Below, in pieces: positions 1-64,000 of a DNA stretch of 64,000 nt. Within the stretch, counting starts at the first letter, position 1. Every line of letters starts with the position of its first letter. The position numbers and the translations under genes are program-made. This stretch comes from Gammaproteobacteria bacterium (lineage in GTDB: Bacteria; Pseudomonadota; Gammaproteobacteria; Tenderiales; Tenderiaceae): the NCBI GenBank assembly GCA_021731365.1, contig JAKFXL010000015.1, positions 1 to 64,000 on the forward strand, given 5' to 3'. The notes beneath the pieces are model-generated. The model was not told the origin of the DNA, did no database searches, and saw only the letters and a list, made by a program, of their open reading frames with translations.

Positions 1-10
1 TTGGATGGTA

Positions 11-961
11 TTAGAGCGACGGTACCGTCCTGAATTTCTCCATGGTCATCGCCACTGCGGCGGTGCGTGTCTCTACTCCGAGTTTTGCAAAGATGTGTTC
101 GAGATGTTTGTTGACGGTGCGTGGGCTGCTGCCGAGGATGTCGCCGATGTCGCGGCTGGTTTTGCCTTTGGCTACCCAGTAGAGCACTTCTGCTTCGCGT
201 TGCGTGAGTTTGAAAGTACTGATGAGTATTTCGATCTGCGCGGCATCGGACTCTTCGCGCAGCATGAGTAGCCATTCGCCTTCGTCGGTGTGGGCGGAGA
301 GGGTGACGATGAGCCGTTTGTCGTTGTGCATTTTTTGCAATGGTGTGGGTGTGTTGCCTGCTGCCCGTGCGTCGATGGTGTTGTGCAGCCACTCCAGCAG
401 TTGCGCGGGTGCTATTCCGTCAGGCGCATCAAAAAACTCGCGTAGCATCTGTCGTGCTAACGGCGTTTGCCAGGTGAGTGTTTTGTTGTGCAGATTGATG
501 GCGACGGTGGCCTGGCCAAAGGCGTCGAGTGCGGTGCGTGCCTGTGATGTGGCGCGGGCGCGTTGCAGGTGTGCGCTGATGCGGGCGAGCACTTCGGGCG
601 GTTTGATCGGTTTGGTGACGTAGTCGGTGCCGCCGGCATCAAAGGCGGCAACGACGTGTTGTGACTCTGTGAGTCCGGTCATGAAGATGATGGGGATCTG
701 TTGGGTGGTGTAGTCGGCCTTAAGGCGGCGGCAGACTTCAAAGCCATCCATGCCGGGCATCATGGCGTCGAGCAGGATGACATGGGGTGCGCCCTGGCGT
801 GCGCGCTGGATAGCACTTTCACCGTTGGTGGCGACCAGTACTTTGTAACCGGCTTCATCAAGTGCGTCGTGCAGCAGTGATAGGTTTTCTGGTATGTCGT
901 CCACGATCAGTACGGTGCCGATAGTGTCGCCAGCGGTTTTGTCAGGATGGTGTTCTGGCAC
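11..961 (-). CDS. Response regulator, REC receiver plus LuxR-type HTH
   Basis: A 316-residue two-domain response regulator. The receiver domain (about residues 15-135) has the acidic pair in VLIVDD and the phospho-acceptor Asp65 in HVILLDAMMPG. The C-terminus (about 250-310) is a LuxR/GerE helix-turn-helix (LTQREAEVLYWVAKGK, then SPRTVNKHLEHIFAKLGV). The middle 110 residues match no domain I recognise. The start is GTG and overlaps the end of the upstream sensor-kinase gene by 20 bases, so the two are probably translationally coupled partners. The kinase has its own receiver domain, so the chain may be kinase to internal REC to this protein, or the two receivers may compete. Targets are unknown; no operator could be assigned. 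Confidence 0.93.
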   Translation of the reverse strand: MPEHHPDKTAGDTIGTVLIVDDIPENLSLLHDALDEAGYKVLVATNGESAIQRARQGAPHVILLDAMMPGMDGFEVCRRLKADYTTQQIPIIFMTGLTESQHVVAAFDAGGTDYVTKPIKPPEVLARISAHLQRARATSQARTALDAFGQATVAINLHNKTLTWQTPLARQMLREFFDAPDGIAPAQLLEWLHNTIDARAAGNTPTPLQKMHNDKRLIVTLSAHTDEGEWLLMLREESDAAQIEILISTFKLTQREAEVLYWVAKGKTSRDIGDILGSSPRTVNKHLEHIFAKLGVETRTAAVAMTMEKFRTVPSL

Positions 962-3900
962 GGATCAATCCCTCTTTTACTAGTTGCGCTAACGCTTCCA
1001 TCTGAAACTGGCTGGTGAGTTTGCGTATGGCGCTGACAAAGTGGTTGTGACGTTGGTCGGCGGCTTCGATCTCGTCACATTTTTTTAGTATGCCGCGCAC
1101 GTAGCCTGATGAGATTACCTCATCCAGGTCGCGCAGTAGTGTTTCGGGTGGGTAGTGCATCTCGGTGTAATCATCTGCGATGACTAGATTTTGCACTGTC
1201 TCTGGTTCCTGCTTTAACCATTCAAGATTGAGACAAACACCAAGCCAGTCGAGGAACTCCTCCACCTGTACCGGTTTGACGATGAAGTTGTCGGGTGTGA
1301 TGCCGGCATCGTTTTCCAACCCTTTGTCGAAGGCGTTGGCGGAGACGATGGCGATCTGCGCGGTGGTGAGTTGTTGCTGACGGATGCGGCGGATGGTCTC
1401 CCAGCCGTCGATGCCGGGCATGGCAAGATCCATCAGGATCAGGTCGGGTGTGAAGTCGTGCAGCATTGCCAGTGCCTCGGTGCCGGAGGCGGCTTGTTGC
1501 ACATGGAACTCCAGCGGCTCCAGCACGCTGGCGAGCAGTTCTCGATCGACGGCTTCGTTGTCCACAATCAAAACGCTGCGGCGTTTGCCCACATAGCCGA
1601 TGCGTTGAGTTGTCTCTGCCGCGATGGGTTTGAAGTTGCGCACCTCGGGCAGGAACAGCCGTATCTGAAAGGTGCTGCCTGCCCCTTGGGCGCTGTGCAC
1701 CGATAGCTCGCCGCCCATCAGGTTGGTGAGCATGTTGCTGACGGTCAGCCCCAGGCCAGTGCCGCCGCCGCTGTGGCTGCCACGGGCAAACGGTTCGAAG
1801 ATCTGTTCCAGCTCCTCTGGCGAGATGCCGGGGCCGGAATCTTTGATTTCGAAGATCGCCATTTCACGCACGTGCCGCACCTGGAATGTCACCTGGCCGC
1901 GTTGGGTGAACTTGACGGCGTTGCCGAGGATGTTGATGAGGATCTGCCCCAGCCGTCGTTTGTCGGCACGCACGGCCAACGGCAGTTTGTCGGCGGGGTC
2001 GTAGTGGAAGTTGATCCCTTTGTTGAGTGCCTGGAGTTCAAACATACGCACGATCTGTTTGAGGAAGTCGGTGAAGTGCAGTGGCCTGGCCTCGAGCTTG
2101 ACGCGCCCCCCTTCGATGCGGGCGATGTCGAGTGTGCTTTCGATCAGTGACAGCAGGTGGTCGCCGCTGCGGCGGATGATGCTAACCGCCTGACGACGAT
2201 GGGCCGGGATTGATTTGTCGGCATCGAGTATCTGGGCGTAACCGAGGATGCTGTTGAGCGGCGTGCGTAGTTCATGGCTGATGGTGGTGATGTAACGGCT
2301 CTTGGCCTGATTGGCCTGGTCGGCCTGCTGCTTGGCCTTTTGCAACTGTTCATCGGTGCGGCGATGGGATTCGATCTCCTGCATCAACAGGCTGGTCTGG
2401 CGGTTGGACTCCTCTTGCGCCACACGTCGGCTTTCGCTGGTAAGGATCAGCCACCAGGCGATGATGCCGCTGAGGAATACCAGCGCGGCAAAGATCTTGA
2501 GGAACAGCAGCTGCATCGCGGGCACCGAGATGGCCATCGCTTCGATCAAGGTGAACTGATGGTAGTAGATCAGCCCGAGCACGGCGGCGAGTAGCGCGAC
2601 GATGGCGACCATCAACAGCAGATAGTGACCCAGCCCGGTTTCGAGCGGTTGCCAGAGTGTTTTGGGTAGCAGCGTGCGCATCAGCTCGGCGCTCTGTACC
2701 GCAACCCGTGCCGCTTGTGGTTTGCAGAGGTCGTTGCAGCGGGCGTCGAGGGTGCAGCAGAGTGAGCAGATCGGCCCTTGATAGGCGGTGCAGTGGGCGG
2801 TGTCTTCCTGCTCATACTCCCGTTCACAGATGCAGCAGCGCAGCAGGCCGGTGGCGCTGTCGAATGCTACCGGTTGCCGTGCGATGTAATATTTGCCACC
2901 GGTATACCAGGCGATCAACGGCGAGGTGATGAGTGCGGTGATCAAAGCAATAAATGTTGAGAAGGGTTGAGCCTGCTCACCAAAGGCACCAAAAAAGGCG
3001 CAGATGGAGAGCAGTGATGCTAGCCCCATCGCACCCACGCCCACGGGGTTGATGTCGTAGAGGTAGGCGCGTTTGAATTCGATGCCGGGCGGGCTAAGTT
3101 TGAGTGGTTTGTTGATGACAAGGTCAGCTACCACCACGGCGATCCAGGAGATAGCGATGTTGGCATAGAGGGCCAATACCTGCTCCAGGGCGTGGAAGAT
3201 GTTCAGCTCCATCAGCATCACTGCAATCAGGGCGTTAAAGACCATCCAGACCACCCGGCCGGGGTGGCTATGGGTGAGCCGGGCAAAAAAGTTGGACCAC
3301 GCCAGCGAACCGGCGTAGGCGTTGGTCATGTTGATCTTGATCTGGGATATGCAGACAAACAGCACCGTCGCCAGGATGGCCCAGTCGCGGTCATCAAAGA
3401 CGTAGCTGTAACCGAGCAGATACATCTGGGTGGGGTTGATGGCGTCGTCGGTAAGAAAGCCGTGGCGGATGGCGAGGTAGGCGAGCATGGCGCCGATCAA
3501 CAGCTTGATGACACCAATCACCACCCAGCCGGGGCCAGCCACCACCACACCGGCATACCAGCGCAGACGATTTTTAGCGGTCTTCTCGGGCATGAAGCGC
3601 AGGTAGTCGACCTGTTCGCCAATCTGGGTGATCAGCGCCACCACCACGGCGGTGGCGGTGCCAAACAGGTAGATGTTGAAGTGGGTGGTGTCCGCCTTGC
3701 CGCCGAAATCAATCAGGCCGGCAATGAGGTCAGGCTCTTTGTGCAGCACAAAGAGTAGCGGCAAGACCATCATGATCAACCAGACAGGTTGTGTTATCAG
3801 CTGGATGCGGCTGATGAGGGTGATGCCGTGGGTGACCAGCGGGATCACCACCAGGGCGCTGACCAGGTAGGCGAGATAGAGCGGGATGTGAAAGTATAGC

Positions 3901-4370
3901 TCTAGCGCATAGGCCATGATGGCCGCCTCCAGCGCAAACAGCAGAAAGGTGAAGGAGGCGTAGACAAACGAGGTGATGGTGGAGCCGATGTAACCAAAAC
4001 CTGCGCCACGGGTCAGCAGGTCCATATCCACTCCATACTTGGCGGCGTAGTAGCTGATGGGCAGGCCGGTGAGAAAGATGATCAGCCCGGCGGCGAGGAT
4101 CGCCCAGAAGGCGTTGGTGAAACCGTAGTTGAGGGCAAGGGTGCCGCCAATTGCTTCCAGCACCAGAAACGCCGCCGCACCAAAGGCGGTATTGGCAACT
4201 CGCCACTCCGACCATTTACGAAACGAACGGGGGGTAAAACGGAGCGCGTAATCCTCCAGGGTTTCGTTGGCGACCCAGGTGTTGTAGTCGCGCCGGACTT
4301 TAACAACCCGTTGCGCGGCAGCATCTGCTGGCGGGGGGGTGGGGCTCTCTGATGATGGTAGCTGAGGCAT
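942..4370 (-). CDS. NCS1 permease-like sensor fused to hybrid histidine kinase
   Basis: An 1142-residue membrane protein in four parts. Residues 1 to about 490 resemble an NCS1 (purine/cytosine permease) transporter with about 12 hydrophobic segments. A cysteine-rich patch follows (about 505-550; CCICEREYEQ, CSLCCTLDARCNDLC), spaced like a metal-binding zinc-ribbon or cluster site. Two more membrane helices lie at about 570-640. Then comes a HisKA domain with phospho-His near residue 699 (TISHELRTPLNSILGYAQIL), an HATPase domain (NILGNAVKF, DSGPGIS, GTGLGL) and a receiver with Asp near 981 (LILMDLAMPGIDG). The fusion suggests that nucleobase, hydantoin or similar substrate binding is read directly by the kinase; the ligand is inference. 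Transporter-kinase fusions are known for the SSS family (CbrA type); an NCS1 version is less familiar. It is co-transcribed with the downstream LuxR-type regulator. Confidence 0.9.
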   Translation of the reverse strand: MPQLPSSESPTPPPADAAAQRVVKVRRDYNTWVANETLEDYALRFTPRSFRKWSEWRVANTAFGAAAFLVLEAIGGTLALNYGFTNAFWAILAAGLIIFLTGLPISYYAAKYGVDMDLLTRGAGFGYIGSTITSFVYASFTFLLFALEAAIMAYALELYFHIPLYLAYLVSALVVIPLVTHGITLISRIQLITQPVWLIMMVLPLLFVLHKEPDLIAGLIDFGGKADTTHFNIYLFGTATAVVVALITQIGEQVDYLRFMPEKTAKNRLRWYAGVVVAGPGWVVIGVIKLLIGAMLAYLAIRHGFLTDDAINPTQMYLLGYSYVFDDRDWAILATVLFVCISQIKINMTNAYAGSLAWSNFFARLTHSHPGRVVWMVFNALIAVMLMELNIFHALEQVLALYANIAISWIAVVVADLVINKPLKLSPPGIEFKRAYLYDINPVGVGAMGLASLLSICAFFGAFGEQAQPFSTFIALITALITSPLIAWYTGGKYYIARQPVAFDSATGLLRCCICEREYEQEDTAHCTAYQGPICSLCCTLDARCNDLCKPQAARVAVQSAELMRTLLPKTLWQPLETGLGHYLLLMVAIVALLAAVLGLIYYHQFTLIEAMAISVPAMQLLFLKIFAALVFLSGIIAWWLILTSESRRVAQEESNRQTSLLMQEIESHRRTDEQLQKAKQQADQANQAKSRYITTISHELRTPLNSILGYAQILDADKSIPAHRRQAVSIIRRSGDHLLSLIESTLDIARIEGGRVKLEARPLHFTDFLKQIVRMFELQALNKGINFHYDPADKLPLAVRADKRRLGQILINILGNAVKFTQRGQVTFQVRHVREMAIFEIKDSGPGISPEELEQIFEPFARGSHSGGGTGLGLTVSNMLTNLMGGELSVHSAQGAGSTFQIRLFLPEVRNFKPIAAETTQRIGYVGKRRSVLIVDNEAVDRELLASVLEPLEFHVQQAASGTEALAMLHDFTPDLILMDLAMPGIDGWETIRRIRQQQLTTAQIAIVSANAFDKGLENDAGITPDNFIVKPVQVEEFLDWLGVCLNLEWLKQEPETVQNLVIADDYTEMHYPPETLLRDLDEVISSGYVRGILKKCDEIEAADQRHNHFVSAIRKLTSQFQMEALAQLVKEGLIRARTPS

Positions 4371-4478
4371 CGTTATAGGCTGGCTTACAACTGATTAGAT
4401 GAGGTTATTAGTTACCACGGAATTACGGGGGATACCAAGCACAATTGGTTTTGTTCCAGGGGAGGGGGGAAGGAGATT

Positions 4479-4508
4479 GGGATTGGGCGAAGGGTTCGCA
4501 CCAATCCC
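4479..4508. other. Stable hairpin downstream of the pentapeptide gene
   Basis: GGGATTGG followed by GCGAA, a GGG loop, TTCGC, one bulged A, then CCAATCCC gives a 13-bp stem. It lies between the stop of the pentapeptide-repeat gene (4543) and the start of the sensor-kinase gene (4370), both on the minus strand. No T tract follows on either strand, so it is not a textbook terminator. It could be a processing or attenuating structure. Confidence 0.4.
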
Positions 4509-4542
4509 GGTCAGCAGGTGTTACATCAAAATTGAGTGGTGA

Positions 4543-4896
4543 TTATTTGCTGTAGCGCATCCGTGTGCCGTGAATCAGCGAAAGCTCGATTTCGGTGGCG
4601 CTTAACGCTACGGGGAAGTAGGTGCCGGAGATTTTGGCGCTGTTGATGCTTGCCCCTTCCATTTTGGTCAGGGTGAAATCAATGCCGCGCAGGTCGGCCT
4701 GGCGAAAATAGCCACCGGTTAAATCTAGCCCTGCTGCGTCCAGCCCACGCAGGTCAACACCCCTGAAATCGCAGTTTATGAGGTCGAGCGTTGCATTGTG
4801 GCTACGCTGCTGATTGAACTCCACAATTTTGCCATCGCGCAGCAGGCGATAGAGCACATCGTTATTTTTGATGCGGGGGACCGGGGTAACAGCCAT
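4543..4896 (-). CDS. Small pentapeptide-repeat protein
   Basis: A 117-residue cytoplasmic protein with no signal peptide. Residues about 38-95 carry A(D/N)LXX-type pentapeptide repeats (CDFRGVDLRGLDAAGLDLTG, then FRQADLRGIDFT and MEGASINSAKISG), which fold as a right-handed quadrilateral helix. The N-terminus (VLYRLLRDGKIVEFNQQRSHN) looks like a short adaptor helix. A GGAG ribosome site lies about 9 bases before the ATG. It follows the PilZ-like gene with a 17-base gap, so the two form a likely operon. The family includes DNA-mimic gyrase protectors, but most members have no known role; none is assigned here. Confidence 0.75.
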   Translation of the reverse strand: MAVTPVPRIKNNDVLYRLLRDGKIVEFNQQRSHNATLDLINCDFRGVDLRGLDAAGLDLTGGYFRQADLRGIDFTLTKMEGASINSAKISGTYFPVALSATEIELSLIHGTRMRYSK

Positions 4897-4913
4897 ACGT
4901 TTTATCTCCGTTG

Positions 4914-6770
4914 TTAGCGAAAGAGTCTGGAGGTGAGCTTGTCCTCCTGATCACTGGTCAATGTTTTTTCGGTAACGGGTTGTGCCACCAGCTCAAATTG
5001 ATAGTGTGAAAACGAGCTGGTGGCAGTGAGCTGTCGCAGTAGCCGGGCGTGAAGAATCTCGTCCTCCAGCACTACTTTCAGAATTGAACCGATGTCATAG
5101 ACCGCTGCCGGTGTGATCATGGTGGTGGGATGCTCTTTTGGATCAAGATCGGGAATCAGCAGACTGCGGTAATATTCACCACCACAACCAACCCCTTGCA
5201 CCGCTTTGACGGCGATAACCCGTGCATCTTCAGCAATCAGTTTGATGCCTTGTGAGACATTCTTGTCACCATTGATCTTCATCCACTGTACCCGGCCAAT
5301 GGCCCAGGCGCTGTTACCTTCGGTGCGTGCCGAGAGCAGGTCACCGACCCGGGCGGGCAGCTGGCTTGAACGGGGACAGATAATGCCAAACCCGCCCTGG
5401 TTTGAGTTGACGATGTCGCAGCCATGAAACTCAAAAAGAGTGGCCTCGTTGGTAATAAACTCATCAATAGCCTGGGTGGAGTTGGCGTAGACCTTGATCC
5501 AGAGATTGCGCTCATGGGCCCCCTGCTGGGCATTGAACTGTGATTTGCGTGGTTGATGCAGTGAGGTGAGCACATGTTTCTGTGGGTCTTCAAAGGCCCA
5601 GGGGGTCTGCTCCTCCTCCAGCAGGGTTAGCGTGCTGCCGCCTGCGTGGGCGTTACGACCACGGATTTGCAGCTCATCTTCTTCCGGCCGGAACACTTTT
5701 TCGCCACTGACAAAGTGGTGGGTGGCGGTCAGGCCACAGATCATCCGTGCAGGCAGCTCTACCGGCTTGCGGTTGCTGAGTCGCTCGCGCCGGACGCCCC
5801 ACGCCTCGGCCCAGCGGAAGTACATGTCGCGCTCCATCCGCTTGGCCAGATTGTGGCTGAGTGAATCACGCTGTTTGGCCAGTGTCAGGCGACGGGTCTC
5901 CTGGCTGACAAGTGTCAGCAGCTCTTTTATCTCTATCTGCCGCCCTTCGATCGGGCGCAGTTTACTGGAGGTTTTGGGGGCGTAAAGTGGCGGTGCATCC
6001 ATGGTCAGGTCGACAAACAGCTTACCCTCAGGCAGGCGGTTGTTACTCAGGTTGAGGATGCGGCACTGCGGTGCCCAGTCGATCAGGCTTTTATACATTT
6101 TGACCGTCTCGCCCAGCATCAGATGGTAGGGGTTGGCGATTGCCAGCAGCACGATGCGGCGATAGCTGTTGATGATGGTGGCTGGTTTTGGCTCATGTAT
6201 GGGGTTGATCGGGCTCAGTTCGATATCATGCAGCTGGTTCTTTTCGGCATAGAGATAGAGTTGATTCAGTTCCAGCCAGATCTGTGGCGGCTCTGGAATG
6301 TAGAGTGCGTAGGCATCCACCAGCAGCCGTGCCAGAAAACCCATGGCGTAATAGATCGCCTGTGGCAGATGGGCACGGGTTGCTGTGTTGGCACTATCTT
6401 CCTCTTCGAGCAGCTCATGGACGATGGTTTTGTAACCGTAGCTCATTTCGGTGAGCAGGCGGTTGATCAGCTGGGCGCTCTGCTGGCGACGGTTGCTCAG
6501 TGGCAGTGAGTCGTTGATATAACCGTTGCGGACGCTGTTGATCATGTCATCTATGGATGGCAGCAGCAGCGCCATGATGTCGATCCGTGCCTTGACCGCA
6601 AACGGTGCCCGATTAAGACGGAACAGCTCTTGCAGAATCTGGACACAACACTTCTCCGGATTCGCAAGGGGCAGCTCCCGAAGCACCGCCTTGATCTGCT
6701 CAAGACTGGGGGTAATGGTGATCGCCGGGTTATTATTCCGTTGTGGAATGTTGAGTTTTATAGATTTCAT
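4914..6770 (-). CDS. Cytoplasmic protein with PilZ-like C-terminal region, function unknown
   Basis: A 618-residue soluble protein with no signal peptide or membrane helix. Most of it is helical and resembles nothing I can name. Residues about 455-540 look like a PilZ-type beta-barrel: the segment CDIVNSNQGGFGIICP resembles the second PilZ motif (D/NxSxxG), and an RVGDLLSAR...AIGRVQWM strand pattern follows. The upstream arginine motif (RxxxR) is not convincing, so c-di-GMP binding is uncertain. It heads a two-gene unit with the pentapeptide protein and is divergent from the RND efflux operon. An alternative reading is a degenerate PilZ scaffold that no longer binds nucleotide. Confidence 0.6.
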   Translation of the reverse strand: MKSIKLNIPQRNNNPAITITPSLEQIKAVLRELPLANPEKCCVQILQELFRLNRAPFAVKARIDIMALLLPSIDDMINSVRNGYINDSLPLSNRRQQSAQLINRLLTEMSYGYKTIVHELLEEEDSANTATRAHLPQAIYYAMGFLARLLVDAYALYIPEPPQIWLELNQLYLYAEKNQLHDIELSPINPIHEPKPATIINSYRRIVLLAIANPYHLMLGETVKMYKSLIDWAPQCRILNLSNNRLPEGKLFVDLTMDAPPLYAPKTSSKLRPIEGRQIEIKELLTLVSQETRRLTLAKQRDSLSHNLAKRMERDMYFRWAEAWGVRRERLSNRKPVELPARMICGLTATHHFVSGEKVFRPEEDELQIRGRNAHAGGSTLTLLEEEQTPWAFEDPQKHVLTSLHQPRKSQFNAQQGAHERNLWIKVYANSTQAIDEFITNEATLFEFHGCDIVNSNQGGFGIICPRSSQLPARVGDLLSARTEGNSAWAIGRVQWMKINGDKNVSQGIKLIAEDARVIAVKAVQGVGCGGEYYRSLLIPDLDPKEHPTTMITPAAVYDIGSILKVVLEDEILHARLLRQLTATSSFSHYQFELVAQPVTEKTLTSDQEDKLTSRLFR

Positions 6771-7072
6771 CTTGGGTAGATCGGTCCCCTCAAGCCTGAT
6801 TTTTAAGTATTCACCTCAGACTATATCGGATAACGGACGCAAGCCCCAAGGGTTGGTTGAGCAATTGTCTGAAAATTGGGGCGCTAGTTGCGCCAGCCAC
6901 CCGATTATCAAGAGGAGATTGATTATGAATAGTAATGCCATTGTGGCATTGCTGCGGTATTCTGTGACGCAATTGTAGGTTAAATCAGTTGAGTGCACAT
7001 GCCATTTTCCAGTGAGTGTTGTCTGGGGTGGCGGGGTGCTGTTTCCTTAGCACTATATTAAGGAGTATTGTT
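6771..7072. other. Divergent intergenic region
   Basis: About 300 bases between the minus-strand PilZ-like gene and the plus-strand efflux operon. It must hold both promoters. No convincing coding sequence, RNA gene or paired -35/-10 element stands out. Confidence 0.5.
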
Positions 7073-8158
7073 TTGCTGTTTGTGCAGAGACGATTCCAGG
7101 GTAGGTACTGTTGGGTTGCGTTAGCGTTTGCCCTGTCATTGGGGCAGGCGAACGGCGCGGAGGGGGGGCGCAGTACACCGGTAGTGGTGGAGCAGGCGGA
7201 GCTACGGATGTTGTCGCCCATCACCTGGGTGGCGGGCAGTGTGGTGAGTCGCAACGAGGCACAGCTGGCTGCCGAGGTGACGGGGCGGCTGCTGAAGGTG
7301 GCGGAGGAGGGGGTGACGGTGGTTGCTGGTGCGACGGTGGCGCGCATCGATGATGTACTGCCCAAGGTGGATGTGACGGAGGCCGAGGCGGCAGTGGCGC
7401 GGGAGCAGGCCAATCTCACCTTTCTCAAACGCGAGATGGAACGCCTGCAGCAGTTGGCGCAGCAGAATAACGCAGCGTTGGCGCAGCTGGAAAAGACCAG
7501 CGCCGATCACGACATCGCCACCAGTACCCTGGCCGCTGCTGCGGCGCGATTGAATCTGGCGCGTGAACGGCTGGCGCGTACGGTGATTAAAGCCCCCTTT
7601 GCCGGAGTTGTCGCGACACGTCTCAAACGGGCCGGTGAGTGGGTGGCGGTGGGTGATGCGGTGGTGCAGCTGGTCGCCACCAGTGACCTGGAGATTGAGG
7701 CGACGGCACCGTTGAATCTACGTTCTCATCTGGCGGCGGGGCAGCGACTGGTGCTGCAATCGGACAATGGCAACGGCGTGGGGCGCATTCGTGCCGTGGT
7801 GCCGGTGGCGGATAGCCGTTCGCGGCTGCTGACGCTACGAATTGATGTGGTTGAGGGGGCGTGGGTAGTGGGGCAGCCGTTGCGCGTGGCGTTGCCCTCG
7901 GCCACACCGCGTGAGGTATTGAGCATCTCGCGTGATGCGCTGATCCTGCGGCGCGGCGGCGCCTCTTTATTTAAGGTGGGTGATGACAATCTGGCGCAGC
8001 CGGTGGCGGTGGAGACGGGCATGGCCGTGGGCGACCACATTGAAGTGCGTGGTCCATTGCAGGCCGGTGATCGGGTGGTGGTTCGTGGCAACGAGCGGCT
8101 GCGCCCCGGCCAGGCGGTTGATATCAAGGGTGAAGGCAAGGGCGGAGCGGTACAGTGA
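7073..8158 (+). CDS. RND efflux periplasmic adaptor (membrane fusion protein)
   Basis: A periplasmic adaptor of the HlyD/AcrA family that links an inner-membrane RND pump to an outer-membrane channel. I place the start at the TTG at 7073 because AGGAG lies at 7061-7065, 7 bases upstream; an in-frame GTG at 7016 would add 19 residues with no ribosome site. From 7073 the protein has a clean signal peptide ending near LGQANGA, then a lipoyl/biotinyl-like half (GRLLKVAEEGVTVVAGATVARID), a coiled-coil hairpin of about 80 residues (EAAVAREQANLTFLKREMER onward), the second lipoyl half (VIKAPFAGVVATRLKRAGEWV) and beta-barrel domains. It is 361 residues, normal for the family. The pump gene overlaps its stop codon. 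No outer-membrane factor gene is adjacent. Confidence 0.93.
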   Translation: MLFVQRRFQGRYCWVALAFALSLGQANGAEGGRSTPVVVEQAELRMLSPITWVAGSVVSRNEAQLAAEVTGRLLKVAEEGVTVVAGATVARIDDVLPKVDVTEAEAAVAREQANLTFLKREMERLQQLAQQNNAALAQLEKTSADHDIATSTLAAAAARLNLARERLARTVIKAPFAGVVATRLKRAGEWVAVGDAVVQLVATSDLEIEATAPLNLRSHLAAGQRLVLQSDNGNGVGRIRAVVPVADSRSRLLTLRIDVVEGAWVVGQPLRVALPSATPREVLSISRDALILRRGGASLFKVGDDNLAQPVAVETGMAVGDHIEVRGPLQAGDRVVVRGNERLRPGQAVDIKGEGKGGAVQ

Positions 8159-11100
8159 ACCTGACTCGTCTCTCGCTCGGCAACCCGGTGGCGGTGGCTG
8201 TCGCGGTACTACTCGTTGTGCTGTTTGGGTTTATCAGCATGGAGCGGTTACCGATCCAGCTGACGCCAGAAGTTGAAGAACCCAAGATCACTATCTCCAC
8301 CGTCTGGCGTGCGGCGGCACCGGAGGAGGTGGAGGCGGAGATTGTCGAGCCGCAGGAGGATGCGCTACGCGGTCTGCCAGGGTCGACCCAGATTCTGGCG
8401 GAGGCGAGTCGCGGCCAGGGCAAGGTGACACTCACCTTTGCCGTCGGCACCGATCTGCGCCGCGCCCTATTGGAGGTGATGAGCCGCCTCAATCGCGTCG
8501 CCCGTTATCCTGCCGATGCCAACGAACCTGTGATCAGCACGGTGGGGGGGGATAGCCGCCCCATCGCCTGGTTCATCATCAAGGCGGACGCGGAGGCGGG
8601 CAACGACCGCGATATTGCCTCCTATCAGGACTACCTTGAAGAGGTGGTGCAGAGCCGTTTTGAACGAGTGCCCGGCGTGGCGATGTCCGAGGTGCGTGGT
8701 GGTCGGCAGAACGAACTGCGTATCACCTTCGACCCCTACAAGGCCGCCAGTCTCGGTGTGCAGCTGCCGGAGGTGGTAAAGCTGGTCGGCGCCAAGGATA
8801 GCTCCGGCGGTTTTGCCGATGTGGGCAAACGCCGCTATACCCTGCGTTATACCGGCGCCTACAAGGCCGACGATCTGGCCGGTCTGATCATCGACTGGCG
8901 TGAGGGGCGGCCGGTCTATCTGCGTGATGTCGCCACGGTGGCGGTGCAGATGGAGGATCGCGCCAGCTTTGTGATCCAGAACGGCCAGCCCGCCATGGCG
9001 ATCAACGCCCATCGCGAGACCGGCGTCAACGTGCTGGAGGTGATGGCCGGGCTGAAAGAGGCGGTGGAGGAGCTGCGCGAGGGGCCGCTCAAACGGGCCA
9101 ACCTCACCATCACCCAGGTCTATGACGAGACCGACTACATCAACAACTCCATCTCCATGGTGGTGGAGAATCTGCTGCTGGGGATTCTGCTGGCGGTGGG
9201 CGTGTTGTGGTGGTTCTTCCGCCGGTTGCGCGCGACGTTGATTGTGGCGCTGGCGATCCCCATCTGTGTGGTGGGCAGCTTTATGGTGATGGATATGGCG
9301 GGGCGTACGCTCAACGTCATCTCCCTGGCTGGGCTTGCCTTTGCGGTGGGCATGGTGCTGGATGCGGCCATTGTGGTGCTGGAGAATATCGTCCGGCTGC
9401 GCGAACAGGGCGAGAGTAATGAGGCGGCTGCTGAACATGGTGCCACCCAGGTGTGGGGGGCGATTCTTGCTTCCACCGCCACTACGGTGGCGATCTTCCT
9501 GCCGGTGCTGTTTCTGGCTGACGAGGCGGGGCAGCTGTTTGCCGATCTGGCGCTGACCATCTCGGTGGCGGTCTGCCTCTCGCTGCTGGTGGCGGTGGTG
9601 GTGCTGCCCACTGCGGCGATGAGCTGGCTCAAGCAGACCAAACTCGCCGACCCCCACGAGAAGTGGTGGGATGGCATCACCGCCCGCATCATGCAGATTA
9701 CCGGCCCGACAGGCCGTAAGTTCTGGATTGTGGGCTTGCTGACCCTGCCGCTGCTGCTGGTCTGGTTTATGGTGCCCAAGGCTGACTACTTGCCGGAGGG
9801 GAACCGTAACCTGATCTTCAGCTTCATCAATCCACCGCCAGGTGCCAACATCGGTTACATGGAAAAGGAGATGGGGCAGCAGGTGGCGGCGGCGATGGCC
9901 CCCCATCTCAGCGGCGAGAAGCAGCCGCAGGTGAAACACTACTTTTTTGTGGCCTTCAATAACGGCATGTTCATGGGGGCGCAGACCGCTGACGCCACCC
10001 GCACCGGCGAGCTGGTGCCGGTGATCAACCAGCTGATCGCCAGCTTCCCCGATACCATCGGCTTTGCCTTCAAGGCGTCGCTATTTGGTGGGCTGGGCGG
10101 TGGCCGCTCCATTGATATCAACATTCAGGGGCGTGACCTCGAGGGGTTGCTGCAGGCCGGTGGCGCGGGTTTTATGGCAGTGCGTGAGGCGTTTGATTCC
10201 ATGCCGCGCCCATTTCCGGGGCTGGATCTGGCGGAGCCGGAGCTGCGTCTGGTGCCCGACGAGCGTCGTCTCGCCGAGGTGGGCTGGAACCGTGGCGACA
10301 TGGGTGGCATCACCCGCGCCCTCGGCAGTGGGCTTTACGTGGCGGATTACTTTGATGGCGACAAACGCCTCGACGTGATCCTGCGTAGTCAAAGCTGGGA
10401 TACACCGGAGGCGTTGGCGGCGATCCCGCTGGCCACACCTGAAGGTGGCATTCAACCGCTCGGTTCACTGGTGAGCGTGGAGCGCACCGCCGGACCGGAT
10501 CAGCTGCGTCGCATCGACCGCCGTCGCACCGTCACCCTGCAAGTGCGGCTGCCGGAGGGCATGTCGGTGGAGGAGGGGCTGGACCTTATCAAGGCCAAGG
10601 TTGCGCCTGCCATTGAAGCCGCATTACCGGAGGATGGCTCCCTCAGCTACGCCGGTTCAGCCGACAAGCTGCGCGACATGCTCAAAAACATGGGCAGTAC
10701 CTTCCTGCTTGCCATTGTCATCCTCTACCTGCTGATCAGCGCCCTGTTCCGCTCTTTCAAGGACAGCCTGCTGGTGCTGCTGACGATCCCGCTGGCAACC
10801 GTGGGTGGGGTGCTGGCGCTCTGGGTGCTCAACCTCGTCGGCCTCAAACAGCCAATGGACCTGCTGACGATGATCGGTTTTGTCATCCTGCTGGGCTTGA
10901 TGGTCAACAACGCCATCCTGCTGGTGGACCTGGCCCGTAGCGCCGAGCGCGAAGGTGTTGCACGTCGTGATGCCGTGCAGCAGGCGATCCGGCGACGGCT
11001 GCGGCCAATCCTGATGAGTACGCTCACCACTATCTTTGGCATGTTGCCGCTGGTGCTGATGCCGGGTGCCGGGACTGAACTCTATCGCGGCCTGGGGGCG

Positions 11101-11199
11101 GTGATTGTCGGTGGTATGGCGGTGAGTACGCTCTTTACGTTGATTCTGTTGCCGAGTCTGTTGCGGCTGGGGGAGGGCAAACAGCCGCAACTGAGGTGA
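8155..11199 (+). CDS. RND efflux pump, inner-membrane subunit (HAE1/AcrB-like)
   Basis: A 1014-residue proton-driven RND pump with the usual 12 membrane helices and two large periplasmic loops. The GTG start overlaps the adaptor stop by 4 bases, so the two are translationally coupled. The helix-4 motif reads GMVLDAAIVVLEN (D403, A404) where AcrB has VDDAIVVVEN, so the position of AcrB Asp408 is alanine. In helix 10 MVNNAILLVD (N918) replaces AcrB Lys940. The core proton relay is therefore not of the AcrB type; related RND clades share such changes. The substrate is unknown. The adaptor and pump form a two-gene operon that probably uses an outer-membrane factor encoded elsewhere. Confidence 0.93.
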   Translation: MNLTRLSLGNPVAVAVAVLLVVLFGFISMERLPIQLTPEVEEPKITISTVWRAAAPEEVEAEIVEPQEDALRGLPGSTQILAEASRGQGKVTLTFAVGTDLRRALLEVMSRLNRVARYPADANEPVISTVGGDSRPIAWFIIKADAEAGNDRDIASYQDYLEEVVQSRFERVPGVAMSEVRGGRQNELRITFDPYKAASLGVQLPEVVKLVGAKDSSGGFADVGKRRYTLRYTGAYKADDLAGLIIDWREGRPVYLRDVATVAVQMEDRASFVIQNGQPAMAINAHRETGVNVLEVMAGLKEAVEELREGPLKRANLTITQVYDETDYINNSISMVVENLLLGILLAVGVLWWFFRRLRATLIVALAIPICVVGSFMVMDMAGRTLNVISLAGLAFAVGMVLDAAIVVLENIVRLREQGESNEAAAEHGATQVWGAILASTATTVAIFLPVLFLADEAGQLFADLALTISVAVCLSLLVAVVVLPTAAMSWLKQTKLADPHEKWWDGITARIMQITGPTGRKFWIVGLLTLPLLLVWFMVPKADYLPEGNRNLIFSFINPPPGANIGYMEKEMGQQVAAAMAPHLSGEKQPQVKHYFFVAFNNGMFMGAQTADATRTGELVPVINQLIASFPDTIGFAFKASLFGGLGGGRSIDINIQGRDLEGLLQAGGAGFMAVREAFDSMPRPFPGLDLAEPELRLVPDERRLAEVGWNRGDMGGITRALGSGLYVADYFDGDKRLDVILRSQSWDTPEALAAIPLATPEGGIQPLGSLVSVERTAGPDQLRRIDRRRTVTLQVRLPEGMSVEEGLDLIKAKVAPAIEAALPEDGSLSYAGSADKLRDMLKNMGSTFLLAIVILYLLISALFRSFKDSLLVLLTIPLATVGGVLALWVLNLVGLKQPMDLLTMIGFVILLGLMVNNAILLVDLARSAEREGVARRDAVQQAIRRRLRPILMSTLTTIFGMLPLVLMPGAGTELYRGLGAVIVGGMAVSTLFTLILLPSLLRLGEGKQPQLR

Positions 11200-11258
11200 C
11201 GGTTGTCTGTATTGAAAAGTACCGGTAGGTCTTGCTGGGTACTTTGGATAATCGGCAA

Positions 11259-11276
11259 GACTGCCACAAGGCAGTC
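11259..11276. other. Hairpin between convergent genes
   Basis: GACTGCC-ACAA-GGCAGTC, a perfect 7-bp stem with a 4-base loop, sits between the 3' ends of the RND pump (plus) and the FadL-like gene (minus). Its position suits a shared transcription end, but there is no T tract on either side. Confidence 0.35.
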
Positions 11277-11294
11277 CTGCCTGGCCTTAATGGA

Positions 11295-12620
11295 TCAAAA
11301 TGATCGAGTGTATTGAACGCTCAAAATATCGACACTATTGGCATAGCTCCCCACGAGATTACCCTTGCCGCTGGCGGCCTGCATATCGGCAATCGTTGAC
11401 TCCTTTATAAACAGGTGGGCGTAACCAAAGTCGAATGCCTCATTGGTGGAGGGTTTGTACTGGCCACCTAGTGCGACCCAGGTACGGTCGTTGTCAGGGA
11501 TACGGGCAGTGCGGTGTGAATCGGGCACGGGGGCCTGATCAAGTGCCACCCCGGCACGTGCCGACCATTTGGGGTTGTAGTGGTAGTTGGTGCCGGCTGA
11601 GAAGCGCCAGGTATTGGCCCAGTTTTCATTGACGGTCTGTACATTGGAGCCGTTTGAACGGTCGATTTTCAGCTGTTTAAAGACCCCCCAGCCAGTCCAG
11701 GTGGCGTCAGCCATAAAGTCCCATTGACTGTTGAGTTGGTGAAAGCCGCTGATGGAAAATGAGTCGGGCATACTGATAGGGAGTGTGACATCGCCGTTTG
11801 CCAGTTGTGGGCTGGCGGCCATGGCGGTGGGCACGTTGTCAAAGGAGACTGTGCCATTCAGGGTGTATTTGATTTTTGAGCGGTAGGCGAGACCGATACG
11901 TGTTTTCGGGTCCAGGTTGATTAACGCCCCAAAGTTATAACCCCAGGCAGCGTCATCGCCACGAATAGTGCTAACCCCCTCCTGATTTGCCCCGCCAATG
12001 GCTGTCATCAGAGCAGATCCCCCGGCGGCAAAGGCTGCAGCACTGTAGTTGACCGCGCTGGTTAACTCACCTTTTATAAACTGGTAATCCAGGCCCGCCC
12101 CCAGTGAAACCATCTTGTTGATGTCGTATGAGACTGAGGGGTTTAGATTGATGGTTTCGATTTTGGACTTCACCGCCTGGAAACGCCCGATCCAGTCATC
12201 GTTATAGTTGGTCTGTAAACCAAAGGGGACGTTAATGCCCAGACCTATTCGGGTCTGAGGGTCCAGCTCCATGGCAAAGTAGGCGTTAGGTACCAGCGCC
12301 CAGCTGCCTGCATCACCGCCAGCACCACCGGCTGTTTGGAAGGTGGCGGCTGTTGATGCGCCGTTGTCGGTAAAATGGACCGTTGGTTTTATAAGATGGC
12401 CCGCCAGTACCGCCTGTTTATCACTCAGGCGTGACATGCCTGCCGGATTGAAAAAGATAGTGGCGGCGTCATCGGCGCTGGCAGCACCACCGGCATATGC
12501 GTTGCCTAAGCCGCTGCCGCTCTGTTCAATCAGCGCAAAGCCAGCTGCAGAGGCGGTGCCTGATGCGATGAGCAGTGTCCCGGCCAGCGGCCAGCATTTA
12601 GAGGTTATTGTGAACATCAT
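11295..12620 (-). CDS. FadL/OmpP1/TodX-type outer-membrane transporter
   Basis: A 441-residue outer-membrane barrel for uptake of hydrophobic compounds such as long-chain fatty acids or aromatics. The signal peptide ends near SGTASAAG. The mature N-terminus starts AGFALIEQSGSGLGNAYAGGAA, then DDAATIFFNPAGMSRL, which is the FadL-family N-terminal hatch signature (NPAG). The rest alternates in amphipathic strands, and the chain ends in aromatic Phe (VQYTRSF), as outer-membrane barrels do. It stands alone as a monocistron, 530 bases downstream of the metabolite cluster on the same strand. A functional link to that cluster is possible but not shown. Confidence 0.93.
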   Translation of the reverse strand: MMFTITSKCWPLAGTLLIASGTASAAGFALIEQSGSGLGNAYAGGAASADDAATIFFNPAGMSRLSDKQAVLAGHLIKPTVHFTDNGASTAATFQTAGGAGGDAGSWALVPNAYFAMELDPQTRIGLGINVPFGLQTNYNDDWIGRFQAVKSKIETINLNPSVSYDINKMVSLGAGLDYQFIKGELTSAVNYSAAAFAAGGSALMTAIGGANQEGVSTIRGDDAAWGYNFGALINLDPKTRIGLAYRSKIKYTLNGTVSFDNVPTAMAASPQLANGDVTLPISMPDSFSISGFHQLNSQWDFMADATWTGWGVFKQLKIDRSNGSNVQTVNENWANTWRFSAGTNYHYNPKWSARAGVALDQAPVPDSHRTARIPDNDRTWVALGGQYKPSTNEAFDFGYAHLFIKESTIADMQAASGKGNLVGSYANSVDILSVQYTRSF

Positions 12621-13150
12621 TTAGATTCTCCCTGTCGTGGTTACAGATGTATCTCCGCATCAATCTCCCTGCCTGCGAAGTTTTAAAGTCAATTACATAG
12701 TTAAGCTCTTTACGGTGAATAGGGTGTCGCAACTGTTTTGTGGTGATGCTGCCATAGTCGTGCATCTATAGTATCCAGTGTGACTAAGCTATTCTGAATT
12801 CCTCTATCAGGCAACTATATTTTTTAAAATTCGCTTCTAAACATGCAATGTTGGCACCGTACTGTTTAGCTTATTTGTAATGATATTTGATTTGTATAAT
12901 GGTTTTTTAGAGCAACCAGAACCAATTCTTATTCTGGATTGTATATACCCACAAGCCCCCTGTCTTATTGCTGTTATCTGAGCAGTGGGTATTTCCATGT
13001 TGAATCCGTGTGATGGAAGGTCAAAATAGTTATTTTGCTGGGTCGTCGATTTGAGAGTTTGAGTCCGGCGAAACGGTGTTTGCAAAGATCTACTGGACTA
13101 TATAGTCATGTGTGAGGATGCTTTTATGTCAAATACAGTGGGAGGTTTCT
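12621..13150. other. Intergenic region, no gene seen
   Basis: This AT-rich 530-base stretch separates the FadL-like gene from the end of the metabolite cluster. It must contain the FadL promoter and the cluster's transcription end. An 82-codon minus-strand reading frame (12837-13085) lacks a ribosome site and any recognisable motif and is not called. A weak CCAGAA/TTCTGG inverted repeat near 12918-12940 is the only structure noted. Confidence 0.45.
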
Positions 13151-14851
13151 TCAGAAATGTGCTTCCAGTACCATCATGGGTGCATTGGTATCTTTAGTGA
13201 TGCCAGGTGGCGTGCCATATTTGTTGCGCCAGTATTCGTAACCGATGCCCGCATAAAACGTACCCTGCTTAGAAAACAGAGTGCCAACATCAAACATAAA
13301 ATAGGCACGGGCAAGCGTTTCAGCCCCGGTTTCCATGTCAAAACCATCTTTGCCTTTCTTTCCAATGTAATTAACAATTCCGTCGAACTTGGCACTGATG
13401 CTGGTGATAGGGAGACTCCACGCGGCACTGATGCCATAGGTGTCGTCGAACGTGACTGACTTTCCAGTAATACCGTTATGATTTTTTTCTGTGCGGTAGA
13501 GTAGGCTGATTTCAAGGAAGCCAGGGACATCGAAGTTCAGTGTTGGGCCAAACACGGTTTTTTGAACACGTGGACCCATGTTGTCGTTTTTCGAGTTTAA
13601 ATCGACCCCAACGGTAATTCCGACATCCTTGAGAATGCCCCCGCCCATTTTGATGTTGGTCATGGTGCCCAAGGCGATCTTATGCCGATAGACGGCATAG
13701 ATTTCCTGCGCACCACCCCCGCCATTAAGGGCAGGGTCTTTGTCGTCCGACACCATAAAGTCGGTGGCAAAGAAGTTTGTACCGTACTTGTAGCCGCTGA
13801 CATGGGTGAATGAAAAAATATCTTTGTGTATCTTGTTGGGATTCGTCGGCTCGGTAAATTCGTTACCTATTCGGTAGCTGACAAAGGTATCTGACCAGTC
13901 CGCTGCGAAGAGCTGTTGCGATGTAAAGAGAGCGCCGATGATTAAGCTAAGCATCTGTGTACGTGAGGTGAGCGGATGTGATTTACCCTGCGTTGCGGAA
14001 CCAATGGTCCCGAGGTCGATGGGATCGTCAATCATATGTTTAGTTGAGACACTGTTTTCATCTATTAGTGGCTCAGCTGTGATACCTAATATGCGACATG
14101 CGTTAATCCATGCCACTTGCTCCCATGTTGTCGAATCAAGATTTAGTACGCGGTACTTCGCTAACTCAACAGCTGGATGCTGGATAGGGTATTCAGTGCC
14201 GAACAATAGGCGATTAGGCCCAAGACGTTCCAGTGCGTACTGAATTACCCGCGTATAGCCTCCCGATGTCTCGAGGAGTACATTATTGGTTTTTGAAATT
14301 AAATCGATCCCGTACAAGTCAATGTGTCCAATACCGCTGTGTCCAAGTACAAAGTTTACCGATGGGAACTGATTCGCGAGCACGACTAAGTCGGTCACGG
14401 AGAAACCGTTGCGAATTAGACAATGCAGGTAGACAGGGTGCCCAACTGTGGCAGCGATTTCGATCAGGGCCGAGGTGCGACTGTCGTTTAATGCAACACC
14501 GTGTACCGCCGGAGCAAGCTCCAGTCCGCTGAATTGGTTCGCCCGATCTCGGTAATGGTCAGGGTCGCGACGCGGGTTCGCAAAGTAGAAAGGCACCAAC
14601 CTGCCTTTTGCACGGGTACAGGCATCCAGCACAAAATCGTTATCGGCATCGACATCGGCGAAACCGCCTTCAATAATTTGCCGCGATAGCTGCCCGAGTG
14701 GGATTGTTCCGCCTGCTGATACCACAGCGCATTTGATATGAAGGTCATCCATCATTCGTATCAGGCGATTTAAGGAAGTATTGTCCGGTATGAGCCGTGC
14801 GTGGAAATCGAATATTTTCTGTTCGTGCACTTGTTTATGAAGAATAGGCAT
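13151..14851 (-). CDS. Amidohydrolase fused to a Tsx-like outer-membrane channel
   Basis: One uninterrupted 566-codon frame joins two unrelated proteins. Residues 1 to about 260 are a TIM-barrel amidohydrolase of the amidohydrolase_2 group: DFHARL (D15, H17), YLHC (H143), GHSG (H171) and GTEYP (E220). Usual members have DxHxH and GxDxP, so the second His and the final acidic ligand differ. Residues about 300-317 form a typical signal peptide (MLSLIIGALFTS...FA|ADWSD), and 318-566 is a nucleoside-channel (Tsx-like) barrel ending in Phe (VLEAHF). No ribosome site precedes internal Met300 (13954). A signal peptide in mid-chain makes a single two-domain product puzzling; internal initiation, processing or a recent gene fusion are options. 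In benzoxazole pathways an amidohydrolase closes the ring, which fits this cluster. Confidence 0.85.
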   Translation of the reverse strand: MPILHKQVHEQKIFDFHARLIPDNTSLNRLIRMMDDLHIKCAVVSAGGTIPLGQLSRQIIEGGFADVDADNDFVLDACTRAKGRLVPFYFANPRRDPDHYRDRANQFSGLELAPAVHGVALNDSRTSALIEIAATVGHPVYLHCLIRNGFSVTDLVVLANQFPSVNFVLGHSGIGHIDLYGIDLISKTNNVLLETSGGYTRVIQYALERLGPNRLLFGTEYPIQHPAVELAKYRVLNLDSTTWEQVAWINACRILGITAEPLIDENSVSTKHMIDDPIDLGTIGSATQGKSHPLTSRTQMLSLIIGALFTSQQLFAADWSDTFVSYRIGNEFTEPTNPNKIHKDIFSFTHVSGYKYGTNFFATDFMVSDDKDPALNGGGGAQEIYAVYRHKIALGTMTNIKMGGGILKDVGITVGVDLNSKNDNMGPRVQKTVFGPTLNFDVPGFLEISLLYRTEKNHNGITGKSVTFDDTYGISAAWSLPITSISAKFDGIVNYIGKKGKDGFDMETGAETLARAYFMFDVGTLFSKQGTFYAGIGYEYWRNKYGTPPGITKDTNAPMMVLEAHF

Positions 14852-14891
14852 TGGAGTTCCCCAGTAATCATAGTGATCTGTTATTTAATTA

Positions 14892-15509
14892 TTACGCTAT
14901 GTTGAACACGTCCTCATAATTCAATCTTGGCAAACGATCAAACCACGCATGGGTACCCGGTTTGCCAATATTCATTACTACTAGCGGTTGGTGTTTTCCG
15001 TCAGGGAAAAACTCCCTCTGTAATCTGCTTACATCAAATCCAGTCATCGGTCCCGCCGCAAGACCGGCTGCTCGAACGCCGAGAATGAAGTAGGCTATTT
15101 GGAGCGTGGCGTTGAGTCGCGCCGACGTCACTCTAACCCCCTCGTCCGCGAACATCTCATTTTTAGCTTCCGGATAGACGGGGAACTGTTCTGGGAGGTG
15201 CTCATGGAAATCGATGTCGGCCGCGAAGATAATGGTCACTGGTGCTTTTGCGGTCTTCTCTCCATTGGCGCCATACATACAGTCGACCAACCGCTGGCGT
15301 GCTCGCTCTGAGCGAACGACCAGAGCACGCAAAGGCTGCTGGTTGAGAGACGTGGGTGCCCATTTCACCAGTTCATAGATTGTCTTGAGCTGTTCATCCG
15401 ATACCGGGTCATCAGTGAATCGATTTGCGGTCCGGGCGGTCAAGAACAGAAGGTTCTGTGCCGACTGATCCAAAATTATTTCGCTGTTGTTCTGTATTGT
15501 GTCGATCAT
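14892..15509 (-). CDS. Nitroreductase-family flavoprotein, RutE/HadB-like
   Basis: A 205-residue FMN-dependent nitroreductase-fold enzyme closest in pattern to RutE (malonic semialdehyde reductase) and related small reductases. Visible family features are the FMN phosphate region (TARTANRFTDDPVSDEQLKTI), KWAPTSLNQQPLRALVV, the mid-chain ARLNATLQIAYFILGVRAAGLAAGPMTGFD, and the C-terminal MNIGKPGTHAWFDRLPRL. It lies 33 bases after the PaaK-like ligase and 40 before the amidohydrolase fusion, so it is co-transcribed with both. In this setting it could reduce a nitroso, nitro, quinone-imine or aldehyde intermediate of an aminophenol pathway; that is inference. A stress or generic reductase role cannot be excluded. 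Confidence 0.88.
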   Translation of the reverse strand: MIDTIQNNSEIILDQSAQNLLFLTARTANRFTDDPVSDEQLKTIYELVKWAPTSLNQQPLRALVVRSERARQRLVDCMYGANGEKTAKAPVTIIFAADIDFHEHLPEQFPVYPEAKNEMFADEGVRVTSARLNATLQIAYFILGVRAAGLAAGPMTGFDVSRLQREFFPDGKHQPLVVMNIGKPGTHAWFDRLPRLNYEDVFNIA

Positions 15510-15542
15510 CGTTATCTCCTTAATTTATAAAACACGCTATTG

Positions 15543-16889
15543 TTACTGACAGATGAGACCCTGCTCCCACTCATCCAGCGATGAGCAGAGGAATCGAGGC
15601 TTAACAAAGGGGGTTTCACGGAGCAGGAATTCGCGTGATACCAGTGCGCCATGAGGTACGGCGAGTACTTCGGCGGGTATGCCGAGGTTTTTTTCGAGTT
15701 CCTGCCGAAGATGCCTTCCGCACTCTTGCATCACCGCCGGTTCTGCTTCGATTTCCAGGCGTAACCGGTTGTCAGCCATCACGCCTCGCCAGAATAAAGC
15801 TCGGAACTCCATGGGGAGGCGATAAACCACCTCGTCAATCGAGCTCTGATTCAGTTCAATTGCAGTGTTGCCAGTTAAACTCGACGGTCTGCCCAGTACC
15901 CGGATTTTCGGTAGCACCCAACCGCAGGAGCATGGTTCATCCCAAAGTTCCACGATGTCTTCTAAGTTGTACCGTATCAGGGGCATTGCCTCTCGGTAGA
16001 GGGTTGTGACTAGCAGTTGTCCGCGACCATGTCGTGCGATGGTGCCGGTTAGAGGATCGTATATTTCCATTAAGAATCGGTCAGCCCAAGGGTGCAATAC
16101 CCCTTCGCAACACTCGCCAGCGAGCGATGTTGTCTCTGTTGATCCGTAATCCTCTACCACTGGCGCGCCCCATATTTCACTAATGCGCTTGCGCTTTGCC
16201 GGGCCTATGGGTTCACCGGCCACCACAAATGCACGCAACGATTTCCCAACGTCCGTAGGTTCAAGTCCACGGGCCCACGCAGCGGCGGCCCAGAACAGCG
16301 GTTCACTCGGCAAGCTCCACGTCACGGAAATTCCCAAGCTGCTAAGGAGATGTAGGACGCGTGGATAGGACATCATGCTTGTGCGGTTGTCCGCCGGCAC
16401 TATTGTGGCACCGCACATCAGTGCCGCATTGTGCATTTGGTGAGCGGTGGTCGCCATTGAATATGGAGTTTTGACTAGTACCCAATCATCACGATTGAGC
16501 CGGGCGGCGCCGCGGGTGAAGCGGTCGACACACTCCCGCCAATCTGCTTCCGTTTGAAACGATGCAATCGGTTGTCCCGTTGTCCCGCTGGACTCATGGT
16601 ATGTCGCCACCTCGTGGCGTGGTATGGCGAGAAATGCATAGGGGTAACCGTTTCTGAGATCCTCCTTGCTGGTAAGTGGGATGTCAGAAAACTTGACTCC
16701 GGCAGAGAGTCGCTGTTCGTAAAAGGGGGATTGTCGAGCCACCGAAACTGTTCTACCAACAGCTTCGTTTTGCAGCTTCGCAAGCGCCTCGAATGTTGAC
16801 CAGTCCCCAATACGCGGCCATGGATTCAATGTCATAAAATGGTTCACCTTTGACTCTTTTGTTGTGCTTGGTAACTTCGGGACGATCAT
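15543..16889 (-). CDS. Adenylate-forming ligase, phenylacetate-CoA ligase (PaaK) type
   Basis: A member of the ANL superfamily with PaaK-like layout, expected to activate an aromatic or short carboxylic acid as the acyl-AMP and then the CoA thioester. Motifs: the P-loop HESSGTTGQP, the adenylation motif VEDYGSTETT, and the Cys-containing DEPCSCGW typical of the PaaK branch. The C-terminal domain ends in FVKPRFL. The first ATG (16889) has no ribosome site; starts near 16835-16841, preceded by AAAGG, look better and would shorten the chain by 16-18 residues. It is one of two ligases in the cluster. A plausible substrate is 3-amino-4-hydroxybenzoate or the acid it is joined to (inference). Confidence 0.88.
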   Translation of the reverse strand: MIVPKLPSTTKESKVNHFMTLNPWPRIGDWSTFEALAKLQNEAVGRTVSVARQSPFYEQRLSAGVKFSDIPLTSKEDLRNGYPYAFLAIPRHEVATYHESSGTTGQPIASFQTEADWRECVDRFTRGAARLNRDDWVLVKTPYSMATTAHQMHNAALMCGATIVPADNRTSMMSYPRVLHLLSSLGISVTWSLPSEPLFWAAAAWARGLEPTDVGKSLRAFVVAGEPIGPAKRKRISEIWGAPVVEDYGSTETTSLAGECCEGVLHPWADRFLMEIYDPLTGTIARHGRGQLLVTTLYREAMPLIRYNLEDIVELWDEPCSCGWVLPKIRVLGRPSSLTGNTAIELNQSSIDEVVYRLPMEFRALFWRGVMADNRLRLEIEAEPAVMQECGRHLRQELEKNLGIPAEVLAVPHGALVSREFLLRETPFVKPRFLCSSLDEWEQGLICQ

Positions 16890-16935
16890 TTATTAGGCGC
16901 TCAGGCAGCTGATTGCACTGTATCTGACGATCCCG

Positions 16936-18096
16936 CTACGATCTTGTGGCTCCGGAAAGATGTAGTAGCGCGAAACCGGCCAGCACGCCGATCGCCGCTA
17001 CCCAGCCCAGTGCCGTAACGGACAGCGCTGTTACCACGATACCTCCCACGGCGGCACCGACCGCCGCACCGATATAGATGGCCGATGTGTTGAGTGCAAA
17101 CGCCATTGGCATCTGGGTCGGACACATTGCAGCGATGCGTGAAAATTGAGCCGGTGTGAATGCCCAGCCGCTGAGTCCCCACATTGCGACTGCAGCAGCC
17201 CCCACGGCAAGTGCCATCGTTCCTGATGGTAACCATGTCGCAACGGAGAGCACTGCCAACGACGCGGCGAGCACGAGTACCACTCTCTTCGTCGTCGAGT
17301 CCCCTCCTATGCGGTCGGCGGAGCGGCCACCCAAAAGATTCCCGATCATGGCGGCAACGCCGTACACAAACAGAAACCCGGCCGCAAGACGTCGGCCCGA
17401 GCCGTCGAGCTCGGAGACGATCGCCGCGAGGTATGTAAAGGCGATGAAGGTGGAGCCAACGATCACAAGTGATTGGATTAGTACCAGGCCAACATCGGGC
17501 TGGGTGGCAGGGCGAAGGCGTTCCAGGAAGCTTGGCCCATCGGAGCCAGCACATTTTGGCAGTGTGAGTGCTGAACCGATCATGCAGATGAGGCCCAACG
17601 TCGCAACAAATCCGAAGCCCGCACGCCAGCTGGCCATTTCACCCAGGATTGCACCTACGGGTACGCCTAACACCAGCGAGACAGTCAACCCACCGGTAAC
17701 AACTGATATGGCCTTTCCGCGATGTGCGTCTCCACTTAGCTCTGCCGCCATCGCCATTGCGATCGGACTAAAAACCGCCGCAGCAGCAGCGGCCAATACA
17801 CGCATGACTAGCAATGTTGCGAAGTCCGGTACAAGCACTGTCCCTGCATTGGCAATGGTAAACATACCCATACTGGCCAGTAGAATGCGCTTTCTCTCTA
17901 CGCGTTCCGTTACCGAGGCGAGGATGGGGGCACCCAGGGCATATACCAAGGAAAATACAGTGGCTTGAATGCCTGCCACTGCGAGCGAGACATGCAGATC
18001 ATCTGCCATCAATGGCAACACACCCGCAACAATAAAATTGTCCGTTCCGATGGCGAAGGTTCCAAGTGCGAGAGGAAAAATACGTATCCAGTTCAC
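16936..18096 (-). CDS. MFS transporter, DHA1-type exporter
   Basis: A 386-residue major-facilitator protein with 12 predicted helices. The N-terminus (LALGTFAIGTDNFIVAGVLP) and motif A-like ASVTERVERKRILL match the drug-H+ antiporter (DHA1, Bcr/CflA or AraJ-like) group; GVPVGAILGEMASWRAGFGF resembles motif C (GPxxGG). The GTG start is preceded by GGGGTAA, and only 4 bases separate it from the upstream ligase stop, so the coupling is tight. Its place inside a biosynthetic cluster makes export of the end product across the inner membrane the simplest role. The Tsx-like channel could complete the route across the outer membrane (inference). Confidence 0.9.
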   Translation of the reverse strand: MNWIRIFPLALGTFAIGTDNFIVAGVLPLMADDLHVSLAVAGIQATVFSLVYALGAPILASVTERVERKRILLASMGMFTIANAGTVLVPDFATLLVMRVLAAAAAAVFSPIAMAMAAELSGDAHRGKAISVVTGGLTVSLVLGVPVGAILGEMASWRAGFGFVATLGLICMIGSALTLPKCAGSDGPSFLERLRPATQPDVGLVLIQSLVIVGSTFIAFTYLAAIVSELDGSGRRLAAGFLFVYGVAAMIGNLLGGRSADRIGGDSTTKRVVLVLAASLAVLSVATWLPSGTMALAVGAAAVAMWGLSGWAFTPAQFSRIAAMCPTQMPMAFALNTSAIYIGAAVGAAVGGIVVTALSVTALGWVAAIGVLAGFALLHLSGATRS

Positions 18097-18100
18097 CTGT

Positions 18101-19894
18101 TTACCCCGTGTGAGTTCGTTGTAAAAGAGTCACAGGCTCGGCATAAGCGCACTCAGAGGCAGCATCCTCATGGCCGACGGCCAGAATGTTTTCGTAACGT
18201 TTTCTAAGCACTCGTTTCAAAACCTTTCCGGTGGGGCCAGTCGGAATATTTCGAGGATCTTTGATAATTTCAAGGAAGGCCAGTGGCTGTTGTGAGTAGG
18301 ATTGCAGGATATTGTTTGCCCTCTCCAAGAGTTGGCGCGACTCCACGGACTCCAATGATGGGGTGACGATTGCAATTGGCAGCTCCGCATCGCCGAATGG
18401 AGCCGCTATCACCACGCAATCCGAGATTTCCGGCAGTTGTGCGAGCAGAATCTCTTCCATCAATAGGGAATAGGCAGGAGTGCCTGGAGTGTTAATTACG
18501 TCCACCGCCCGGTCCATGTGGTAATAGAGATCGTCTTTGTCTCTGTATGCCATGTCGCCCGAGAGCCAATATTCGCCAAGCCGACTCCGGTAGGTGCTGT
18601 CCGAATCATTCCAGTAACCGTGTGTTACTGTTGGACTCTTCACACCGAGAAACCCAATTTCGTACGGTTCTGCCAATGTCCCATCCTCTCGCAATATTAC
18701 AGGCTCGGCGAACAGATGGCGCTTTCCTACGCACCGGTCGTGCCGCAACGAATCGGCGGTAGTGATCTTGAGGAATTGTGCGAAGCCGAGTTCAGATGAT
18801 CCGAGCCCATCAATGAACGTCGAGCCTGGTCGACGCTCGCCATCAACATATCGGTGACCCGCTTTGACTAGAGGTTCAATATGTCGTGCGTGGGCCGAGT
18901 CTCCTGTGTTGAACCAAGTACTCACCGATGCGAGGCAATGTGGGTCCGGCGCAAGTGTGGCGATTTCAGCGTACGTAGCGCTGAATGCGACCACTTCGGT
19001 TGGTCGATACTGTCCAATGGCCTTGATCACATTGCTGCCGCTGATATCCGACAGTGCGATAACAGGCGTTCCGAACAGCAGTGGCCCTGCGACAAAGCTC
19101 ATACCTGCGGAGTGAGATTGTGGAACAGCCGACAGCAGGACTTGTGGCTCGGCCCCGGTGTGCCCCTCACTTACCATGTCCGCATTCTGGTTAGGAGCGA
19201 GTGACATTCGTCCTTCGCAAGACGCACGCAATAGCCAGCGAATCCCCTCAATACTTTGCCGATGTGTCCAAATCACTGCCTTTGGTATACCGGTGGTACC
19301 TGAGGAGTGGCAGATGAGCACCGGGTCATCGGGGCCATGGTGGTAACGCATGTCGTCTGACAGGCACCGGTTCCCGATTGCCCCTACCTCGGAACTAATT
19401 ACTTTAATCCGGAAGTTCACGCTGTATTCGCCAAGGTATTCGTCTAGCCGAGGGGCATGTTCCCTATCACTATATAGTCCTACCACGCTGGTTCGCTTAC
19501 ACAGATCCGCGGCCAGTTCTGCTGACATGAGTCCGTTAATCAAAACTGGAATTGCCCCAATCTGCGATAAGGCGAAGAATTGCAGCACATCCTCGAAACT
19601 GTCTTTGATGTATATGGCAACCCTGTCGCGAGGGCGAATCCCCTGCGCGAGATACCACACTGACCACGCTTGTGCGAGCTCGTTTAGCTCAGCCAACGAG
19701 AATTGGCTCTTGGCGGTTCCATCAGCGTCTATTAGTGCCGTGTCTGTAATTATAAATGGTAGATCCGGATGCGGATTATTGGCGGTGGCAGCTATCAGCA
19801 CATTGCCACCTCCCAGTTTCGGGTCACTCGCGAAGCGGAGTCGCGTTTCCGTTGATGTCTGTGTTGCGCTTGTGAATGGCAAGTTCCATGTCAT
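18101..19894 (-). CDS. Adenylate-forming acyl-AMP/acyl-CoA ligase
   Basis: A 597-residue ANL-superfamily ligase. The ATG at 19894 is chosen because GAGGAG sits 7 bases upstream; an in-frame ATG 15 bases earlier lacks this. Motifs: CHSSGTTGIPKAV (P-loop), FIDGLGSSELG (A5 region), YWLSGDMAYRDKDDLYYHMDR (A7/A8) and the C-terminal catalytic lysine in PTGPTGKVLKRVLRK. It is longer than the PaaK-like ligase and of a different branch (acyl-CoA synthetase / acyl-AMP ligase). Two ligases of unlike type suggest that two different acids are activated, as needed to join an acyl group to an aminophenol acid. It lies between the monooxygenase (16 bases) and the MFS gene (4 bases). Confidence 0.9.
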   Translation of the reverse strand: MTWNLPFTSATQTSTETRLRFASDPKLGGGNVLIAATANNPHPDLPFIITDTALIDADGTAKSQFSLAELNELAQAWSVWYLAQGIRPRDRVAIYIKDSFEDVLQFFALSQIGAIPVLINGLMSAELAADLCKRTSVVGLYSDREHAPRLDEYLGEYSVNFRIKVISSEVGAIGNRCLSDDMRYHHGPDDPVLICHSSGTTGIPKAVIWTHRQSIEGIRWLLRASCEGRMSLAPNQNADMVSEGHTGAEPQVLLSAVPQSHSAGMSFVAGPLLFGTPVIALSDISGSNVIKAIGQYRPTEVVAFSATYAEIATLAPDPHCLASVSTWFNTGDSAHARHIEPLVKAGHRYVDGERRPGSTFIDGLGSSELGFAQFLKITTADSLRHDRCVGKRHLFAEPVILREDGTLAEPYEIGFLGVKSPTVTHGYWNDSDSTYRSRLGEYWLSGDMAYRDKDDLYYHMDRAVDVINTPGTPAYSLLMEEILLAQLPEISDCVVIAAPFGDAELPIAIVTPSLESVESRQLLERANNILQSYSQQPLAFLEIIKDPRNIPTGPTGKVLKRVLRKRYENILAVGHEDAASECAYAEPVTLLQRTHTG

Positions 19895-19910
19895 GGCGTT
19901 TCTCCTCAAA

Positions 19911-21149
19911 TTATGTGGTAACGGCCAGTTCAGCGTCGTAGCCGAAGAGCCATTCCTGGTTATTCAATTTTTGGTTGACGGAGATCGCCCTGTCCCGGTT
20001 TTTGCGGGCATCGCCGTCGGAAAGATGGAAGGTGCTGCTATTCTCACGTGAAATGCGCTGTACTTCGGCGGTACGTGGTGCACGAACATTTTGGTAACGG
20101 GTTAAGCAGTCGGAAATACTCAACGTCGTATCGCTCATACATTTGGCCAGGGCAAATGCATCCTCTATCGCTTGGTTCGCTCCCTGTGCCATGAATGGGA
20201 GCATCGGATGGGCGGCGTCTCCGACAAGGGTTACATATTGGCTACTCCAGTGTGCAATGGGGTCCCTGTCATGCAGAGCCCACAGGTTGACTCCGTCCAG
20301 CGCGCCAATGAGTCGCTGTACCTCTTCATTCCATCCTTGGTATGCCACAGCCAGATCCTCGATACGACCAGGTGCGGTCCAGCTCTCCGCAATCGCCTCG
20401 CCATGCTGGATTGTTGCGCCGAAGCTGTACAGGCGGCCACTTGCAATGGGATAACAGACGCAGTGTTGCTTGGGTCCGAGCCACAACCTTACGTTGATCC
20501 GGTCGGCGAAATGTTTTATGCGCTCAGCAGGGATAATGCCTCTATATATCATTTGACCTGAGAACGTTGGTTTGTCTCGTACCAGAGATGACCGCACCGC
20601 AGACCGTATCCCATCGGCACCGATGACAACGTCGCCTCGCCAAGATCTCCCGTTAGCGAAGCGTAATATCACCTCTCCATCCAGCTCAGTTACTTCCACA
20701 CATTGTTGGCCAAGATAGATCGAGTCCGAGGGAAGCAACTCCAACAACACCCGATGTAGATCAGCGCGATGGAATGTGTAATATGGAGCGCCGTACCTTC
20801 GGGCACACCCATTTCCAAGCGTTGTACGAGCGAGCAAGCGATTATCATCCCAGCGACGCATCTCCGTTGCACCTGGCCGAACCGCTACCTGCTCCAGGCG
20901 TTTCGCTATACCCAATCGATGCAGCAATCTGGCGGCGTTTGGTGATACTTGAATTCCCGCTCCGACTTCACCGAGCCGCTGAGCTTGCTCAAAGATTTCG
21001 CAGGCGATTCCGTGTCGCAACAGTGCAGATGCGACAGTCAGACCACCAATTCCGGCACCAACCACAGCAACCCGACTGGGTCTGGTACTCTGACCATCAA
21101 GGTGTGGACTATTTTTCAAGGCAGAACTCACTAATGGGATAGCCGACAT
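19911..21149 (-). CDS. FAD-dependent aromatic monooxygenase (salicylate hydroxylase-like)
   Basis: A class A flavoprotein hydroxylase of about 412 residues. It has an N-terminal Rossmann fold VAVVGAGIGGLTVASALL (GxGxxG), the DG motif (VVIGADGIRSAVRS) and the GD motif (VTLVGDAAHPMLPFMAQGAN), which is diagnostic for NAD(P)H-dependent ring hydroxylases such as salicylate 1-hydroxylase and 3-hydroxybenzoate 6-hydroxylase. I favour the ATG at 21149; a TTG at 21176 is possible but has no ribosome site. Either start overlaps the 3' end of the dehydroquinate-synthase-like gene (41 or 68 bases), so translation is probably coupled. In the cluster it would hydroxylate, or oxidatively decarboxylate, 3-amino-4-hydroxybenzoate or a derivative (inference). 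Confidence 0.9.
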   Translation of the reverse strand: MSAIPLVSSALKNSPHLDGQSTRPSRVAVVGAGIGGLTVASALLRHGIACEIFEQAQRLGEVGAGIQVSPNAARLLHRLGIAKRLEQVAVRPGATEMRRWDDNRLLARTTLGNGCARRYGAPYYTFHRADLHRVLLELLPSDSIYLGQQCVEVTELDGEVILRFANGRSWRGDVVIGADGIRSAVRSSLVRDKPTFSGQMIYRGIIPAERIKHFADRINVRLWLGPKQHCVCYPIASGRLYSFGATIQHGEAIAESWTAPGRIEDLAVAYQGWNEEVQRLIGALDGVNLWALHDRDPIAHWSSQYVTLVGDAAHPMLPFMAQGANQAIEDAFALAKCMSDTTLSISDCLTRYQNVRAPRTAEVQRISRENSSTFHLSDGDARKNRDRAISVNQKLNNQEWLFGYDAELAVTT

Positions 21150-22209
21150 GTCGGTCTGCCTGCGGCAGGTAACCAAGAACCTTGTCGCCGCGCTTCAGCT
21201 CCGTACTATTAAGAACGGTGCCACCCGGCCCGAGTACCCGGACATGCCAATCATCTTGGAGTATGAGGTTTACCGCCGTACCGTCCAGAGCCACGGCATC
21301 GATAGAGATGAGAGGACGCGATTCGATTTTTACGCGCCCGACAATCGCCAGGCGGGTCTGCCCCTTGACGTCTACCGCTAGCACACTGCTGCCTGCTTCG
21401 AGTTCGGACAGGTAGTTGGTACGTTCACCGGCTACTAGCGTATATGACATGATCGCCCCAGCATTGACGCGAAATGGGCGGGTCGGCATATATGGCAACG
21501 GGTGTGTCTCACTGACACACAGGATCATTCCCTTCGAGTGTGAACCGACAAGAATGCCTTCGTCTTTGCGGAAGTAGGTGCAGGTATCGACACAGGCACG
21601 TTCGCCCATGCCTATGTGATGAGTACCAGTGATTTCAAGTTCGACAAGGCTGAGACTGTCTGGCTGCTCACCGCTCGCAGCTTTAAGTTCGGTGGCATCC
21701 CCCACCTTGGTTGCGGCCATCATGACCCCATCCGATCCATGCTCAAGGACGCCGAAGATGATCTTGGCCTCAATGGCGTCGGTGGCAGTAGTGATAATAT
21801 TGCCATCGGCTTTAGCCGCAGCGGCAATCACAATCTCAAGGGGGATTTTGGTAGGATCGCGGAAGGACAGAAGACTCCACTCCTCTGTGCTCGCCGCATG
21901 ACAGGCATCGTCAAGGGTGCTGGCGTCAATGATTTCAACGTAACGTCCAAATTTTACATCGGGGAATCGTCGGGCTAGCTCGGACGTTGGCCCGTGCTTG
22001 TCACCGATGATAACTAAATCGACCGAGGTGAGATCATCTGGCAGAGTTTTGTTATCAACGAATAAAATCCTTTTTATTGTCGGGGGCAGCACTGCAATAT
22101 CTGCCAGACTGTCGGTAACTATTCCGTCAATCCGCTGATGCACGGACTCCTCTATAACCGCTGCCTTTTCTTCACGAAGTGCTCGAACGTCTATCCAAGA
22201 TAGCTTCAC
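21109..22209 (-). CDS. 3-dehydroquinate synthase II family enzyme (GriH-like)
   Basis: A 366-residue protein of the archaeal-type dehydroquinate synthase II family (MJ1249/AroB' and GriH). Landmarks: KLSWIDVRALREEK at the N-terminus, GDKHGPTSELARRFPDV, GTHHIGMGERACVDTCTYFR, GSHSKGMILCVSETHPLPYMPTRPFRVNAG (as two blocks), and AGERTNYLSELEAGSSVLAVD. In Streptomyces griseus GriH converts the aldolase product into 3-amino-4-hydroxybenzoate; in archaea the homologue makes dehydroquinate. The GTG start follows AGGGGA. Its partner aldolase gene lies 81 bases upstream, as in known 3,4-AHBA clusters. Gammaproteobacteria normally use AroB for aromatic amino acids, so a specialised role is favoured. Confidence 0.92.
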   Translation of the reverse strand: MKLSWIDVRALREEKAAVIEESVHQRIDGIVTDSLADIAVLPPTIKRILFVDNKTLPDDLTSVDLVIIGDKHGPTSELARRFPDVKFGRYVEIIDASTLDDACHAASTEEWSLLSFRDPTKIPLEIVIAAAAKADGNIITTATDAIEAKIIFGVLEHGSDGVMMAATKVGDATELKAASGEQPDSLSLVELEITGTHHIGMGERACVDTCTYFRKDEGILVGSHSKGMILCVSETHPLPYMPTRPFRVNAGAIMSYTLVAGERTNYLSELEAGSSVLAVDVKGQTRLAIVGRVKIESRPLISIDAVALDGTAVNLILQDDWHVRVLGPGGTVLNSTELKRGDKVLGYLPQADRHVGYPISEFCLEK

Positions 22210-22290
22210 GATGGTTCCCCTTTTCCGACTAGCCTATTCCTGACGATAATGTCTTTATTGAGATCATCCTGCATGACCTCTTACCAGATG

Positions 22291-23118
22291 CTAAGCAATA
22301 GCGAGATGTGCTCCCAAAACGCTTCTGTTCATAAGCGTCCTCGCCGGATTGTGAGCAGAATGAACGAGACTGGAAACTTTTCTGGCCATAGCGCCGGGAT
22401 CGGGGGCATGGAAGATGTTCCGTCCCATTGCGACCCCGGCGACACCTGACTTCATGACCTCGTAAACAAATTGCTCCGTCTCATCCTGATTGTTCATGCG
22501 AGGGCCGCCTGCGACCAAAATCGGAATCGGGCAAGATCGGACAACGTCAGCCATAGCGTGAACGTCACCGACATAGAGCGTCTTCACAACATCTGCACCA
22601 AGGTCGGCCGCCAGAGAAACAGCATGCGCCACAAGATTCGGATCGCGGGGATTGTCGATTCTAGGCCCCCGTGGGTACATCATGGCCATCAATGGCATAT
22701 TCCAAAAACTGCACGCGTCTGAGACTGCCGCTAAGTCAGCGATTTGCTGTTTTTCGTCCTGGGACCCTATATTGACGTGCACGCTGACTGCATCTGCACC
22801 AAGCCGCAGTACTTCTTCGACGCTCGCCACGAGATACTTTGCATCCGGATCCGGTGCGTGAGAGGTGCTCGCGCTCAGGTGAACAATAAGCGCCATATTT
22901 TTGAACCAGCAGTGGTCCACGTAGCGAAGCCGACCTTTGTGCAGTACCACAGCATCGACTCCATTGAGGGCCAGTTGACCTACCAAGTGGCTAAGCCCAT
23001 CTGCTGAAACAATCGGGCCGTCTGAAATTGAGTGGTCCAGTGGAACGGTGAGAAACCGCTCCCCATGGCGATAGAGTTGATGGAACCGACGTTGACGACC
23101 GAAAGAGTAATTGATCAT
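22291..23118 (-). CDS. DhnA-type class I aldolase (GriI / ADH synthase-like)
   Basis: A 275-residue DeoC/FbaB-family aldolase. The ATG at 23118 has AAGGGG 9 bases upstream; a TTG at 23154 does not. Active-site marks are PLDHS (D28, H29), MMYPRGPR (Y148) and the Schiff-base lysine K179 in GADVVKTLY, with the phosphate-binding VAGGPRM and GVAMGRNIF loops near the end. Homologues are GriI, which condenses aspartate semialdehyde with dihydroxyacetone phosphate on the way to 3-amino-4-hydroxybenzoate, and the archaeal ADH synthase MJ0400. Together with the downstream GriH-like gene it makes a complete predicted 3,4-AHBA module. Confidence 0.92.
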   Translation of the reverse strand: MINYSFGRQRRFHQLYRHGERFLTVPLDHSISDGPIVSADGLSHLVGQLALNGVDAVVLHKGRLRYVDHCWFKNMALIVHLSASTSHAPDPDAKYLVASVEEVLRLGADAVSVHVNIGSQDEKQQIADLAAVSDACSFWNMPLMAMMYPRGPRIDNPRDPNLVAHAVSLAADLGADVVKTLYVGDVHAMADVVRSCPIPILVAGGPRMNNQDETEQFVYEVMKSGVAGVAMGRNIFHAPDPGAMARKVSSLVHSAHNPARTLMNRSVLGAHLAIA

Positions 23119-23174
23119 TTTTGGCACCCCTTGATATCCCGTGTTTTTAGTCAAGACACGCCTGTTTTTGACTG

Positions 23175-24152
23175 TCAGCAGTAATTATTAGAGAGAGGAT
23201 TTTTCTCCGTTTTTGAGTCCTCTCTCCCACCGCTTTTGCCTCTAGCTCCAGCGAGTGCGTTTGCCAATCGCGCCAATTTATCCGGATTGACAACGGTAAT
23301 GATTTCATTGATATGTTGGTCATCGGCGTGAATTTGAATCACTGCGCGCAGCACACCATCAGTGCATACGATGAGCGCAGGCCAGCCGTTGATTCCACGT
23401 ATCTCAACGTCGTATTCTGGTGGGTCGGCACAATTCAAATACCCCAGGTAAAGGCGTGCTACAGCACGTGCGCCAATTAACGGACGACTAGCTGCTGTTG
23501 CTTTTCCACCACCATCGGCACGTGCGACAACGTCGTTGGCGAGCAGGCGCGTAATACTCGCTAGGTCGCCTTGCTGGCAGGCCATAAGAAAGGCGTTGAG
23601 AAGTTCGTGATGGCGTGCTGGTGAAGCTATCGTAAACTTGCGTGTATGTAGTGACTGTTTGGCACGACGGTAATTCTGGCGGCATGCCGCTTCGCTGCGG
23701 CCGACGATTATTGAGATCTCTGCATGGTTGTAATCGAATACTTCATGTAATAGATAAACGGCACGCTCCAATGGCGTAAGTGTGTCAAGTAATGTGATAA
23801 AGGCGAGTGAGATAGATTGCAATCGTTCTAAATCAGCTTCTATCGAAGTGCCGCGTGTGGCGTCGTCACAATCTTTGTCGTATAAATCGCTGGCAATGGG
23901 TTCAGGTAACCATTGGCCAGGGTAGTACTCGCGTTGTGCGCGTGCGCTTTTGAGATGGTCTAGGCATAGGCGCGTGACCATCGTAGTCAGGAAGGCCGCT
24001 GCATTGTGCACGTCATCTCGCGGTTGCGCGTACCAGCGTGCGAAAGCTTCTTGCACTGTGTCTTCGGCTTGTGCTGAGGATCCCAACATGCGATAGGCAA
24101 GACCAAACAGGCGCGGACGTTGTGCTGCGATAGGGTCTAGTTGGGCGCTCAT
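23175..24152 (-). CDS. ECF41-family sigma factor with SnoaL-like C-terminal domain
   Basis: A 325-residue ECF sigma factor: sigma-2 (about 10-75; LFGLAYRMLGSSAQAEDTVQE), sigma-4 (about 125-180; LTPLERAVYLLHEVFDYNHAEI) and a C-terminal SnoaL-type domain of about 110 residues. The ECF41 marks are present: WLPEP in the linker, DGGGK, and NPDKL near the end. In this family the C-terminal domain acts as a built-in regulator in place of an anti-sigma factor, and members usually control adjacent genes. It is the first gene of the run, 56 bases ahead of the aldolase, so it probably drives the cluster. I could not place the family's TGTCACA-type promoter upstream of it with confidence. Confidence 0.93.
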   Translation of the reverse strand: MSAQLDPIAAQRPRLFGLAYRMLGSSAQAEDTVQEAFARWYAQPRDDVHNAAAFLTTMVTRLCLDHLKSARAQREYYPGQWLPEPIASDLYDKDCDDATRGTSIEADLERLQSISLAFITLLDTLTPLERAVYLLHEVFDYNHAEISIIVGRSEAACRQNYRRAKQSLHTRKFTIASPARHHELLNAFLMACQQGDLASITRLLANDVVARADGGGKATAASRPLIGARAVARLYLGYLNCADPPEYDVEIRGINGWPALIVCTDGVLRAVIQIHADDQHINEIITVVNPDKLARLANALAGARGKSGGREDSKTEKNPLSNNYC

Positions 24153-25007
24153 GATAGGTTGGGCCTCGGTATCTTTATCGGTACGATACGTAATCGTATA
24201 ATTCCCTCAGGTGTATCCCAGCATCTCTGTATATTTTCCTTAACATTGAAATATGCGTCACAAGCAGTAGTGTGCCTACTATCCATAAGAACAGTGTTCA
24301 TACCCTCCCCCCTTTGTTGCTACTTCCCGGACTTAAGTGATTTCAACTTTAGTGCGCCTCTAGATAAATCTCCAGGATTGCGGAAATCGATTTCTCATTT
24401 CTTAGATACCTGGGACCGGCAGTTTGTCACCACTGTCACCATTGCTCTGTGTCTCCGAAGGTGTCAGTTATCTCGTTTGCTTAAGTGGTTTCCTGGCAGG
24501 TCCATCCAGTGTCTTTTGACTTCTTACTGACATTGACGAATCTGCATGTCAAAACGTGACGTGTGATCAATCATGATTGTGATCTTTGTAAGGGTCAATT
24601 TTTTGGCGATACATATCTGACGGGTATTTTAGTGCTCACATTTTTAATGTATCGGTTTTAACTGGATGCTTGTTGCTGTGCAGTAGCTCTCGCCACTATT
24701 AACAGTAGCGTGCGGGTGTTGTGGGGGCGTCAAACGGGGAGGGATTTTTTTGTTGAAGTAGTATTGTGTTCTGACTGACCTATGTTAGGCGCTGTTTTTG
24801 GAGCAATTGGGGTCATCTTCCATGAATCCTGGGCTGAAGGGTGGACTTTTGTGAAAATGGCTTTATCCTAACCTAGATTCATCCTCCTTCACCCTCTCAT
24901 AGTCACATCACTATGATGCCGGACTATTTCGAATAGAGCGTTTCTCAGCGCTGCCATTGCAACGGTAACTTGGGATTTAATTCGCCGAATAAAAAGGAAA
25001 GTTTAGT
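24153..25007. other. 855-base intergenic region
   Basis: The stretch lies between the divergent ECF41 sigma gene and putP. It should contain the promoters of both. A 129-codon plus-strand frame (24141-24530) overlaps the sigma gene start, lacks a ribosome site and shows no motif, so it is not called. TGTCAC occurs twice on the plus strand near 24424-24438 but points toward putP rather than the sigma gene. No RNA gene is recognised. Confidence 0.4.
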
Positions 25008-26474
25008 ATGGAACTGCCTGTCATCATCTCATTTTGTATCTATATGCTCTTTATGATCGCGATTGGGGTCTACTTCTACTTTAAAACAGAGGATCTCTCC
25101 GATTACGTGTTGGGTGGCCGTGGCCTGGGGCCAGGTGTCACCGCACTAAGTGCCGGGGCATCAGATATGAGTGGTTGGTTGTTATTGGGGCTGCCTGGAA
25201 TGATCTATGTTGAGGGGATTGTAGGAAGCTGGATAGCCGTGGGTTTAATTATTGGTGCCTATCTCAATTGGCACTATGTTGCCAAACCACTACGGGTTTA
25301 TACGGATCAGCTGGATGATGCGATCACAATTCCGGATTACTTCGCTAGCCGTTTCCAGGATAGTGGTAATAGCCTGCGGATAATCACTGCAGTTGTGATT
25401 TTGCTCTTTTACACGCTCTACACCTCGTCGGGTCTGGTGGGTGGTGCCAAGCTCTTCGAAGCGACGTTTGGCCTTGACTACAGCACCGCGCTGCTCGTGG
25501 GGAGTCTTGTTATCGTCTCGTACACATTTCTCGGCGGTTACAATGCCGTTAGCTGGACGGACTTCATTCAGGGCATTTTAATGATGCTGGCTTTGGTGGT
25601 TACACCGCTGGTGGTTATCTCTGAAGTGGGTGGGGTGTCGGTTGCGTTGGAGACAATCTCTGCCATAAAGCCAGAACATCTCAGCCTCTTTTCTGGGGCT
25701 TCATTGATAGGTGTTATTTCACTGCTGGCGTGGGGGCTGGGGTATTTTGGACAGCCTCACATCCTGGTGCGTTTTATGTCGATACGTGACGAGTCCGAGA
25801 TGCAGCGTGCCAAACATATCGGTATGGGGTGGATGATACTCTCGGTTATAGGTTCGCTAGCGGTCGGTTTTTTTGGCCTTGCCTATGTTGCCGTGAACGG
25901 TGTTGATCTGCAGGATAGTGAAAAAATCTTTATTACACTATCACAGCTCATCTTCAATCCATGGATCGCCGGTTTTCTGCTGGCGGCGATACTGGCGGCG
26001 ATTATGAGTACTATCGACTCACAGCTGCTGGTCTCTTCATCAGTGCTGACACGGGACGTTTATTACGCAGTTCTGCGTCCGGGTGCCAGCAATAAAGAGC
26101 TTGTCTGGATTGGTCGTGCCACGGTGATCGGTATTGCTGTTATCGCCTGGTATATCTCAACCGATAAAAACTCCAGCGTGCTGGCGTTAGTCTCTTACGC
26201 TTGGGCCGGGTTTGGTGCAGCATTTGGTCCGCTGATCATATTGTCCCTATATCACAAAGGCATCACCAAAACAGGTGCGATTGCAGGCATGTTGGCAGGG
26301 GCAATGACAGTCATTATTTACAAACAGCTGGAAGGTGGGATTTTTGATATATATGAACTGCTACCGGGATTTATTGTGGCAACAATTGCCACGTTGGTAT
26401 TTAGTAAAAGCTCAACCGTTCCGCAGAGCACTATTGACACCTTTGAAGCAGTGCAAAGACGTTTGGGTAAATGA
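25008..26474 (+). CDS. putP: Sodium/proline symporter
   Basis: A 488-residue member of the sodium:solute symporter (SSS) family with 13 predicted helices, close in length and motif to PutP (502 residues in E. coli). Marks: VLGGRGLGPGVTALSAGASDMSGW (as two segments, the Na+/proline site of helix 2), LGYFGQPHILVRFMSIR, and LAAILAAIMSTIDSQLLVSSS in helix 9. It imports proline with Na+. An AAAGGAAAG ribosome site precedes the ATG. It stands alone; no putA is nearby, so osmoprotection or scavenging is as likely as catabolism. Confidence 0.93.
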   Translation: MELPVIISFCIYMLFMIAIGVYFYFKTEDLSDYVLGGRGLGPGVTALSAGASDMSGWLLLGLPGMIYVEGIVGSWIAVGLIIGAYLNWHYVAKPLRVYTDQLDDAITIPDYFASRFQDSGNSLRIITAVVILLFYTLYTSSGLVGGAKLFEATFGLDYSTALLVGSLVIVSYTFLGGYNAVSWTDFIQGILMMLALVVTPLVVISEVGGVSVALETISAIKPEHLSLFSGASLIGVISLLAWGLGYFGQPHILVRFMSIRDESEMQRAKHIGMGWMILSVIGSLAVGFFGLAYVAVNGVDLQDSEKIFITLSQLIFNPWIAGFLLAAILAAIMSTIDSQLLVSSSVLTRDVYYAVLRPGASNKELVWIGRATVIGIAVIAWYISTDKNSSVLALVSYAWAGFGAAFGPLIILSLYHKGITKTGAIAGMLAGAMTVIIYKQLEGGIFDIYELLPGFIVATIATLVFSKSSTVPQSTIDTFEAVQRRLGK

Positions 26475-26855
26475 TCTCTGTTTGCTGGTGAGCGTATAAA
26501 AATAAAGCGATGGCGGCTAGCCCCACAAGCTATCCCGCGCCTCTTTGATAGTTAGGCGTGTTAGTGAGTGACGGTGAAGGACCGCTATATTGTAGGTTGT
26601 GCTTTGGTGACTGGCTAAGGCGCTCCATGTTGGAGTTATGTTAGTACTTCGCGCTTTGTTTAACTTTGAGGCAGGGGAGTATAAGGCCGCTAAGGGGCAC
26701 TCCCTGTGTCTCGAAAATCCCGTTAAACAGATTTCATACACATGGACATGGTTCCGGGTTGGTTTTCATCTTTTCTGACGGTCATCCAATCCATCAGTTA
26801 GATGGATTGGATGAATATAAATTGCTGTTGACGAAGGGAAAGTTATTTCGAAAAA
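26475..26855. other. Intergenic region downstream of putP
   Basis: About 380 bases between the convergent putP and tai4-like genes. The only clear structure is the perfect inverted repeat at 26783-26813. A 74-codon minus-strand frame shows no motif and is not called. Confidence 0.4.
26783..26813. terminator. Perfect 13-bp hairpin between convergent genes
   Basis: CATCCAATCCATC, loop AGTTA, GATGGATTGGATG: a perfect 13-bp stem. It lies 43 bases past the stop of the tai4-like gene on the minus strand, where the 3' end of that transcript should be, and some 310 bases past putP. The T-richness after the stem is modest on both strands, so termination is plausible but not certain. Confidence 0.4.
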
Positions 26856-27263
26856 TCATCTTTGATTGTATAACGGTTCGATAATCATCATCGCTTTTTG
26901 AATCGCGTCCCTTACTTTAGGTAGATCAACAATTTCGCTACAAAATAATATCGGCAAACTCTTGTCCTGTCCCGGCATAGCGTCATCTCGAATTACTGCC
27001 ATATTACCTTGCTCGGCTTCAAGTTTTACTTGTTCAATAATCTCCGCTAAGGCATCAGGACTCCCTTTCATTCGCTGAATAATGACAGATGCCCATGCGT
27101 CACCTTGGTCCTTAAGATAGGAGTTAGGTTGAAAAGCCAAGCAGCTTGCTATGGCGTAGCCTTCGATGTCTCGTAACGCTTTTGATTTGGATAAATCATC
27201 TGTAACTGATTTGGTAGTACAAGCAGTCAATATCAATGTCAAAAAGATGATAATAATCCGCAT
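26856..27263 (-). CDS. Type VI amidase immunity lipoprotein, Tai4-like
   Basis: A 135-residue lipoprotein starting at the ATG at 27263, which shares its A with the TAA of the upstream effector frame (TAATG). The signal sequence MRIIIIFLTLILTAC ends in a lipobox with Cys, so it is membrane-anchored and periplasmic, where an amidase immunity protein must act. The mature part (SKALRDIEGYAIASCLAF, then the WASVIIQR and ILFCSEIVDLP segments) fits the Tai4 immunity family, with a likely disulfide pair. It binds and blocks the Tae4 amidase. It appears intact although the effector gene next to it is broken, so it could protect against kin or incoming toxin. Confidence 0.75.
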   Translation of the reverse strand: MRIIIIFLTLILTACTTKSVTDDLSKSKALRDIEGYAIASCLAFQPNSYLKDQGDAWASVIIQRMKGSPDALAEIIEQVKLEAEQGNMAVIRDDAMPGQDKSLPILFCSEIVDLPKVRDAIQKAMMIIEPLYNQR

Positions 27264-27784
27264 TATAATAGCTCCCAAAACTCACCGCGTGATGTTCTAA
27301 TATTCGTATGCGTTGAATTAACATAAGTCGAATAGTTGTCGTAACTGGGTTCACGGTAGGTGGCTCCATTCCATAGCGCAATATGTCCAGTGGCACCTTG
27401 CCAATTCACGCTAAACGCAATGATACCTTTGCGATTTCGAAAGGCATCGTCGTATGGACTAGCATTATCAATGGTGGGGACCCCTAAAGTTTTGTGCAAA
27501 TAATTTCGAAAATCGCTTACACGGAAAATAATGCGAGAACCATCTTTTGTGCCGAGCGTTGATGCGCCAATAGAGTTTGCTAAGGCTGTATTAATAGGAG
27601 CGCCTCCTTTGTTAAAGGCCACGCTCAGTCGACTCGCGCAGGTGTTTCAATTTGGACCGAACCCTGGGACATTGATGTTTTTTTCAGAAGCGCCACCAAG
27701 AGCAGTATATAGGTCTTTTAGCGTTCGATATTTAACGTGATCTGGAAATGCTAACCACAGTTTTTGAAAGTTTGGCTTAATCAT
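27263..27784 (-). pseudogene. Type VI amidase effector Tae4-like, interrupted by an in-frame TGA
   Basis: Read through one stop, this is a full-length Tae4 peptidoglycan amidase (about 172 residues). It starts MIKPNFQKLWLAFPDH at 27784 and continues to VPGFGPN, then TGA at 27649-27647 (codon 46), then NTCASRLSVAFNKGG, the family's catalytic-Cys block (Cys at codon 49). Codon 134 is the catalytic His in GATGHIALW, and the frame ends GEFWELL. No frameshift is present; a single base change from TGG or another codon would explain it. The stop lies three codons before the nucleophile, so translation stopping there gives no enzyme. No other type VI secretion gene lies in the window. A sequencing error is possible. 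Confidence 0.8.
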
Positions 27785-28480
27785 GAATTTTCCCGTATTT
27801 ATGTGATATGTATTTTGGTTGTAAGTTTTGACTAACGTTGCCGAAGTATTTCCGATTGGCCGCATTTGTTAGATGCGGTCATTACTCATATCGTTCATCC
27901 AGAGTTTTACGTTTTAATTTTTAAAATAAAGTACTTATTATGCGAATCCGCCGTCCGTTTATCATATCACGCAAGTGTGGCCCCAGATTTACGTCAACGC
28001 CAGTATTAAGCATCAGTGCTGATTTTGGTAAAAGGGGCAAATGTTGTGGGGTGTAGAATCATCCGCTAATCCATAACATCTCCTCCAATCCCAAGCATTG
28101 AATGCAGATACCTTTCTCTAGTGGAGAGTGTTGTAAATGGAGACTGGAATGGATGCGTAGGTTTTAAAGCTGCCCATCGTGTTGTTAGAAGCTGAAGAGG
28201 GACGTGTTTTGGATGTGAGGATAGACAAGCCATCTGTTGATGGCGTTGTTAATTTATTTGCCGAGGTGTCTACACGGGAAATCATGAGAACTCAAAAACT
28301 TACGAAAAACTCGTAAGCAATTGATCTTGTTGGTGGGCCCACCAGGACTCGAACCTGGGATCAACGGATTATGAGTTCTGTCAATAACTGTACGTGGGAA
28401 ATAAGAGTTGTGTCGGTTGAAAAGACGCGTAGCCCCGTTTGGAGTTGATTGCTAATCTTATGTACCTCATATAGTTGGGA
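27785..28480. other. Low-GC boundary region with island-end sequences
   Basis: About 700 AT-rich bases upstream of the tae4-like frame. It contains the left 110-bp repeat with the tRNA fragment (28267-28376). A short open frame of about 50 codons ending at a TAA at 28314-28316 (reading LEAEEGRVLDVRIDKPS near its middle) runs into that repeat. It has no ribosome site and may be the tail of a lost gene. Nothing else is recognised. Confidence 0.4.
28267..28376. repeat. Left copy of 110-bp direct repeat, includes partial tRNA-Ile (attachment site)
   Basis: It aligns without gaps to 32251-32360 (92 of 110 bases identical by my count). The last 48 bases (28329-28376) differ from the right copy at only one base and correspond to the 3' part of tRNA-Ile(CAU), from the anticodon arm to CCA; the 5' half of the tRNA is missing. 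This is the expected footprint of site-specific integration into a tRNA 3' end. The first 62 bases are also shared, at lower identity, including TGTCTACACG and CGTAAGC. Confidence 0.85.
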
Positions 28481-30985
28481 TTAGCCAATTTCCACCTTGG
28501 TAGTAATCAGGTTCGATACTGGGGTATAGATATCCATCTCAATGCTAGGAGTCTTAATCGTTACGATTAAAGAGTATCGAGTCCGCTTTCCCCAGCGTTG
28601 CAGGTTGGGCCGTTCTTTCCACCAGCCAAGTAAGGGGTAGACAGCTATGTATCCGCGTTGGGCGAGTTCCACAGCAGAACCTTGCCATGTATCTGAGTGT
28701 ATCGACCCAAGCTTTCTTAAGTTCTCACCTAATAACCATTCGCCTGAATCCTTGACATGGTTTTTATTATATTCTTCATCTCTTGCTTGTAGATTTATTC
28801 GTTGTTGAAATTCTTCAATAGTTTCAAGTGGTCTTCGAACGTCGAATCGAAGACCGTGGGAAGCGTAGCGGTATTTGTTTGACCAGCCACGCTCCCCAGG
28901 GTTGGGTTCGATAAAGTATGAGAGCGTTACCCTCATTTCTACTTGAGTATCATCTGGAAGTGACTGCAAGACTTCGGTTGGCCAAGGTAGTGAATGAATG
29001 TTTATGTCGCGAGTTTTAACTTGTCCCTTATCTTTTTCGAAAGGTTGAAGGGTATCTTGTGCGACCAGCGTCAATGCATTCTGTGCGCTCCAGTACAGCT
29101 CTTTATCATTTGGCACGCCATAGCCGCAATATCGAAGCAACTGCCGATAGTGGTTCTTCCGACGATTGTTCCCAGGTAGAAAGCGAGCTTTCATTGCATC
29201 AGTCCATTGTGAGGAATGGACAATCAGCGCACGAATCGTTTCTGGCCAGTAATCAGGGTATTGAGCCATTACCATGGCAGCAAGACGAGCAGCAAGCGCA
29301 GAAGCGGCGCTGGTGTCGCCAAAGGAAATGAGTGGCTTTTTCAGTAAAAACTGATGGCCCGTTGTCAGCAGTTGCAGGGAGTCGTCAATATAGTCTGCTA
29401 CTCCATTTTCCGGGTTAATTGCCATGTTGCCTGCCTCCATGACGATATCCGGCTTAATAGGCCAATTTTTTTCCCACTCCATAGAGGTGCAGCTGGAAGG
29501 GGAGAGGTCACCTGCTGGTGCTATTGATTGCCAGCCTGGATATTTCTCCTCATCAAGCCAAACCTTTTCGGTATATCCGCCAACGGTTAGCGCATTCCAT
29601 GCTTGTCCAGGGTCATGGACTTCATCAGTTAGGCTGCTGTTTGGATAGCGATGCCTTTCATTGGGATCGGTGTTACCCGCAGAAAGGATAATGAGGCGGT
29701 GTTGTTCATCTTCGTAGCCAGAAGTTAATGCATCAACTGTTGCAGACCATGAAGATGGCCTGCCCCTGTCTCTGTAATCGGTGGTTGTAACTGCCATGCA
29801 GTATAAACGCTTGCGGTCTGGGTCAATTTCAACGCGGGCTACACTTTCTCGGGTGACTGCCCCATAGGGTTCATTGTTTCTTTGAGGGCCTGGTGCTTGA
29901 ATGATTTTTACGGATTCAATCCGGTGTGTAAGCCCAATTGGTCCATCCATAGAAAGCTGGGTAGTAAGATCGCCGTAAGCAATAAGTCCAGCCATTGGCG
30001 TGCCGTGACCATGTCGATCATCGACCCCCCAATTGAGGGCATTGTAAGAATGCACGTCATCGTGACTAACAATGGGTTTGAGTAATGGATGATTTATGTT
30101 TATACCGGTGTCCAACAGGCAGACACTTGGCGAGTTTGTGGGGGGAGGGTTAATGCGGGTAAGTGCTTCGTCTATCCATTCGGACTGCCCTTTTCTATCC
30201 ATGCCCGTAAAGAATGCTGCTGTTTCTTTGGCGCGCCGAACTTCGGCTATGGAGCCTAGCAAATTGATTGATCGACTTATTTGTTCTTTGCTTCCATTAA
30301 CTAACACTACTGTTCTATCCAGAAAATGGATGGCTTCTGTGCTCACGACCATTTCCAGTTGCTGTGCATGTGCGCGAAGGAAGGCTTCATGATCAATTTT
30401 GTTAGACAGCCTTATCCAGACTTCCCACCAAATGGTTTCGTTTTCTTCGGGAAAAAGCTCTGGGGAATCGGTCCAAAGCTCTGTTAAAGCGGCAAGCTTT
30501 ATGGCGGAGATGCTTTCAATAAGATCTTTGTTTTTTGGCTTTGTAGGACTTTCTGGGGTGCGAGGAGCGGTGTCTTCGTCTCGGTATTGGCCTATTTTGC
30601 GTAGAAAATGAGTTAACTTTCCATCAGGTACAAATACAGTGGCGATAGTTCTGTCATTGATTTTCTTAATTGAGCAAAGCTCAATGCCGCCACGTTGAAA
30701 TTCAAGGCTATCGAATTTTAGTTCAAATGATGGTTCACTCTCAAAAGAGAGATATATGCCATTGCATACGCCCAATCCAAATGCTCGTTGTTCATGAATT
30801 ATGTTTGCTTCTTGAGCTAGAGCCGCCTCAACTTGTTTGAAAAGTCGTTCGGCATGTTGAACCCGATTTCGTGTAGGGGTTTTTAAGCTCGAAGCTCCAG
30901 CAGATTTGGGGGTTGTATATTTGCGCCTTAATGCTGTGTCTATGACGAGGATGTGAGGCAAGCGTTCTTTGCTGTTTTCTGCCAT
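28481..30985 (-). CDS. ietS: Subtilisin-like serine protease of an IetAS-type system
   Basis: An 834-residue S8 (subtilase) protease without a signal peptide, hence cytoplasmic. The catalytic triad is D292 (CLLDTGININHP), H327 (DRHGHGTPMAGL) and S559 (FGDTSAASALAA), with the oxyanion Asn at 438 (LSAGNTD). About 270 residues of unique N-terminal sequence and a 260-residue C-terminal part flank the protease. It follows the AAA ATPase gene by 18 bases. This ATPase plus S8-peptidase order is that of IetAS, first described as a plasmid incompatibility/exclusion factor in Agrobacterium and later listed among anti-phage systems. The likely action is ATPase-triggered proteolysis on infection; its target is unknown. 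The large size and cytoplasmic location argue against a secreted degradative protease. Confidence 0.85.
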   Translation of the reverse strand: MAENSKERLPHILVIDTALRRKYTTPKSAGASSLKTPTRNRVQHAERLFKQVEAALAQEANIIHEQRAFGLGVCNGIYLSFESEPSFELKFDSLEFQRGGIELCSIKKINDRTIATVFVPDGKLTHFLRKIGQYRDEDTAPRTPESPTKPKNKDLIESISAIKLAALTELWTDSPELFPEENETIWWEVWIRLSNKIDHEAFLRAHAQQLEMVVSTEAIHFLDRTVVLVNGSKEQISRSINLLGSIAEVRRAKETAAFFTGMDRKGQSEWIDEALTRINPPPTNSPSVCLLDTGININHPLLKPIVSHDDVHSYNALNWGVDDRHGHGTPMAGLIAYGDLTTQLSMDGPIGLTHRIESVKIIQAPGPQRNNEPYGAVTRESVARVEIDPDRKRLYCMAVTTTDYRDRGRPSSWSATVDALTSGYEDEQHRLIILSAGNTDPNERHRYPNSSLTDEVHDPGQAWNALTVGGYTEKVWLDEEKYPGWQSIAPAGDLSPSSCTSMEWEKNWPIKPDIVMEAGNMAINPENGVADYIDDSLQLLTTGHQFLLKKPLISFGDTSAASALAARLAAMVMAQYPDYWPETIRALIVHSSQWTDAMKARFLPGNNRRKNHYRQLLRYCGYGVPNDKELYWSAQNALTLVAQDTLQPFEKDKGQVKTRDINIHSLPWPTEVLQSLPDDTQVEMRVTLSYFIEPNPGERGWSNKYRYASHGLRFDVRRPLETIEEFQQRINLQARDEEYNKNHVKDSGEWLLGENLRKLGSIHSDTWQGSAVELAQRGYIAVYPLLGWWKERPNLQRWGKRTRYSLIVTIKTPSIEMDIYTPVSNLITTKVEIG

Positions 30986-31003
30986 TGCTACCCTTTGTTG
31001 TGT

Positions 31004-31987
31004 TTATGGTTTATGGCGTGCCTTATGCCTCTCTTTAAGAGAGCATATTAAATCAGCTTGGGTCACTTTTTCTCGACTATGAATGATTACATCTTTGATG
31101 GAGTCTTCACAGGCTCGGGTGATATCGCCAAAACTTAGTCCCACTGAGATTTCGGCTAGCTTTGCCCATTGCATACGTGATATTTTGAATGATGATAGCT
31201 TGTTCTTTAGTGCTGCAATAATTTCTATACTTTCAGGTAAGTGATATTCGATAACATCATCGAACCTTCGAAAAAGAGCATGATCAAGAAGCTCTGGATG
31301 ATTAGTGGCTGCTACCAGTAAACTATCTGAATCATCTTGTTCGACCATTTGCAAAAAGCTGTTTAGCACTCTTCGAATTTCACCTACATCATTAGCTAAT
31401 CCACGTTGAGAGCCAATGCTATCGAATTCATCAAACAAATAAACACCGCGTGTCTGTTGGATTGCATCGAATATCATGCGAAGTTTTGCTGCTGTTTCCC
31501 CCATATATTTTGTCATCAGGCTATCCAATCGGACAACAAATAGAGGAAGAGACAGCTCGCCAGACAAAATGGAGGCGGTAAGCGTCTTTCCTGTGCCAGG
31601 AGGACCAACAAGTAACAATTTCTTCCTGGGCGCTAGCCCATATGAACGCAGCTTTCTAATTTGTCGGTGCTCTTTTATGAGCCTGTCTAGCCGCGCGTCA
31701 ATTTCAGGCGATAACACCATGTCATTTATGCGGAGCTTTGGGTAGCTAACTGAAAGCAGCCCGGAAAGCTCGCCCTTGGGTTTGGCTAATGGGGTAGGTT
31801 GAGCGTGCATTTGTTGCCGCTGTTCCTTGGCCTTGTCAATCAATTCGCGTAATTCTTTGGCGAGTTTTCCATGGCCAAGTTTGGCCTCATGTGCGGCGAG
31901 CTGCATGGCGACAGAATAAAAGTGAGCGTCATCCTCATCAATATGAGACTGAAGTAAGGCCTTAAGTTGTTCCGCGCTTGCCATCAA
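31004..31987 (-). CDS. ietA: AAA ATPase of an IetAS-type system
   Basis: A 327-residue single-domain AAA+ ATPase. Walker A is GPPGTGKT (128-135), Walker B VYLFDEFD (182-189), sensor 1 VAATNH (about 225-230), and the arginine fingers RRFDD (240-241). The pore region is LDSLMTKYMGETAAKLR. The first 90 residues form a helical adaptor. It is the first gene of the pair and precedes the subtilase by 18 bases. In IetAS systems this subunit is thought to sense or remodel the trigger and license the protease. A 15-bp palindrome (ATTCTG-AAC-CAGAAT, 32020-32034) lies 33 bases upstream of its start and could be an operator. Confidence 0.87.
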   Translation of the reverse strand: MMASAEQLKALLQSHIDEDDAHFYSVAMQLAAHEAKLGHGKLAKELRELIDKAKEQRQQMHAQPTPLAKPKGELSGLLSVSYPKLRINDMVLSPEIDARLDRLIKEHRQIRKLRSYGLAPRKKLLLVGPPGTGKTLTASILSGELSLPLFVVRLDSLMTKYMGETAAKLRMIFDAIQQTRGVYLFDEFDSIGSQRGLANDVGEIRRVLNSFLQMVEQDDSDSLLVAATNHPELLDHALFRRFDDVIEYHLPESIEIIAALKNKLSSFKISRMQWAKLAEISVGLSFGDITRACEDSIKDVIIHSREKVTQADLICSLKERHKARHKP

Positions 31988-32019
31988 TGATTCTCAAAAA
32001 TTAAAAAACTACTGGCTGT

Positions 32020-32034
32020 ATTCTGAACCAGAAT
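32020..32034. promoter_or_regulatory. Palindrome upstream of ietA, possible operator
   Basis: ATTCTG-AAC-CAGAAT is a perfect inverted repeat 33 bases before the ietA start. The distance suits a repressor site over a promoter. No regulator gene is on the island and no clear -10/-35 pair could be fixed, so the role is speculative. The rest of the 31988-32314 stretch holds no gene, only the right repeat. Confidence 0.3.
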
Positions 32035-32250
32035 GCTATCAATCGCTACAGTTTTCGGAGATAACAAAACGAGATTATTTTGTGAAGTGTGACGATGTGG
32101 AGAAAACTCTGTTCGCTGATCAGCTGTGATTATCCGGCTGGGGAAGTCCAACTGTAGCTCTTTTTGCCTAGAGTATGGGAAACTCCGTTTACGGTGCGCT
32201 TCTTTTAGTGTCGTGACCGGGAGGAAGGATGTTGCGAAGTGTCTACACAG

Positions 32251-32391
<141 letters not shown>

Positions 32392-32463
32392 TTTAATTTG
32401 TGCCGTGCAGTATAACCTGTGCAGTGTTTGCTCGCTAGGTACACGGTGTATCTGCTACTGAAA

Positions 32464-32503
32464 AAAATACCCGCCGCATCCAAATAGATGCGGCGGGTAT
32501 TTT
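32464..32503. terminator. Rho-independent terminator after rpoD
   Basis: A perfect 17-bp stem (32464-32480 with 32487-32503; GC core CCCGCCGCATC/GATGCGGCGGG) with a 6-base loop. On the minus strand it is flanked by A-rich and T-rich runs, ideal for ending the rpsU-dnaG-rpoD transcript directly after the rpoD stop at 32508. It also works in the other direction and insulates the tRNA. Confidence 0.9.
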
Positions 32504-32507
32504 GTTT

Positions 32508-34355
32508 TTAGTCTTGCAAGAAGCTGCGAAGGTTTTCCGAACGGGTCGGATGGCGCAGCTTACGCAGTGCCTTGGCCTCGATCTGGCGTATACGTTCACG
32601 AGTAACATCGAACTGTTTGCCGACCTCTTCGAGAGTGTGGTCGGTATTCATGTCGATACCAAAACGCATGCGCAATACCTTGGCTTCACGAGCAGTCAGG
32701 CTCTCAAGTACCTCTTGAGTGGCCTCTTTGAGTCCTTCAATCGTGGCGGACTCAGGAGGGGCCAAGACGTTGCTGTCCTCAATAAAGTCACCCAGATGGG
32801 AGTCTTCATCGTCGCCAATAGGCGTCTCCATGGAGATGGGCTCTTTGGCTATTTTGAGCACTTTGCGGATCTTGTCTTCGGGCATTTCCATGCGTATGGC
32901 TAGCTCTTCCGGGGTCGCTTCGCGGCCCATCTCCTGCAACATCTGACGAGAGATGCGGTTGAGTTTGTTGATGGTCTCGATCATGTGCACCGGAATACGG
33001 ATGGTGCGCGCCTGGTCGGCGATCGAGCGAGTGATCGCCTGACGAATCCACCATGTTGCATAGGTTGAGAATTTGTAACCGCGACGGTATTCAAATTTGT
33101 CGACAGCCTTCATTAGACCGATGTTGCCTTCCTGAATCAGGTCGAGGAACTGCAGGCCGCGGTTGGTATATTTTTTGGCAATGGAGATAACCAGACGCAA
33201 GTTAGCTTCGACCATCTCTTTTTTGGCGCGGCGGGCTTTGGCCTCACCAACGGAGATTTTGCGGTTGATATCCTTGATGCTGGATATGGTGAGGCCGCAC
33301 TGGTTCTGAATGCTGATCAGTTGACGTTGGGCATTGCGGATATCCTCTTCATGCTCCTTGAGAATATTGGCAAAGCTCTTTTTCGATTTGATCTGCTGAT
33401 CCAGCCAGTCGAGGTTGGTTTCGTTGTCAGGGAAAGAGGTGATGAACTCTTTACGTGGCATGTGTGCCTGTTCGACACAGATGTCCATGATGATACGTTC
33501 GTGGCTGCGAATCCGTTCGATGATGTCGCGTAGCTCATTGACCAGCCTGTCGTTAAACTGGGGGGCGAGCTTGAACTCCAGAAATGCGTCGGCCATCTGT
33601 TGGCGTAGTGGTGCGAGTTTGCCATCATCCAAACCATGTTTTTTGAGTGTGGCCTTATATTTGTCGTATAGCTCGGACAGCGCCACCATCCGCAGACGCG
33701 CCTCTTCCGGATCCGGCCCCGTATCGGTGCTGGCTTCATCGGAGGAGTCGTCGCTATCATCATCCGCATCATCGTCACTGTTTTTGCTGGCAGCCGTGCT
33801 GGTGGGGATGACGGGTACGGGCAGCTCGTCATTGTCATCCGCATTGGGATCAATGAAACCGCGGATAATTTCGGCGAGACGTGCTTCGCCTGCGGCGACA
33901 CGATCGTACTCTTCGAGCAGGCGACTAATGCTGTTGCTGTGGCTGGCGAGTGCGCTATTGACCTGGAGTAGCCCGTCTTCGATGCGCTTGGCGATTTTGA
34001 TTTCGCCTTCACGTGTTAATAGCTCCACTGTGCCCATTTCACGCATATACATACGGACGGGGTCGGTGGTGCGGCCAAACTCGATGTCAACGGTAGCGAG
34101 AGTGGCGGCCGCTTCGTCAGCAGCGTCATCATCGGTGACCGCATTGTCAGAGAGGATCAGACTGTCGGCGTCGGGAGCAACCTCATGGACGGGTATGCCC
34201 ATATCATTGATCATGTTGACGATGTCTTCGATCTGCTCAGGATCGACGATCTCATCAGGCAGATGGTCGTTGACCTCGCGATAGGTTAGGTAGCCTTGCT
34301 CCTTCCCTTTGGCGATGAGTAATTTGATCTGTGATTCTTGTTGCTCGCGGCTCAT
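32508..34355 (-). CDS. rpoD: RNA polymerase primary sigma factor (sigma-70)
   Basis: A 615-residue housekeeping sigma factor. Region 1.1 lies at the N-terminus ([26 protein letters not shown]), followed by the long acidic non-conserved region rich in Asp/Ser. Region 2 includes [21 protein letters not shown] and [20 protein letters not shown] (-10 recognition); region 3 is [13 protein letters not shown]; the region 4 HTH is [27 protein letters not shown]. Length and order match gammaproteobacterial RpoD. It is the last gene of the macromolecular synthesis operon and is followed at once by a strong terminator. Confidence 0.98.
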
Positions 34356-34485
34356 ATATCTCTAAAGTCTCACGTTCGTGGATGTCGAAAGATCACTGGA
34401 CGGCCAAAAAATAGCCGATCATTCTATATTAAAATCAGTAGTCATGCTCACTTTTCTCCGCCGAGGGTTATTGAGCACGCAGAAT

Positions 34486-36273
34486 TTAGCGGTTGTTGCT
34501 GGGTTGTGCCAAGGCGTGTTTCTCGGATAAGAGCTGTGTGAATTTACGTTTTTCCTCTTGGCTGAGTGGGCCGGTTTCGCTTTTGCGCCTGAGTCGTTCA
34601 TGTTCCTGTTCCACACGTTGCCGGTCGAGTAGTCTCAATGTGTCATGGAACTCCATCTCCAGCCCCTCATCGGTCGTGTGGTAAACAGGGGCGCTGGCTA
34701 GCTTGCTTAGGTGTTTGCCCTCAGGGCGGTCTCGCCACCTTTCTAAAATGGTGCCGCAGTTGATATGGGGATTGTTGAGGGCAAGTTCAAGGAGTTCGAC
34801 CAAAAGCCGTATCCCGGGTTCCGCGAGCTGGAGATATCGCTGGGGATCACCGGCAGATTGCGCCAGACTCGGGTGGTTTAGCAGTAGCGTGATGGCGGTA
34901 CGGATAGGGGAGAGTTTGCGTGACTCGATGTTGTGCTGTTGCTGACGAGGCCGTTTTGTCTGATTGACGGGCGCTGACTTCTCGCCCAGCAGCTGCAATA
35001 GCTCTTGGGCGTTGATGTGGATGCGGGTGGCCAGTGCGTTTATCAGCATGTGTCTGAACACCGCATTGCTGATCTTGGCCAGCTTGGGTCGGACAAGCTC
35101 AACCAGACGGGCCCGTCCGTCGATAGCGCCCATGTCGACCTGTTGCAATAGATTGTCGAGCAGGAAGGTGGAGAGTGGAACAGCATTTTTGACTTCCAGT
35201 TCAAAGGCCTCCTGGCCAACTTTACGCACCAATGTGTCAGGGTCTTCACCGTCAGCCAGGAACATAAAACGGGCAGTACGTCCCTCGTTCAGTTCCGGCA
35301 GCATGATGTCGAGGGCCTTCCAGGCGGCATCCCGTCCGGCACGGTCGCCGTCAAAGCAGAAAACCACCTCTTGTGTGGTGCGGTAGAGGGGGGCAATGTG
35401 GTCGGTTGTTAGCGCGGTGCCCAGGGTGGCGACGGCATAACAGATACCGTGTTGGGCCAGGGCCACTACGTCCATGTAGCCCTCCACAACCAGCAGACGG
35501 TCGATTTGGCGCTGCGCCTGACGCGCCTCGTAAAGTCCGTAAAGCTCTTTTCCTTTGTGGAATAGGGGTGATTCGGGGGAGTTGAGGTATTTGGGGGTGT
35601 CATTATTGTCGATCACGCGTCCGCCAAAGGCGATGATGCGGCCGCGGCGGTCGCGGATCGGAAACATGATGCGATTGCGAAAACGGTCGTAGTGCCGTCC
35701 GTCCTCTTTGGTAATGGCCATGCCGGTGGTCGCCAGCTGGGCTTCCCGCTGACGTGAACCCCCCGCCGTTTTGAGCAGACTGTCCCAGCCGGGCGGGGCG
35801 AAGCCGATGCCAAAGTCGTTGGCGATCTGGCCGGTGAGGCCTCGTCCTTTGAGATATTCCACCGCTTTAGGGCCGTCGGCGTGGCTGCGTAACTGCTGGC
35901 GATAGAAGTTGCAGGCCTCCTCCATAACGCCATAGAGATCTTTGTCGACGGCTTTGTGAGTATGTTCTTCCTCGGTGGAGGGCAGCGCAATGCCCGCTTT
36001 GTCGGCCAGCTCTTTAATGGCCTCGATAAAATCCAGGTGATCATATTCCATTAAAAAGCTGATGGCGCTGCCGTGGGCACCGCAGCCAAAACAGTGGTAG
36101 AACTGCTTGGTCTGGCTGACTGTGAAAGAGGGGCTTTTTTCCTCATGGAAGGGGCAGCGGGCCTGGAAATCACGCCCGGCTTTGCGTAATGGGACGCGGC
36201 TATCGATCAGATCGACAATATCGATACGATTTAGAAGCTCATCTATGAAGTGTTGCGGGATGCGACCGGCCAT
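34486..36273 (-). CDS. dnaG: DNA primase
   Basis: A 595-residue replicative primase that makes RNA primers at the fork. The N-terminal zinc finger has C40, H43, C61 and C64 (ARCPFHEEKSPSF, FYHCFGCGAHG). The toprim catalytic core has LLVVEGYMDVVAL and VVFCFDGDRAGRDAAWKAL. The C-terminal third is the DnaB-helicase-binding domain and is less conserved, as usual. It is the middle gene of the rpsU-dnaG-rpoD operon, 130 bases upstream of rpoD; that gap may hold an internal rpoD promoter, but none was fixed. Confidence 0.98.
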   Translation of the reverse strand: MAGRIPQHFIDELLNRIDIVDLIDSRVPLRKAGRDFQARCPFHEEKSPSFTVSQTKQFYHCFGCGAHGSAISFLMEYDHLDFIEAIKELADKAGIALPSTEEEHTHKAVDKDLYGVMEEACNFYRQQLRSHADGPKAVEYLKGRGLTGQIANDFGIGFAPPGWDSLLKTAGGSRQREAQLATTGMAITKEDGRHYDRFRNRIMFPIRDRRGRIIAFGGRVIDNNDTPKYLNSPESPLFHKGKELYGLYEARQAQRQIDRLLVVEGYMDVVALAQHGICYAVATLGTALTTDHIAPLYRTTQEVVFCFDGDRAGRDAAWKALDIMLPELNEGRTARFMFLADGEDPDTLVRKVGQEAFELEVKNAVPLSTFLLDNLLQQVDMGAIDGRARLVELVRPKLAKISNAVFRHMLINALATRIHINAQELLQLLGEKSAPVNQTKRPRQQQHNIESRKLSPIRTAITLLLNHPSLAQSAGDPQRYLQLAEPGIRLLVELLELALNNPHINCGTILERWRDRPEGKHLSKLASAPVYHTTDEGLEMEFHDTLRLLDRQRVEQEHERLRRKSETGPLSQEEKRKFTQLLSEKHALAQPSNNR

Positions 36274-36330
36274 GCTGGTCTCTTCAGGGTTGCAGTGAGT
36301 GCCGTCAGTGTAGCCGTGATGGCGGCGGTA

Positions 36331-36786
36331 TTAAAGTGCGGCGAGTGTGCTTTTAACCAGTTGACTAACCTGCCCCATGTCGGCACGGCCTTGGAACTTG
36401 CCCTTGGCGGCCCCCATCACTTTGCCGATGTCTTGTGGGCCAGCGGCCCCTGTGCTGGCGATGATGTCGGCAAGTTCAGCCTCGATTTCGACCGTGCTCA
36501 GCTGTTTAGGCATGTACTCCATAAGGAGCGCCAGCTCGTGCTGTTCAATATCTACCAGATCTTGACGTTGGGCATTTTGGTATTGAGTAATGGAGTCGCG
36601 ACGCTGCTTGATCATTTTGTCAATGACGGCGGTAACTGCATCGTCGCTATCCAGCGTGACGCGTTCATCAATTTCTTTCTGCTGAATAGCCGCTAAAACG
36701 AGGCGAATGACCCCCAGACGCACCTTCTCTTTGGCGCGCATGGCGGTCTTCATCTCTTCTTTGAGGCGCTCTCTGAGTGTGGTCAC
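36331..36786 (-). CDS. GatB/YqeY domain protein
   Basis: A 151-residue helical protein of the YqeY family, homologous to the tail domain of the amidotransferase subunit GatB. Visible: LKEEMKTAMRAKEKVRLGVIRLVLAAIQ near the N-terminus (in two helices) and GKVMGAAKGKFQGRADMGQV near the C-terminus. The gene is regularly found between rpsU and dnaG in gammaproteobacteria, as here (27 bases after rpsU, 57 before dnaG). It may act on tRNA, but the function is not settled. Confidence 0.93.
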   Translation of the reverse strand: MTTLRERLKEEMKTAMRAKEKVRLGVIRLVLAAIQQKEIDERVTLDSDDAVTAVIDKMIKQRRDSITQYQNAQRQDLVDIEQHELALLMEYMPKQLSTVEIEAELADIIASTGAAGPQDIGKVMGAAKGKFQGRADMGQVSQLVKSTLAAL

Positions 36787-36813
36787 AGGAGTGGCAGCCG
36801 GCTAGAGTGAGTC

Positions 36814-37029
36814 TTAATAGAGGCGTTTACGCTGAGAAATATCACGCATTACCTTCTTGTGCTGGCGCTTGACAGCAGCAGCAGCTTTGCGCTTGCGAAT
36901 GGCAGTGGGTTTTTCATAGAATTCACGGCTACGGATTTCGGCCAGAATGCCAGCCTTTTCGCAGGTACGTTTGAAGCGGCGCATTGCAACTTCAAACGGT
37001 TCGTTTTCTCTGAGGCGTACCGATGGCAT
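36814..37029 (-). CDS. rpsU: 30S ribosomal protein S21 (bS21)
   Basis: A 71-residue basic protein. It starts [21 protein letters not shown], and the C-terminus [20 protein letters not shown] is typical of bS21, the small-subunit protein near the mRNA 3' end of 16S rRNA. It is the first gene of the macromolecular synthesis operon. The region upstream (37030-37117) should hold the main operon promoter. Confidence 0.98.
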
Positions 37030-37117
37030 AAATATTCGTTTCCTAAATTAAAAGTTAAATTCACGCTGAATACAACAAAGGGGCGCTATTCTAAGACAAA
37101 CAACAACAATTGCAAAG

Positions 37118-37891
37118 CTAAGTTTTGTGATGGCCCCCGCAGTTGGGGCAATTGGGGTCGGCAGGCAGGTTGATGCTCCTCGGTATCATGGTGAGAGCAT
37201 CGATGATCAGTAGCCGCGCAGTGAGTGATTGCCCTATTCCCAGCAGGAGTTTTAGTGCTTCTGCGGCCTGTATGCTGCCGATGATGCCAACAAGGGGGGC
37301 AAATACCCCGCGCTCGCGACAGCTCTCCTGGGCCAGCAGCCCCTCTTCATGGTAAAGACAGTGGTAGCAGGGGCTATTGGGTTGGCGCGGATCAAACACA
37401 GTGACTTGGCCCTGAAAGCGGATGGCTGCACCGCTGACTGAGGGGGTGTTGCTGGTAAAACATGCCTGGCTGATGGCGAAACGTGTCTCAAAGTTGTCGC
37501 AGGCATCGATCACGATGTCGGCACTGGCCACGGCCTCCAGTAAGGGCGGCCCCTCGGCGCGGCGGCAGACGGCCTCGGTTTCGATATCTGGATTCAGTTC
37601 TTGTATGGCTTGGCAGAGGCGCGCCGCCTTGAGTGTGCCGATATCGTGGGTGCGAAAAGCGATCTGGCGCTGTAAATTGCCCAAGTCCACATGGTCGTGG
37701 TCAAACACAGTGATTTTGCCGACACCGCTACTGGCTAAATACATCGCTGTTGGTGATCCCAGGCCGCCAGCGCCAATAATGAGCACTTTGGCCACGGCCA
37801 GACGGGACTGCCCCTCCAGATCAATTTCCGGCAGGAGCAGGTGGCGGCTGTAGCGGCTGAGCTGAGCGTTGCTGAACTCCTGTGCAATCAT
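37118..37891 (-). CDS. moeB: MoeB/ThiF/HesA-family sulfur-carrier adenylyltransferase
   Basis: A 257-residue E1-like enzyme that adenylates the C-terminal GlyGly of a small sulfur carrier such as MoaD or ThiS. Marks: the nucleotide-binding GAGGLGSPTAMYLASSGVG, the catalytic Asp region VIDACDNFETRFAIS, the CYHCLY and CPNCGG zinc-binding Cys pairs, and LVGIIGSIQAAEALKLLLG. There is no rhodanese domain. The moaA-C-D-E genes are 1.3 kb away on the opposite strand, which supports MoeB, although ThiF-type activity cannot be excluded. Its ATG overlaps the TGA of the upstream kelch gene (ATGA). Confidence 0.88.
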   Translation of the reverse strand: MIAQEFSNAQLSRYSRHLLLPEIDLEGQSRLAVAKVLIIGAGGLGSPTAMYLASSGVGKITVFDHDHVDLGNLQRQIAFRTHDIGTLKAARLCQAIQELNPDIETEAVCRRAEGPPLLEAVASADIVIDACDNFETRFAISQACFTSNTPSVSGAAIRFQGQVTVFDPRQPNSPCYHCLYHEEGLLAQESCRERGVFAPLVGIIGSIQAAEALKLLLGIGQSLTARLLIIDALTMIPRSINLPADPNCPNCGGHHKT

Positions 37892-38883
37892 GGTGTAAAG
37901 CGAAATGCCTCGGTGATGGGGGTCCGCCCATCGTTGGCCCAGCCACCAATACTATATATGGTGCCATCACAAACCGTCACACCCATGGCAGCGACCGGAG
38001 AGGGCAATGCCGCTGCTTGATGCCACTGTTTGTTGGTCAGAGAGTAGTAAGCGGTGCGGTTATGAATGTTGTCATCGCTATAGCCGCCAAAGATGTAAAG
38101 ATTGTCACCAACCCGTGCGCTGCCCAGGCCTGCTGCTACCCAGGGGAGCGCAAGTGTATTGTCGTGAGACCAGCTATTCGTGGCGGGGTCAAAAATTTCT
38201 ATGGTGGTGAAGTTGTTAAACCCCTCGGGGCGGAAGGCGACGCCACCCATGGCCAATATTTTGCCGTCAACCGCCGTGGCGGACAGGGCAAAGCGGGGCA
38301 CTTGCAATGGTGCGATAGCCTCCCACGCTCCTCCGTCAGTATCGAGCCGCTCGCAAAAATCGAAGCCGGGGTCCGATTTTGGCCCACCTTGCGTTGCATC
38401 AGGATGGTGTCCACCTAGGATGTAAATAGTCTCTCCTAAAACTGCGACAGCTGGATAGTCGTGTGGCATAAGCAGGCTGGGGCCAGTCTCCCAGCTATCT
38501 GACTCGGGATGATAGATCTCCACCGTTGTCAAAAAGCGAAACATGCCATTCTCCTGGCGAAATCCGCCGCCCATGACAAAAATACGGTCGCCAATGGTGG
38601 CTGCCATGGTGCCGGAGCGAAGGGTGGGCATATCCTTGAGTTTGCTCCATGTGTCGTCGACGGGGTTGTAGCAAACAGAGGAGTTCATGCTTTTGAAGCC
38701 AGGTCCGCCGCCACCAAATACGTAGATCTTGCCGTTATGGCTGGCTACAGAAGGGTGAGAGCGGGCAATCTCTAGCGGGGGGAGCTGAGACCAGTGACTG
38801 CTATGCGTAGTTAGGTTCATGTTATCCAACTGTTTTTCTATAATTGAGCGCTGGAGCTTTACCCCTTTTTGTGTGACTGTCAA
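37888..38883 (-). CDS. Kelch-repeat beta-propeller protein
   Basis: A protein of up to 331 residues with six kelch repeats, each with a GG doublet: YVFGGGG, FVMGGGF, YILGGHH, LAMGGVA, YIFGGYS and YSIGGWA. This predicts a six-bladed propeller. There is no signal peptide, so it should be cytoplasmic. An ATG at 38820 would give 310 residues and removes a non-conserved leader; neither start has a strong ribosome site. It is translationally coupled to moeB through an ATGA overlap, which hints at a role in cofactor or sulfur-carrier biology, but nothing in the sequence shows an active site. Sialate mutarotases (NanM) share the fold, but those are periplasmic. Confidence 0.8.
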   Translation of the reverse strand: MTVTQKGVKLQRSIIEKQLDNMNLTTHSSHWSQLPPLEIARSHPSVASHNGKIYVFGGGGPGFKSMNSSVCYNPVDDTWSKLKDMPTLRSGTMAATIGDRIFVMGGGFRQENGMFRFLTTVEIYHPESDSWETGPSLLMPHDYPAVAVLGETIYILGGHHPDATQGGPKSDPGFDFCERLDTDGGAWEAIAPLQVPRFALSATAVDGKILAMGGVAFRPEGFNNFTTIEIFDPATNSWSHDNTLALPWVAAGLGSARVGDNLYIFGGYSDDNIHNRTAYYSLTNKQWHQAAALPSPVAAMGVTVCDGTIYSIGGWANDGRTPITEAFRFTP

Positions 38884-39230
38884 GCATGCCAGTGGTGCGG
38901 AATAAGCTTATCTCATTGAATCCAGTGTTGTTTGTGTGGTTATATCGCGGCTTGTTTGTGGGGCAGCGATTCGCTATGATTGCCCCGTCAACGCTAGGTG
39001 CTAGGTGGATATCGTGGATATTCTAGGTGCGGCGCTTAAAGCAGCAGTAGATGGGTGCCGATAATTACAGTAGTAGCCATGTGGCTGTGAGCGAACAGTT
39101 CGTTTCAACGGTCTGCATGGTTGGTGCACGCTAAAAGCCTTGTTAATAAAGCGTACATCACATGCTTGGTTTTAGTGAATAATACCGTGCAATGTGAGTA
39201 GCTGTTATTGAGCGAGGGGGAGAATTAAAT
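38884..39230. other. Divergent region between kelch gene and moaA
   Basis: About 350 bases with a candidate promoter (see 38952-38980) and three copies of CTAGGTG (38994, 39001, 39023). I searched by eye for the molybdenum-cofactor riboswitch that precedes moaA in many proteobacteria and saw no convincing match. The leader from the candidate start to moaA would be about 240 nt. Confidence 0.4.
38952..38980 (+). promoter_or_regulatory. Candidate sigma-70 promoter for the moa operon
   Basis: TTGTTT (38952-38957), a 17-base spacer, then TATGAT (38975-38980). It points toward moaA. The predicted start is near 38987, just before the first CTAGGTG repeat. Confidence 0.4.
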
Positions 39231-40352
39231 ATGGATGCTGTCAGTCAGACTGTTATGAAGCTAAATCAAGAAAATAAAGTAGAGCATATGCCTGCTGATC
39301 AGGGTCAACATCTTGGGGCTGCTCCAGTCCTGAACCCGTTACCCCCCCTGCAAGATCGTTTTGGACGCACGTTTGATTACGTCAGAGTAGCTGTGACGGA
39401 AAAATGCAATCTCCGCTGCACATACTGTATGCCTGAAGAGGGCGTTGACTTTCAGGGACGCGATAAAATCCTTAAAAGTGATGAAATAATGCGCATAGTG
39501 GGCGTCTTGGCGCGCATGGGAATAAAAAAAGTCCGTTATACAGGCGGAGAACCATTGGTTCGTAAGGATATTGTTGATTTGGTAGCTGGGGCTGCGGGAA
39601 CGCCCGGTATTAAATCTGTGCACGTGACCACGAATGGATTACTTTTTGATAGATATGCACAAGGGTTGAGAGATGCTGGATTGACAGGCGTCAATATCAG
39701 TCTTGATACTCTGGATGCGGAGAAATTTGTTCGGATAACGCGTCGCGAAGGTGTGGATAAGGTTCAAAACAGCATAAGGCGTGCTCTGGATATGGGCTTT
39801 CCACGGGTAAAAGTTAATATTGTGCTCATGCGCGGGTTCAATGAAGATGAGCTTGGGGCTTTTACTGAAATGACCCGCGATCAGCGCTTGACTGTGCGAT
39901 TTATAGAGTTCATGCCGTTTGACGCACATCAAATATGGGAGAGTGGGGTTCATTTTGCGAGCGCTGAGAGCTTGGTAAACCAGATTGAAAAAATGTACCC
40001 TGGCATCCAGTCAGCGCCGGGAACACGTACGGAACACCATATTTTTCAAGCGCCAGGGTACCAAGGTAAAATAGCGGTTATACCTGCGTTTACGCGCAGC
40101 CTGTGTGGTAACTGCTCCAGAATTCGCGTGACTGCCGATGGCAATATCCGCAACTGCCTTTACTCTGATAAAGAATACAGCTTAAGAGAGATGATCAGGG
40201 ATAACTGCAGTGATGATGATATTGCCAGTACATTCCGTAAAGCCTTCATGGATAAAGAAAAAGATGGGTTTGACTCCAAAAAGGCTTCATCTGCACATCA
40301 GGTTTCAGTCAAGGATATTGGTCGTGTCAGCATGACCCAGATAGGTGGGTAG
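39231..40352 (+). CDS. moaA: GTP 3',8-cyclase (molybdenum cofactor biosynthesis)
   Basis: A 373-residue radical-SAM enzyme for the first step from GTP to cyclic pyranopterin monophosphate, together with MoaC. The N-terminal 4Fe-4S site is C59, C63, C66 (EKCNLRCTYCMPEEG). The C-terminal cluster is C292, C295, C309 (LCGNCSRIRVTADGNIRNC), and the chain ends in the conserved GlyGly (TQIGG). An N-terminal extension of about 40 residues precedes the core and makes it longer than E. coli MoaA (329). It heads a moaA-C-D-E run on the plus strand. Confidence 0.97.
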   Translation: MDAVSQTVMKLNQENKVEHMPADQGQHLGAAPVLNPLPPLQDRFGRTFDYVRVAVTEKCNLRCTYCMPEEGVDFQGRDKILKSDEIMRIVGVLARMGIKKVRYTGGEPLVRKDIVDLVAGAAGTPGIKSVHVTTNGLLFDRYAQGLRDAGLTGVNISLDTLDAEKFVRITRREGVDKVQNSIRRALDMGFPRVKVNIVLMRGFNEDELGAFTEMTRDQRLTVRFIEFMPFDAHQIWESGVHFASAESLVNQIEKMYPGIQSAPGTRTEHHIFQAPGYQGKIAVIPAFTRSLCGNCSRIRVTADGNIRNCLYSDKEYSLREMIRDNCSDDDIASTFRKAFMDKEKDGFDSKKASSAHQVSVKDIGRVSMTQIGG

Positions 40353-40431
40353 AGATTAGTTGTCGCTGACGTTAGCGCCTTGTTTGTTGCGGCAAGCAGG
40401 GTGTTTTTTATTGGAAAATATAAGCGAGTGA

Positions 40432-40917
40432 ATGATGAGTGAATTAACCCATTTTAATGCCGCAGGTGAGGCCCACATGGTAGATGTTGGAGCCAAGGCA
40501 GAGACAGAGCGGGAGGCGGTTGCTGAAGGCAGGATCTTTATGGAGGCGACCACTCTGGAAAAGATCATGCAGGGAAATCACAAGAAGGGTGATGTGCTTG
40601 GTATCGCTCGGGTTGCGGGTATAATGGGCGCAAAAAAGACCTCTGACTTGGTGCCGCTTTGCCATCCGATCATGCTCACTAATGTGGAGCTGGATTTATC
40701 TCCAGAGCCTGAGCAAAACTCTGTCTACTGTCAGGTTAAAGTTCGATGCAAAGGGCAGACCGGTGTTGAGATGGAGGCGTTGACGGCTGTCCAGATTGCT
40801 CTGTTGACCATATATGACATGTGTAAGGCGGTGGACCGCGGCATGCTGATACAGGATGTCGGGTTGCTGGCAAAGTCGGGTGGTAAGTCAGGCACATGGC
40901 AGCGTGAAGGGCGGTAA
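40432..40917 (+). CDS. moaC: Cyclic pyranopterin monophosphate synthase
   Basis: A 161-residue MoaC. Marks: [23 protein letters not shown] at the N-terminus, [19 protein letters not shown], the active-site segment [16 protein letters not shown] and [26 protein letters not shown]. It completes the MoaA reaction. Two adjacent ATGs (40432 and 40435) could serve as start; the ribosome site is weak (GCGAG), so coupling to upstream translation is possible. It lies 79 bases after moaA. Confidence 0.97.
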
Positions 40918-40930
40918 TGCGGAGGCTGAA

Positions 40931-41167
40931 ATGAACGTGACTGTAAGATATTTTGCGAGTATGCGTGACCGAATGGGATGCGCTGATGAGGTAGTGTCAA
41001 TCGGGGGAGATGCTTCGACAGTGGCTGCTGTCTGGGCGATAGTATCAGAAGACAAGCCAATGCCCCCAAGCACCTTGATTGCGGTAAACATGGCATATAC
41101 GGACGCGGCGGCGGCGCTTAAAGATGGCGATGAGCTTGCATTTTTTCCGCCGGTGACAGGGGGGTGA
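40931..41167 (+). CDS. moaD: Molybdopterin synthase sulfur carrier subunit
   Basis: A 78-residue ubiquitin-fold sulfur carrier. GGAGG at 40921-40925 sets the ATG at 40931. It starts MNVTVRYFASMRDRMGCADE and ends FFPPVTGG, the C-terminal GlyGly that MoeB adenylates and that then carries the thiocarboxylate. It lies 13 bases after moaC and 7 before moaE. Confidence 0.96.
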   Translation: MNVTVRYFASMRDRMGCADEVVSIGGDASTVAAVWAIVSEDKPMPPSTLIAVNMAYTDAAAALKDGDELAFFPPVTGG

Positions 41168-41174
41168 AGTAGTT

Positions 41175-41657
41175 ATGAAAGTTGTCGTTCAGGAGTCTCC
41201 TTTTGAGCCGGGCCAGGTGGTGGCTGATTACCAAAATAGCCTGCCACGAGGGAAGCATGGTGGTGTTGTGACATTTGTCGGGACTATGAGAGACTTTAAT
41301 GATGGTCAAGATGTTGCTGCCATGCGGTTAGACTATTACCCGGGCATGACAGAGAAGCATATCGAGCAAGTTTGCGAAGAGGCCGCCCAGCGGTGGGATA
41401 TTGTAGATAGCTTGGTGGTGCACCGTCATGGTGACATGTATCCAAACGACGCTATTGTCCTTGTTGCTGTATGGTCTGCCCATCGTGCTAATGCGTTTGA
41501 TGCGTGCCGGTTTATCATTAACTACTTGAAAGAGCGGGCACCTTTCTGGAAGTGTGAGACTACTCCCGCAGGTCATAAACGCTGGGTGGAGCATAATTCG
41601 CGTGACCCAAAGGCTGAGGTGGTGTCGGGTAATGGCTCTGCTCAAACGGTGGAATGA
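41175..41657 (+). CDS. moaE: Molybdopterin synthase catalytic subunit
   Basis: A 160-residue MoaE, the large subunit that transfers sulfur from MoaD to cPMP. Marks: GGVVTFVGTMRDFNDGQDV, LDYYPGMTEKHIEQV, VVHRHGDMYPNDAIVLVAVWSAHR (in two blocks) and the Lys-containing KERAPFWKCETTPAGHKRWVEHN near the end. The last dozen residues are an unconserved tail. It follows moaD by 7 bases. Confidence 0.97.
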   Translation: MKVVVQESPFEPGQVVADYQNSLPRGKHGGVVTFVGTMRDFNDGQDVAAMRLDYYPGMTEKHIEQVCEEAAQRWDIVDSLVVHRHGDMYPNDAIVLVAVWSAHRANAFDACRFIINYLKERAPFWKCETTPAGHKRWVEHNSRDPKAEVVSGNGSAQTVE

Positions 41658-41702
41658 TGGCAGAGTATTGCTGATGATGGCGGTTTTACGCGGAGAGGCT
41701 GT

Positions 41703-42335
41703 GTGAGAGAGAAAGAGCGCAGCACCAGGGTTGTATTTGTTCGTCATGGAGAGACTGATTTTCCAACGGATAAGATTTACTGTGACGAGGTTGAGGATCC
41801 ACCGCTTAATGAGGCTGGGATGTGTCAGGCGGGGCAGGCTGAGGAATGTTTACGTGGACTTGGTCCAGTAATGTTTTACGTAAGTCCTTCTTTACGCACA
41901 AGAATGACGGCCGATGTTTTGATGTCAGCCAGCCCGGATTCTACTGTGGTTTATGATGAATCGCTCTGTGAACGTCGCTTTGGAGCGTGGGAAGGGTTGT
42001 ACTTTCATGAGATAGAGCGTGATTTTGCCGTGGAGTATCAAGAGTGGAAAAGTGATCAAGCTGCTTTTAAACCGACGAGAGGGGAGTCGGTTTACGATCT
42101 TGCCGACAGGGTTGTACCGTTTGTTCGTGAGGTGGCTGCGCGGCATCGTGGTGAGACGGTTGTTGTGGTCGCTCATGTTGGGCCGATTAGGGTTCTGCTC
42201 TCTGAGGCACTTGGTATGCCCATTTCCTACTATAGGCAGCTATGTATTGACCCGGCATCAATTGCTATGGTTGATTACGGGATAACACAAAATAACTTGG
42301 TGTTGATGAATTTTCACAAAAGACATTGGGTTTAG
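41703..42335 (+). CDS. Histidine phosphatase family protein
   Basis: A 210-residue phosphoglycerate-mutase-like (branch 1) phosphatase. The catalytic RHG motif is in VFVRHGETDFPTDKIYCDE; the second Arg/Glu region is ERRFGAWEGLYFHEIE, and the second His is in VVVVAHVGPIRVLL. The GTG start at 41703 follows GAGAGGC. The pattern resembles CobC/alpha-ribazole phosphatase and similar small phosphatases; the substrate cannot be read. It is 45 bases after moaE, so it may be the last gene of the moa transcript, but it is not a known cofactor gene. Confidence 0.87.
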   Translation: MREKERSTRVVFVRHGETDFPTDKIYCDEVEDPPLNEAGMCQAGQAEECLRGLGPVMFYVSPSLRTRMTADVLMSASPDSTVVYDESLCERRFGAWEGLYFHEIERDFAVEYQEWKSDQAAFKPTRGESVYDLADRVVPFVREVAARHRGETVVVVAHVGPIRVLLSEALGMPISYYRQLCIDPASIAMVDYGITQNNLVLMNFHKRHWV

Positions 42336-42619
42336 AGTGCAAAGTACTAAAGTGTGACTGTTTAATGGCCGATATCCGTACAGAAGGAAATGTTTTGTGA
42401 TGTGGCCTGAGTATCTTGTAAGGGATTGAGAGTGGCATTTTTGTGGTTGTTGCCATTCATTGAGCAAGGGTGTTTTTGTGCTGTTTGTGATTTTACCGCG
42501 ATTGACGCGGGTACTGAATAGGTGATATACGTATTATTGTGGAGTAAGTAGGGTGATTTTTGCTGGGAGAGATGGATGTGTCTCTGCAAATGTTTAAAAA
42601 AAGATCAGGAGGCTTCAAA

Positions 42620-43582
42620 ATGAGTAAACCTTATAAAGCTGCGAGTTCGGCCGGTGCTGTGGCACTGGTACTTTCCGGCTCTGTGTTGGCGGCAGCGCCC
42701 GCATTTGATTCATGGACCGTAAATAACGGTACGATAGCTGGTGCGGCGTGCGGCTCTGGTGCCTTGGCTGGTTTTAGCTGTGGCACGGCGATGACCGACC
42801 TTGGCTTCTATCAGCGTATGGTTACTGAAACCAGTACAGGACAGCAGTACTTCCAGACAATCATTACGGAAAATAACGCAACTGCTGCAACTGCCATAGC
42901 TCTCGACGCTCTGGTTTTTGCGGATGAAAGTTTTGTTCGGACCGGTAATGTTAGTGGTATTGCTGATAAACAGCGTATTTCTCAGGTGAGTTCAACTACA
43001 ACGTTTAAGGCGTCCACAACCTTGAGTTCGGGTTGGGCGGGTGAAAGCTTGAAGTTGACGCAAGGCTTGAAGGATACATTTGATAATTTTCAAACGGACT
43101 TTATTTTCCGCCAAGAAGGCAATGCTGCACAGAACACAGTTACAGCTACTGGGATGAAGATTACCGCTTACGTTCCAATACAAGGGTCGGATAAGCAGGA
43201 CTTTGTATTGGTGGATCTGTCTGGTGATTATGCTCGTATTGCTTCTAACGTGGCAGCCGGTAAATCCACTGTGACTATCCCGGCCTCGCCGACTAATCTG
43301 GTGATGTCGTGGACTAATGATACGGTTAAAGGTGGTTCTGCTTCGGCTCCCTTAGGTGTTATTGGTGATCGCATCCAGGCTGTGTGGATTGGTCAGGACT
43401 TGAGTACTATTGTCGGTCAGACGTTTGGTTTTACTTCATATGACAATAAAACCACTGCTGCCAACGACTTTATCTCTACCTTTAGCTTGACTAACATGGC
43501 GGCTGTCGCGTGGGATACTGGAGTTTGGGGTGCTCGTGCAACAACGGGGGCTATCAGCGACCCGTTCCAGCCTTGGCCATAG
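42620..43582 (+). CDS. Secreted protein of unknown function
   Basis: A 320-residue exported protein. AGGAGG lies just upstream of the ATG at 42620, so earlier in-frame starts are rejected. The signal peptide ends at LSGSVLAAA|P. The mature chain is rich in Thr, Ala, Ser and Asn and poor in charge. It has two Cys near the N-terminus (GAACGSG, FSCGTA), perhaps a disulfide, and ends with WP residues (DPFQPWP). I recognise no domain. The strong ribosome site and the strong terminator straight after it suggest high expression, as for a surface or matrix protein. It lies directly upstream of an envelope export block and could be its cargo or be unrelated. Confidence 0.8.
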   Translation: MSKPYKAASSAGAVALVLSGSVLAAAPAFDSWTVNNGTIAGAACGSGALAGFSCGTAMTDLGFYQRMVTETSTGQQYFQTIITENNATAATAIALDALVFADESFVRTGNVSGIADKQRISQVSSTTTFKASTTLSSGWAGESLKLTQGLKDTFDNFQTDFIFRQEGNAAQNTVTATGMKITAYVPIQGSDKQDFVLVDLSGDYARIASNVAAGKSTVTIPASPTNLVMSWTNDTVKGGSASAPLGVIGDRIQAVWIGQDLSTIVGQTFGFTSYDNKTTAANDFISTFSLTNMAAVAWDTGVWGARATTGAISDPFQPWP

Positions 43583-43612
43583 TATTTTATTGCTAGGCAT
43601 TGTGAGTTAAGA

Positions 43613-43638
43613 GAGGGGCGCAAGCCCCTCTTTTTTTT
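43613..43638 (+). terminator. Rho-independent terminator
   Basis: GAGGGGC-GCAA-GCCCCTC followed by eight T. It ends the transcript of the secreted-protein gene 30 bases after its stop. Confidence 0.93.
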
Positions 43639-43709
43639 GTGTGGTGTGTTTACTGGTGGGTTGTTGCATTGGGTGGTTGTTTTATACAAAGGTGATGTGG
43701 AGGTGTTGT

Positions 43710-44519
43710 ATGAACTTTGGGTGGATGCATTCTGTATTTGTGACGGTTTTGATATTTCCATTGACCGGGGCGGCCCTGGCTGCTGATTTGCTTGGTGGCG
43801 ATGTTGTGAAAAACTGTGAATATAAAAACCCGGGTGAGGATCAGTTGTCGCGTTTGTCTATCGCTCTTATTGATAAAGATGATAATGAACGTAAAAATAT
43901 CTATGCGCGTTTGTGGAAAAACTACCACGGCAAAGAAGGTGTCTTAGATAAGATGGTTTTGTATACGGAATTTCCTCCCGACGCGAAAGGGACCGGTTTT
44001 ATGCGCTGGGGATATACTGCCAGTTCTGGGAAATTGGCGGATCAGTGGTTGTATTTGCCACAGTTGAGAAAAATTCGCAGGGTTTCAGTGCGAGATCCAG
44101 GGGACAGCTTTTTGGGTTCTGATCTTACTTATGGTGACATTGAGGAGCGTGTTCTGGAGGCGGATGTGCACACATTGTTGCGTGTTGAGGAGATTGGCGG
44201 GGTGAAATATCATGTGGTTGAAAGCACTCCTAAGGAGGCGCGGCCACAATATAGCAAGAAAATTTCCTGGTATGCCAAAGTGCCTGATTGGAATAGTTGT
44301 TATAAGGCCAGGATGGAGTATTTCGATCCTCAGGGGAGTTTGTTGAAGACTCAGGTGTTGTCATGGCAGCAAGTGGGTGGTGCATGGGCCTGGGATCGGG
44401 TTGAGGTGGAGAATTATCAGACCAAGCATAAGTCGGTGTTTGAGGTAACGGGTGTTAAGTTTGGTGTTGGTTTGGAGGATAGGCAGTTTTCCGAGCGTGA
44501 GCTGAAGAAGGGGCCGTAG
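43710..44519 (+). CDS. LolA-like periplasmic outer-membrane lipoprotein-sorting protein
   Basis: A 269-residue periplasmic protein. GGAGG at 43699-43703 sets the ATG at 43710. The signal peptide ends near LTGAALAAD. The mature fold is LolA-like (half beta-barrel) with family phrases KMVLYTEFPPDAKGTGFMRW, WLYLPQLRKIRRVS, GSDLTYGDIE and FDPQGSLLKTQVLSW. Proteins of this group are often encoded with RND/MMPL transporters and are thought to carry a lipid or lipidated ligand across the periplasm. The matching RND transporter is 2.1 kb downstream, though a terminator and the regulator gene lie between them. Confidence 0.87.
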   Translation: MNFGWMHSVFVTVLIFPLTGAALAADLLGGDVVKNCEYKNPGEDQLSRLSIALIDKDDNERKNIYARLWKNYHGKEGVLDKMVLYTEFPPDAKGTGFMRWGYTASSGKLADQWLYLPQLRKIRRVSVRDPGDSFLGSDLTYGDIEERVLEADVHTLLRVEEIGGVKYHVVESTPKEARPQYSKKISWYAKVPDWNSCYKARMEYFDPQGSLLKTQVLSWQQVGGAWAWDRVEVENYQTKHKSVFEVTGVKFGVGLEDRQFSERELKKGP

Positions 44520-44546
44520 GGGATTGTTGTGGTCTGTTTTGTTGTG

Positions 44547-44580
44547 ACGCCAGCCAGATTTCAGGCTGGCGTTTTGTTTT
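44547..44580 (+). terminator. Rho-independent terminator
   Basis: ACGCCAGCC, an 8-base loop, GGCTGGCGT, then TTTGTTTT. It lies 27 bases after the LolA-like stop. Confidence 0.9.
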
Positions 44581-44657
44581 ATGAAAGCATTGTTTGACGC
44601 GCCTCACTTTGATGTATAACGTATGTATGACATTGTGAATGACTGAGGATAGTTGCG

Positions 44658-45080
44658 GTGACAAAATCGATGCGGAATGAGGCAATGGCCAGGCGTGATG
44701 AGGTCGTTGCGATGGCAATGAAACGCAAAGAGGGATACCTGGGGGCCAGGGTGCCCAAAGAGCTGCGTGATCGTATTATGCAGCGTGCTGAAGTGTTGGG
44801 GGTTCCTGTTTCTATTTTGATCCGTAATATTCTTGAGGAGTCGTTTAAGGGGGATGAAAGCGAGGTGTTGCCGCAGCCCGTGTTGTCGACAGGTGGGGCA
44901 GCTGGGGCGCGCTCTATGGATCGTTTTGATTCGGTGCTGGGATGGGGGTGTGTGGTGTTAAATAAACCGGCGCTGTGTATGGGTTGTGGTGTAGACTTGC
45001 TGGCCGGCGAAGAGGCTACTCTGGGGTTTGGAGCTGCACGACCTGTCATGCTATGTCATGTGTGTAAAGCCGCTATTTGA
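44658..45080 (+). CDS. Ribbon-helix-helix-like regulator with C-terminal Cys pairs
   Basis: A 140-residue protein. Residues about 25-65 (GYLGARVPKELRDRIMQRAE, then VPVSILIRNILEESF) have the strand-helix-helix pattern of CopG/Arc-type DNA-binding proteins. The C-terminus has two Cys pairs, CMGC and CHVC, separated by about 24 residues, like a small zinc ribbon. The start is GTG with GAGGAT upstream; an ATG 12 bases later is possible. It sits 20 bases ahead of the barrel gene and so is probably the autoregulator of the export operon (inference). Function as a metal-responsive switch is conceivable. Confidence 0.7.
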   Translation: MTKSMRNEAMARRDEVVAMAMKRKEGYLGARVPKELRDRIMQRAEVLGVPVSILIRNILEESFKGDESEVLPQPVLSTGGAAGARSMDRFDSVLGWGCVVLNKPALCMGCGVDLLAGEEATLGFGAARPVMLCHVCKAAI

Positions 45081-45100
45081 TCAAGACAGGGACGTGGTGA

Positions 45101-46606
45101 TTGGGTGTGCACAAACTGTGGTTGTTAGTCATTGTTTTTTTCGGTCCGATGCCCTTCTGTTCTGTGTTGGCGCAGCAGGCTCCGCCGCCATCTGATTTTG
45201 GTTCCGTGTTTGCAAACAGTATCGAGCCTGATGTTGCCGAGAGTGTTGAGGTGGAGACGGATGCCAGTTCTGAATCCCTCTGGTCGGCGTTAGAGCTGAC
45301 GGGTTATCTCAAAAATGAAATTGCCTATCGAATTCGTGAGCCACGTGCGATCACGAAGCTTCGTAATATTGCTTATTTAAATAGCAAATACCCTCTGACT
45401 GATAATGTTAAGTTTAATTTTACAGGTTGGGCATATTATGATCATGCCTATGACATGTTTAATTATGAGACGATTTCGGCGAGGTTGGAGCGCAACTCAG
45501 AAGAGCCGCTTGCCTTTGTTGAGAACCTTCCCCAAGAAAAAGACACTCCTGTTGCTGCGATTCGTGAGCTTTATCTGGACGTGGCGGCCAATAATTGGGA
45601 TATGCGCTTGGGTAAACAGTATATCGTGTGGGGTGTGCTGGAGGGGGTTCGTATTGTTGATGAGATGAACCCGATGGATTTTAGGGAGCTGATTCTGCCT
45701 GATCTGTTGGATTATCGTATTTCATTATGGAGCGCCAAGCTGGATTATTATACAAAGCGGGGTGATTTGCAGTTTGTCTGGATCCCTGATTTGCAATTTC
45801 ATAAACCGGCACCACCGGGTTCAGAGTGGGAGTTGTTACAAGAGGTGCCTGGTACCAGACGGCCTGAGTCCTGGAGGCTGGAAAATTCTGAGGTGGGTAT
45901 GAGGTGGTCTGCAGATGTTGCGGATACTGAGTTATCCCTCAGCTATTTTTATACGTGGGATGATTTTCCTGTGGTATTTAGAAGTGTCAAAATTGGCGGT
46001 GAAACGCCGATCTTTTATCCAACATATTCCAGACTCTCCATTTTTGGTGCGACGGCAGTGCGGCAGATGGGGGGGTATATTCTGAAGGGTGAGCTGGCCT
46101 ATGTTAGGGATAAGTTTTTTGGGTTGAGCAATGTCGCCGATGCTGATGGTGATGGATATGTGGACTCTAATGGTGAGGTTCAGAAGAATCATATCCGTTG
46201 GGGAGGCGGGGTTGATGTCAATTTGCTCGGCTGGGATGTGGCGCTGGGGGGCATGCAGTGGATCATTCTGGATTATGAGAAATCAATTATTCAGAAGCAG
46301 GTGGATACATCGTTCAATATGTTTGTGCGAAGGGAGTTTCCTGCGTACTCGATGACTGTGCAGGCGTTGTGGATCTATTTGCAGACCATGAATGAGAGCT
46401 TTTTAAAGCCAAAGGTGACCTTTCATGTGACAAATCGCTTTCAGGTGGCGGTGGGAATGGATATTTTTGAAGGGCCAAAGTCTGACTTCGGAACATCCAA
46501 TATTAATGAGCAGGGCCAGTTTAATCCGGCGATTCAGCAGGCCCAGTTTGTTGGGAATTTTCATGATAACGATAGGGTATTTTTTGAGTTTAAGTACTCT
46601 TTCTAG
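45101..46606 (+). CDS. DUF1302-like outer-membrane barrel protein
   Basis: A protein of up to 501 residues with a signal peptide (WLLVIVFFGPMPFCSVLAQQ). The start is TTG at 45101 or GTG at 45107. The mature chain alternates amphipathic strands and ends in Phe (FFEFKYSF), as outer-membrane barrels do. The phrases LYLDVAANNWDMRLGKQYIV, WGVLEGVRIVDEMNPMDFRE and WSAKLDYYTKRGDLQFVWIPD match the DUF1302 family, often encoded beside MMPL/RND transporters and DUF1329 or LolA-like proteins. It probably forms the outer-membrane end of that transport route. It is 14 bases ahead of the RND gene. Confidence 0.83.
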   Translation: MGVHKLWLLVIVFFGPMPFCSVLAQQAPPPSDFGSVFANSIEPDVAESVEVETDASSESLWSALELTGYLKNEIAYRIREPRAITKLRNIAYLNSKYPLTDNVKFNFTGWAYYDHAYDMFNYETISARLERNSEEPLAFVENLPQEKDTPVAAIRELYLDVAANNWDMRLGKQYIVWGVLEGVRIVDEMNPMDFRELILPDLLDYRISLWSAKLDYYTKRGDLQFVWIPDLQFHKPAPPGSEWELLQEVPGTRRPESWRLENSEVGMRWSADVADTELSLSYFYTWDDFPVVFRSVKIGGETPIFYPTYSRLSIFGATAVRQMGGYILKGELAYVRDKFFGLSNVADADGDGYVDSNGEVQKNHIRWGGGVDVNLLGWDVALGGMQWIILDYEKSIIQKQVDTSFNMFVRREFPAYSMTVQALWIYLQTMNESFLKPKVTFHVTNRFQVAVGMDIFEGPKSDFGTSNINEQGQFNPAIQQAQFVGNFHDNDRVFFEFKYSF

Positions 46607-46619
46607 GGGAATGGCATAG

Positions 46620-49070
46620 ATGAAGTTGTTATACGGTTTTGTGGTCAGGTATCCGAAGATTATTCTTGCAATAATTGCGGCCATAACCGTGTTTATGTTG
46701 ATGCAGCTTGGCCAGCTGCGTTGGGAGACCGATGCCCGTGTCTATATGCCCAAAGGGCATCCGGCGATTCAATATGATGAGAAGATTGAGCATCTGTTTG
46801 GGGCTAAAGATGCCATTGTGATCATTGTTAAAAATGATGACAAGGGGGTTTATAACAAAGAGACGCTGGAGCGTATTGCCAGGATCAGTGAGAAGGTGGC
46901 TGAGCTGCCTGGGGTAATTGCCAGCCGTGTTCTGGACGTGGCCTCACTGTCAACAGCGACTGTATTTGAAGGGAATGATGACAGCATGGGGGCTGTGCGC
47001 CTGATGGAGGGCGGCACGGCCACCAGTGATGAGATTAAAAAACTTAAAGATAAAGTTGAGCAGCATGCCGACATCCTGGTGGGCAATATAGTCTCGGCGG
47101 ATGGCAGTGCGGCGATGATTCGCGCCAAGCTTAAAGAGGGAGCCACCAACCGTTATCAGACATTTTGGCAGATAAAAGGCGTTATTGCGGCTGAAGGTGG
47201 TGGTACAGCAGGGAATAGCTGGTGGAGTGGCGAGACCAGTGGTGACTGGCAGCAGGGTGGCGAGTGGGGGAAAGGTGATCAGGAGTGGCAGCAGCAGAGT
47301 GGTGAGATTGAGGCGGCTGTTCTTGATAATGGTGATGTGATCTACCTGGCGGGACGTCCTGTTATTGAAGTGACATCGGGGCTTAGCGCGATGTCCGATA
47401 TGAAGATGATGGTGCCTCTGCTGATTGCGGTAATGGCTGTGGCGCTGTTTCTGATCTTCAAAACCGGGCGTGGCATTCTGATTCCGCTGCTGGTGATGTC
47501 AGGGGCGATTGTCTGGACGCTGGGCGCGATGGTGTTGTTGGATGTGCCGCTGTATACCATTTCAACCATGTTGCCAGTGATCCTGGTGGCGGTGGGGATT
47601 GGTGATTCGGTACATCTGTTGAGCCACTACTATAATAAGGTGTTGGAAAATCCGTACCGTAGTGGCGGAGAGATTATCTCGGAGGTGATGGCAAAGCTGG
47701 GGCCACCGTTAATAACGACGTCTGTGACCACAGCAGTTGGTTTTCTCTCACTGTTAATGGCTGAAATGCCCCCGTTTAAAGTCTTTGGTCTGTTCACGGT
47801 CCTGGGCATTGCCTTTAGTTGGTTGCTGACGATGACAATGGCAGTTGCCATGCTTGCTGTCATGAAACCAGCGGTGCCTGGCTATCACTCCCGCAAGCGT
47901 TCGATGCGGGTACGTGCAGAGCAGGATGTGATGACTGTCATGCTGGTGAAGCTGGGGCAGTTTTTAATGGCTAACCGCAAGCTGTCATCGGCGGTAGTGG
48001 CAGTGGTGGTGCTGGTGGTGAGTGCGGGGGTGTTGAAGCTTGAGGTTAACTCCAGCTGGTTGAGTGACTTTAGGGCAGATAGTGAAGTTGCCCAGTCAAC
48101 GGCCCTGGTGAACGAGCGTTTTGACGGCTCGCAGTTTCTGAATATTGTGGTGGAGACCGCTGCGCCTGATGGCCTTAAGTCACCAGAGCTATTGGCGAAG
48201 ATGGACGGATTGCAGCAATACGCCGAGAGCCTTGAGTATGTGGGTGATACAGTCTCGGTGGTGGACTATCTTAAAAGCCTGAACAAGACTCTCCACTCCA
48301 TGGATGAGGCCTACTACACCTTGCCGAAGAGTCAGGCCGAGATTGCGGAAGGGCTCTATCTCTACTCGGTCTCTGGGCAGCCGGAGCTCCTGGATGAGGT
48401 GGTGGACTTTAACTATCAACATGCCAATATCACGGTCTCCATCAAGACTGACCAGACGCTCCATTTAAAAAACATCATTCATAATATTAATGAATATGTC
48501 GCTCAGAACTTTACCGACAAGAGTGTTCAGGTGAATTTTGCAGGGTCAGCCAATAACTCCTATATCTGGGCGCAGATGTTGATCGATAGCCAGATCTGGT
48601 CGTTGCTGTTTTCGAAGGTGGCCATTTTTATACTGGCGGTACTCTGGTTTCGTTCGTTTTATGTGGGGACTGCGGTGGTGCTGCCCGTGCTGATTGCCAG
48701 TCTGCTAGTGGGTGGCGGAGCGGGTTGGTTAGGTATTCCGGTGGATGTTTCCAGCGTACTGGCGGCGGGTATTGCGGTAGGGGTAGGGGTTGATTACGCC
48801 ATCCATTATGTTTTTAGTTATACGGCAGAGCGTAAGGCGGGGTTGTCCCACGAAATGGCAGTTTCTGAAACACTCAGAAGTGTCGGGCGTACGATTATCT
48901 TTAATGCGGTGGTGGTAGTGGCGGGGTTTTCCGTACTGTTTTTGTCACAGTTCCCGCCGCATATCAAATTGGGCGTATTTGTGGTGCTCTATATGGTTGT
49001 CAGTTGTATTGCGGCGCTGCTGATACTGCCGCTGTTTCTGCGTAGCAATGAATCCTCAAAGTCAGTATAG
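46620..49070 (+). CDS. RND-superfamily transporter, HAE3/MMPL type
   Basis: An 816-residue inner-membrane transporter with 12 predicted helices in two halves (about 235-420 and 635-805), each after a periplasmic domain, as in HAE3/HpnN/MmpL proteins. Marks: VILVAVGIGDSVHLLSHYYN (proton-relay Asp in helix 4) and AVGVGVDYAIHYVFSYTAE (helix 10). Unusual is a tryptophan- and glycine-rich insert at residues about 191-229 with five Trp (201, 202, 210, 216, 223) in the first periplasmic domain. Such transporters usually move lipids or lipid-linked compounds outward. It is tightly spaced with the barrel genes on either side. Confidence 0.92.
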   Translation: MKLLYGFVVRYPKIILAIIAAITVFMLMQLGQLRWETDARVYMPKGHPAIQYDEKIEHLFGAKDAIVIIVKNDDKGVYNKETLERIARISEKVAELPGVIASRVLDVASLSTATVFEGNDDSMGAVRLMEGGTATSDEIKKLKDKVEQHADILVGNIVSADGSAAMIRAKLKEGATNRYQTFWQIKGVIAAEGGGTAGNSWWSGETSGDWQQGGEWGKGDQEWQQQSGEIEAAVLDNGDVIYLAGRPVIEVTSGLSAMSDMKMMVPLLIAVMAVALFLIFKTGRGILIPLLVMSGAIVWTLGAMVLLDVPLYTISTMLPVILVAVGIGDSVHLLSHYYNKVLENPYRSGGEIISEVMAKLGPPLITTSVTTAVGFLSLLMAEMPPFKVFGLFTVLGIAFSWLLTMTMAVAMLAVMKPAVPGYHSRKRSMRVRAEQDVMTVMLVKLGQFLMANRKLSSAVVAVVVLVVSAGVLKLEVNSSWLSDFRADSEVAQSTALVNERFDGSQFLNIVVETAAPDGLKSPELLAKMDGLQQYAESLEYVGDTVSVVDYLKSLNKTLHSMDEAYYTLPKSQAEIAEGLYLYSVSGQPELLDEVVDFNYQHANITVSIKTDQTLHLKNIIHNINEYVAQNFTDKSVQVNFAGSANNSYIWAQMLIDSQIWSLLFSKVAIFILAVLWFRSFYVGTAVVLPVLIASLLVGGGAGWLGIPVDVSSVLAAGIAVGVGVDYAIHYVFSYTAERKAGLSHEMAVSETLRSVGRTIIFNAVVVVAGFSVLFLSQFPPHIKLGVFVVLYMVVSCIAALLILPLFLRSNESSKSV

Positions 49071-49079
49071 GTGTTGCCA

Positions 49080-49976
49080 ATGCGCGGGCTAACAAAACGT
49101 TTGTTGCTGTTGGCGGTGTGCCTGTTTGGCTCACAGGTTATGGCGGCCCCTGAAAAAGGGTTGGGTGTGGGGTTCTATTTAGGGGTACATCGGCCGGCTT
49201 TGGAGGATTTGAACGATGCGGAATTTAAGTCGTCCATTGGCGGCTTTGCTTCGCTGTTTGCCGGTTCCGGGAACAATATTCAGGTCCCTTTGAATTTTCA
49301 AAACCCGCTGCCACCCTTGGAGTTGGGTACAAATGGCGGGCTGGAGTTTCAGTGGACGCTGAATGATGAGTATGCCGTGATATTTGGCGGCGGGAGCTGG
49401 GAGGCGACGTCGCGTGCGGTTGCTTCAGGGGGGTTTTATGTTCAGGGGGACCCGGCCGATGTTATTAGTGAGCGGGTGGCCAAGCTCTCTTACAATGAGT
49501 TCTATTTTGGCCTGAAGCGGAATATTGTGGATGTTGATAATAAATACAGACTCTATTACCGGTTAACGTTAAATGAGGTGTTTGATATCGATTTCCGTGA
49601 GGATATGGTCTTTCTCTTTACGGCAGGAAAGGCGGCGGGGGTGAAAAAAACCACAATCCTACAATCGCAATCGACGGGGTTGTTAATGCTGCAACCCGGT
49701 TTTGGCATGAACTATTTCTTCGATGACTGGCTCTCTGTTGGGGTGGATGCGTCGTACGTGATCGGGCTTAAGCGCCCTACGTTGCGTGATGGTACGTCGA
49801 CAACCAACTTTTTGCCAACGGATAACCTGACATTTTGGCTGCCTCAACGGGTCAGTGCTGGTTCGGGTGACCTTCAATATTTACAGCATGATTTTGACTC
49901 GATTGAGGACTACTCGACCATTCGCCTTAATTTTGATGGCTGGAAATTGCTATTTAAGATGAATGTCTATTTCTGA
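49080..49976 (+). CDS. Outer-membrane barrel protein of unknown function
   Basis: A 298-residue exported protein, starting at the ATG at 49080; the GTG at 49071 immediately after the previous stop is also in frame. The signal peptide ends LFGSQVMAAP. The mature sequence is strand-rich (GLGVGFYLGVHRPAL, GLEFQWTLNDEYAVIFGGGSW, FDDWLSVGVDASYVIGLK) and ends in Phe (LLFKMNVYF). It resembles small OmpA/OmpW-like barrels in size and layout, but no family is clear. It lies between the RND transporter (9 bases) and the TPR-barrel gene (TGATG overlap), so it is part of the same export operon. Confidence 0.8.
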   Translation: MRGLTKRLLLLAVCLFGSQVMAAPEKGLGVGFYLGVHRPALEDLNDAEFKSSIGGFASLFAGSGNNIQVPLNFQNPLPPLELGTNGGLEFQWTLNDEYAVIFGGGSWEATSRAVASGGFYVQGDPADVISERVAKLSYNEFYFGLKRNIVDVDNKYRLYYRLTLNEVFDIDFREDMVFLFTAGKAAGVKKTTILQSQSTGLLMLQPGFGMNYFFDDWLSVGVDASYVIGLKRPTLRDGTSTTNFLPTDNLTFWLPQRVSAGSGDLQYLQHDFDSIEDYSTIRLNFDGWKLLFKMNVYF

Positions 49977-52696
49977 TGTGGCGTCCGCTGTTACTTAAAT
50001 TCACCGCGCCACGGCCATTAAGATGTTTGCTGGGTGCGGTGGTGATCTTCTCAGCGCCCTGTGTGTTGGCCCAGATGGCTGATTTTGGCGAGAGTTTTTC
50101 TGAGCCCCAGCAGACGGAGCCAGCGTCACAGCTGCTTGAAGCGGGACGTAAGGCATTCCTTGAAAACCGTCAGGATGATGCCGCCCAGGCGTTTATTGAG
50201 TTGTTGCGTATTAATCCAAATCAGGTGGAAGCGCTTTATCGCCTGGCCATTATTAGTTTCCAGAATAAAAACTATATCGATGGGATGGAATATATACAGA
50301 AGGCGGTGGCACTTGAACCAAACGCCCCGATGCCACGGCTTGCGTATGCCAAAGCGCTGGAAGAGATTGGCCGTGATGATGATGCCATTGTTCAGTATCA
50401 ATATGTTTTGGAGCATGCCGGTGAGCCGCCGGATTCACTGGCGGCGGCGCGTGCGGACAGATCGTTAGGGCTGTTGTTATTGGGCCGTGCCGAAAAACAG
50501 CGCGACCAGGATGCTGTGTTGGAGCTGGGCAGCGCCTTGCAGGGCAAGTACCCGACTGACGCCTCTCTGTTGCATGTCATTGGCGCCACCTTTGTACGCG
50601 CGGGGCTGCTTGAACAGGCTGAGCAGAGCTATAAAAACATTGTTTTGCTGGCCCCTGACAATCCGTTGGCCTATTTCTATCTGGCGAATGTGTATGAGGC
50701 GATGCGAAACATTGATTTGGCAGAGAGCAATTTTATGTTGGTCCTGCAGAAGGGGGCTAACGATGACCTGGCGCGTCAGGTGAACATCAAGCTTGGTTTG
50801 ATTCGTGGTGTCAGGCAGTTGCAGGGGGGTAAAAATGAGCAGGCACTTCAGACCTTTCTGGAGGTGCAGGCACTTGATCCGATGAATATTGTGGTGAATG
50901 GGAATATTGCCCGTCTCAGCCAGGTGGCGGGCAGGCTTGATATTGCCACCGATGCGTTTGAGCGGGTACTCAAGGTCGACCCTGACAATCTTGAAGCCCA
51001 CTTTCGCCTGGGGCTGCTGCATTTGGACTCCAAACGGATTATCGAGGCGGTGGCTGAGCTTGAGTATGTGTTGGCCAATGATAATGATGGCCAGATGTCT
51101 GAGATGGTGAATGATGTTTACGGTCGTCTTGATCAGCAGATTGGCGGGCGGTTGCAGAGTGTCCGTAAGTTGCTGGCGGATAAAAGTGCGTTGATGGCAA
51201 GGTTGGCGCAGGATCCGGGTGATGCACAGGCACGGCTTGGTTTGGGTAGCATTTTGCAGACACAGGGTAAATTGGCTGAGGCTAAAGAGCAGTATCTAAA
51301 AGTGGTAGAAAGTGATGCACGTCAAGGGTTTGCCTATGTTTTGCTGGGGGAGATTGCGGAGCGTGAAAATGATCTGGCCCAGGCCGTTGACTATTACCAG
51401 CGGGCGTTGGCAACCATGTTTGATGATGATGCAAAGGTGGCCGAGATCCAAAAGCGGGTGTTGATGGCGTTGGGGAAGCACCACTCCAGAGAGGGGCGGC
51501 TGGAGGAGTCGATGAGCGCTTTTTCCAGTGTTGAGAGCCAGTTTGGTGGTGACCGTGAGGTGTTCTGGAATCTGGCCTTGGTCTCTTCCCGCCAAGGGAA
51601 TACAAAAATCGCCAAAGAGTACTACTACAAACTGCTTGAGATTGAGCCAACCTACATGGCCGCGCGTTTTAATATTGGCCTGTTGTTAGAGCAGGAGGAG
51701 GAAGAGGCACTGGCCATCGTTGAGTATCGCAAGGTATTGCTGAGCAATAGCGAGGATCAACGGCTCCTGACCGCCGCCGCTGAACGGCTTAAGCAGGTGG
51801 AGCGTACCATCAATGGCCTGAGTTACCAGATTGCCTACGCGGTAGGCGTGGATGATAACGCCAATGTGGGTTACACCAATAAACTGTTTGAATACCGGAC
51901 CCAGACATCGGCCAACATCACCTATAACTACAAGATTAAAAAGGGGTTGCAGTTTTCTCTCCGGGTAAACCCTGACTACACCGTTTACCACGTCGGCCAA
52001 TATGACTTTTTCACCCTGTCGATGACGCCAAATCTGGTGTTTAAGTGGCGTGAGCAGCAGTGGAGTCTGGGGGTTAACCGCGCCAGTCAGTCGAGTGTAT
52101 TAAGGCCTAATCAGAGTGGTACTACCACGGACACCCTGTTTGGCAGTGTGGGCTGGCAGGGGGATGGCACGGGTTATCAGACCAATTTCAGTTACCGTGG
52201 TTTTGGTTCACAGCAGAACCCATTTTTTGATGCCAATACCTATACCCTGGGTATAAGCGCCAATACCCTGGGTGAGCATGGCCTGCCATTGAGCTACGGT
52301 TATACCCTGGCGATTAACCAAAATCTTAAGCGGCAGGGCAATGACTATGCATATGTCAGCCATGCGGTGAATGGCCGGATAGATAAACGGTTGGCCGATA
52401 AATGGTCTGGGTATTTGAGTGGCAACATGAACCTCTATCTCTATACCAATCCTGACTCTTATGCCAACTTCCAGAAGAAACGTGTCAATCTGAGTTTGGG
52501 GACGGCCGTGGGGGTCAGTTACCGTTACGACAGCGCGCTGACCTTCTCGGGTAGTTATGACTACTCCATCCAGCGCTCCAGCCTGCCGCTGGGGTTTGTC
52601 TACAATCAGTTGCAGATTATTGAAGGGATTCAAAGCAGCTCGTTAGGCAGCTATACCCGTAACAGCATCAACCTTAGTGTTCGTTACAGCTTTTAG
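49976..52696 (+). CDS. TPR protein with C-terminal outer-membrane barrel (BcsC/PelB-like layout)
   Basis: A 906-residue protein. A signal peptide (CLLGAVVIFSAPCVLAQ) is followed by about 550 residues of tetratricopeptide repeats (for example NPNQVEALYRLAIISFQNKN and DPDNLEAHFRLGLLHLDSKR) and a C-terminal barrel from about residue 620 to the end (INLSVRYSF, final Phe). The order TPR scaffold then barrel is that of exopolysaccharide exporters such as BcsC, PgaA and PelB, in which periplasmic TPRs feed an outer-membrane pore. No glycosyltransferase is adjacent, so the cargo is open. It overlaps the previous gene by one base and closes the operon. Confidence 0.85.
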   Translation: MWRPLLLKFTAPRPLRCLLGAVVIFSAPCVLAQMADFGESFSEPQQTEPASQLLEAGRKAFLENRQDDAAQAFIELLRINPNQVEALYRLAIISFQNKNYIDGMEYIQKAVALEPNAPMPRLAYAKALEEIGRDDDAIVQYQYVLEHAGEPPDSLAAARADRSLGLLLLGRAEKQRDQDAVLELGSALQGKYPTDASLLHVIGATFVRAGLLEQAEQSYKNIVLLAPDNPLAYFYLANVYEAMRNIDLAESNFMLVLQKGANDDLARQVNIKLGLIRGVRQLQGGKNEQALQTFLEVQALDPMNIVVNGNIARLSQVAGRLDIATDAFERVLKVDPDNLEAHFRLGLLHLDSKRIIEAVAELEYVLANDNDGQMSEMVNDVYGRLDQQIGGRLQSVRKLLADKSALMARLAQDPGDAQARLGLGSILQTQGKLAEAKEQYLKVVESDARQGFAYVLLGEIAERENDLAQAVDYYQRALATMFDDDAKVAEIQKRVLMALGKHHSREGRLEESMSAFSSVESQFGGDREVFWNLALVSSRQGNTKIAKEYYYKLLEIEPTYMAARFNIGLLLEQEEEEALAIVEYRKVLLSNSEDQRLLTAAAERLKQVERTINGLSYQIAYAVGVDDNANVGYTNKLFEYRTQTSANITYNYKIKKGLQFSLRVNPDYTVYHVGQYDFFTLSMTPNLVFKWREQQWSLGVNRASQSSVLRPNQSGTTTDTLFGSVGWQGDGTGYQTNFSYRGFGSQQNPFFDANTYTLGISANTLGEHGLPLSYGYTLAINQNLKRQGNDYAYVSHAVNGRIDKRLADKWSGYLSGNMNLYLYTNPDSYANFQKKRVNLSLGTAVGVSYRYDSALTFSGSYDYSIQRSSLPLGFVYNQLQIIEGIQSSSLGSYTRNSINLSVRYSF

Positions 52697-52719
52697 CACG
52701 GACTGTTCTGGTGATAGGG

Positions 52720-52744
52720 AGGGGGCAGGTACTTCCGGCCCCCT
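52720..52744. terminator. Hairpin between convergent operons
   Basis: AGGGGGC, an 11-base loop, GCCCCCT. It lies 24 bases after the TPR-barrel stop and 14 before the ABC permease stop (opposite strand), the right place for a shared terminator. The T tract is weak. Confidence 0.5.
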
Positions 52745-52757
52745 TGCTGCCAATGTA

Positions 52758-53525
52758 TTAGTCACGTAATCCGTTAAAGGCGCTCACAGCCCAGGATAGG
52801 GATACCCCGGCAAATACGGTCATGATCAGCAGACCAAAGCCGTAGGCCTGATAATCCGGGGTGCCAATCATCACGGCGCGCACTGACTCCACCGCATAAG
52901 TGATTGGATTGATGAGCGATATGGTCTCGATCCAGCCGGGCATAAAGGGCTTGGGCACCATGGCGGTGGAGAGGAACATCAGCGGCAGTGTCATCAAGTT
53001 ACCGATCATCACCAGTGGCTCTTCACGTTGCAGGGTAATGGCAAAGCCGTTAGAGAGTGCGGCAAGGCCTACACCAAGCAGGAAGATACTCAACATTCCC
53101 AGAAACAGATTGACCGGCCCAAGGTTGAGGTTGGCACCGATGGCCCAGGCCACCAGCAGAATGATCAGTGTCTGAATCACCACCTGTACGGCTGAGTGCA
53201 TGACGCGGCTCAGGACAATGGCGATACGCGAGACGGGGGAGACCAACATCTTGTCAACGGTGCCCGCAGTGATCTCACGCAGTAGACTGACCCCTGACCA
53301 GGAGGAGCCAAACAGCGCCGTCATGATCAATACCCCTGGCACAAAAAAGTCGATGTAGCTGCCGCCGCCCGAGCCGGGGGCCGGTGCCTGCACAAAGTTT
53401 TTGAACAGCTGGGTGAAGATCAGCAGCCATAACAGGGGTTGGATCAGCGTAAAGAGCGTCCAGAGCGGCATACGCATGGTGATCTTGGTGTATTTAAGAA
53501 ACAGGTACCAGGTATCAGCTAACAC
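52758..53525 (-). CDS. ABC-2 type transporter permease
   Basis: A 255-residue inner-membrane protein with six predicted helices, of the DrrB/NodJ type. Marks: an N-terminal cytoplasmic helix WYLFLKYTKITMRMPLWTLF, MTALFGSSWSGVSLLREITAGTVDKML, and the late ISLINPITYAVESVRAVMIG, which is the ABC-2 signature. It works with the ATPase gene 54 bases upstream as a dimeric exporter. The substrate is unknown. Confidence 0.92.
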   Translation of the reverse strand: MLADTWYLFLKYTKITMRMPLWTLFTLIQPLLWLLIFTQLFKNFVQAPAPGSGGGSYIDFFVPGVLIMTALFGSSWSGVSLLREITAGTVDKMLVSPVSRIAIVLSRVMHSAVQVVIQTLIILLVAWAIGANLNLGPVNLFLGMLSIFLLGVGLAALSNGFAITLQREEPLVMIGNLMTLPLMFLSTAMVPKPFMPGWIETISLINPITYAVESVRAVMIGTPDYQAYGFGLLIMTVFAGVSLSWAVSAFNGLRD

Positions 53526-53579
53526 AGTTTTCTCTCTCGATTATGCGGTGTGAGGGGTGCGGTGGCACGGGGCCAGGCG

Positions 53580-54950
53580 CTACTTGTTATTATCGTTTTT
53601 GTCAGCGTCCTGACCGCCCAGCCAGTCGCCTTGCTCAGGGGTGCCTTTGCCGTCGGCCTGCCGGTTGCCGCGCCGTTTCAGCGCCTCTTCGCGATAGTGT
53701 TCAGGTGTTTCGACAGGGGTGCCGCTGGCATTAGCCTGCTGTTGCCACTGTTGCCAGTCGCCCGGTTTGGCTGGAGCGGCTTCTGATTGTGCCGGTGTTT
53801 CTGGTGCGGGGGTGGCTGCGGGAGCTGCTGTGGTTGCATCATCGCCTTGCCACTTCTGCATCTGCGCCTGCCAGCCGGCCTTATCCTCATCAGAGCCGCT
53901 CTCTTCGAGCTGGCCCTGCCACTTCTCCCAGTTTTTTTGCCACTTGCCACCACCACCGCCGCCTTTGCCAGCCCACTGGTGCCACCACTCCTCACCCTCC
54001 TCCTCCTTGGTCTCTTCCAGGGTGGTGCCGGTGTATTTGAGGAAGACGTCATCCAGGGTTGGGTGGGCGAGTGACAGTGACTTGATGGTTAGCCCCTTCT
54101 CTTCGGCCAACCGTACAAAACGGGGCACCGCTTCGCCGCCATTGTCGACATAGACGTAGAGATTGTCGTTCTGCCAGACCACGTTTTGCACGGTTGGATC
54201 TTCGTGCATGGCAAAGGTAAACTCACCCACATCTGGCCCCTGACTGGCAAAGGTGAGCATGACGGCATCCCCATGGATGCTGTTTTTAAGTGCCTGAGGG
54301 GTGTCGATTACCTGGATTTTACCCTGGTTGATGATGGCCACCCGGTGGCTCAGGTGGTCCGCCTCTTCCAGATAGTGGGTGGTGAGCAGAATGGTCAGCC
54401 CCTGCTCACGATTGAGTTTGTTGATGTACTGCCAGAGGCTCTGGCGGCTCTTGATATCCAGCCCCAGGGTCGGTTCATCGAGAAACAGGAGCGAGGGGTT
54501 ATGGATCAGCGCCGTGGCGATGTCGAGTTTGCGGCGCATCCCGCCGGAGTAGGTGGTCACCAATCGGTCAAGGGCGTCAGTCAGACCAAAATAGCTGGCC
54601 AGCTCCTCAATCCGTTTTTCAATATCGGCTTTGGCCATGCGGTAGAGATGGCCCTGGGTCATCAGGTTCTCACGCCCCGTCAGGAAGTAGTCAACGCCGG
54701 TCTGTTGTGCCACCAGGCCAATGGCGCAGCGTACTGCCTCCGGGTCAACATCGACATCGTGCCCTGCCACCGTGACACTGCCCTCGTCAAAGCCACTCAG
54801 GGTCGACAGCACACGGATGGTGGTGGTTTTGCCTGCCCCGTTGGGACCAAGCAGGGCGATGATCTCGCCCTGTTTTACCTCCAGCGTCAGGTCGTCGATA
54901 GCCTTGGTGCCGGTGGCAAAAATTTTGGTTAAACCGCTAACTCGGATCAT
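53580..54950 (-). CDS. ABC exporter ATPase with tryptophan-rich C-terminal tail
   Basis: A 456-residue protein starting at the ATG at 54950; an upstream in-frame start would run into tsaD and is rejected. Residues 1-310 are a DrrA-type ATPase: Walker A GPNGAGKT (35-42), signature YSGGMRRKLDIA (about 134), Walker B LLFLDEPTLGLD, and switch His in TTHYLEEADHL. Residues about 314-456 form a low-complexity tail with 11 Trp, runs of Gly and Gln, and Ala/Pro-rich linkers (GEEWWHQWAGKGGGGGGKWQ; PGDWQQWQQQ). Normal DrrA proteins lack this. A similar Trp/Gly-rich stretch occurs in the RND transporter at 46620. Its function is unknown. Confidence 0.92.
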   Translation of the reverse strand: MIRVSGLTKIFATGTKAIDDLTLEVKQGEIIALLGPNGAGKTTTIRVLSTLSGFDEGSVTVAGHDVDVDPEAVRCAIGLVAQQTGVDYFLTGRENLMTQGHLYRMAKADIEKRIEELASYFGLTDALDRLVTTYSGGMRRKLDIATALIHNPSLLFLDEPTLGLDIKSRQSLWQYINKLNREQGLTILLTTHYLEEADHLSHRVAIINQGKIQVIDTPQALKNSIHGDAVMLTFASQGPDVGEFTFAMHEDPTVQNVVWQNDNLYVYVDNGGEAVPRFVRLAEEKGLTIKSLSLAHPTLDDVFLKYTGTTLEETKEEEGEEWWHQWAGKGGGGGGKWQKNWEKWQGQLEESGSDEDKAGWQAQMQKWQGDDATTAAPAATPAPETPAQSEAAPAKPGDWQQWQQQANASGTPVETPEHYREEALKRRGNRQADGKGTPEQGDWLGGQDADKNDNNK

Positions 54951-55073
54951 AGTCTTGTGTAAATCCCGTTTTTCAGGCAATAGCGGAACATTATAGCCCA
55001 ACGATTTGTAATCAAAAGGGATAAAACGGCAAGGCACTGATAAAATAGCCCAAATCACTGTGAAGGCAGAGCC

Positions 55074-56090
55074 ATGCGTATATTGGGAATTGAGAGTTCG
55101 TGCGATGAGACCGGCATCGCTATCTACGATAGCGAACGGGGCTTGGAGGCGCATACCTTATATAGTCAGATAGAGCTGCATCTGGAATATGGCGGTGTGG
55201 TGCCGGAGCTAGCCTCCCGTGACCATGTGCGTAAAACCGTGCCGCTGATCAAACAGCTGCTGGCGGAATCTGGCTTGACGCTGGCGGATCTTGACGGCAT
55301 CGCCTACACCGCTGGCCCCGGCCTGATCGGGGCGCTGCTGGTGGGGGCGGGCATTGGCCGCAGCCTGGCCTGGTCACTCGGCATCCCCGCTGTTGCGGTC
55401 CACCACATGGAGGGGCATCTGCTGGCACCGATGCTGGAGGCAGAGGCCCCGGCGTTTCCCTTTGTGGCCTTGCTGGCGTCGGGCGGCCACACCATGCTGG
55501 TGCAGGTAGAGGGCATTGGCCAATATCAGTTGTTAGGAGAGACGGTAGATGACGCTGCCGGTGAGGCCTTCGATAAAACCGCCAAGTTGTTGGGGCTGGG
55601 ATATCCCGGCGGTCCGGCCATCGCCAAAATCGCCGAGCAAGGCACACCGGGGCGGTTCCGTTTTCCGCGCCCCATGACCAACCGGCCAGGGCTGGAGTTC
55701 AGTTTCAGCGGGCTGAAGACCTTTGCGGTGAATACCTTGGCGGAATCGGCAGGGGATGATCAGAGCAAGGCCGATATCGCCCTAGCCTTTGAGGTGGCGG
55801 TGGCCGAGACCATGGCGATCAAGTGTCGTCGTGCCCTGGAGCAGACCGGCCTGAAACGGCTGGTACTGGCAGGGGGGGTGAGTGCCAATCGCCGTCTGCG
55901 GCAACGGCTAGCGGTGCTGGCTGCCGAGCGCGGTGCCAAGCTCTACTACCCACGGGCCGAGTTTTGCACCGATAACGGTGCCATGATTGCCTATGCAGGG
56001 TGTGCCCGGCTGATGGCGGGGCAGAGTGAGGGGCTGGTCATCCAGGCGCGGGCGCGCTGGCCGTTGGAGCAGCTGTCAGCGGTTACATAG
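55074..56090 (+). CDS. tsaD: tRNA threonylcarbamoyladenosine transferase subunit
   Basis: A 338-residue TsaD/Kae1/Gcp protein that transfers the threonylcarbamoyl group to A37 of ANN-decoding tRNAs, with TsaB and TsaE. Marks: [19 protein letters not shown], the metal-binding HHMEGH (H111, H115), [26 protein letters not shown] and the second-site [12 protein letters not shown]. Usual length. The gene stands alone on the plus strand, divergent from the ABC exporter. Confidence 0.98.
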
Positions 56091-56283
56091 CACCGGTTGA
56101 ACAGCTCAGGGTTTGGTGGGTGTTGCCGCTCAGGTCAGGAATCACCCGATCTTCAGAGACGTTATACCAGTCGCGGCAGGCGACAAGTGCGGCGTCAATG
56201 TTGATAAAGGTCCAGAGACGATAACCGTCGCGGGTGATTAGTGATGCACTCTTGTCGGCCCACTCTTTAATATAGAACTCCAT
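56083..56283 (-). CDS. Small conserved-looking protein, function unknown
   Basis: A 66-residue acidic protein ([20 protein letters not shown]...). The ATG is preceded by AGGAGGG at good spacing, which is why I call it in spite of its size. It overlaps the end of tsaD by 8 bases on the opposite strand. Short aromatic-rich strands ([21 protein letters not shown]) suggest a small folded domain. No family is recognised. Confidence 0.6.
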
Positions 56284-56365
56284 AATGCCCTCCTGCTGTT
56301 TTGTTAAGGTCGGGCTATTATGGGGTGAGAGTTTTACGGTTTAGGGTCAGGGGGGTTACGTTTTG

Positions 56366-56575
56366 ATGACAACGGGTAAGACAAAAGTGGCGCTGAGTGT
56401 ATTGGTAATAGTGGTTGGCACAGCACTGATACAGGGGTGCAGCAGTGACAGGGCCAACCGGCTGGCCTATGAGATGATGCAGTCCCGACAGCAGCTGGAG
56501 TGCCAGAGAATCCCAGGGCAAGAGTGTCCCGAGCGTCAGTCATACAACAGCTACCAGCAACAAAAAGGTGAGTAA
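56366..56575 (+). CDS. Small lipoprotein
   Basis: A 69-residue protein. Its signal sequence TTGKTKVALSVLVIVVGTAL ends in the lipobox LIQGC, followed by SSDRANRLAYEMMQSRQQLE and two further Cys (LECQRIPGQECPE), a possible disulfide. The ATG at 56366 is favoured over a TTG 3 bases earlier. It lies just upstream of typA. No function is assigned. Confidence 0.65.
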   Translation: MTTGKTKVALSVLVIVVGTALIQGCSSDRANRLAYEMMQSRQQLECQRIPGQECPERQSYNSYQQQKGE

Positions 56576-56671
56576 AAAGATTTGCGATTGCAGTCGTTGC
56601 GGCTTTTTTGTTCGATTTGCGATATAATCCGCGATCTTTAAAATCCGCACTTCCATTTGAGGCCTCCCGTC

Positions 56672-58489
56672 GTGATCGAGAATCTCCGTAATATCGCCAT
56701 CATTGCTCACGTTGACCATGGTAAGACTACTTTGGTTGACCAGTTGCTTAAACAGTCCAACACCCTCGGCGATCGGGTGCAGTTGGCTGAGCGCGCCATG
56801 GACTCCAACGACCAGGAGCGCGAGCGCGGTATTACCATCCTGGCTAAAAACACTGCCATCAACTGGGGCGAGTATCACATCAACATCGTTGATACCCCGG
56901 GCCATGCCGACTTTGGTGGTGAGGTAGAGCGTGTACTCTCTATGGTTGATTCGGTGCTGCTGCTGGTGGATGCCGTTGATGGCCCAATGCCACAGACCCG
57001 TTTTGTGACCCAGAAGGCACTGGCCCGTGGCCTGAAGCCGATTGTGGTTATCAACAAGGTTGACCGTGACAGCGCCCGTGCCGACTGGGCCTTGGATCAG
57101 ACCTTTGAACTCTTCGACCGCCTTGGCGCCACCGATGAGCAGCTCGACTTCCCAGTTGTTTACGCCTCTGGCCTGAACGGCTTTGCCGGTCTGGAGCCAA
57201 CCGTGCGTAGCGGCGATATGACACCGCTGTTGCAGACCATCGTCGACAAGGTTCATCCACCGCAGGTGGATATTGAAGGGCCCTTCCAGTTGCAGGTATC
57301 GCAGCTCGACTACAACAACTATGTGGGTGTAATCGGGATTGGTCGTATCAGCCGTGGTCGTGTTAAGACCAATACCAATGTTGTTGTTGTGGATGCCGCT
57401 GGCAAACGTCGCAACGCCCGTATCCTTCAGATTTTCGGTTTCCTCGGTCTGGAGCGTATTGAAGTGGCCGATGCCCGTGCCGGTGACATTGTCGCCTTCA
57501 CCGGTGTTGAAGGGCTGCGTATCTCCGATACCTTGTGTGATCCAGGCGCTGTTGAAGCGCTGGTGCCATTGAGTGTTGATCAGCCGACCGTGAGCATGAC
57601 CTTCCAGGTCAACAACTCACCGTTTGCCGGTAAGGATGGCAAGTACGTCACCTCACGGCAGATTCGCGAACGTCTTGATAAAGAGCTGATCCACAACGTC
57701 GCCCTGCGCGTTGAAGATACCGTTGATCCAGACAAGTTCCGCGTCTCCGGTCGTGGCGAGCTGCATCTGTCAGTACTGATCGAAAACATGCGTCGTGAAG
57801 GGTTCGAGCTGGGTGTCTCCCGTCCGGAAGTAATCTTCCGCGAAGTGGATGGCGAAAAGCAGGAGCCGTACGAGCAGTTGACCGTTGACGTAGAAGAGGT
57901 CAACCAGGGCAGCGTAATGGAGAAGCTTGGTATACGCGGCGGCGATCTCAAAAACATGATGCCTGATGGTAAGGGGCGTGTGCGTCTTGACTACATCATG
58001 CCTTCACGTGGTCTGATCGGCTTCCGTACCGAGTTCCTGACGGCTACCCAGGGTACTGGATTGCTGTACAGCGTCTTTGATCACTACGGCCCAATGAAGA
58101 AGGGCTCTTACGGTACCCGTGGTAACGGCGTATTGATCTCCAACGGTGCCGGTAAGGCGCTGACCTTCTCGCTCTTCGCCCTGCAGGATCGTGGTCGTCT
58201 CTTCCTCGGCCATGGTGATGAGGTCTATGAAGGCATGATCATCGGTCTGCACTCACGTGATAACGACCTGGTGGTTAACCCGCTCAAGGGCAAGCAGCTC
58301 ACCAACATGCGTGCCTCAGGTACTGATGAAGCACAGGTGCTGACACCGCCGACGCGCCACACCCTGGAGCAGGCGCTGGAGTTCATCGATGAGGACGAAC
58401 TGGTTGAGGTAACGCCTAACCACATCCGTCTGCGTAAAAAGCAGCTCACCGAAGCTGGCCGCAAGCGTCCTACACGCGCCGGCGCGTAA
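56672..58489 (+). CDS. typA: Ribosome-associated GTPase TypA/BipA
   Basis: A 605-residue translational GTPase. The GTG at 56672 gives [20 protein letters not shown], the usual N-terminus; a TTG 15 bases earlier is rejected, and GAGG sits 12 bases upstream. GTPase motifs: AHVDHGKT (G1), ERGITI (G2), [11 protein letters not shown] (G3) and NKVDR (G4). Domains II, III and V and the BipA-specific C-terminus ([18 protein letters not shown]) are complete. It helps ribosome assembly and stress adaptation. Confidence 0.98.
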
Positions 58490-58499
58490 CTGCAGTAAC

Positions 58500-58527
58500 G
58501 CCCCTCTCCCCATCGTGGGGGAGGGGC
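58500..58527. other. GC-rich hairpin after typA
   Basis: GCCCCTCTCCCC pairs with GGGGGAGGGGC across a short loop, with one bulge. It lies 11 bases after the typA stop and 43 before the iminopeptidase start. There is no T tract; it may end or slow typA transcription. Confidence 0.45.
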
Positions 58528-58569
58528 TGTATAGTGGAACCCGACCCATCCCCATAAAGGATCAACTCG

Positions 58570-59520
58570 ATGTCCGCGCTCTACCCCCCAATCACCCCTT
58601 ACGTTACCCACCATTTTGATGTTGATGCACCGCATCGCCTCTATGTAGAGGAGTGTGGCAACCCCAAGGGCATACCCGTAGTCTTTCTCCATGGCGGCCC
58701 CGGCTCCGGCTGTGAACCGTATCACCGCAGTTTTTTTGATCCCGAACGTTATCGCATCGTGCTGTTTGATCAGCGCGGTTGCGGCCGCTCAGCGCCACAT
58801 GCTGAATTGGCAGGCAATACCACCCAGGCATTAGTGAGTGACATGGAGTTGATCCGTAACAGACTCGACATCGACAAGTGGGTGGTATTTGGCGGTTCGT
58901 GGGGCTCAACGCTGGGGCTGGTCTATGCCGAGACCCATCCCGAACGGGTGCTGGGGCTGATCCTGCGCGGCATCTTTCTCTGTCGGCCACAGGAGATCCA
59001 CTGGTTCTACCAAGAGGGGGCAAGCCGCCTCTTCCCCGACTATTGGCAGGATTACCTCAAACCAATTCCTGAGGCAGAGCGCAACATGTTGGTGCCGGCT
59101 TTCTACAAACGGCTCACCAGCGACAACGAAGTGGAGCGCATGGCCGCGGCCAAGGCGTGGTCGATCTGGGAGGGGCGCTGCGCCACGCTGTTGCCATCCA
59201 AGGCAGTGACGGATCACTTCGGCGACCCGTTCACCGCCCTGAGTCTGGCGCGCATCGAGTGTCACTACTTCATGAACAACAGCTTCCTGAGTGACAACCA
59301 GATACTCAATGACGCCGATCAATTGCGCGACATCCCCGGCATCATTGTGCACGGTCGTTACGACGTGGTCTGCCCGATAGAAAACGCCTGGCAGTTGCAG
59401 CAGCGCTGGCCTAGCTCAGAGCTACAGATCATTGCCGATTCTGGCCACTCCGCCAGCGAGCCAAATACCACGGCAGCGCTGGTCAAGGCGACCGACGCGA
59501 TGGCGCGCCTGCTGTGCTAA
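58570..59520 (+). CDS. pip: Proline iminopeptidase (alpha/beta hydrolase, S33)
   Basis: A 316-residue alpha/beta hydrolase that removes N-terminal proline from peptides. Marks: the oxyanion HGGPGSGCEP, DQRGCGRSAPHA, nucleophile S110 in GGSWGSTLGL, the acidic residue in VHGRYDVVCP and catalytic His in ADSGHSASEP. Length and motifs fit the Pip family. Its 3' end (ALVKATDAMAR region) recurs as a 32-base near copy after the NHL gene at 62145. Confidence 0.95.
   Translation: MSALYPPITPYVTHHFDVDAPHRLYVEECGNPKGIPVVFLHGGPGSGCEPYHRSFFDPERYRIVLFDQRGCGRSAPHAELAGNTTQALVSDMELIRNRLDIDKWVVFGGSWGSTLGLVYAETHPERVLGLILRGIFLCRPQEIHWFYQEGASRLFPDYWQDYLKPIPEAERNMLVPAFYKRLTSDNEVERMAAAKAWSIWEGRCATLLPSKAVTDHFGDPFTALSLARIECHYFMNNSFLSDNQILNDADQLRDIPGIIVHGRYDVVCPIENAWQLQQRWPSSELQIIADSGHSASEPNTTAALVKATDAMARLLC
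59476..59507 (+). repeat. 32-base direct repeat, copy 1 (inside pip 3' end)
   Basis: It matches 62145-62176 at 29 of 32 bases. The two copies bracket the NHL-repeat gene. In copy 1 it encodes ALVKATDAMAR; the same frame in copy 2 would read ALVKASDAMAR. Confidence 0.8.
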
Positions 59521-59645
59521 GGAACCCCTTTTGCGTCACAGAGACAAAACCCCCTGTTACGGGTATTCTTCGCCCCGACGGTCTGGCCATCAGACCATCG
59601 TTGAGTGTTCGTTTCGAGATTAGATCAATTAGAGAGAACGGTTTT

Positions 59646-62048
59646 ATGAACGGCAGGTCAATTTTTAAAGTTTGGTTTAGTCTTGTTTTCATCACGGCTC
59701 TGGCGCTTGCGGGGTGTAGTGGTGGAGGTGGTGGCACACCAGCTGCCAACGATGCAGGCGGTGACTCGGTCAACAGCTACACCGTGGGTGGTTCGGTCAC
59801 TGGTTTGTCTGGTGCGGTACTGTTGCAAAACAGTGGCGGCGATGACCTCTCCGTCTCGTCCGATGGTAGCTTTACCTTTGCCACGCCGGTCAATGCGGGC
59901 GCGGCCTATGCCGTCACCATCCTAATTCAGCCAGAAGGGCAAACCTGTACTGTCTCAGAGAGTACGGGGGTTATTGCATCGGGCAACATCAGCAATGTGG
60001 TGGTGACATGTGCCGCCACGGCGATTGGTACGCAGATGGGCGGTGCCAGGCAGGGGGTTCCACTTAACCTCGCGACAGCGGTGACTACGCTGGCGGGCGC
60101 GGTGGGGCGCGGTTCAACCGACGCAACGGGCGCCGCTGCCCTCTTCAATTACCCTGACGGCGTAACTAGCGATGGCACACACCTTTTTGTGGCTGATAGG
60201 CAGAACCACACTATCCGCAAGATTGTGATTGCCACGGGTGTGGTGACAACCCTGGCAGGTGTGGCGGGGGAATCCGGTGCAACCGACGGGACGGGCACTG
60301 CCGCCCGGTTCAGTTGGCCTCAAGGTATCACTCACGATGATGCGAACCTCTATGTGGCGGATAGCGAGAACTACACTGTCCGCAAGGTCGTGATCGCCAC
60401 GGGTGTGGTGACTACCCTGGCAGGCAAGGCGGGGTGGTACGGCGCAGACGACGGGGCGGGCACTGCCGCCCGGTTCAGTAATCCTTCCGGTATCACTAGC
60501 GATGGTGTGAACCTCTATGTGGCGGATAGGGAAAGCCACACTATCCGCAAGATCGTGATCGCTACGGGTGTGGTGACTACCTTGGCGGGCGCGGCGAGGG
60601 AATTCGGTGCAACCGACGCAACGGGCACTGCCGCCCGGTTCTATTATCCTTCCGGTATCACTAGCGATGGTACTCACCTCTATGTGACGGACAGCAAGAA
60701 CTACACCATCCGCAAGATCGTGATCGCTACGGGTGTGGTGACTACCCTGGCGGGTACGGCAGGGACATCCGGTTCAACCGACGCGACGGGCACCGCCGCT
60801 CGGTTCAGTTGGCCTCAAGGTATCACTCGCGATGATGCGAACCTCTATGTGGCGGATAGCCAGAACCACACTGTCCGCAAGGTTGTAATCGCCACGGGTG
60901 TGGTAACTACCCTGGCAGGGTCGGCAAGGACATCCGGTTCAGCCGACGCGACGGGCACCGCCGCTCGGTTCGAATCCCCCGTCGGCATCACCACCGATGA
61001 CACCTATCTCTATGTGGTGGATAGCAACAACCACACCATCCGCAGGATCGTGATCGCCACGGGCGTGGTGACCACCTTGGCTGGCACGGCGGGACGTGGT
61101 TCAGCCGACGGAATGGGTGCTGCGGCCAGATTTGATTTTGATGAGACTGCTGGCATCACCACCGATGGCACTTACCTCTATGTGGCAGATTACAGAAACC
61201 ACACCATTCGCAAGATCGTGATCGCCACGGGGGTGGTGACCACCCTGGCGGGTACGGCGGGAGAGTACGGCTCAGCCGATGGGGTGGGTGCGGCGGCCCG
61301 GTTCAATTACCCTTACGGCATCACCACCGATGGTACGCACCTCTATGTGGCGGATACTTACAACAGCACCATCCGCAAGATCGAGATCGCCACGGGGGTG
61401 GTGACAACCTTGGCGGGTACGGCAGGAGAGTACAGCTCAGCCGATGGGGTGGGTGCGGCGGCCCGGTTCAGTGATCCTCAAGGCATCACCACCGATGGCG
61501 CGCATCTCTATGTGGCGGATAGCAGCAACAGCACCATCCGCAAGGTCGTGATCGCCACAGGGGTGGTGACCACCCTGGCGGGTACGGTAGGATTGAGCGG
61601 CTCAACCGATGGGACGGGCGCTGCGGCCCGGTTCTATTACCCTTACGGCATCACCACCGATGGCACGCATCTCTATGTGGCGGATAGCGAAAACAACACC
61701 ATCCGCAAGGTCGTGATCGCAACGGGTGAGGTGACCACTCTGGTGGGTACGGCAGGAGAGTACGGCTCAACCGATGGTACAGGCGCCGCTGCCCGGTTTC
61801 GTTACCCTCAAGGTATCACCAGCGACGGCACACACCTCTACGTGGCGGATAGCAGCAACGGCACCATCCGCAAGATTGTAATCGCCACGGGTGTGGTGAC
61901 TACCCTGGCGGGCACGACGCAGGTATACGGTTCAACCGACGCAGTGGGCGTAGCCGCCCGGTTTAATCAGCCTTACGGCATCACCACCGATGGTATTGAC
62001 CTCTATGTGACGGATAGCGAGAACAACACTATCCGCAGGATTCAGTAA
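59646..62048 (+). CDS. Lipoprotein with 12 NHL-type beta-propeller repeats
   Basis: An 800-residue lipoprotein. The ATG at 59646 gives a signal peptide ending in the lipobox ALALAGC, then a Gly-rich linker and a roughly 90-residue Ig/carboxypeptidase-like beta domain (YTVGGSVTGLSGAVLLQNSG). From about residue 145 there are 12 near-identical repeats of about 55 residues, each VVTTLAGTAG...ARF..P.GIT.DG..LYVAD..N.TIRK.VIATG. Twelve NHL blades could form two six-bladed propellers. It is probably surface- or periplasm-exposed and binds protein or polysaccharide (inference). The high repeat identity points to recent expansion. Confidence 0.88.
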   Translation: MNGRSIFKVWFSLVFITALALAGCSGGGGGTPAANDAGGDSVNSYTVGGSVTGLSGAVLLQNSGGDDLSVSSDGSFTFATPVNAGAAYAVTILIQPEGQTCTVSESTGVIASGNISNVVVTCAATAIGTQMGGARQGVPLNLATAVTTLAGAVGRGSTDATGAAALFNYPDGVTSDGTHLFVADRQNHTIRKIVIATGVVTTLAGVAGESGATDGTGTAARFSWPQGITHDDANLYVADSENYTVRKVVIATGVVTTLAGKAGWYGADDGAGTAARFSNPSGITSDGVNLYVADRESHTIRKIVIATGVVTTLAGAAREFGATDATGTAARFYYPSGITSDGTHLYVTDSKNYTIRKIVIATGVVTTLAGTAGTSGSTDATGTAARFSWPQGITRDDANLYVADSQNHTVRKVVIATGVVTTLAGSARTSGSADATGTAARFESPVGITTDDTYLYVVDSNNHTIRRIVIATGVVTTLAGTAGRGSADGMGAAARFDFDETAGITTDGTYLYVADYRNHTIRKIVIATGVVTTLAGTAGEYGSADGVGAAARFNYPYGITTDGTHLYVADTYNSTIRKIEIATGVVTTLAGTAGEYSSADGVGAAARFSDPQGITTDGAHLYVADSSNSTIRKVVIATGVVTTLAGTVGLSGSTDGTGAAARFYYPYGITTDGTHLYVADSENNTIRKVVIATGEVTTLVGTAGEYGSTDGTGAAARFRYPQGITSDGTHLYVADSSNGTIRKIVIATGVVTTLAGTTQVYGSTDAVGVAARFNQPYGITTDGIDLYVTDSENNTIRRIQ
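60085..62046 (+). repeat. Twelve tandem 165-base coding repeats
   Basis: DNA-level tandem repeats that encode the NHL blades. The unit is about 165 bases (one is 168), with phrases such as ATCGCCACGGG and CTCTATGTGGCGGATAGC recurring in nearly every unit. Units 2 and 5, and units 8 to 11, are especially alike. Copy number probably varies between strains by recombination. Confidence 0.9.
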
Positions 62049-62144
62049 CCAGAGGCCACCCTACTGCGTCCTCAATTGCTGCAAACATACCGCCCCGGAG
62101 GGGGCGGTTCTGTTTTTGGGATGTTATGGTTGGCTGGGGAGGTG

Positions 62145-62176
62145 GCGCTGGTGAAGGCCTCCGACGCGATGGCGCG
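62145..62176 (+). repeat. 32-base direct repeat, copy 2 (remnant of pip 3' end)
   Basis: The near copy of 59476-59507, lying in non-coding sequence between the NHL gene and apaH. Confidence 0.8.
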
Positions 62177-62208
62177 GCATTCTTATATATAGTGGGAGCA
62201 ACAATGTT

Positions 62209-63039
62209 ATGGCGGTCTATGCCATTGGCGACATACAAGGATGTTATGACGAGTTGATGCGGTTGCTTGACCACATCGGCTTCAGCGAAGCCAGCGACAG
62301 GCTCTGGTTTTGTGGTGATCTGGTCAATCGTGGCCCTAAGTCGCTGGAGGTGTTGCGGCTGATCAGCAACATGAACAACTGCGCCGTGACGGTGCTGGGC
62401 AATCATGACCTGCATCTGTTGGCGGTGGCCGCTGGCTGTGGCAAAAAGTTGGCTAAGGATACGCTGCAACCGATCCTGGCCGCCCCAGATGGCGAGGAGC
62501 TGATCGCCTGGCTGCGCCATCAACCGCTGTTGCATCACGACGCCACGCTGGGTTACACCATGGTGCACGCTGGGTTGCCGCCGCAGTGGGATCTGGCCAC
62601 GGCGCAGGGCTGCGCCCGTGAGCTGGAGGCGGTGCTGCGTGGCCCCGGTTACAACGAGTTTCTGCTGCACATGTATGGCAATGAACCTAACTGCTGGTCG
62701 CCCGAACTCGCCGGCATCAACCGGCTGCGATTTATCACCAACGCCTTTACCCGGATGCGTTACTGCACCGCCGAGGGGGTGATGAATCTCAAGGATAAAG
62801 GGGGGGTTGGGACGCAGCAGCCCGGCTATCTGCCGTGGTTTGCCGTGCCGGGGCGCAAGAGCGCTGCGCTGCCGATCATCTTTGGCCACTGGTCAACGCT
62901 GGGAGTGGGGGTGATGGAGGGGGCCATATCGCTGGATAGTGGCTGCCTTTGGGGTGGACAGCTGACAGCGGTGCGGATCGATGAGCCGGTGTTGCGCTGG
63001 TTTAATGTGGCCTGCCAGGGCGTCTGCCAGCCGGGGTAG
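62209..63039 (+). CDS. apaH: Symmetrical bis(5'-nucleosyl)-tetraphosphatase
   Basis: A 276-residue metallophosphatase that hydrolyses Ap4A to two ADP and can decap Np4-RNA. Phosphoesterase motifs: YAIGDIQGCYDEL, FCGDLVNRGPKS, VTVLGNHDLHLL, MVHAGLPPQWDL and IIFGHWSTLGV. The usual gammaproteobacterial length. No ksgA or apaG is adjacent. Confidence 0.97.
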   Translation: MAVYAIGDIQGCYDELMRLLDHIGFSEASDRLWFCGDLVNRGPKSLEVLRLISNMNNCAVTVLGNHDLHLLAVAAGCGKKLAKDTLQPILAAPDGEELIAWLRHQPLLHHDATLGYTMVHAGLPPQWDLATAQGCARELEAVLRGPGYNEFLLHMYGNEPNCWSPELAGINRLRFITNAFTRMRYCTAEGVMNLKDKGGVGTQQPGYLPWFAVPGRKSAALPIIFGHWSTLGVGVMEGAISLDSGCLWGGQLTAVRIDEPVLRWFNVACQGVCQPG

Positions 63040-63205
63040 TGGGCGGGTTTATGGCTTTGTGATCAGGCTCGCGCAACCCTTTGGCGGTGCCGATACAGTC
63101 GTAAGCATGGGGTGCCCCTGTGCGTCTACAATAATCCGGGCTAGAATGGCGCTCTGCCGCGGATGAAGGCAGAGGCATATTTGGGAACGGATTGGTTATA
63201 TATAG

Positions 63206-63880
63206 ATGAAACTAATGATTAAAATGGCGGGGGTACTGGTAGCGATGGCGGTGGCTGCACCATCGGCGCTGGCGGATATCTACGTCTATCGTGATGAAAA
63301 TGGTGTGACAACGGCCACCAATATCAAACCCCACAGCCGTTATAAGATCGATAAGGTCTTTCGTGATAGCAGTGGCGGCAGTAGTGGCAGCAGCAGCGCT
63401 GCCAAGGTATCGCCCCAGAATCCCGGTTCTCCCTATATCAAGACTGCCCGTGGCACGATCAATACCACGCTGCTGGATGAGACACCTACCAGTGAGGAGT
63501 TGAAGGTGATTATGGCGGAGGCGGCGCTGGCCTTTAACCTCGATAAGGCGCTGGTACGGGCCATTATCCAGACTGAGTCGGCCTTCCGGGTGCATGCCAC
63601 TTCGCCAAAGGGCGCGCGTGGTCTGATGCAGTTGATGCCGGAGACGGCAGCCCGTTACGGGGTGCGTGATATCTTCGATCCAGAACAGAATATCTGGGGT
63701 GGTTCACGCTACATGCGCGATCTGCTGGTGATGTTTAATCATGAATTGCCTTTGGCGCTGGCGGCCTATAACGCCGGCGAGAATGCGGTGATCCGCCACG
63801 GTGGCATTCCCCCTTATACTGAAACCCGTAACTATGTGAAGAAGGTGATGGAGTTGCATCAGCGTTACCGAGGGAGCTAA
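63206..63880 (+). CDS. Lytic transglycosylase (SLT) with N-terminal DUF4124
   Basis: A 224-residue exported protein. The signal peptide ends PSALAD; a short DUF4124 region follows (IYVYRDENGVTTATNIKP), then a Ser/Gly linker, then a family 1 SLT domain (about 95-220) with catalytic E124 (IIQTESAFRVHATSPKGARG), MQLMPETAARYGV and ALAAYNAGENAV. It cleaves peptidoglycan with formation of 1,6-anhydro-muramyl ends. It appears monocistronic. Confidence 0.94.
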   Translation: MKLMIKMAGVLVAMAVAAPSALADIYVYRDENGVTTATNIKPHSRYKIDKVFRDSSGGSSGSSSAAKVSPQNPGSPYIKTARGTINTTLLDETPTSEELKVIMAEAALAFNLDKALVRAIIQTESAFRVHATSPKGARGLMQLMPETAARYGVRDIFDPEQNIWGGSRYMRDLLVMFNHELPLALAAYNAGENAVIRHGGIPPYTETRNYVKKVMELHQRYRGS

Positions 63881-63908
63881 CGGCTCCCCCGTCGATATGT
63901 TTGGCGCA

Positions 63909-64000
63909 TTACTTCTCTGTGAGCCACTCCTGCGGTTTCAGATAACGTTCATACAGCAGTGCCTCGGGGCTGCCCGGTTCTGGCTGGTAGTTATATTGCC
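63909..64000 (-). CDS. 3' end of an unidentified gene, cut by the window edge
   Basis: An open minus-strand frame enters from the right edge and ends at a TAA (63909-63911). The last 28 residues read YNYQPEPGSPEALL, YERYLKPQEWLTEK. The composition looks coding and its position, convergent to the transglycosylase gene, is sensible. No family is recognised from so short a piece. Confidence 0.55.
   Translation of the reverse strand, partial: QYNYQPEPGSPEALLYERYLKPQEWLTEK

Follow-up and report, generated by a model that had tools for sequence, protein, structure and literature searches.

A putative 3,4-AHBA-derived benzoxazole operon with an amidohydrolase–outer-membrane barrel fusion in a gammaproteobacterium

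Gene content and organization

The window analysed here is a stretch of 64,000 nucleotides from a gammaproteobacterial assembly (GCA_021731365.1, contig JAKFXL010000015.1, positions 1 to 64,000). Between positions 13151 and 24152 it contains nine open ORFs, all on the minus strand, with intergenic gaps of 1–81 bp and one overlap. Both this layout and the gene families named in the original prediction were confirmed, the latter through Pfam and NCBIfam profile matches to all nine genes.

The first gene (23175–24152) specifies a SigJ/ECF41-like ECF sigma factor (SigX4, 308 bits). It is followed by a DhnA-type (DeoC/DhnA) aldolase resembling BagB, FevI and GriI (22291–23154), a DHQS-II-like synthase of the BagC/FevH/GriH kind (21109–22209), and an FAD-dependent aromatic monooxygenase (19911–21176) possessing a FAD_binding_3 domain and similar to 3-hydroxybenzoate 6-monooxygenase and salicylate hydroxylase (PRK08163, 302 bits). 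Next are a FadD-like enzyme of the ANL superfamily (18101–19909), a Cmx/CmrA-like MFS exporter (16936–18096; MFS_1, 150 bits; Cmx/CmrA model, 214 bits, which is below its cut-off) and a PaaK-like aryl-adenylate ligase of the NatL2/ClxA/BagE type (15543–16889). A nitroreductase-family FMN reductase similar to RutE and malonic semialdehyde reductase (14892–15509; PRK05365, 247 bits against a cut-off of 152) and a fused ORF (13151–14851) complete the set. The aldolase probably starts at an internal ATG at about 23118, as in the relative described below, and the monooxygenase probably at one at about 21149.

The closest relative of this operon, L011, lies in a groundwater gammaproteobacterial metagenome-assembled genome whose host is not closely related to the source genome. 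The recurrence of the gene set is far above chance because eight of the nine genes are found there in the same order, at 68–81% identity (aldolase 73%, nitroreductase 75%). The sigma factor, originally included as part of the cluster, is the exception: upstream of the aldolase the L011 contig has only non-coding DNA and an apparent transposase end. On this comparison the sigma factor falls outside the conserved set, and it may be an optional local regulator. The ECF41 promoter motif is TGTCACA-N13..19-CGTC; no copy was found in the window.

Precursor supply

The aldolase and the DHQS-II-like protein match the NCBIfam models for the 3,4-AHBA synthesis pair, the former BagB/FevI at 390 bits and the latter BagC/FevH at 584 bits (Pfam DHQS-II, 370 bits), in agreement with the earlier claim of 3,4-AHBA production and with roles in steps 1 and 2, respectively. 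The DHQS-II-like protein is 81% identical to its L011 counterpart and 66–73% identical to those of actinomycete loci. Since archaeal shikimate-route enzymes belong to both families, the pair might instead make aromatic amino acids in the archaeal manner, an idea which we consider scarcely credible and have rejected: an aroB-type synthase is encoded elsewhere in the same genome, only 2 of 398 genomes of the phylum, one of them the source genome, have a DHQS-II, and the best-scoring models for both proteins, like the operon context, are secondary-metabolic. The original prediction had named archaeal-type enzymes in a host lacking aroB as the finding that would count against it; here the host has an aroB-type gene.

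PaaK-like ligase and amidohydrolase

The ligase shows 42% identity to NatL2 over 422 positions (373 bits) and 31% identity to ClxA (PDB 9s3l), and stands almost as near to AjiA1 as to NatL2. The catalytic lysine (Lys430) is retained; Glu235 of NatL2 is replaced by Asp247, and the pocket residues agree with neither NatL2 nor ClxA. The identities and the retained lysine support its assignment as a benzoxazole-type ligase, intermediate between those of nataxazole and closoxazole clusters.

The amidohydrolase domain (Amidohydro_2, 56 bits) occupies approximately positions 14078–14851, or residues 1–258 of the fused ORF. The canonical metal ligands of the ACMSD/decarboxylase group are HxH, His, His and Asp. 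In the window protein the site is degenerate, with HxR in place of HxH and Glu220 in place of the Asp. ACMSD and decarboxylase structures have the same fold, but identity to them is only 13–16%; neither the canonical ligand set nor close sequence kinship is present, and a firm grouping with decarboxylases such as ACMSD, which had been put forward as grounds for abandoning the benzoxazole reading, was not seen. From synteny we infer that the enzyme is of the condensing type.

With canonical ligands lost and a fold common to decarboxylases, the amidohydrolase might act elsewhere, hydrolysing or decarboxylating a side product while the operon makes an open, bagremycin-like ester or amide of 3,4-AHBA; the ligase also matches the model for BagE/FevW, a maker of open esters, at 447 bits. 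Such a pathway without ring closure is unlikely in our judgement, as the amidohydrolase adjoins this type of PaaK-like ligase in most loci having both, and the same enzyme pair yields benzoxazoles in the clx and pfx clusters.

Amidohydrolase-barrel fusion

The original prediction spoke of an amidohydrolase fusion without naming the partner. The fusion is real, and the second half, after a linker, is a beta-barrel outer-membrane protein (approximately 13151–13903; residues about 317–566). The identity of this half to plasmid-borne proteins reaches 44%, and its remoter homologs are annotated as OmpK or DUF5020; its AF2 model is of low confidence (pLDDT ~45) and was read only as beta strands. L011 carries the same in-frame fusion (68% identity over 559 aa).

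Whether one or two proteins result is a closer question. Homologs of the barrel elsewhere are separate genes, and in both genomes an internal methionine (residue 300 in the window, 325 in L011) opens a signal-peptide-like segment, so that the barrel could well be made from an internal start and the common frame be functionless; we hold this to be a serious contender, though we lean somewhat against it. No ribosome-binding site was found at the internal starts in either the window or L011: their energies lie between +0.5 and -3.2 kcal/mol, whereas six of eight window genes reach -3.5 or better. Moreover, the linker sequence has diverged between the two genomes, yet in each it contains no stop codon and keeps the frame. 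Our own rough combination of chances gives 0.02 (0.15 x 0.37 x 1/3). More speculative, and in our estimation improbable, is a polyprotein in which cyclase and exit channel are one product: the internal signal would direct translocation of the barrel through the inner membrane and then be cut, the cyclase, its metal site having drifted, would be tethered at the membrane beside the exporter, and the second ANL enzyme would diazotise the aminophenol product.

What appears to be new here is that, unusually, a benzoxazole-type cluster carries a presumed ring-closing enzyme and an outer-membrane channel in one frame. The ORF is a specific example, open to experiment, of an enzyme encoded together with its presumed exit channel.

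Second ANL enzyme

The product of 18101–19909 had been called an acyl-AMP/CoA ligase. Its membership of the AMP-binding family stands; acyl joining is less certain, since the protein is as similar to diazotases that use ATP as it is to acyl ligases. The best curated model is that of the AvaA6 3-aminoavenalumate diazotase (399 bits, under the equivalog cut-off of 975), PDB 9xb8 matches at 464 bits, and a 46% homolog sits in a 3-HAA/type II PKS cluster. The protein may therefore be of the diazotase (AvaA6/CreM) type rather than acyl-joining, and could work in this way despite falling below the cut-off.

If so, the pathway might end in a diazo or diazotisation-derived compound: the substrate would be the free aminophenol of either 3,4-AHBA or the benzoxazole, and the nitrite would come from respiration or the environment. 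The characterised diazotases use 3-amino-4-hydroxyphenyl acids derived from 3,4-AHBA, and nitrite genes are missing from roughly half of the ava-like clusters (PMC10777205). Against this, the score is far under the cut-off, other ligases of 3,4-AHBA and 3-HAA clusters reach 303–458 bits with the same model, and the operon has no recognisable nitrite-forming or AvaA7-like gene. We regard this outcome as possible but rather doubtful.

Relatives and distribution

Genes in high-GC loci were called by codon-position GC, longest-ORF calls giving antisense artefacts. Of the 80 closest loci, 26 have a member of the amidohydrolase family next to 3,4-AHBA genes, and aldolase, DHQS, amidohydrolase, ligase and monooxygenase are found together in approximately 15 actinomycete loci. 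Apart from L011, the operon has its nearest kin among the actinomycetes. Those sharing the aldolase, DHQS-II, amidohydrolase, PaaK ligase and monooxygenase with the window (L012, L014-L016, L025, L037, L055, L057, L061, L067, L080, L082, L085 and L086) differ in that the amidohydrolase is unfused and its beta-5 His is replaced by Val; in several of them 3-HAA genes and an aspartate kinase are also present. The second ANL enzyme has no close counterpart in these loci, and only L016 has a nitroreductase homolog. The window monooxygenase is 49–58% identical to those of amidohydrolase-bearing actinomycete loci (tree support 95/90).

No amidohydrolase relative was found among 94 relatives of the source genome, and only one of 369 sampled Gammaproteobacteria genomes, the source genome itself, has the family. 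In L011 a chorismate pyruvate-lyase-like gene adjoins the operon; in the source genome this lead was dropped, as it came down to a ubiC-like gene beside ubiA.

Comparison with known clusters

To our knowledge the bagremycin and ferroverdin clusters contain no amidohydrolase. Like the window, they and the cma/ava clusters have 3,4-AHBA enzymes, a BagE-like ligase and an AvaA6-like ANL enzyme; the cma/ava gene table also lists no amidohydrolase, unlike the window, and the window operon lacks the type II PKS and nitrite genes found in ava. Clusters of the nataxazole, AJI9561 and A33853 type share the PaaK-like ligase and its amidohydrolase partner, but use 3-HAA where the window has 3,4-AHBA enzymes; Pfam and NCBIfam revealed no 3-HAA synthesis genes among the nine.

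The closoxazole clusters clx (Clostridium cavendishii) and pfx (Pyxidicoccus fallax) encode a 2-amino-3,7-dideoxyheptulosonate-synthase-like aldolase, a 3,4-AHBA synthase, a ClxA-kind ligase, a second AMP ligase and an amidohydrolase (PMC12118335). The window operon has the same five enzyme types (ClxC, ClxD and PfxB being compared by type only), with the ANL enzyme, whose nearest model is a diazotase, as a candidate counterpart of the ClxC/PfxA kind. Its PaaK-like ligase is nearer to NatL2 than to ClxA, and it has in addition the monooxygenase, nitroreductase, MFS exporter, fused outer-membrane barrel and ECF gene.

Proposed pathway

Taken together, the locus is probably a horizontally spread operon for a 3,4-AHBA-derived benzoxazole, a variant of the closoxazole/nataxazole-type clusters; the family assignments and synteny are observed, and the product and each reaction are deduced from them. 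We counted in its favour the 3,4-AHBA models with a separate aroB, the NatL2/ClxA-like ligase with its lysine kept, the 26 of 80 loci, the five-gene set of approximately 15 actinomycetes, the L011 operon with its chorismate pyruvate-lyase-like gene, and the clx/pfx precedent. Counted against it were the degenerate metal site, the ligase pocket, the reliance of the condensing role on synteny, and the guesswork in assigning functions to the monooxygenase, the nitroreductase and the second ANL enzyme. The earlier reading of the cluster held for 3,4-AHBA supply, the exporter, the benzoxazole-type ligase and the co-inheritance of an amidohydrolase with 3,4-AHBA genes; it was revised for the fusion partner, second ligase and sigma factor.

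In the proposed scheme the PaaK-like ligase would adenylate an aryl acid, either 3,4-AHBA itself or 4-hydroxybenzoate, and link it through an ester bond to the aminophenol of 3,4-AHBA; this ester could rearrange to the amide, and the amidohydrolase domain would then form the benzoxazole by dehydrative ring closure. Hydroxylation of a 3,4-AHBA ring might fall to the FAD monooxygenase and modification of the carboxyl or amine group to the second ANL enzyme, and the nitroreductase might keep or make the reduced form. In Gram-negative hosts the product could exit by the MFS protein and the outer-membrane barrel specified by the cyclase ORF. This would extend 3,4-AHBA/benzoxazole chemistry to the Gammaproteobacteria.

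Natural variation of the metal site

Three natural states of the amidohydrolase metal site were seen, namely HxH with His, HxR with His and HxR with Val, the window protein being intermediate between the two actinomycete forms. L021 represents the HxH type and L085 the type having HxR with Val. Because these states exist and largely track one pocket residue of the ligase, the metal need of the condensing amidohydrolases should be directly testable by comparing natural variants.

Gene content and proposed pathway

All nine open reading frames of the original prediction (13151-24152, minus strand) were found at their coordinates, and Pfam and NCBIfam assignments agreed with the gene families first named. 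In order of transcription they encode an ECF41-like sigma factor (23175..24152), an aldolase (22291..23154), a DHQS-II-like protein (21109..22209), an FAD monooxygenase (19911..21176), a FadD-like ANL enzyme (18101-19909), an MFS protein, a PaaK-like ligase (15543-16889), a nitroreductase and an amidohydrolase-barrel fusion (13151-14851). The true starts of the aldolase and monooxygenase are probably internal ATGs. By homology and synteny this is a 3-amino-4-hydroxybenzoate (3,4-AHBA)/benzoxazole-type cluster, as had been proposed. The chemistry, from the substrates through every step to the product, we infer: most likely, 3,4-AHBA would be made first and coupled to an adenylated aryl acid, after which the amidohydrolase would close the ring and the resulting compound would be tailored and exported. 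What is new is a gammaproteobacterial form of a known kind of cluster, with a fused cyclase-barrel gene; we know of no earlier report in the largely open-access literature covered.

3,4-AHBA formation by the grixazone pair GriI/GriH is established. For the ClxE/ClxB pair it has been proposed (PMC12118335). The DHQS-II protein scored 584 bits against the BagC/FevH (bagremycin/ferroverdin) 3,4-AHBA synthase model, 557 against the broad DHQS-II family model and at most 244 against the other five DHQS-II models, and the aldolase 390 bits against the BagB/FevI model, neither score reaching its Bag/Fev exception-level cut-off (750 and 500, respectively). A role for DHQS-II in primary metabolism is unlikely, since this genome separately encodes an aroB-type synthase and DHQS-II occurred in only 2 of 398 sampled Pseudomonadota genomes, this one included.

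The amidohydrolase and its fusion

The Amidohydro_2 domain occupies residues 1-258 of the fusion protein, over which the AlphaFold2 model is confident; the top fold match was 3cjp, and decarboxylases and ACMSD were among the matches (13–16% identity). Three metal-ligand states were seen: HxH with a beta-5 His (L021, L022, L027, L047 and L075), HxR with a beta-5 His (the window and its nearest relative, L011), and HxR, rarely RxR, with Val (all other family members compared). H117, H138, H171 and D178 were invariant across the amidohydrolases compared, and the final canonical ligand was Glu in nearly all. The ligand changes may mean weakened or altered metal use.

Actinomycete amidohydrolases end near residue 258. 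The frame continues, in the window and L011, through 59 and 57 stop-free codons, respectively, into a beta-barrel outer-membrane protein; the linker is strongly diverged between the two, and in both a hydrophobic signal-like segment immediately precedes a conserved ADWSD. Read-through into the barrel is favoured by the stop-free linker and by internal starts devoid of a ribosome-binding site; the probability that such an arrangement arose by chance is very roughly 0.02. Homologs of the barrel on atrazine-degradation plasmids adjoin ABC transporter genes, which fits a small-molecule channel.

Adenylate-forming enzymes

The PaaK-like ligase shares 42% identity with NatL2 (nataxazole) and 31% with ClxA (closoxazole). 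PDB 9s3l was identified as ClxA from Y218, Y219, T222, N226 and K393 at the published positions (PMC12519233). The catalytic lysine is retained (K430). D247 takes the place of E235, the NatL2 residue in contact with the 3-HAA hydroxyl, and S255 that of ClxA N226. At the D247 position Glu occurs, as in NatL2, in ligases of actinomycete loci also bearing 3-HAA genes (chorismate-binding/GATase protein, isochorismatase and SDR), and Asp in those of all five loci with a complete HxH amidohydrolase, a split suggesting, without proving, that 3-HAA is not the donor here. Six actinomycete loci (L012, L014, L016, L067, L080 and L085) bring 3-HAA synthesis genes together with 3,4-AHBA genes, an amidohydrolase and a NatL2-like ligase, the gene set to be expected if 3-HAA and 3,4-AHBA were built into one mixed benzoxazole.

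The top model for the second, FadD-like ANL enzyme was the AvaA6 diazotase (399 bits, below the cut-off of 975), and its closest homologs found (43–46%) lie in Streptomyces 3-HAA/type II PKS clusters. It may be a diazotase or an acyl ligase; the AvaA6 score decides for neither, since ANL enzymes of other 3,4-AHBA clusters score similarly (303–458 bits).

Relatives and adjoining genes

A genome-collection scan gave 486 DHQS-II relatives, the best 80 of which were kept. Closest among these was the Hainich gammaproteobacterial MAG L011, which lacks the ECF gene but carries the other eight in unchanged order (68–81% identity); the remainder were actinomycetes (66–73%, DHQS-II). The amidohydrolase occurred in 26 of the 80 loci (partial matches in L015 and L049), and 15 actinomycete loci held aldolase or DHQS-II together with amidohydrolase, PaaK-like ligase and monooxygenase. 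With midpoint rooting only, the gammaproteobacterial pair fell among actinomycete sequences in both trees, with L021, L022, L027, L047 and L075 for the amidohydrolase (98/92) and with L025, L037, L057 and L061 for the monooxygenase (95/90). The two hosts are not close kin (DnaG 55% identical). These trees fit a horizontal origin of the operon with some mosaicism.

In L011 a chorismate pyruvate-lyase Rv2949c-like gene directly follows the fused gene after 82 bp (L096, 11202-11768, plus strand), which points to 4-hydroxybenzoate as partner acid there. The only chorismate-lyase candidate found in the window's genome was a ubiC-like gene adjoining ubiA. DHQS-II genes also lie beside those of adenylate-forming enzymes on plasmids of an insect-gut Klebsiella michiganensis (L010) and of Sinorhizobium medicae (L009, NRPS gene adjacent); we know of no characterised product for either.

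A 50-codon ORF, MNTVLMDSRHTTACDAYFNVKENIQRCWDTPEGIIRLRIVPIKIPRPNLS (24149-24301, minus strand), is preceded by a strong purine-rich ribosome-binding site and ends in an ATGA overlap with the start of the ECF gene, an arrangement suggestive of translational coupling between the two. Adjoining the operon (7016-12620) are a plus-strand RND efflux pair (HlyD-like and AcrB-like) and, on the cluster's strand, a FadL/TodX-like outer-membrane protein gene, all of which could serve the operon's product. A Tae4-like type VI secretion amidase effector (26856-27622, minus strand; 57 bits) is encoded just upstream of a 140-amino-acid ORF of no known family, which could be its immunity protein.
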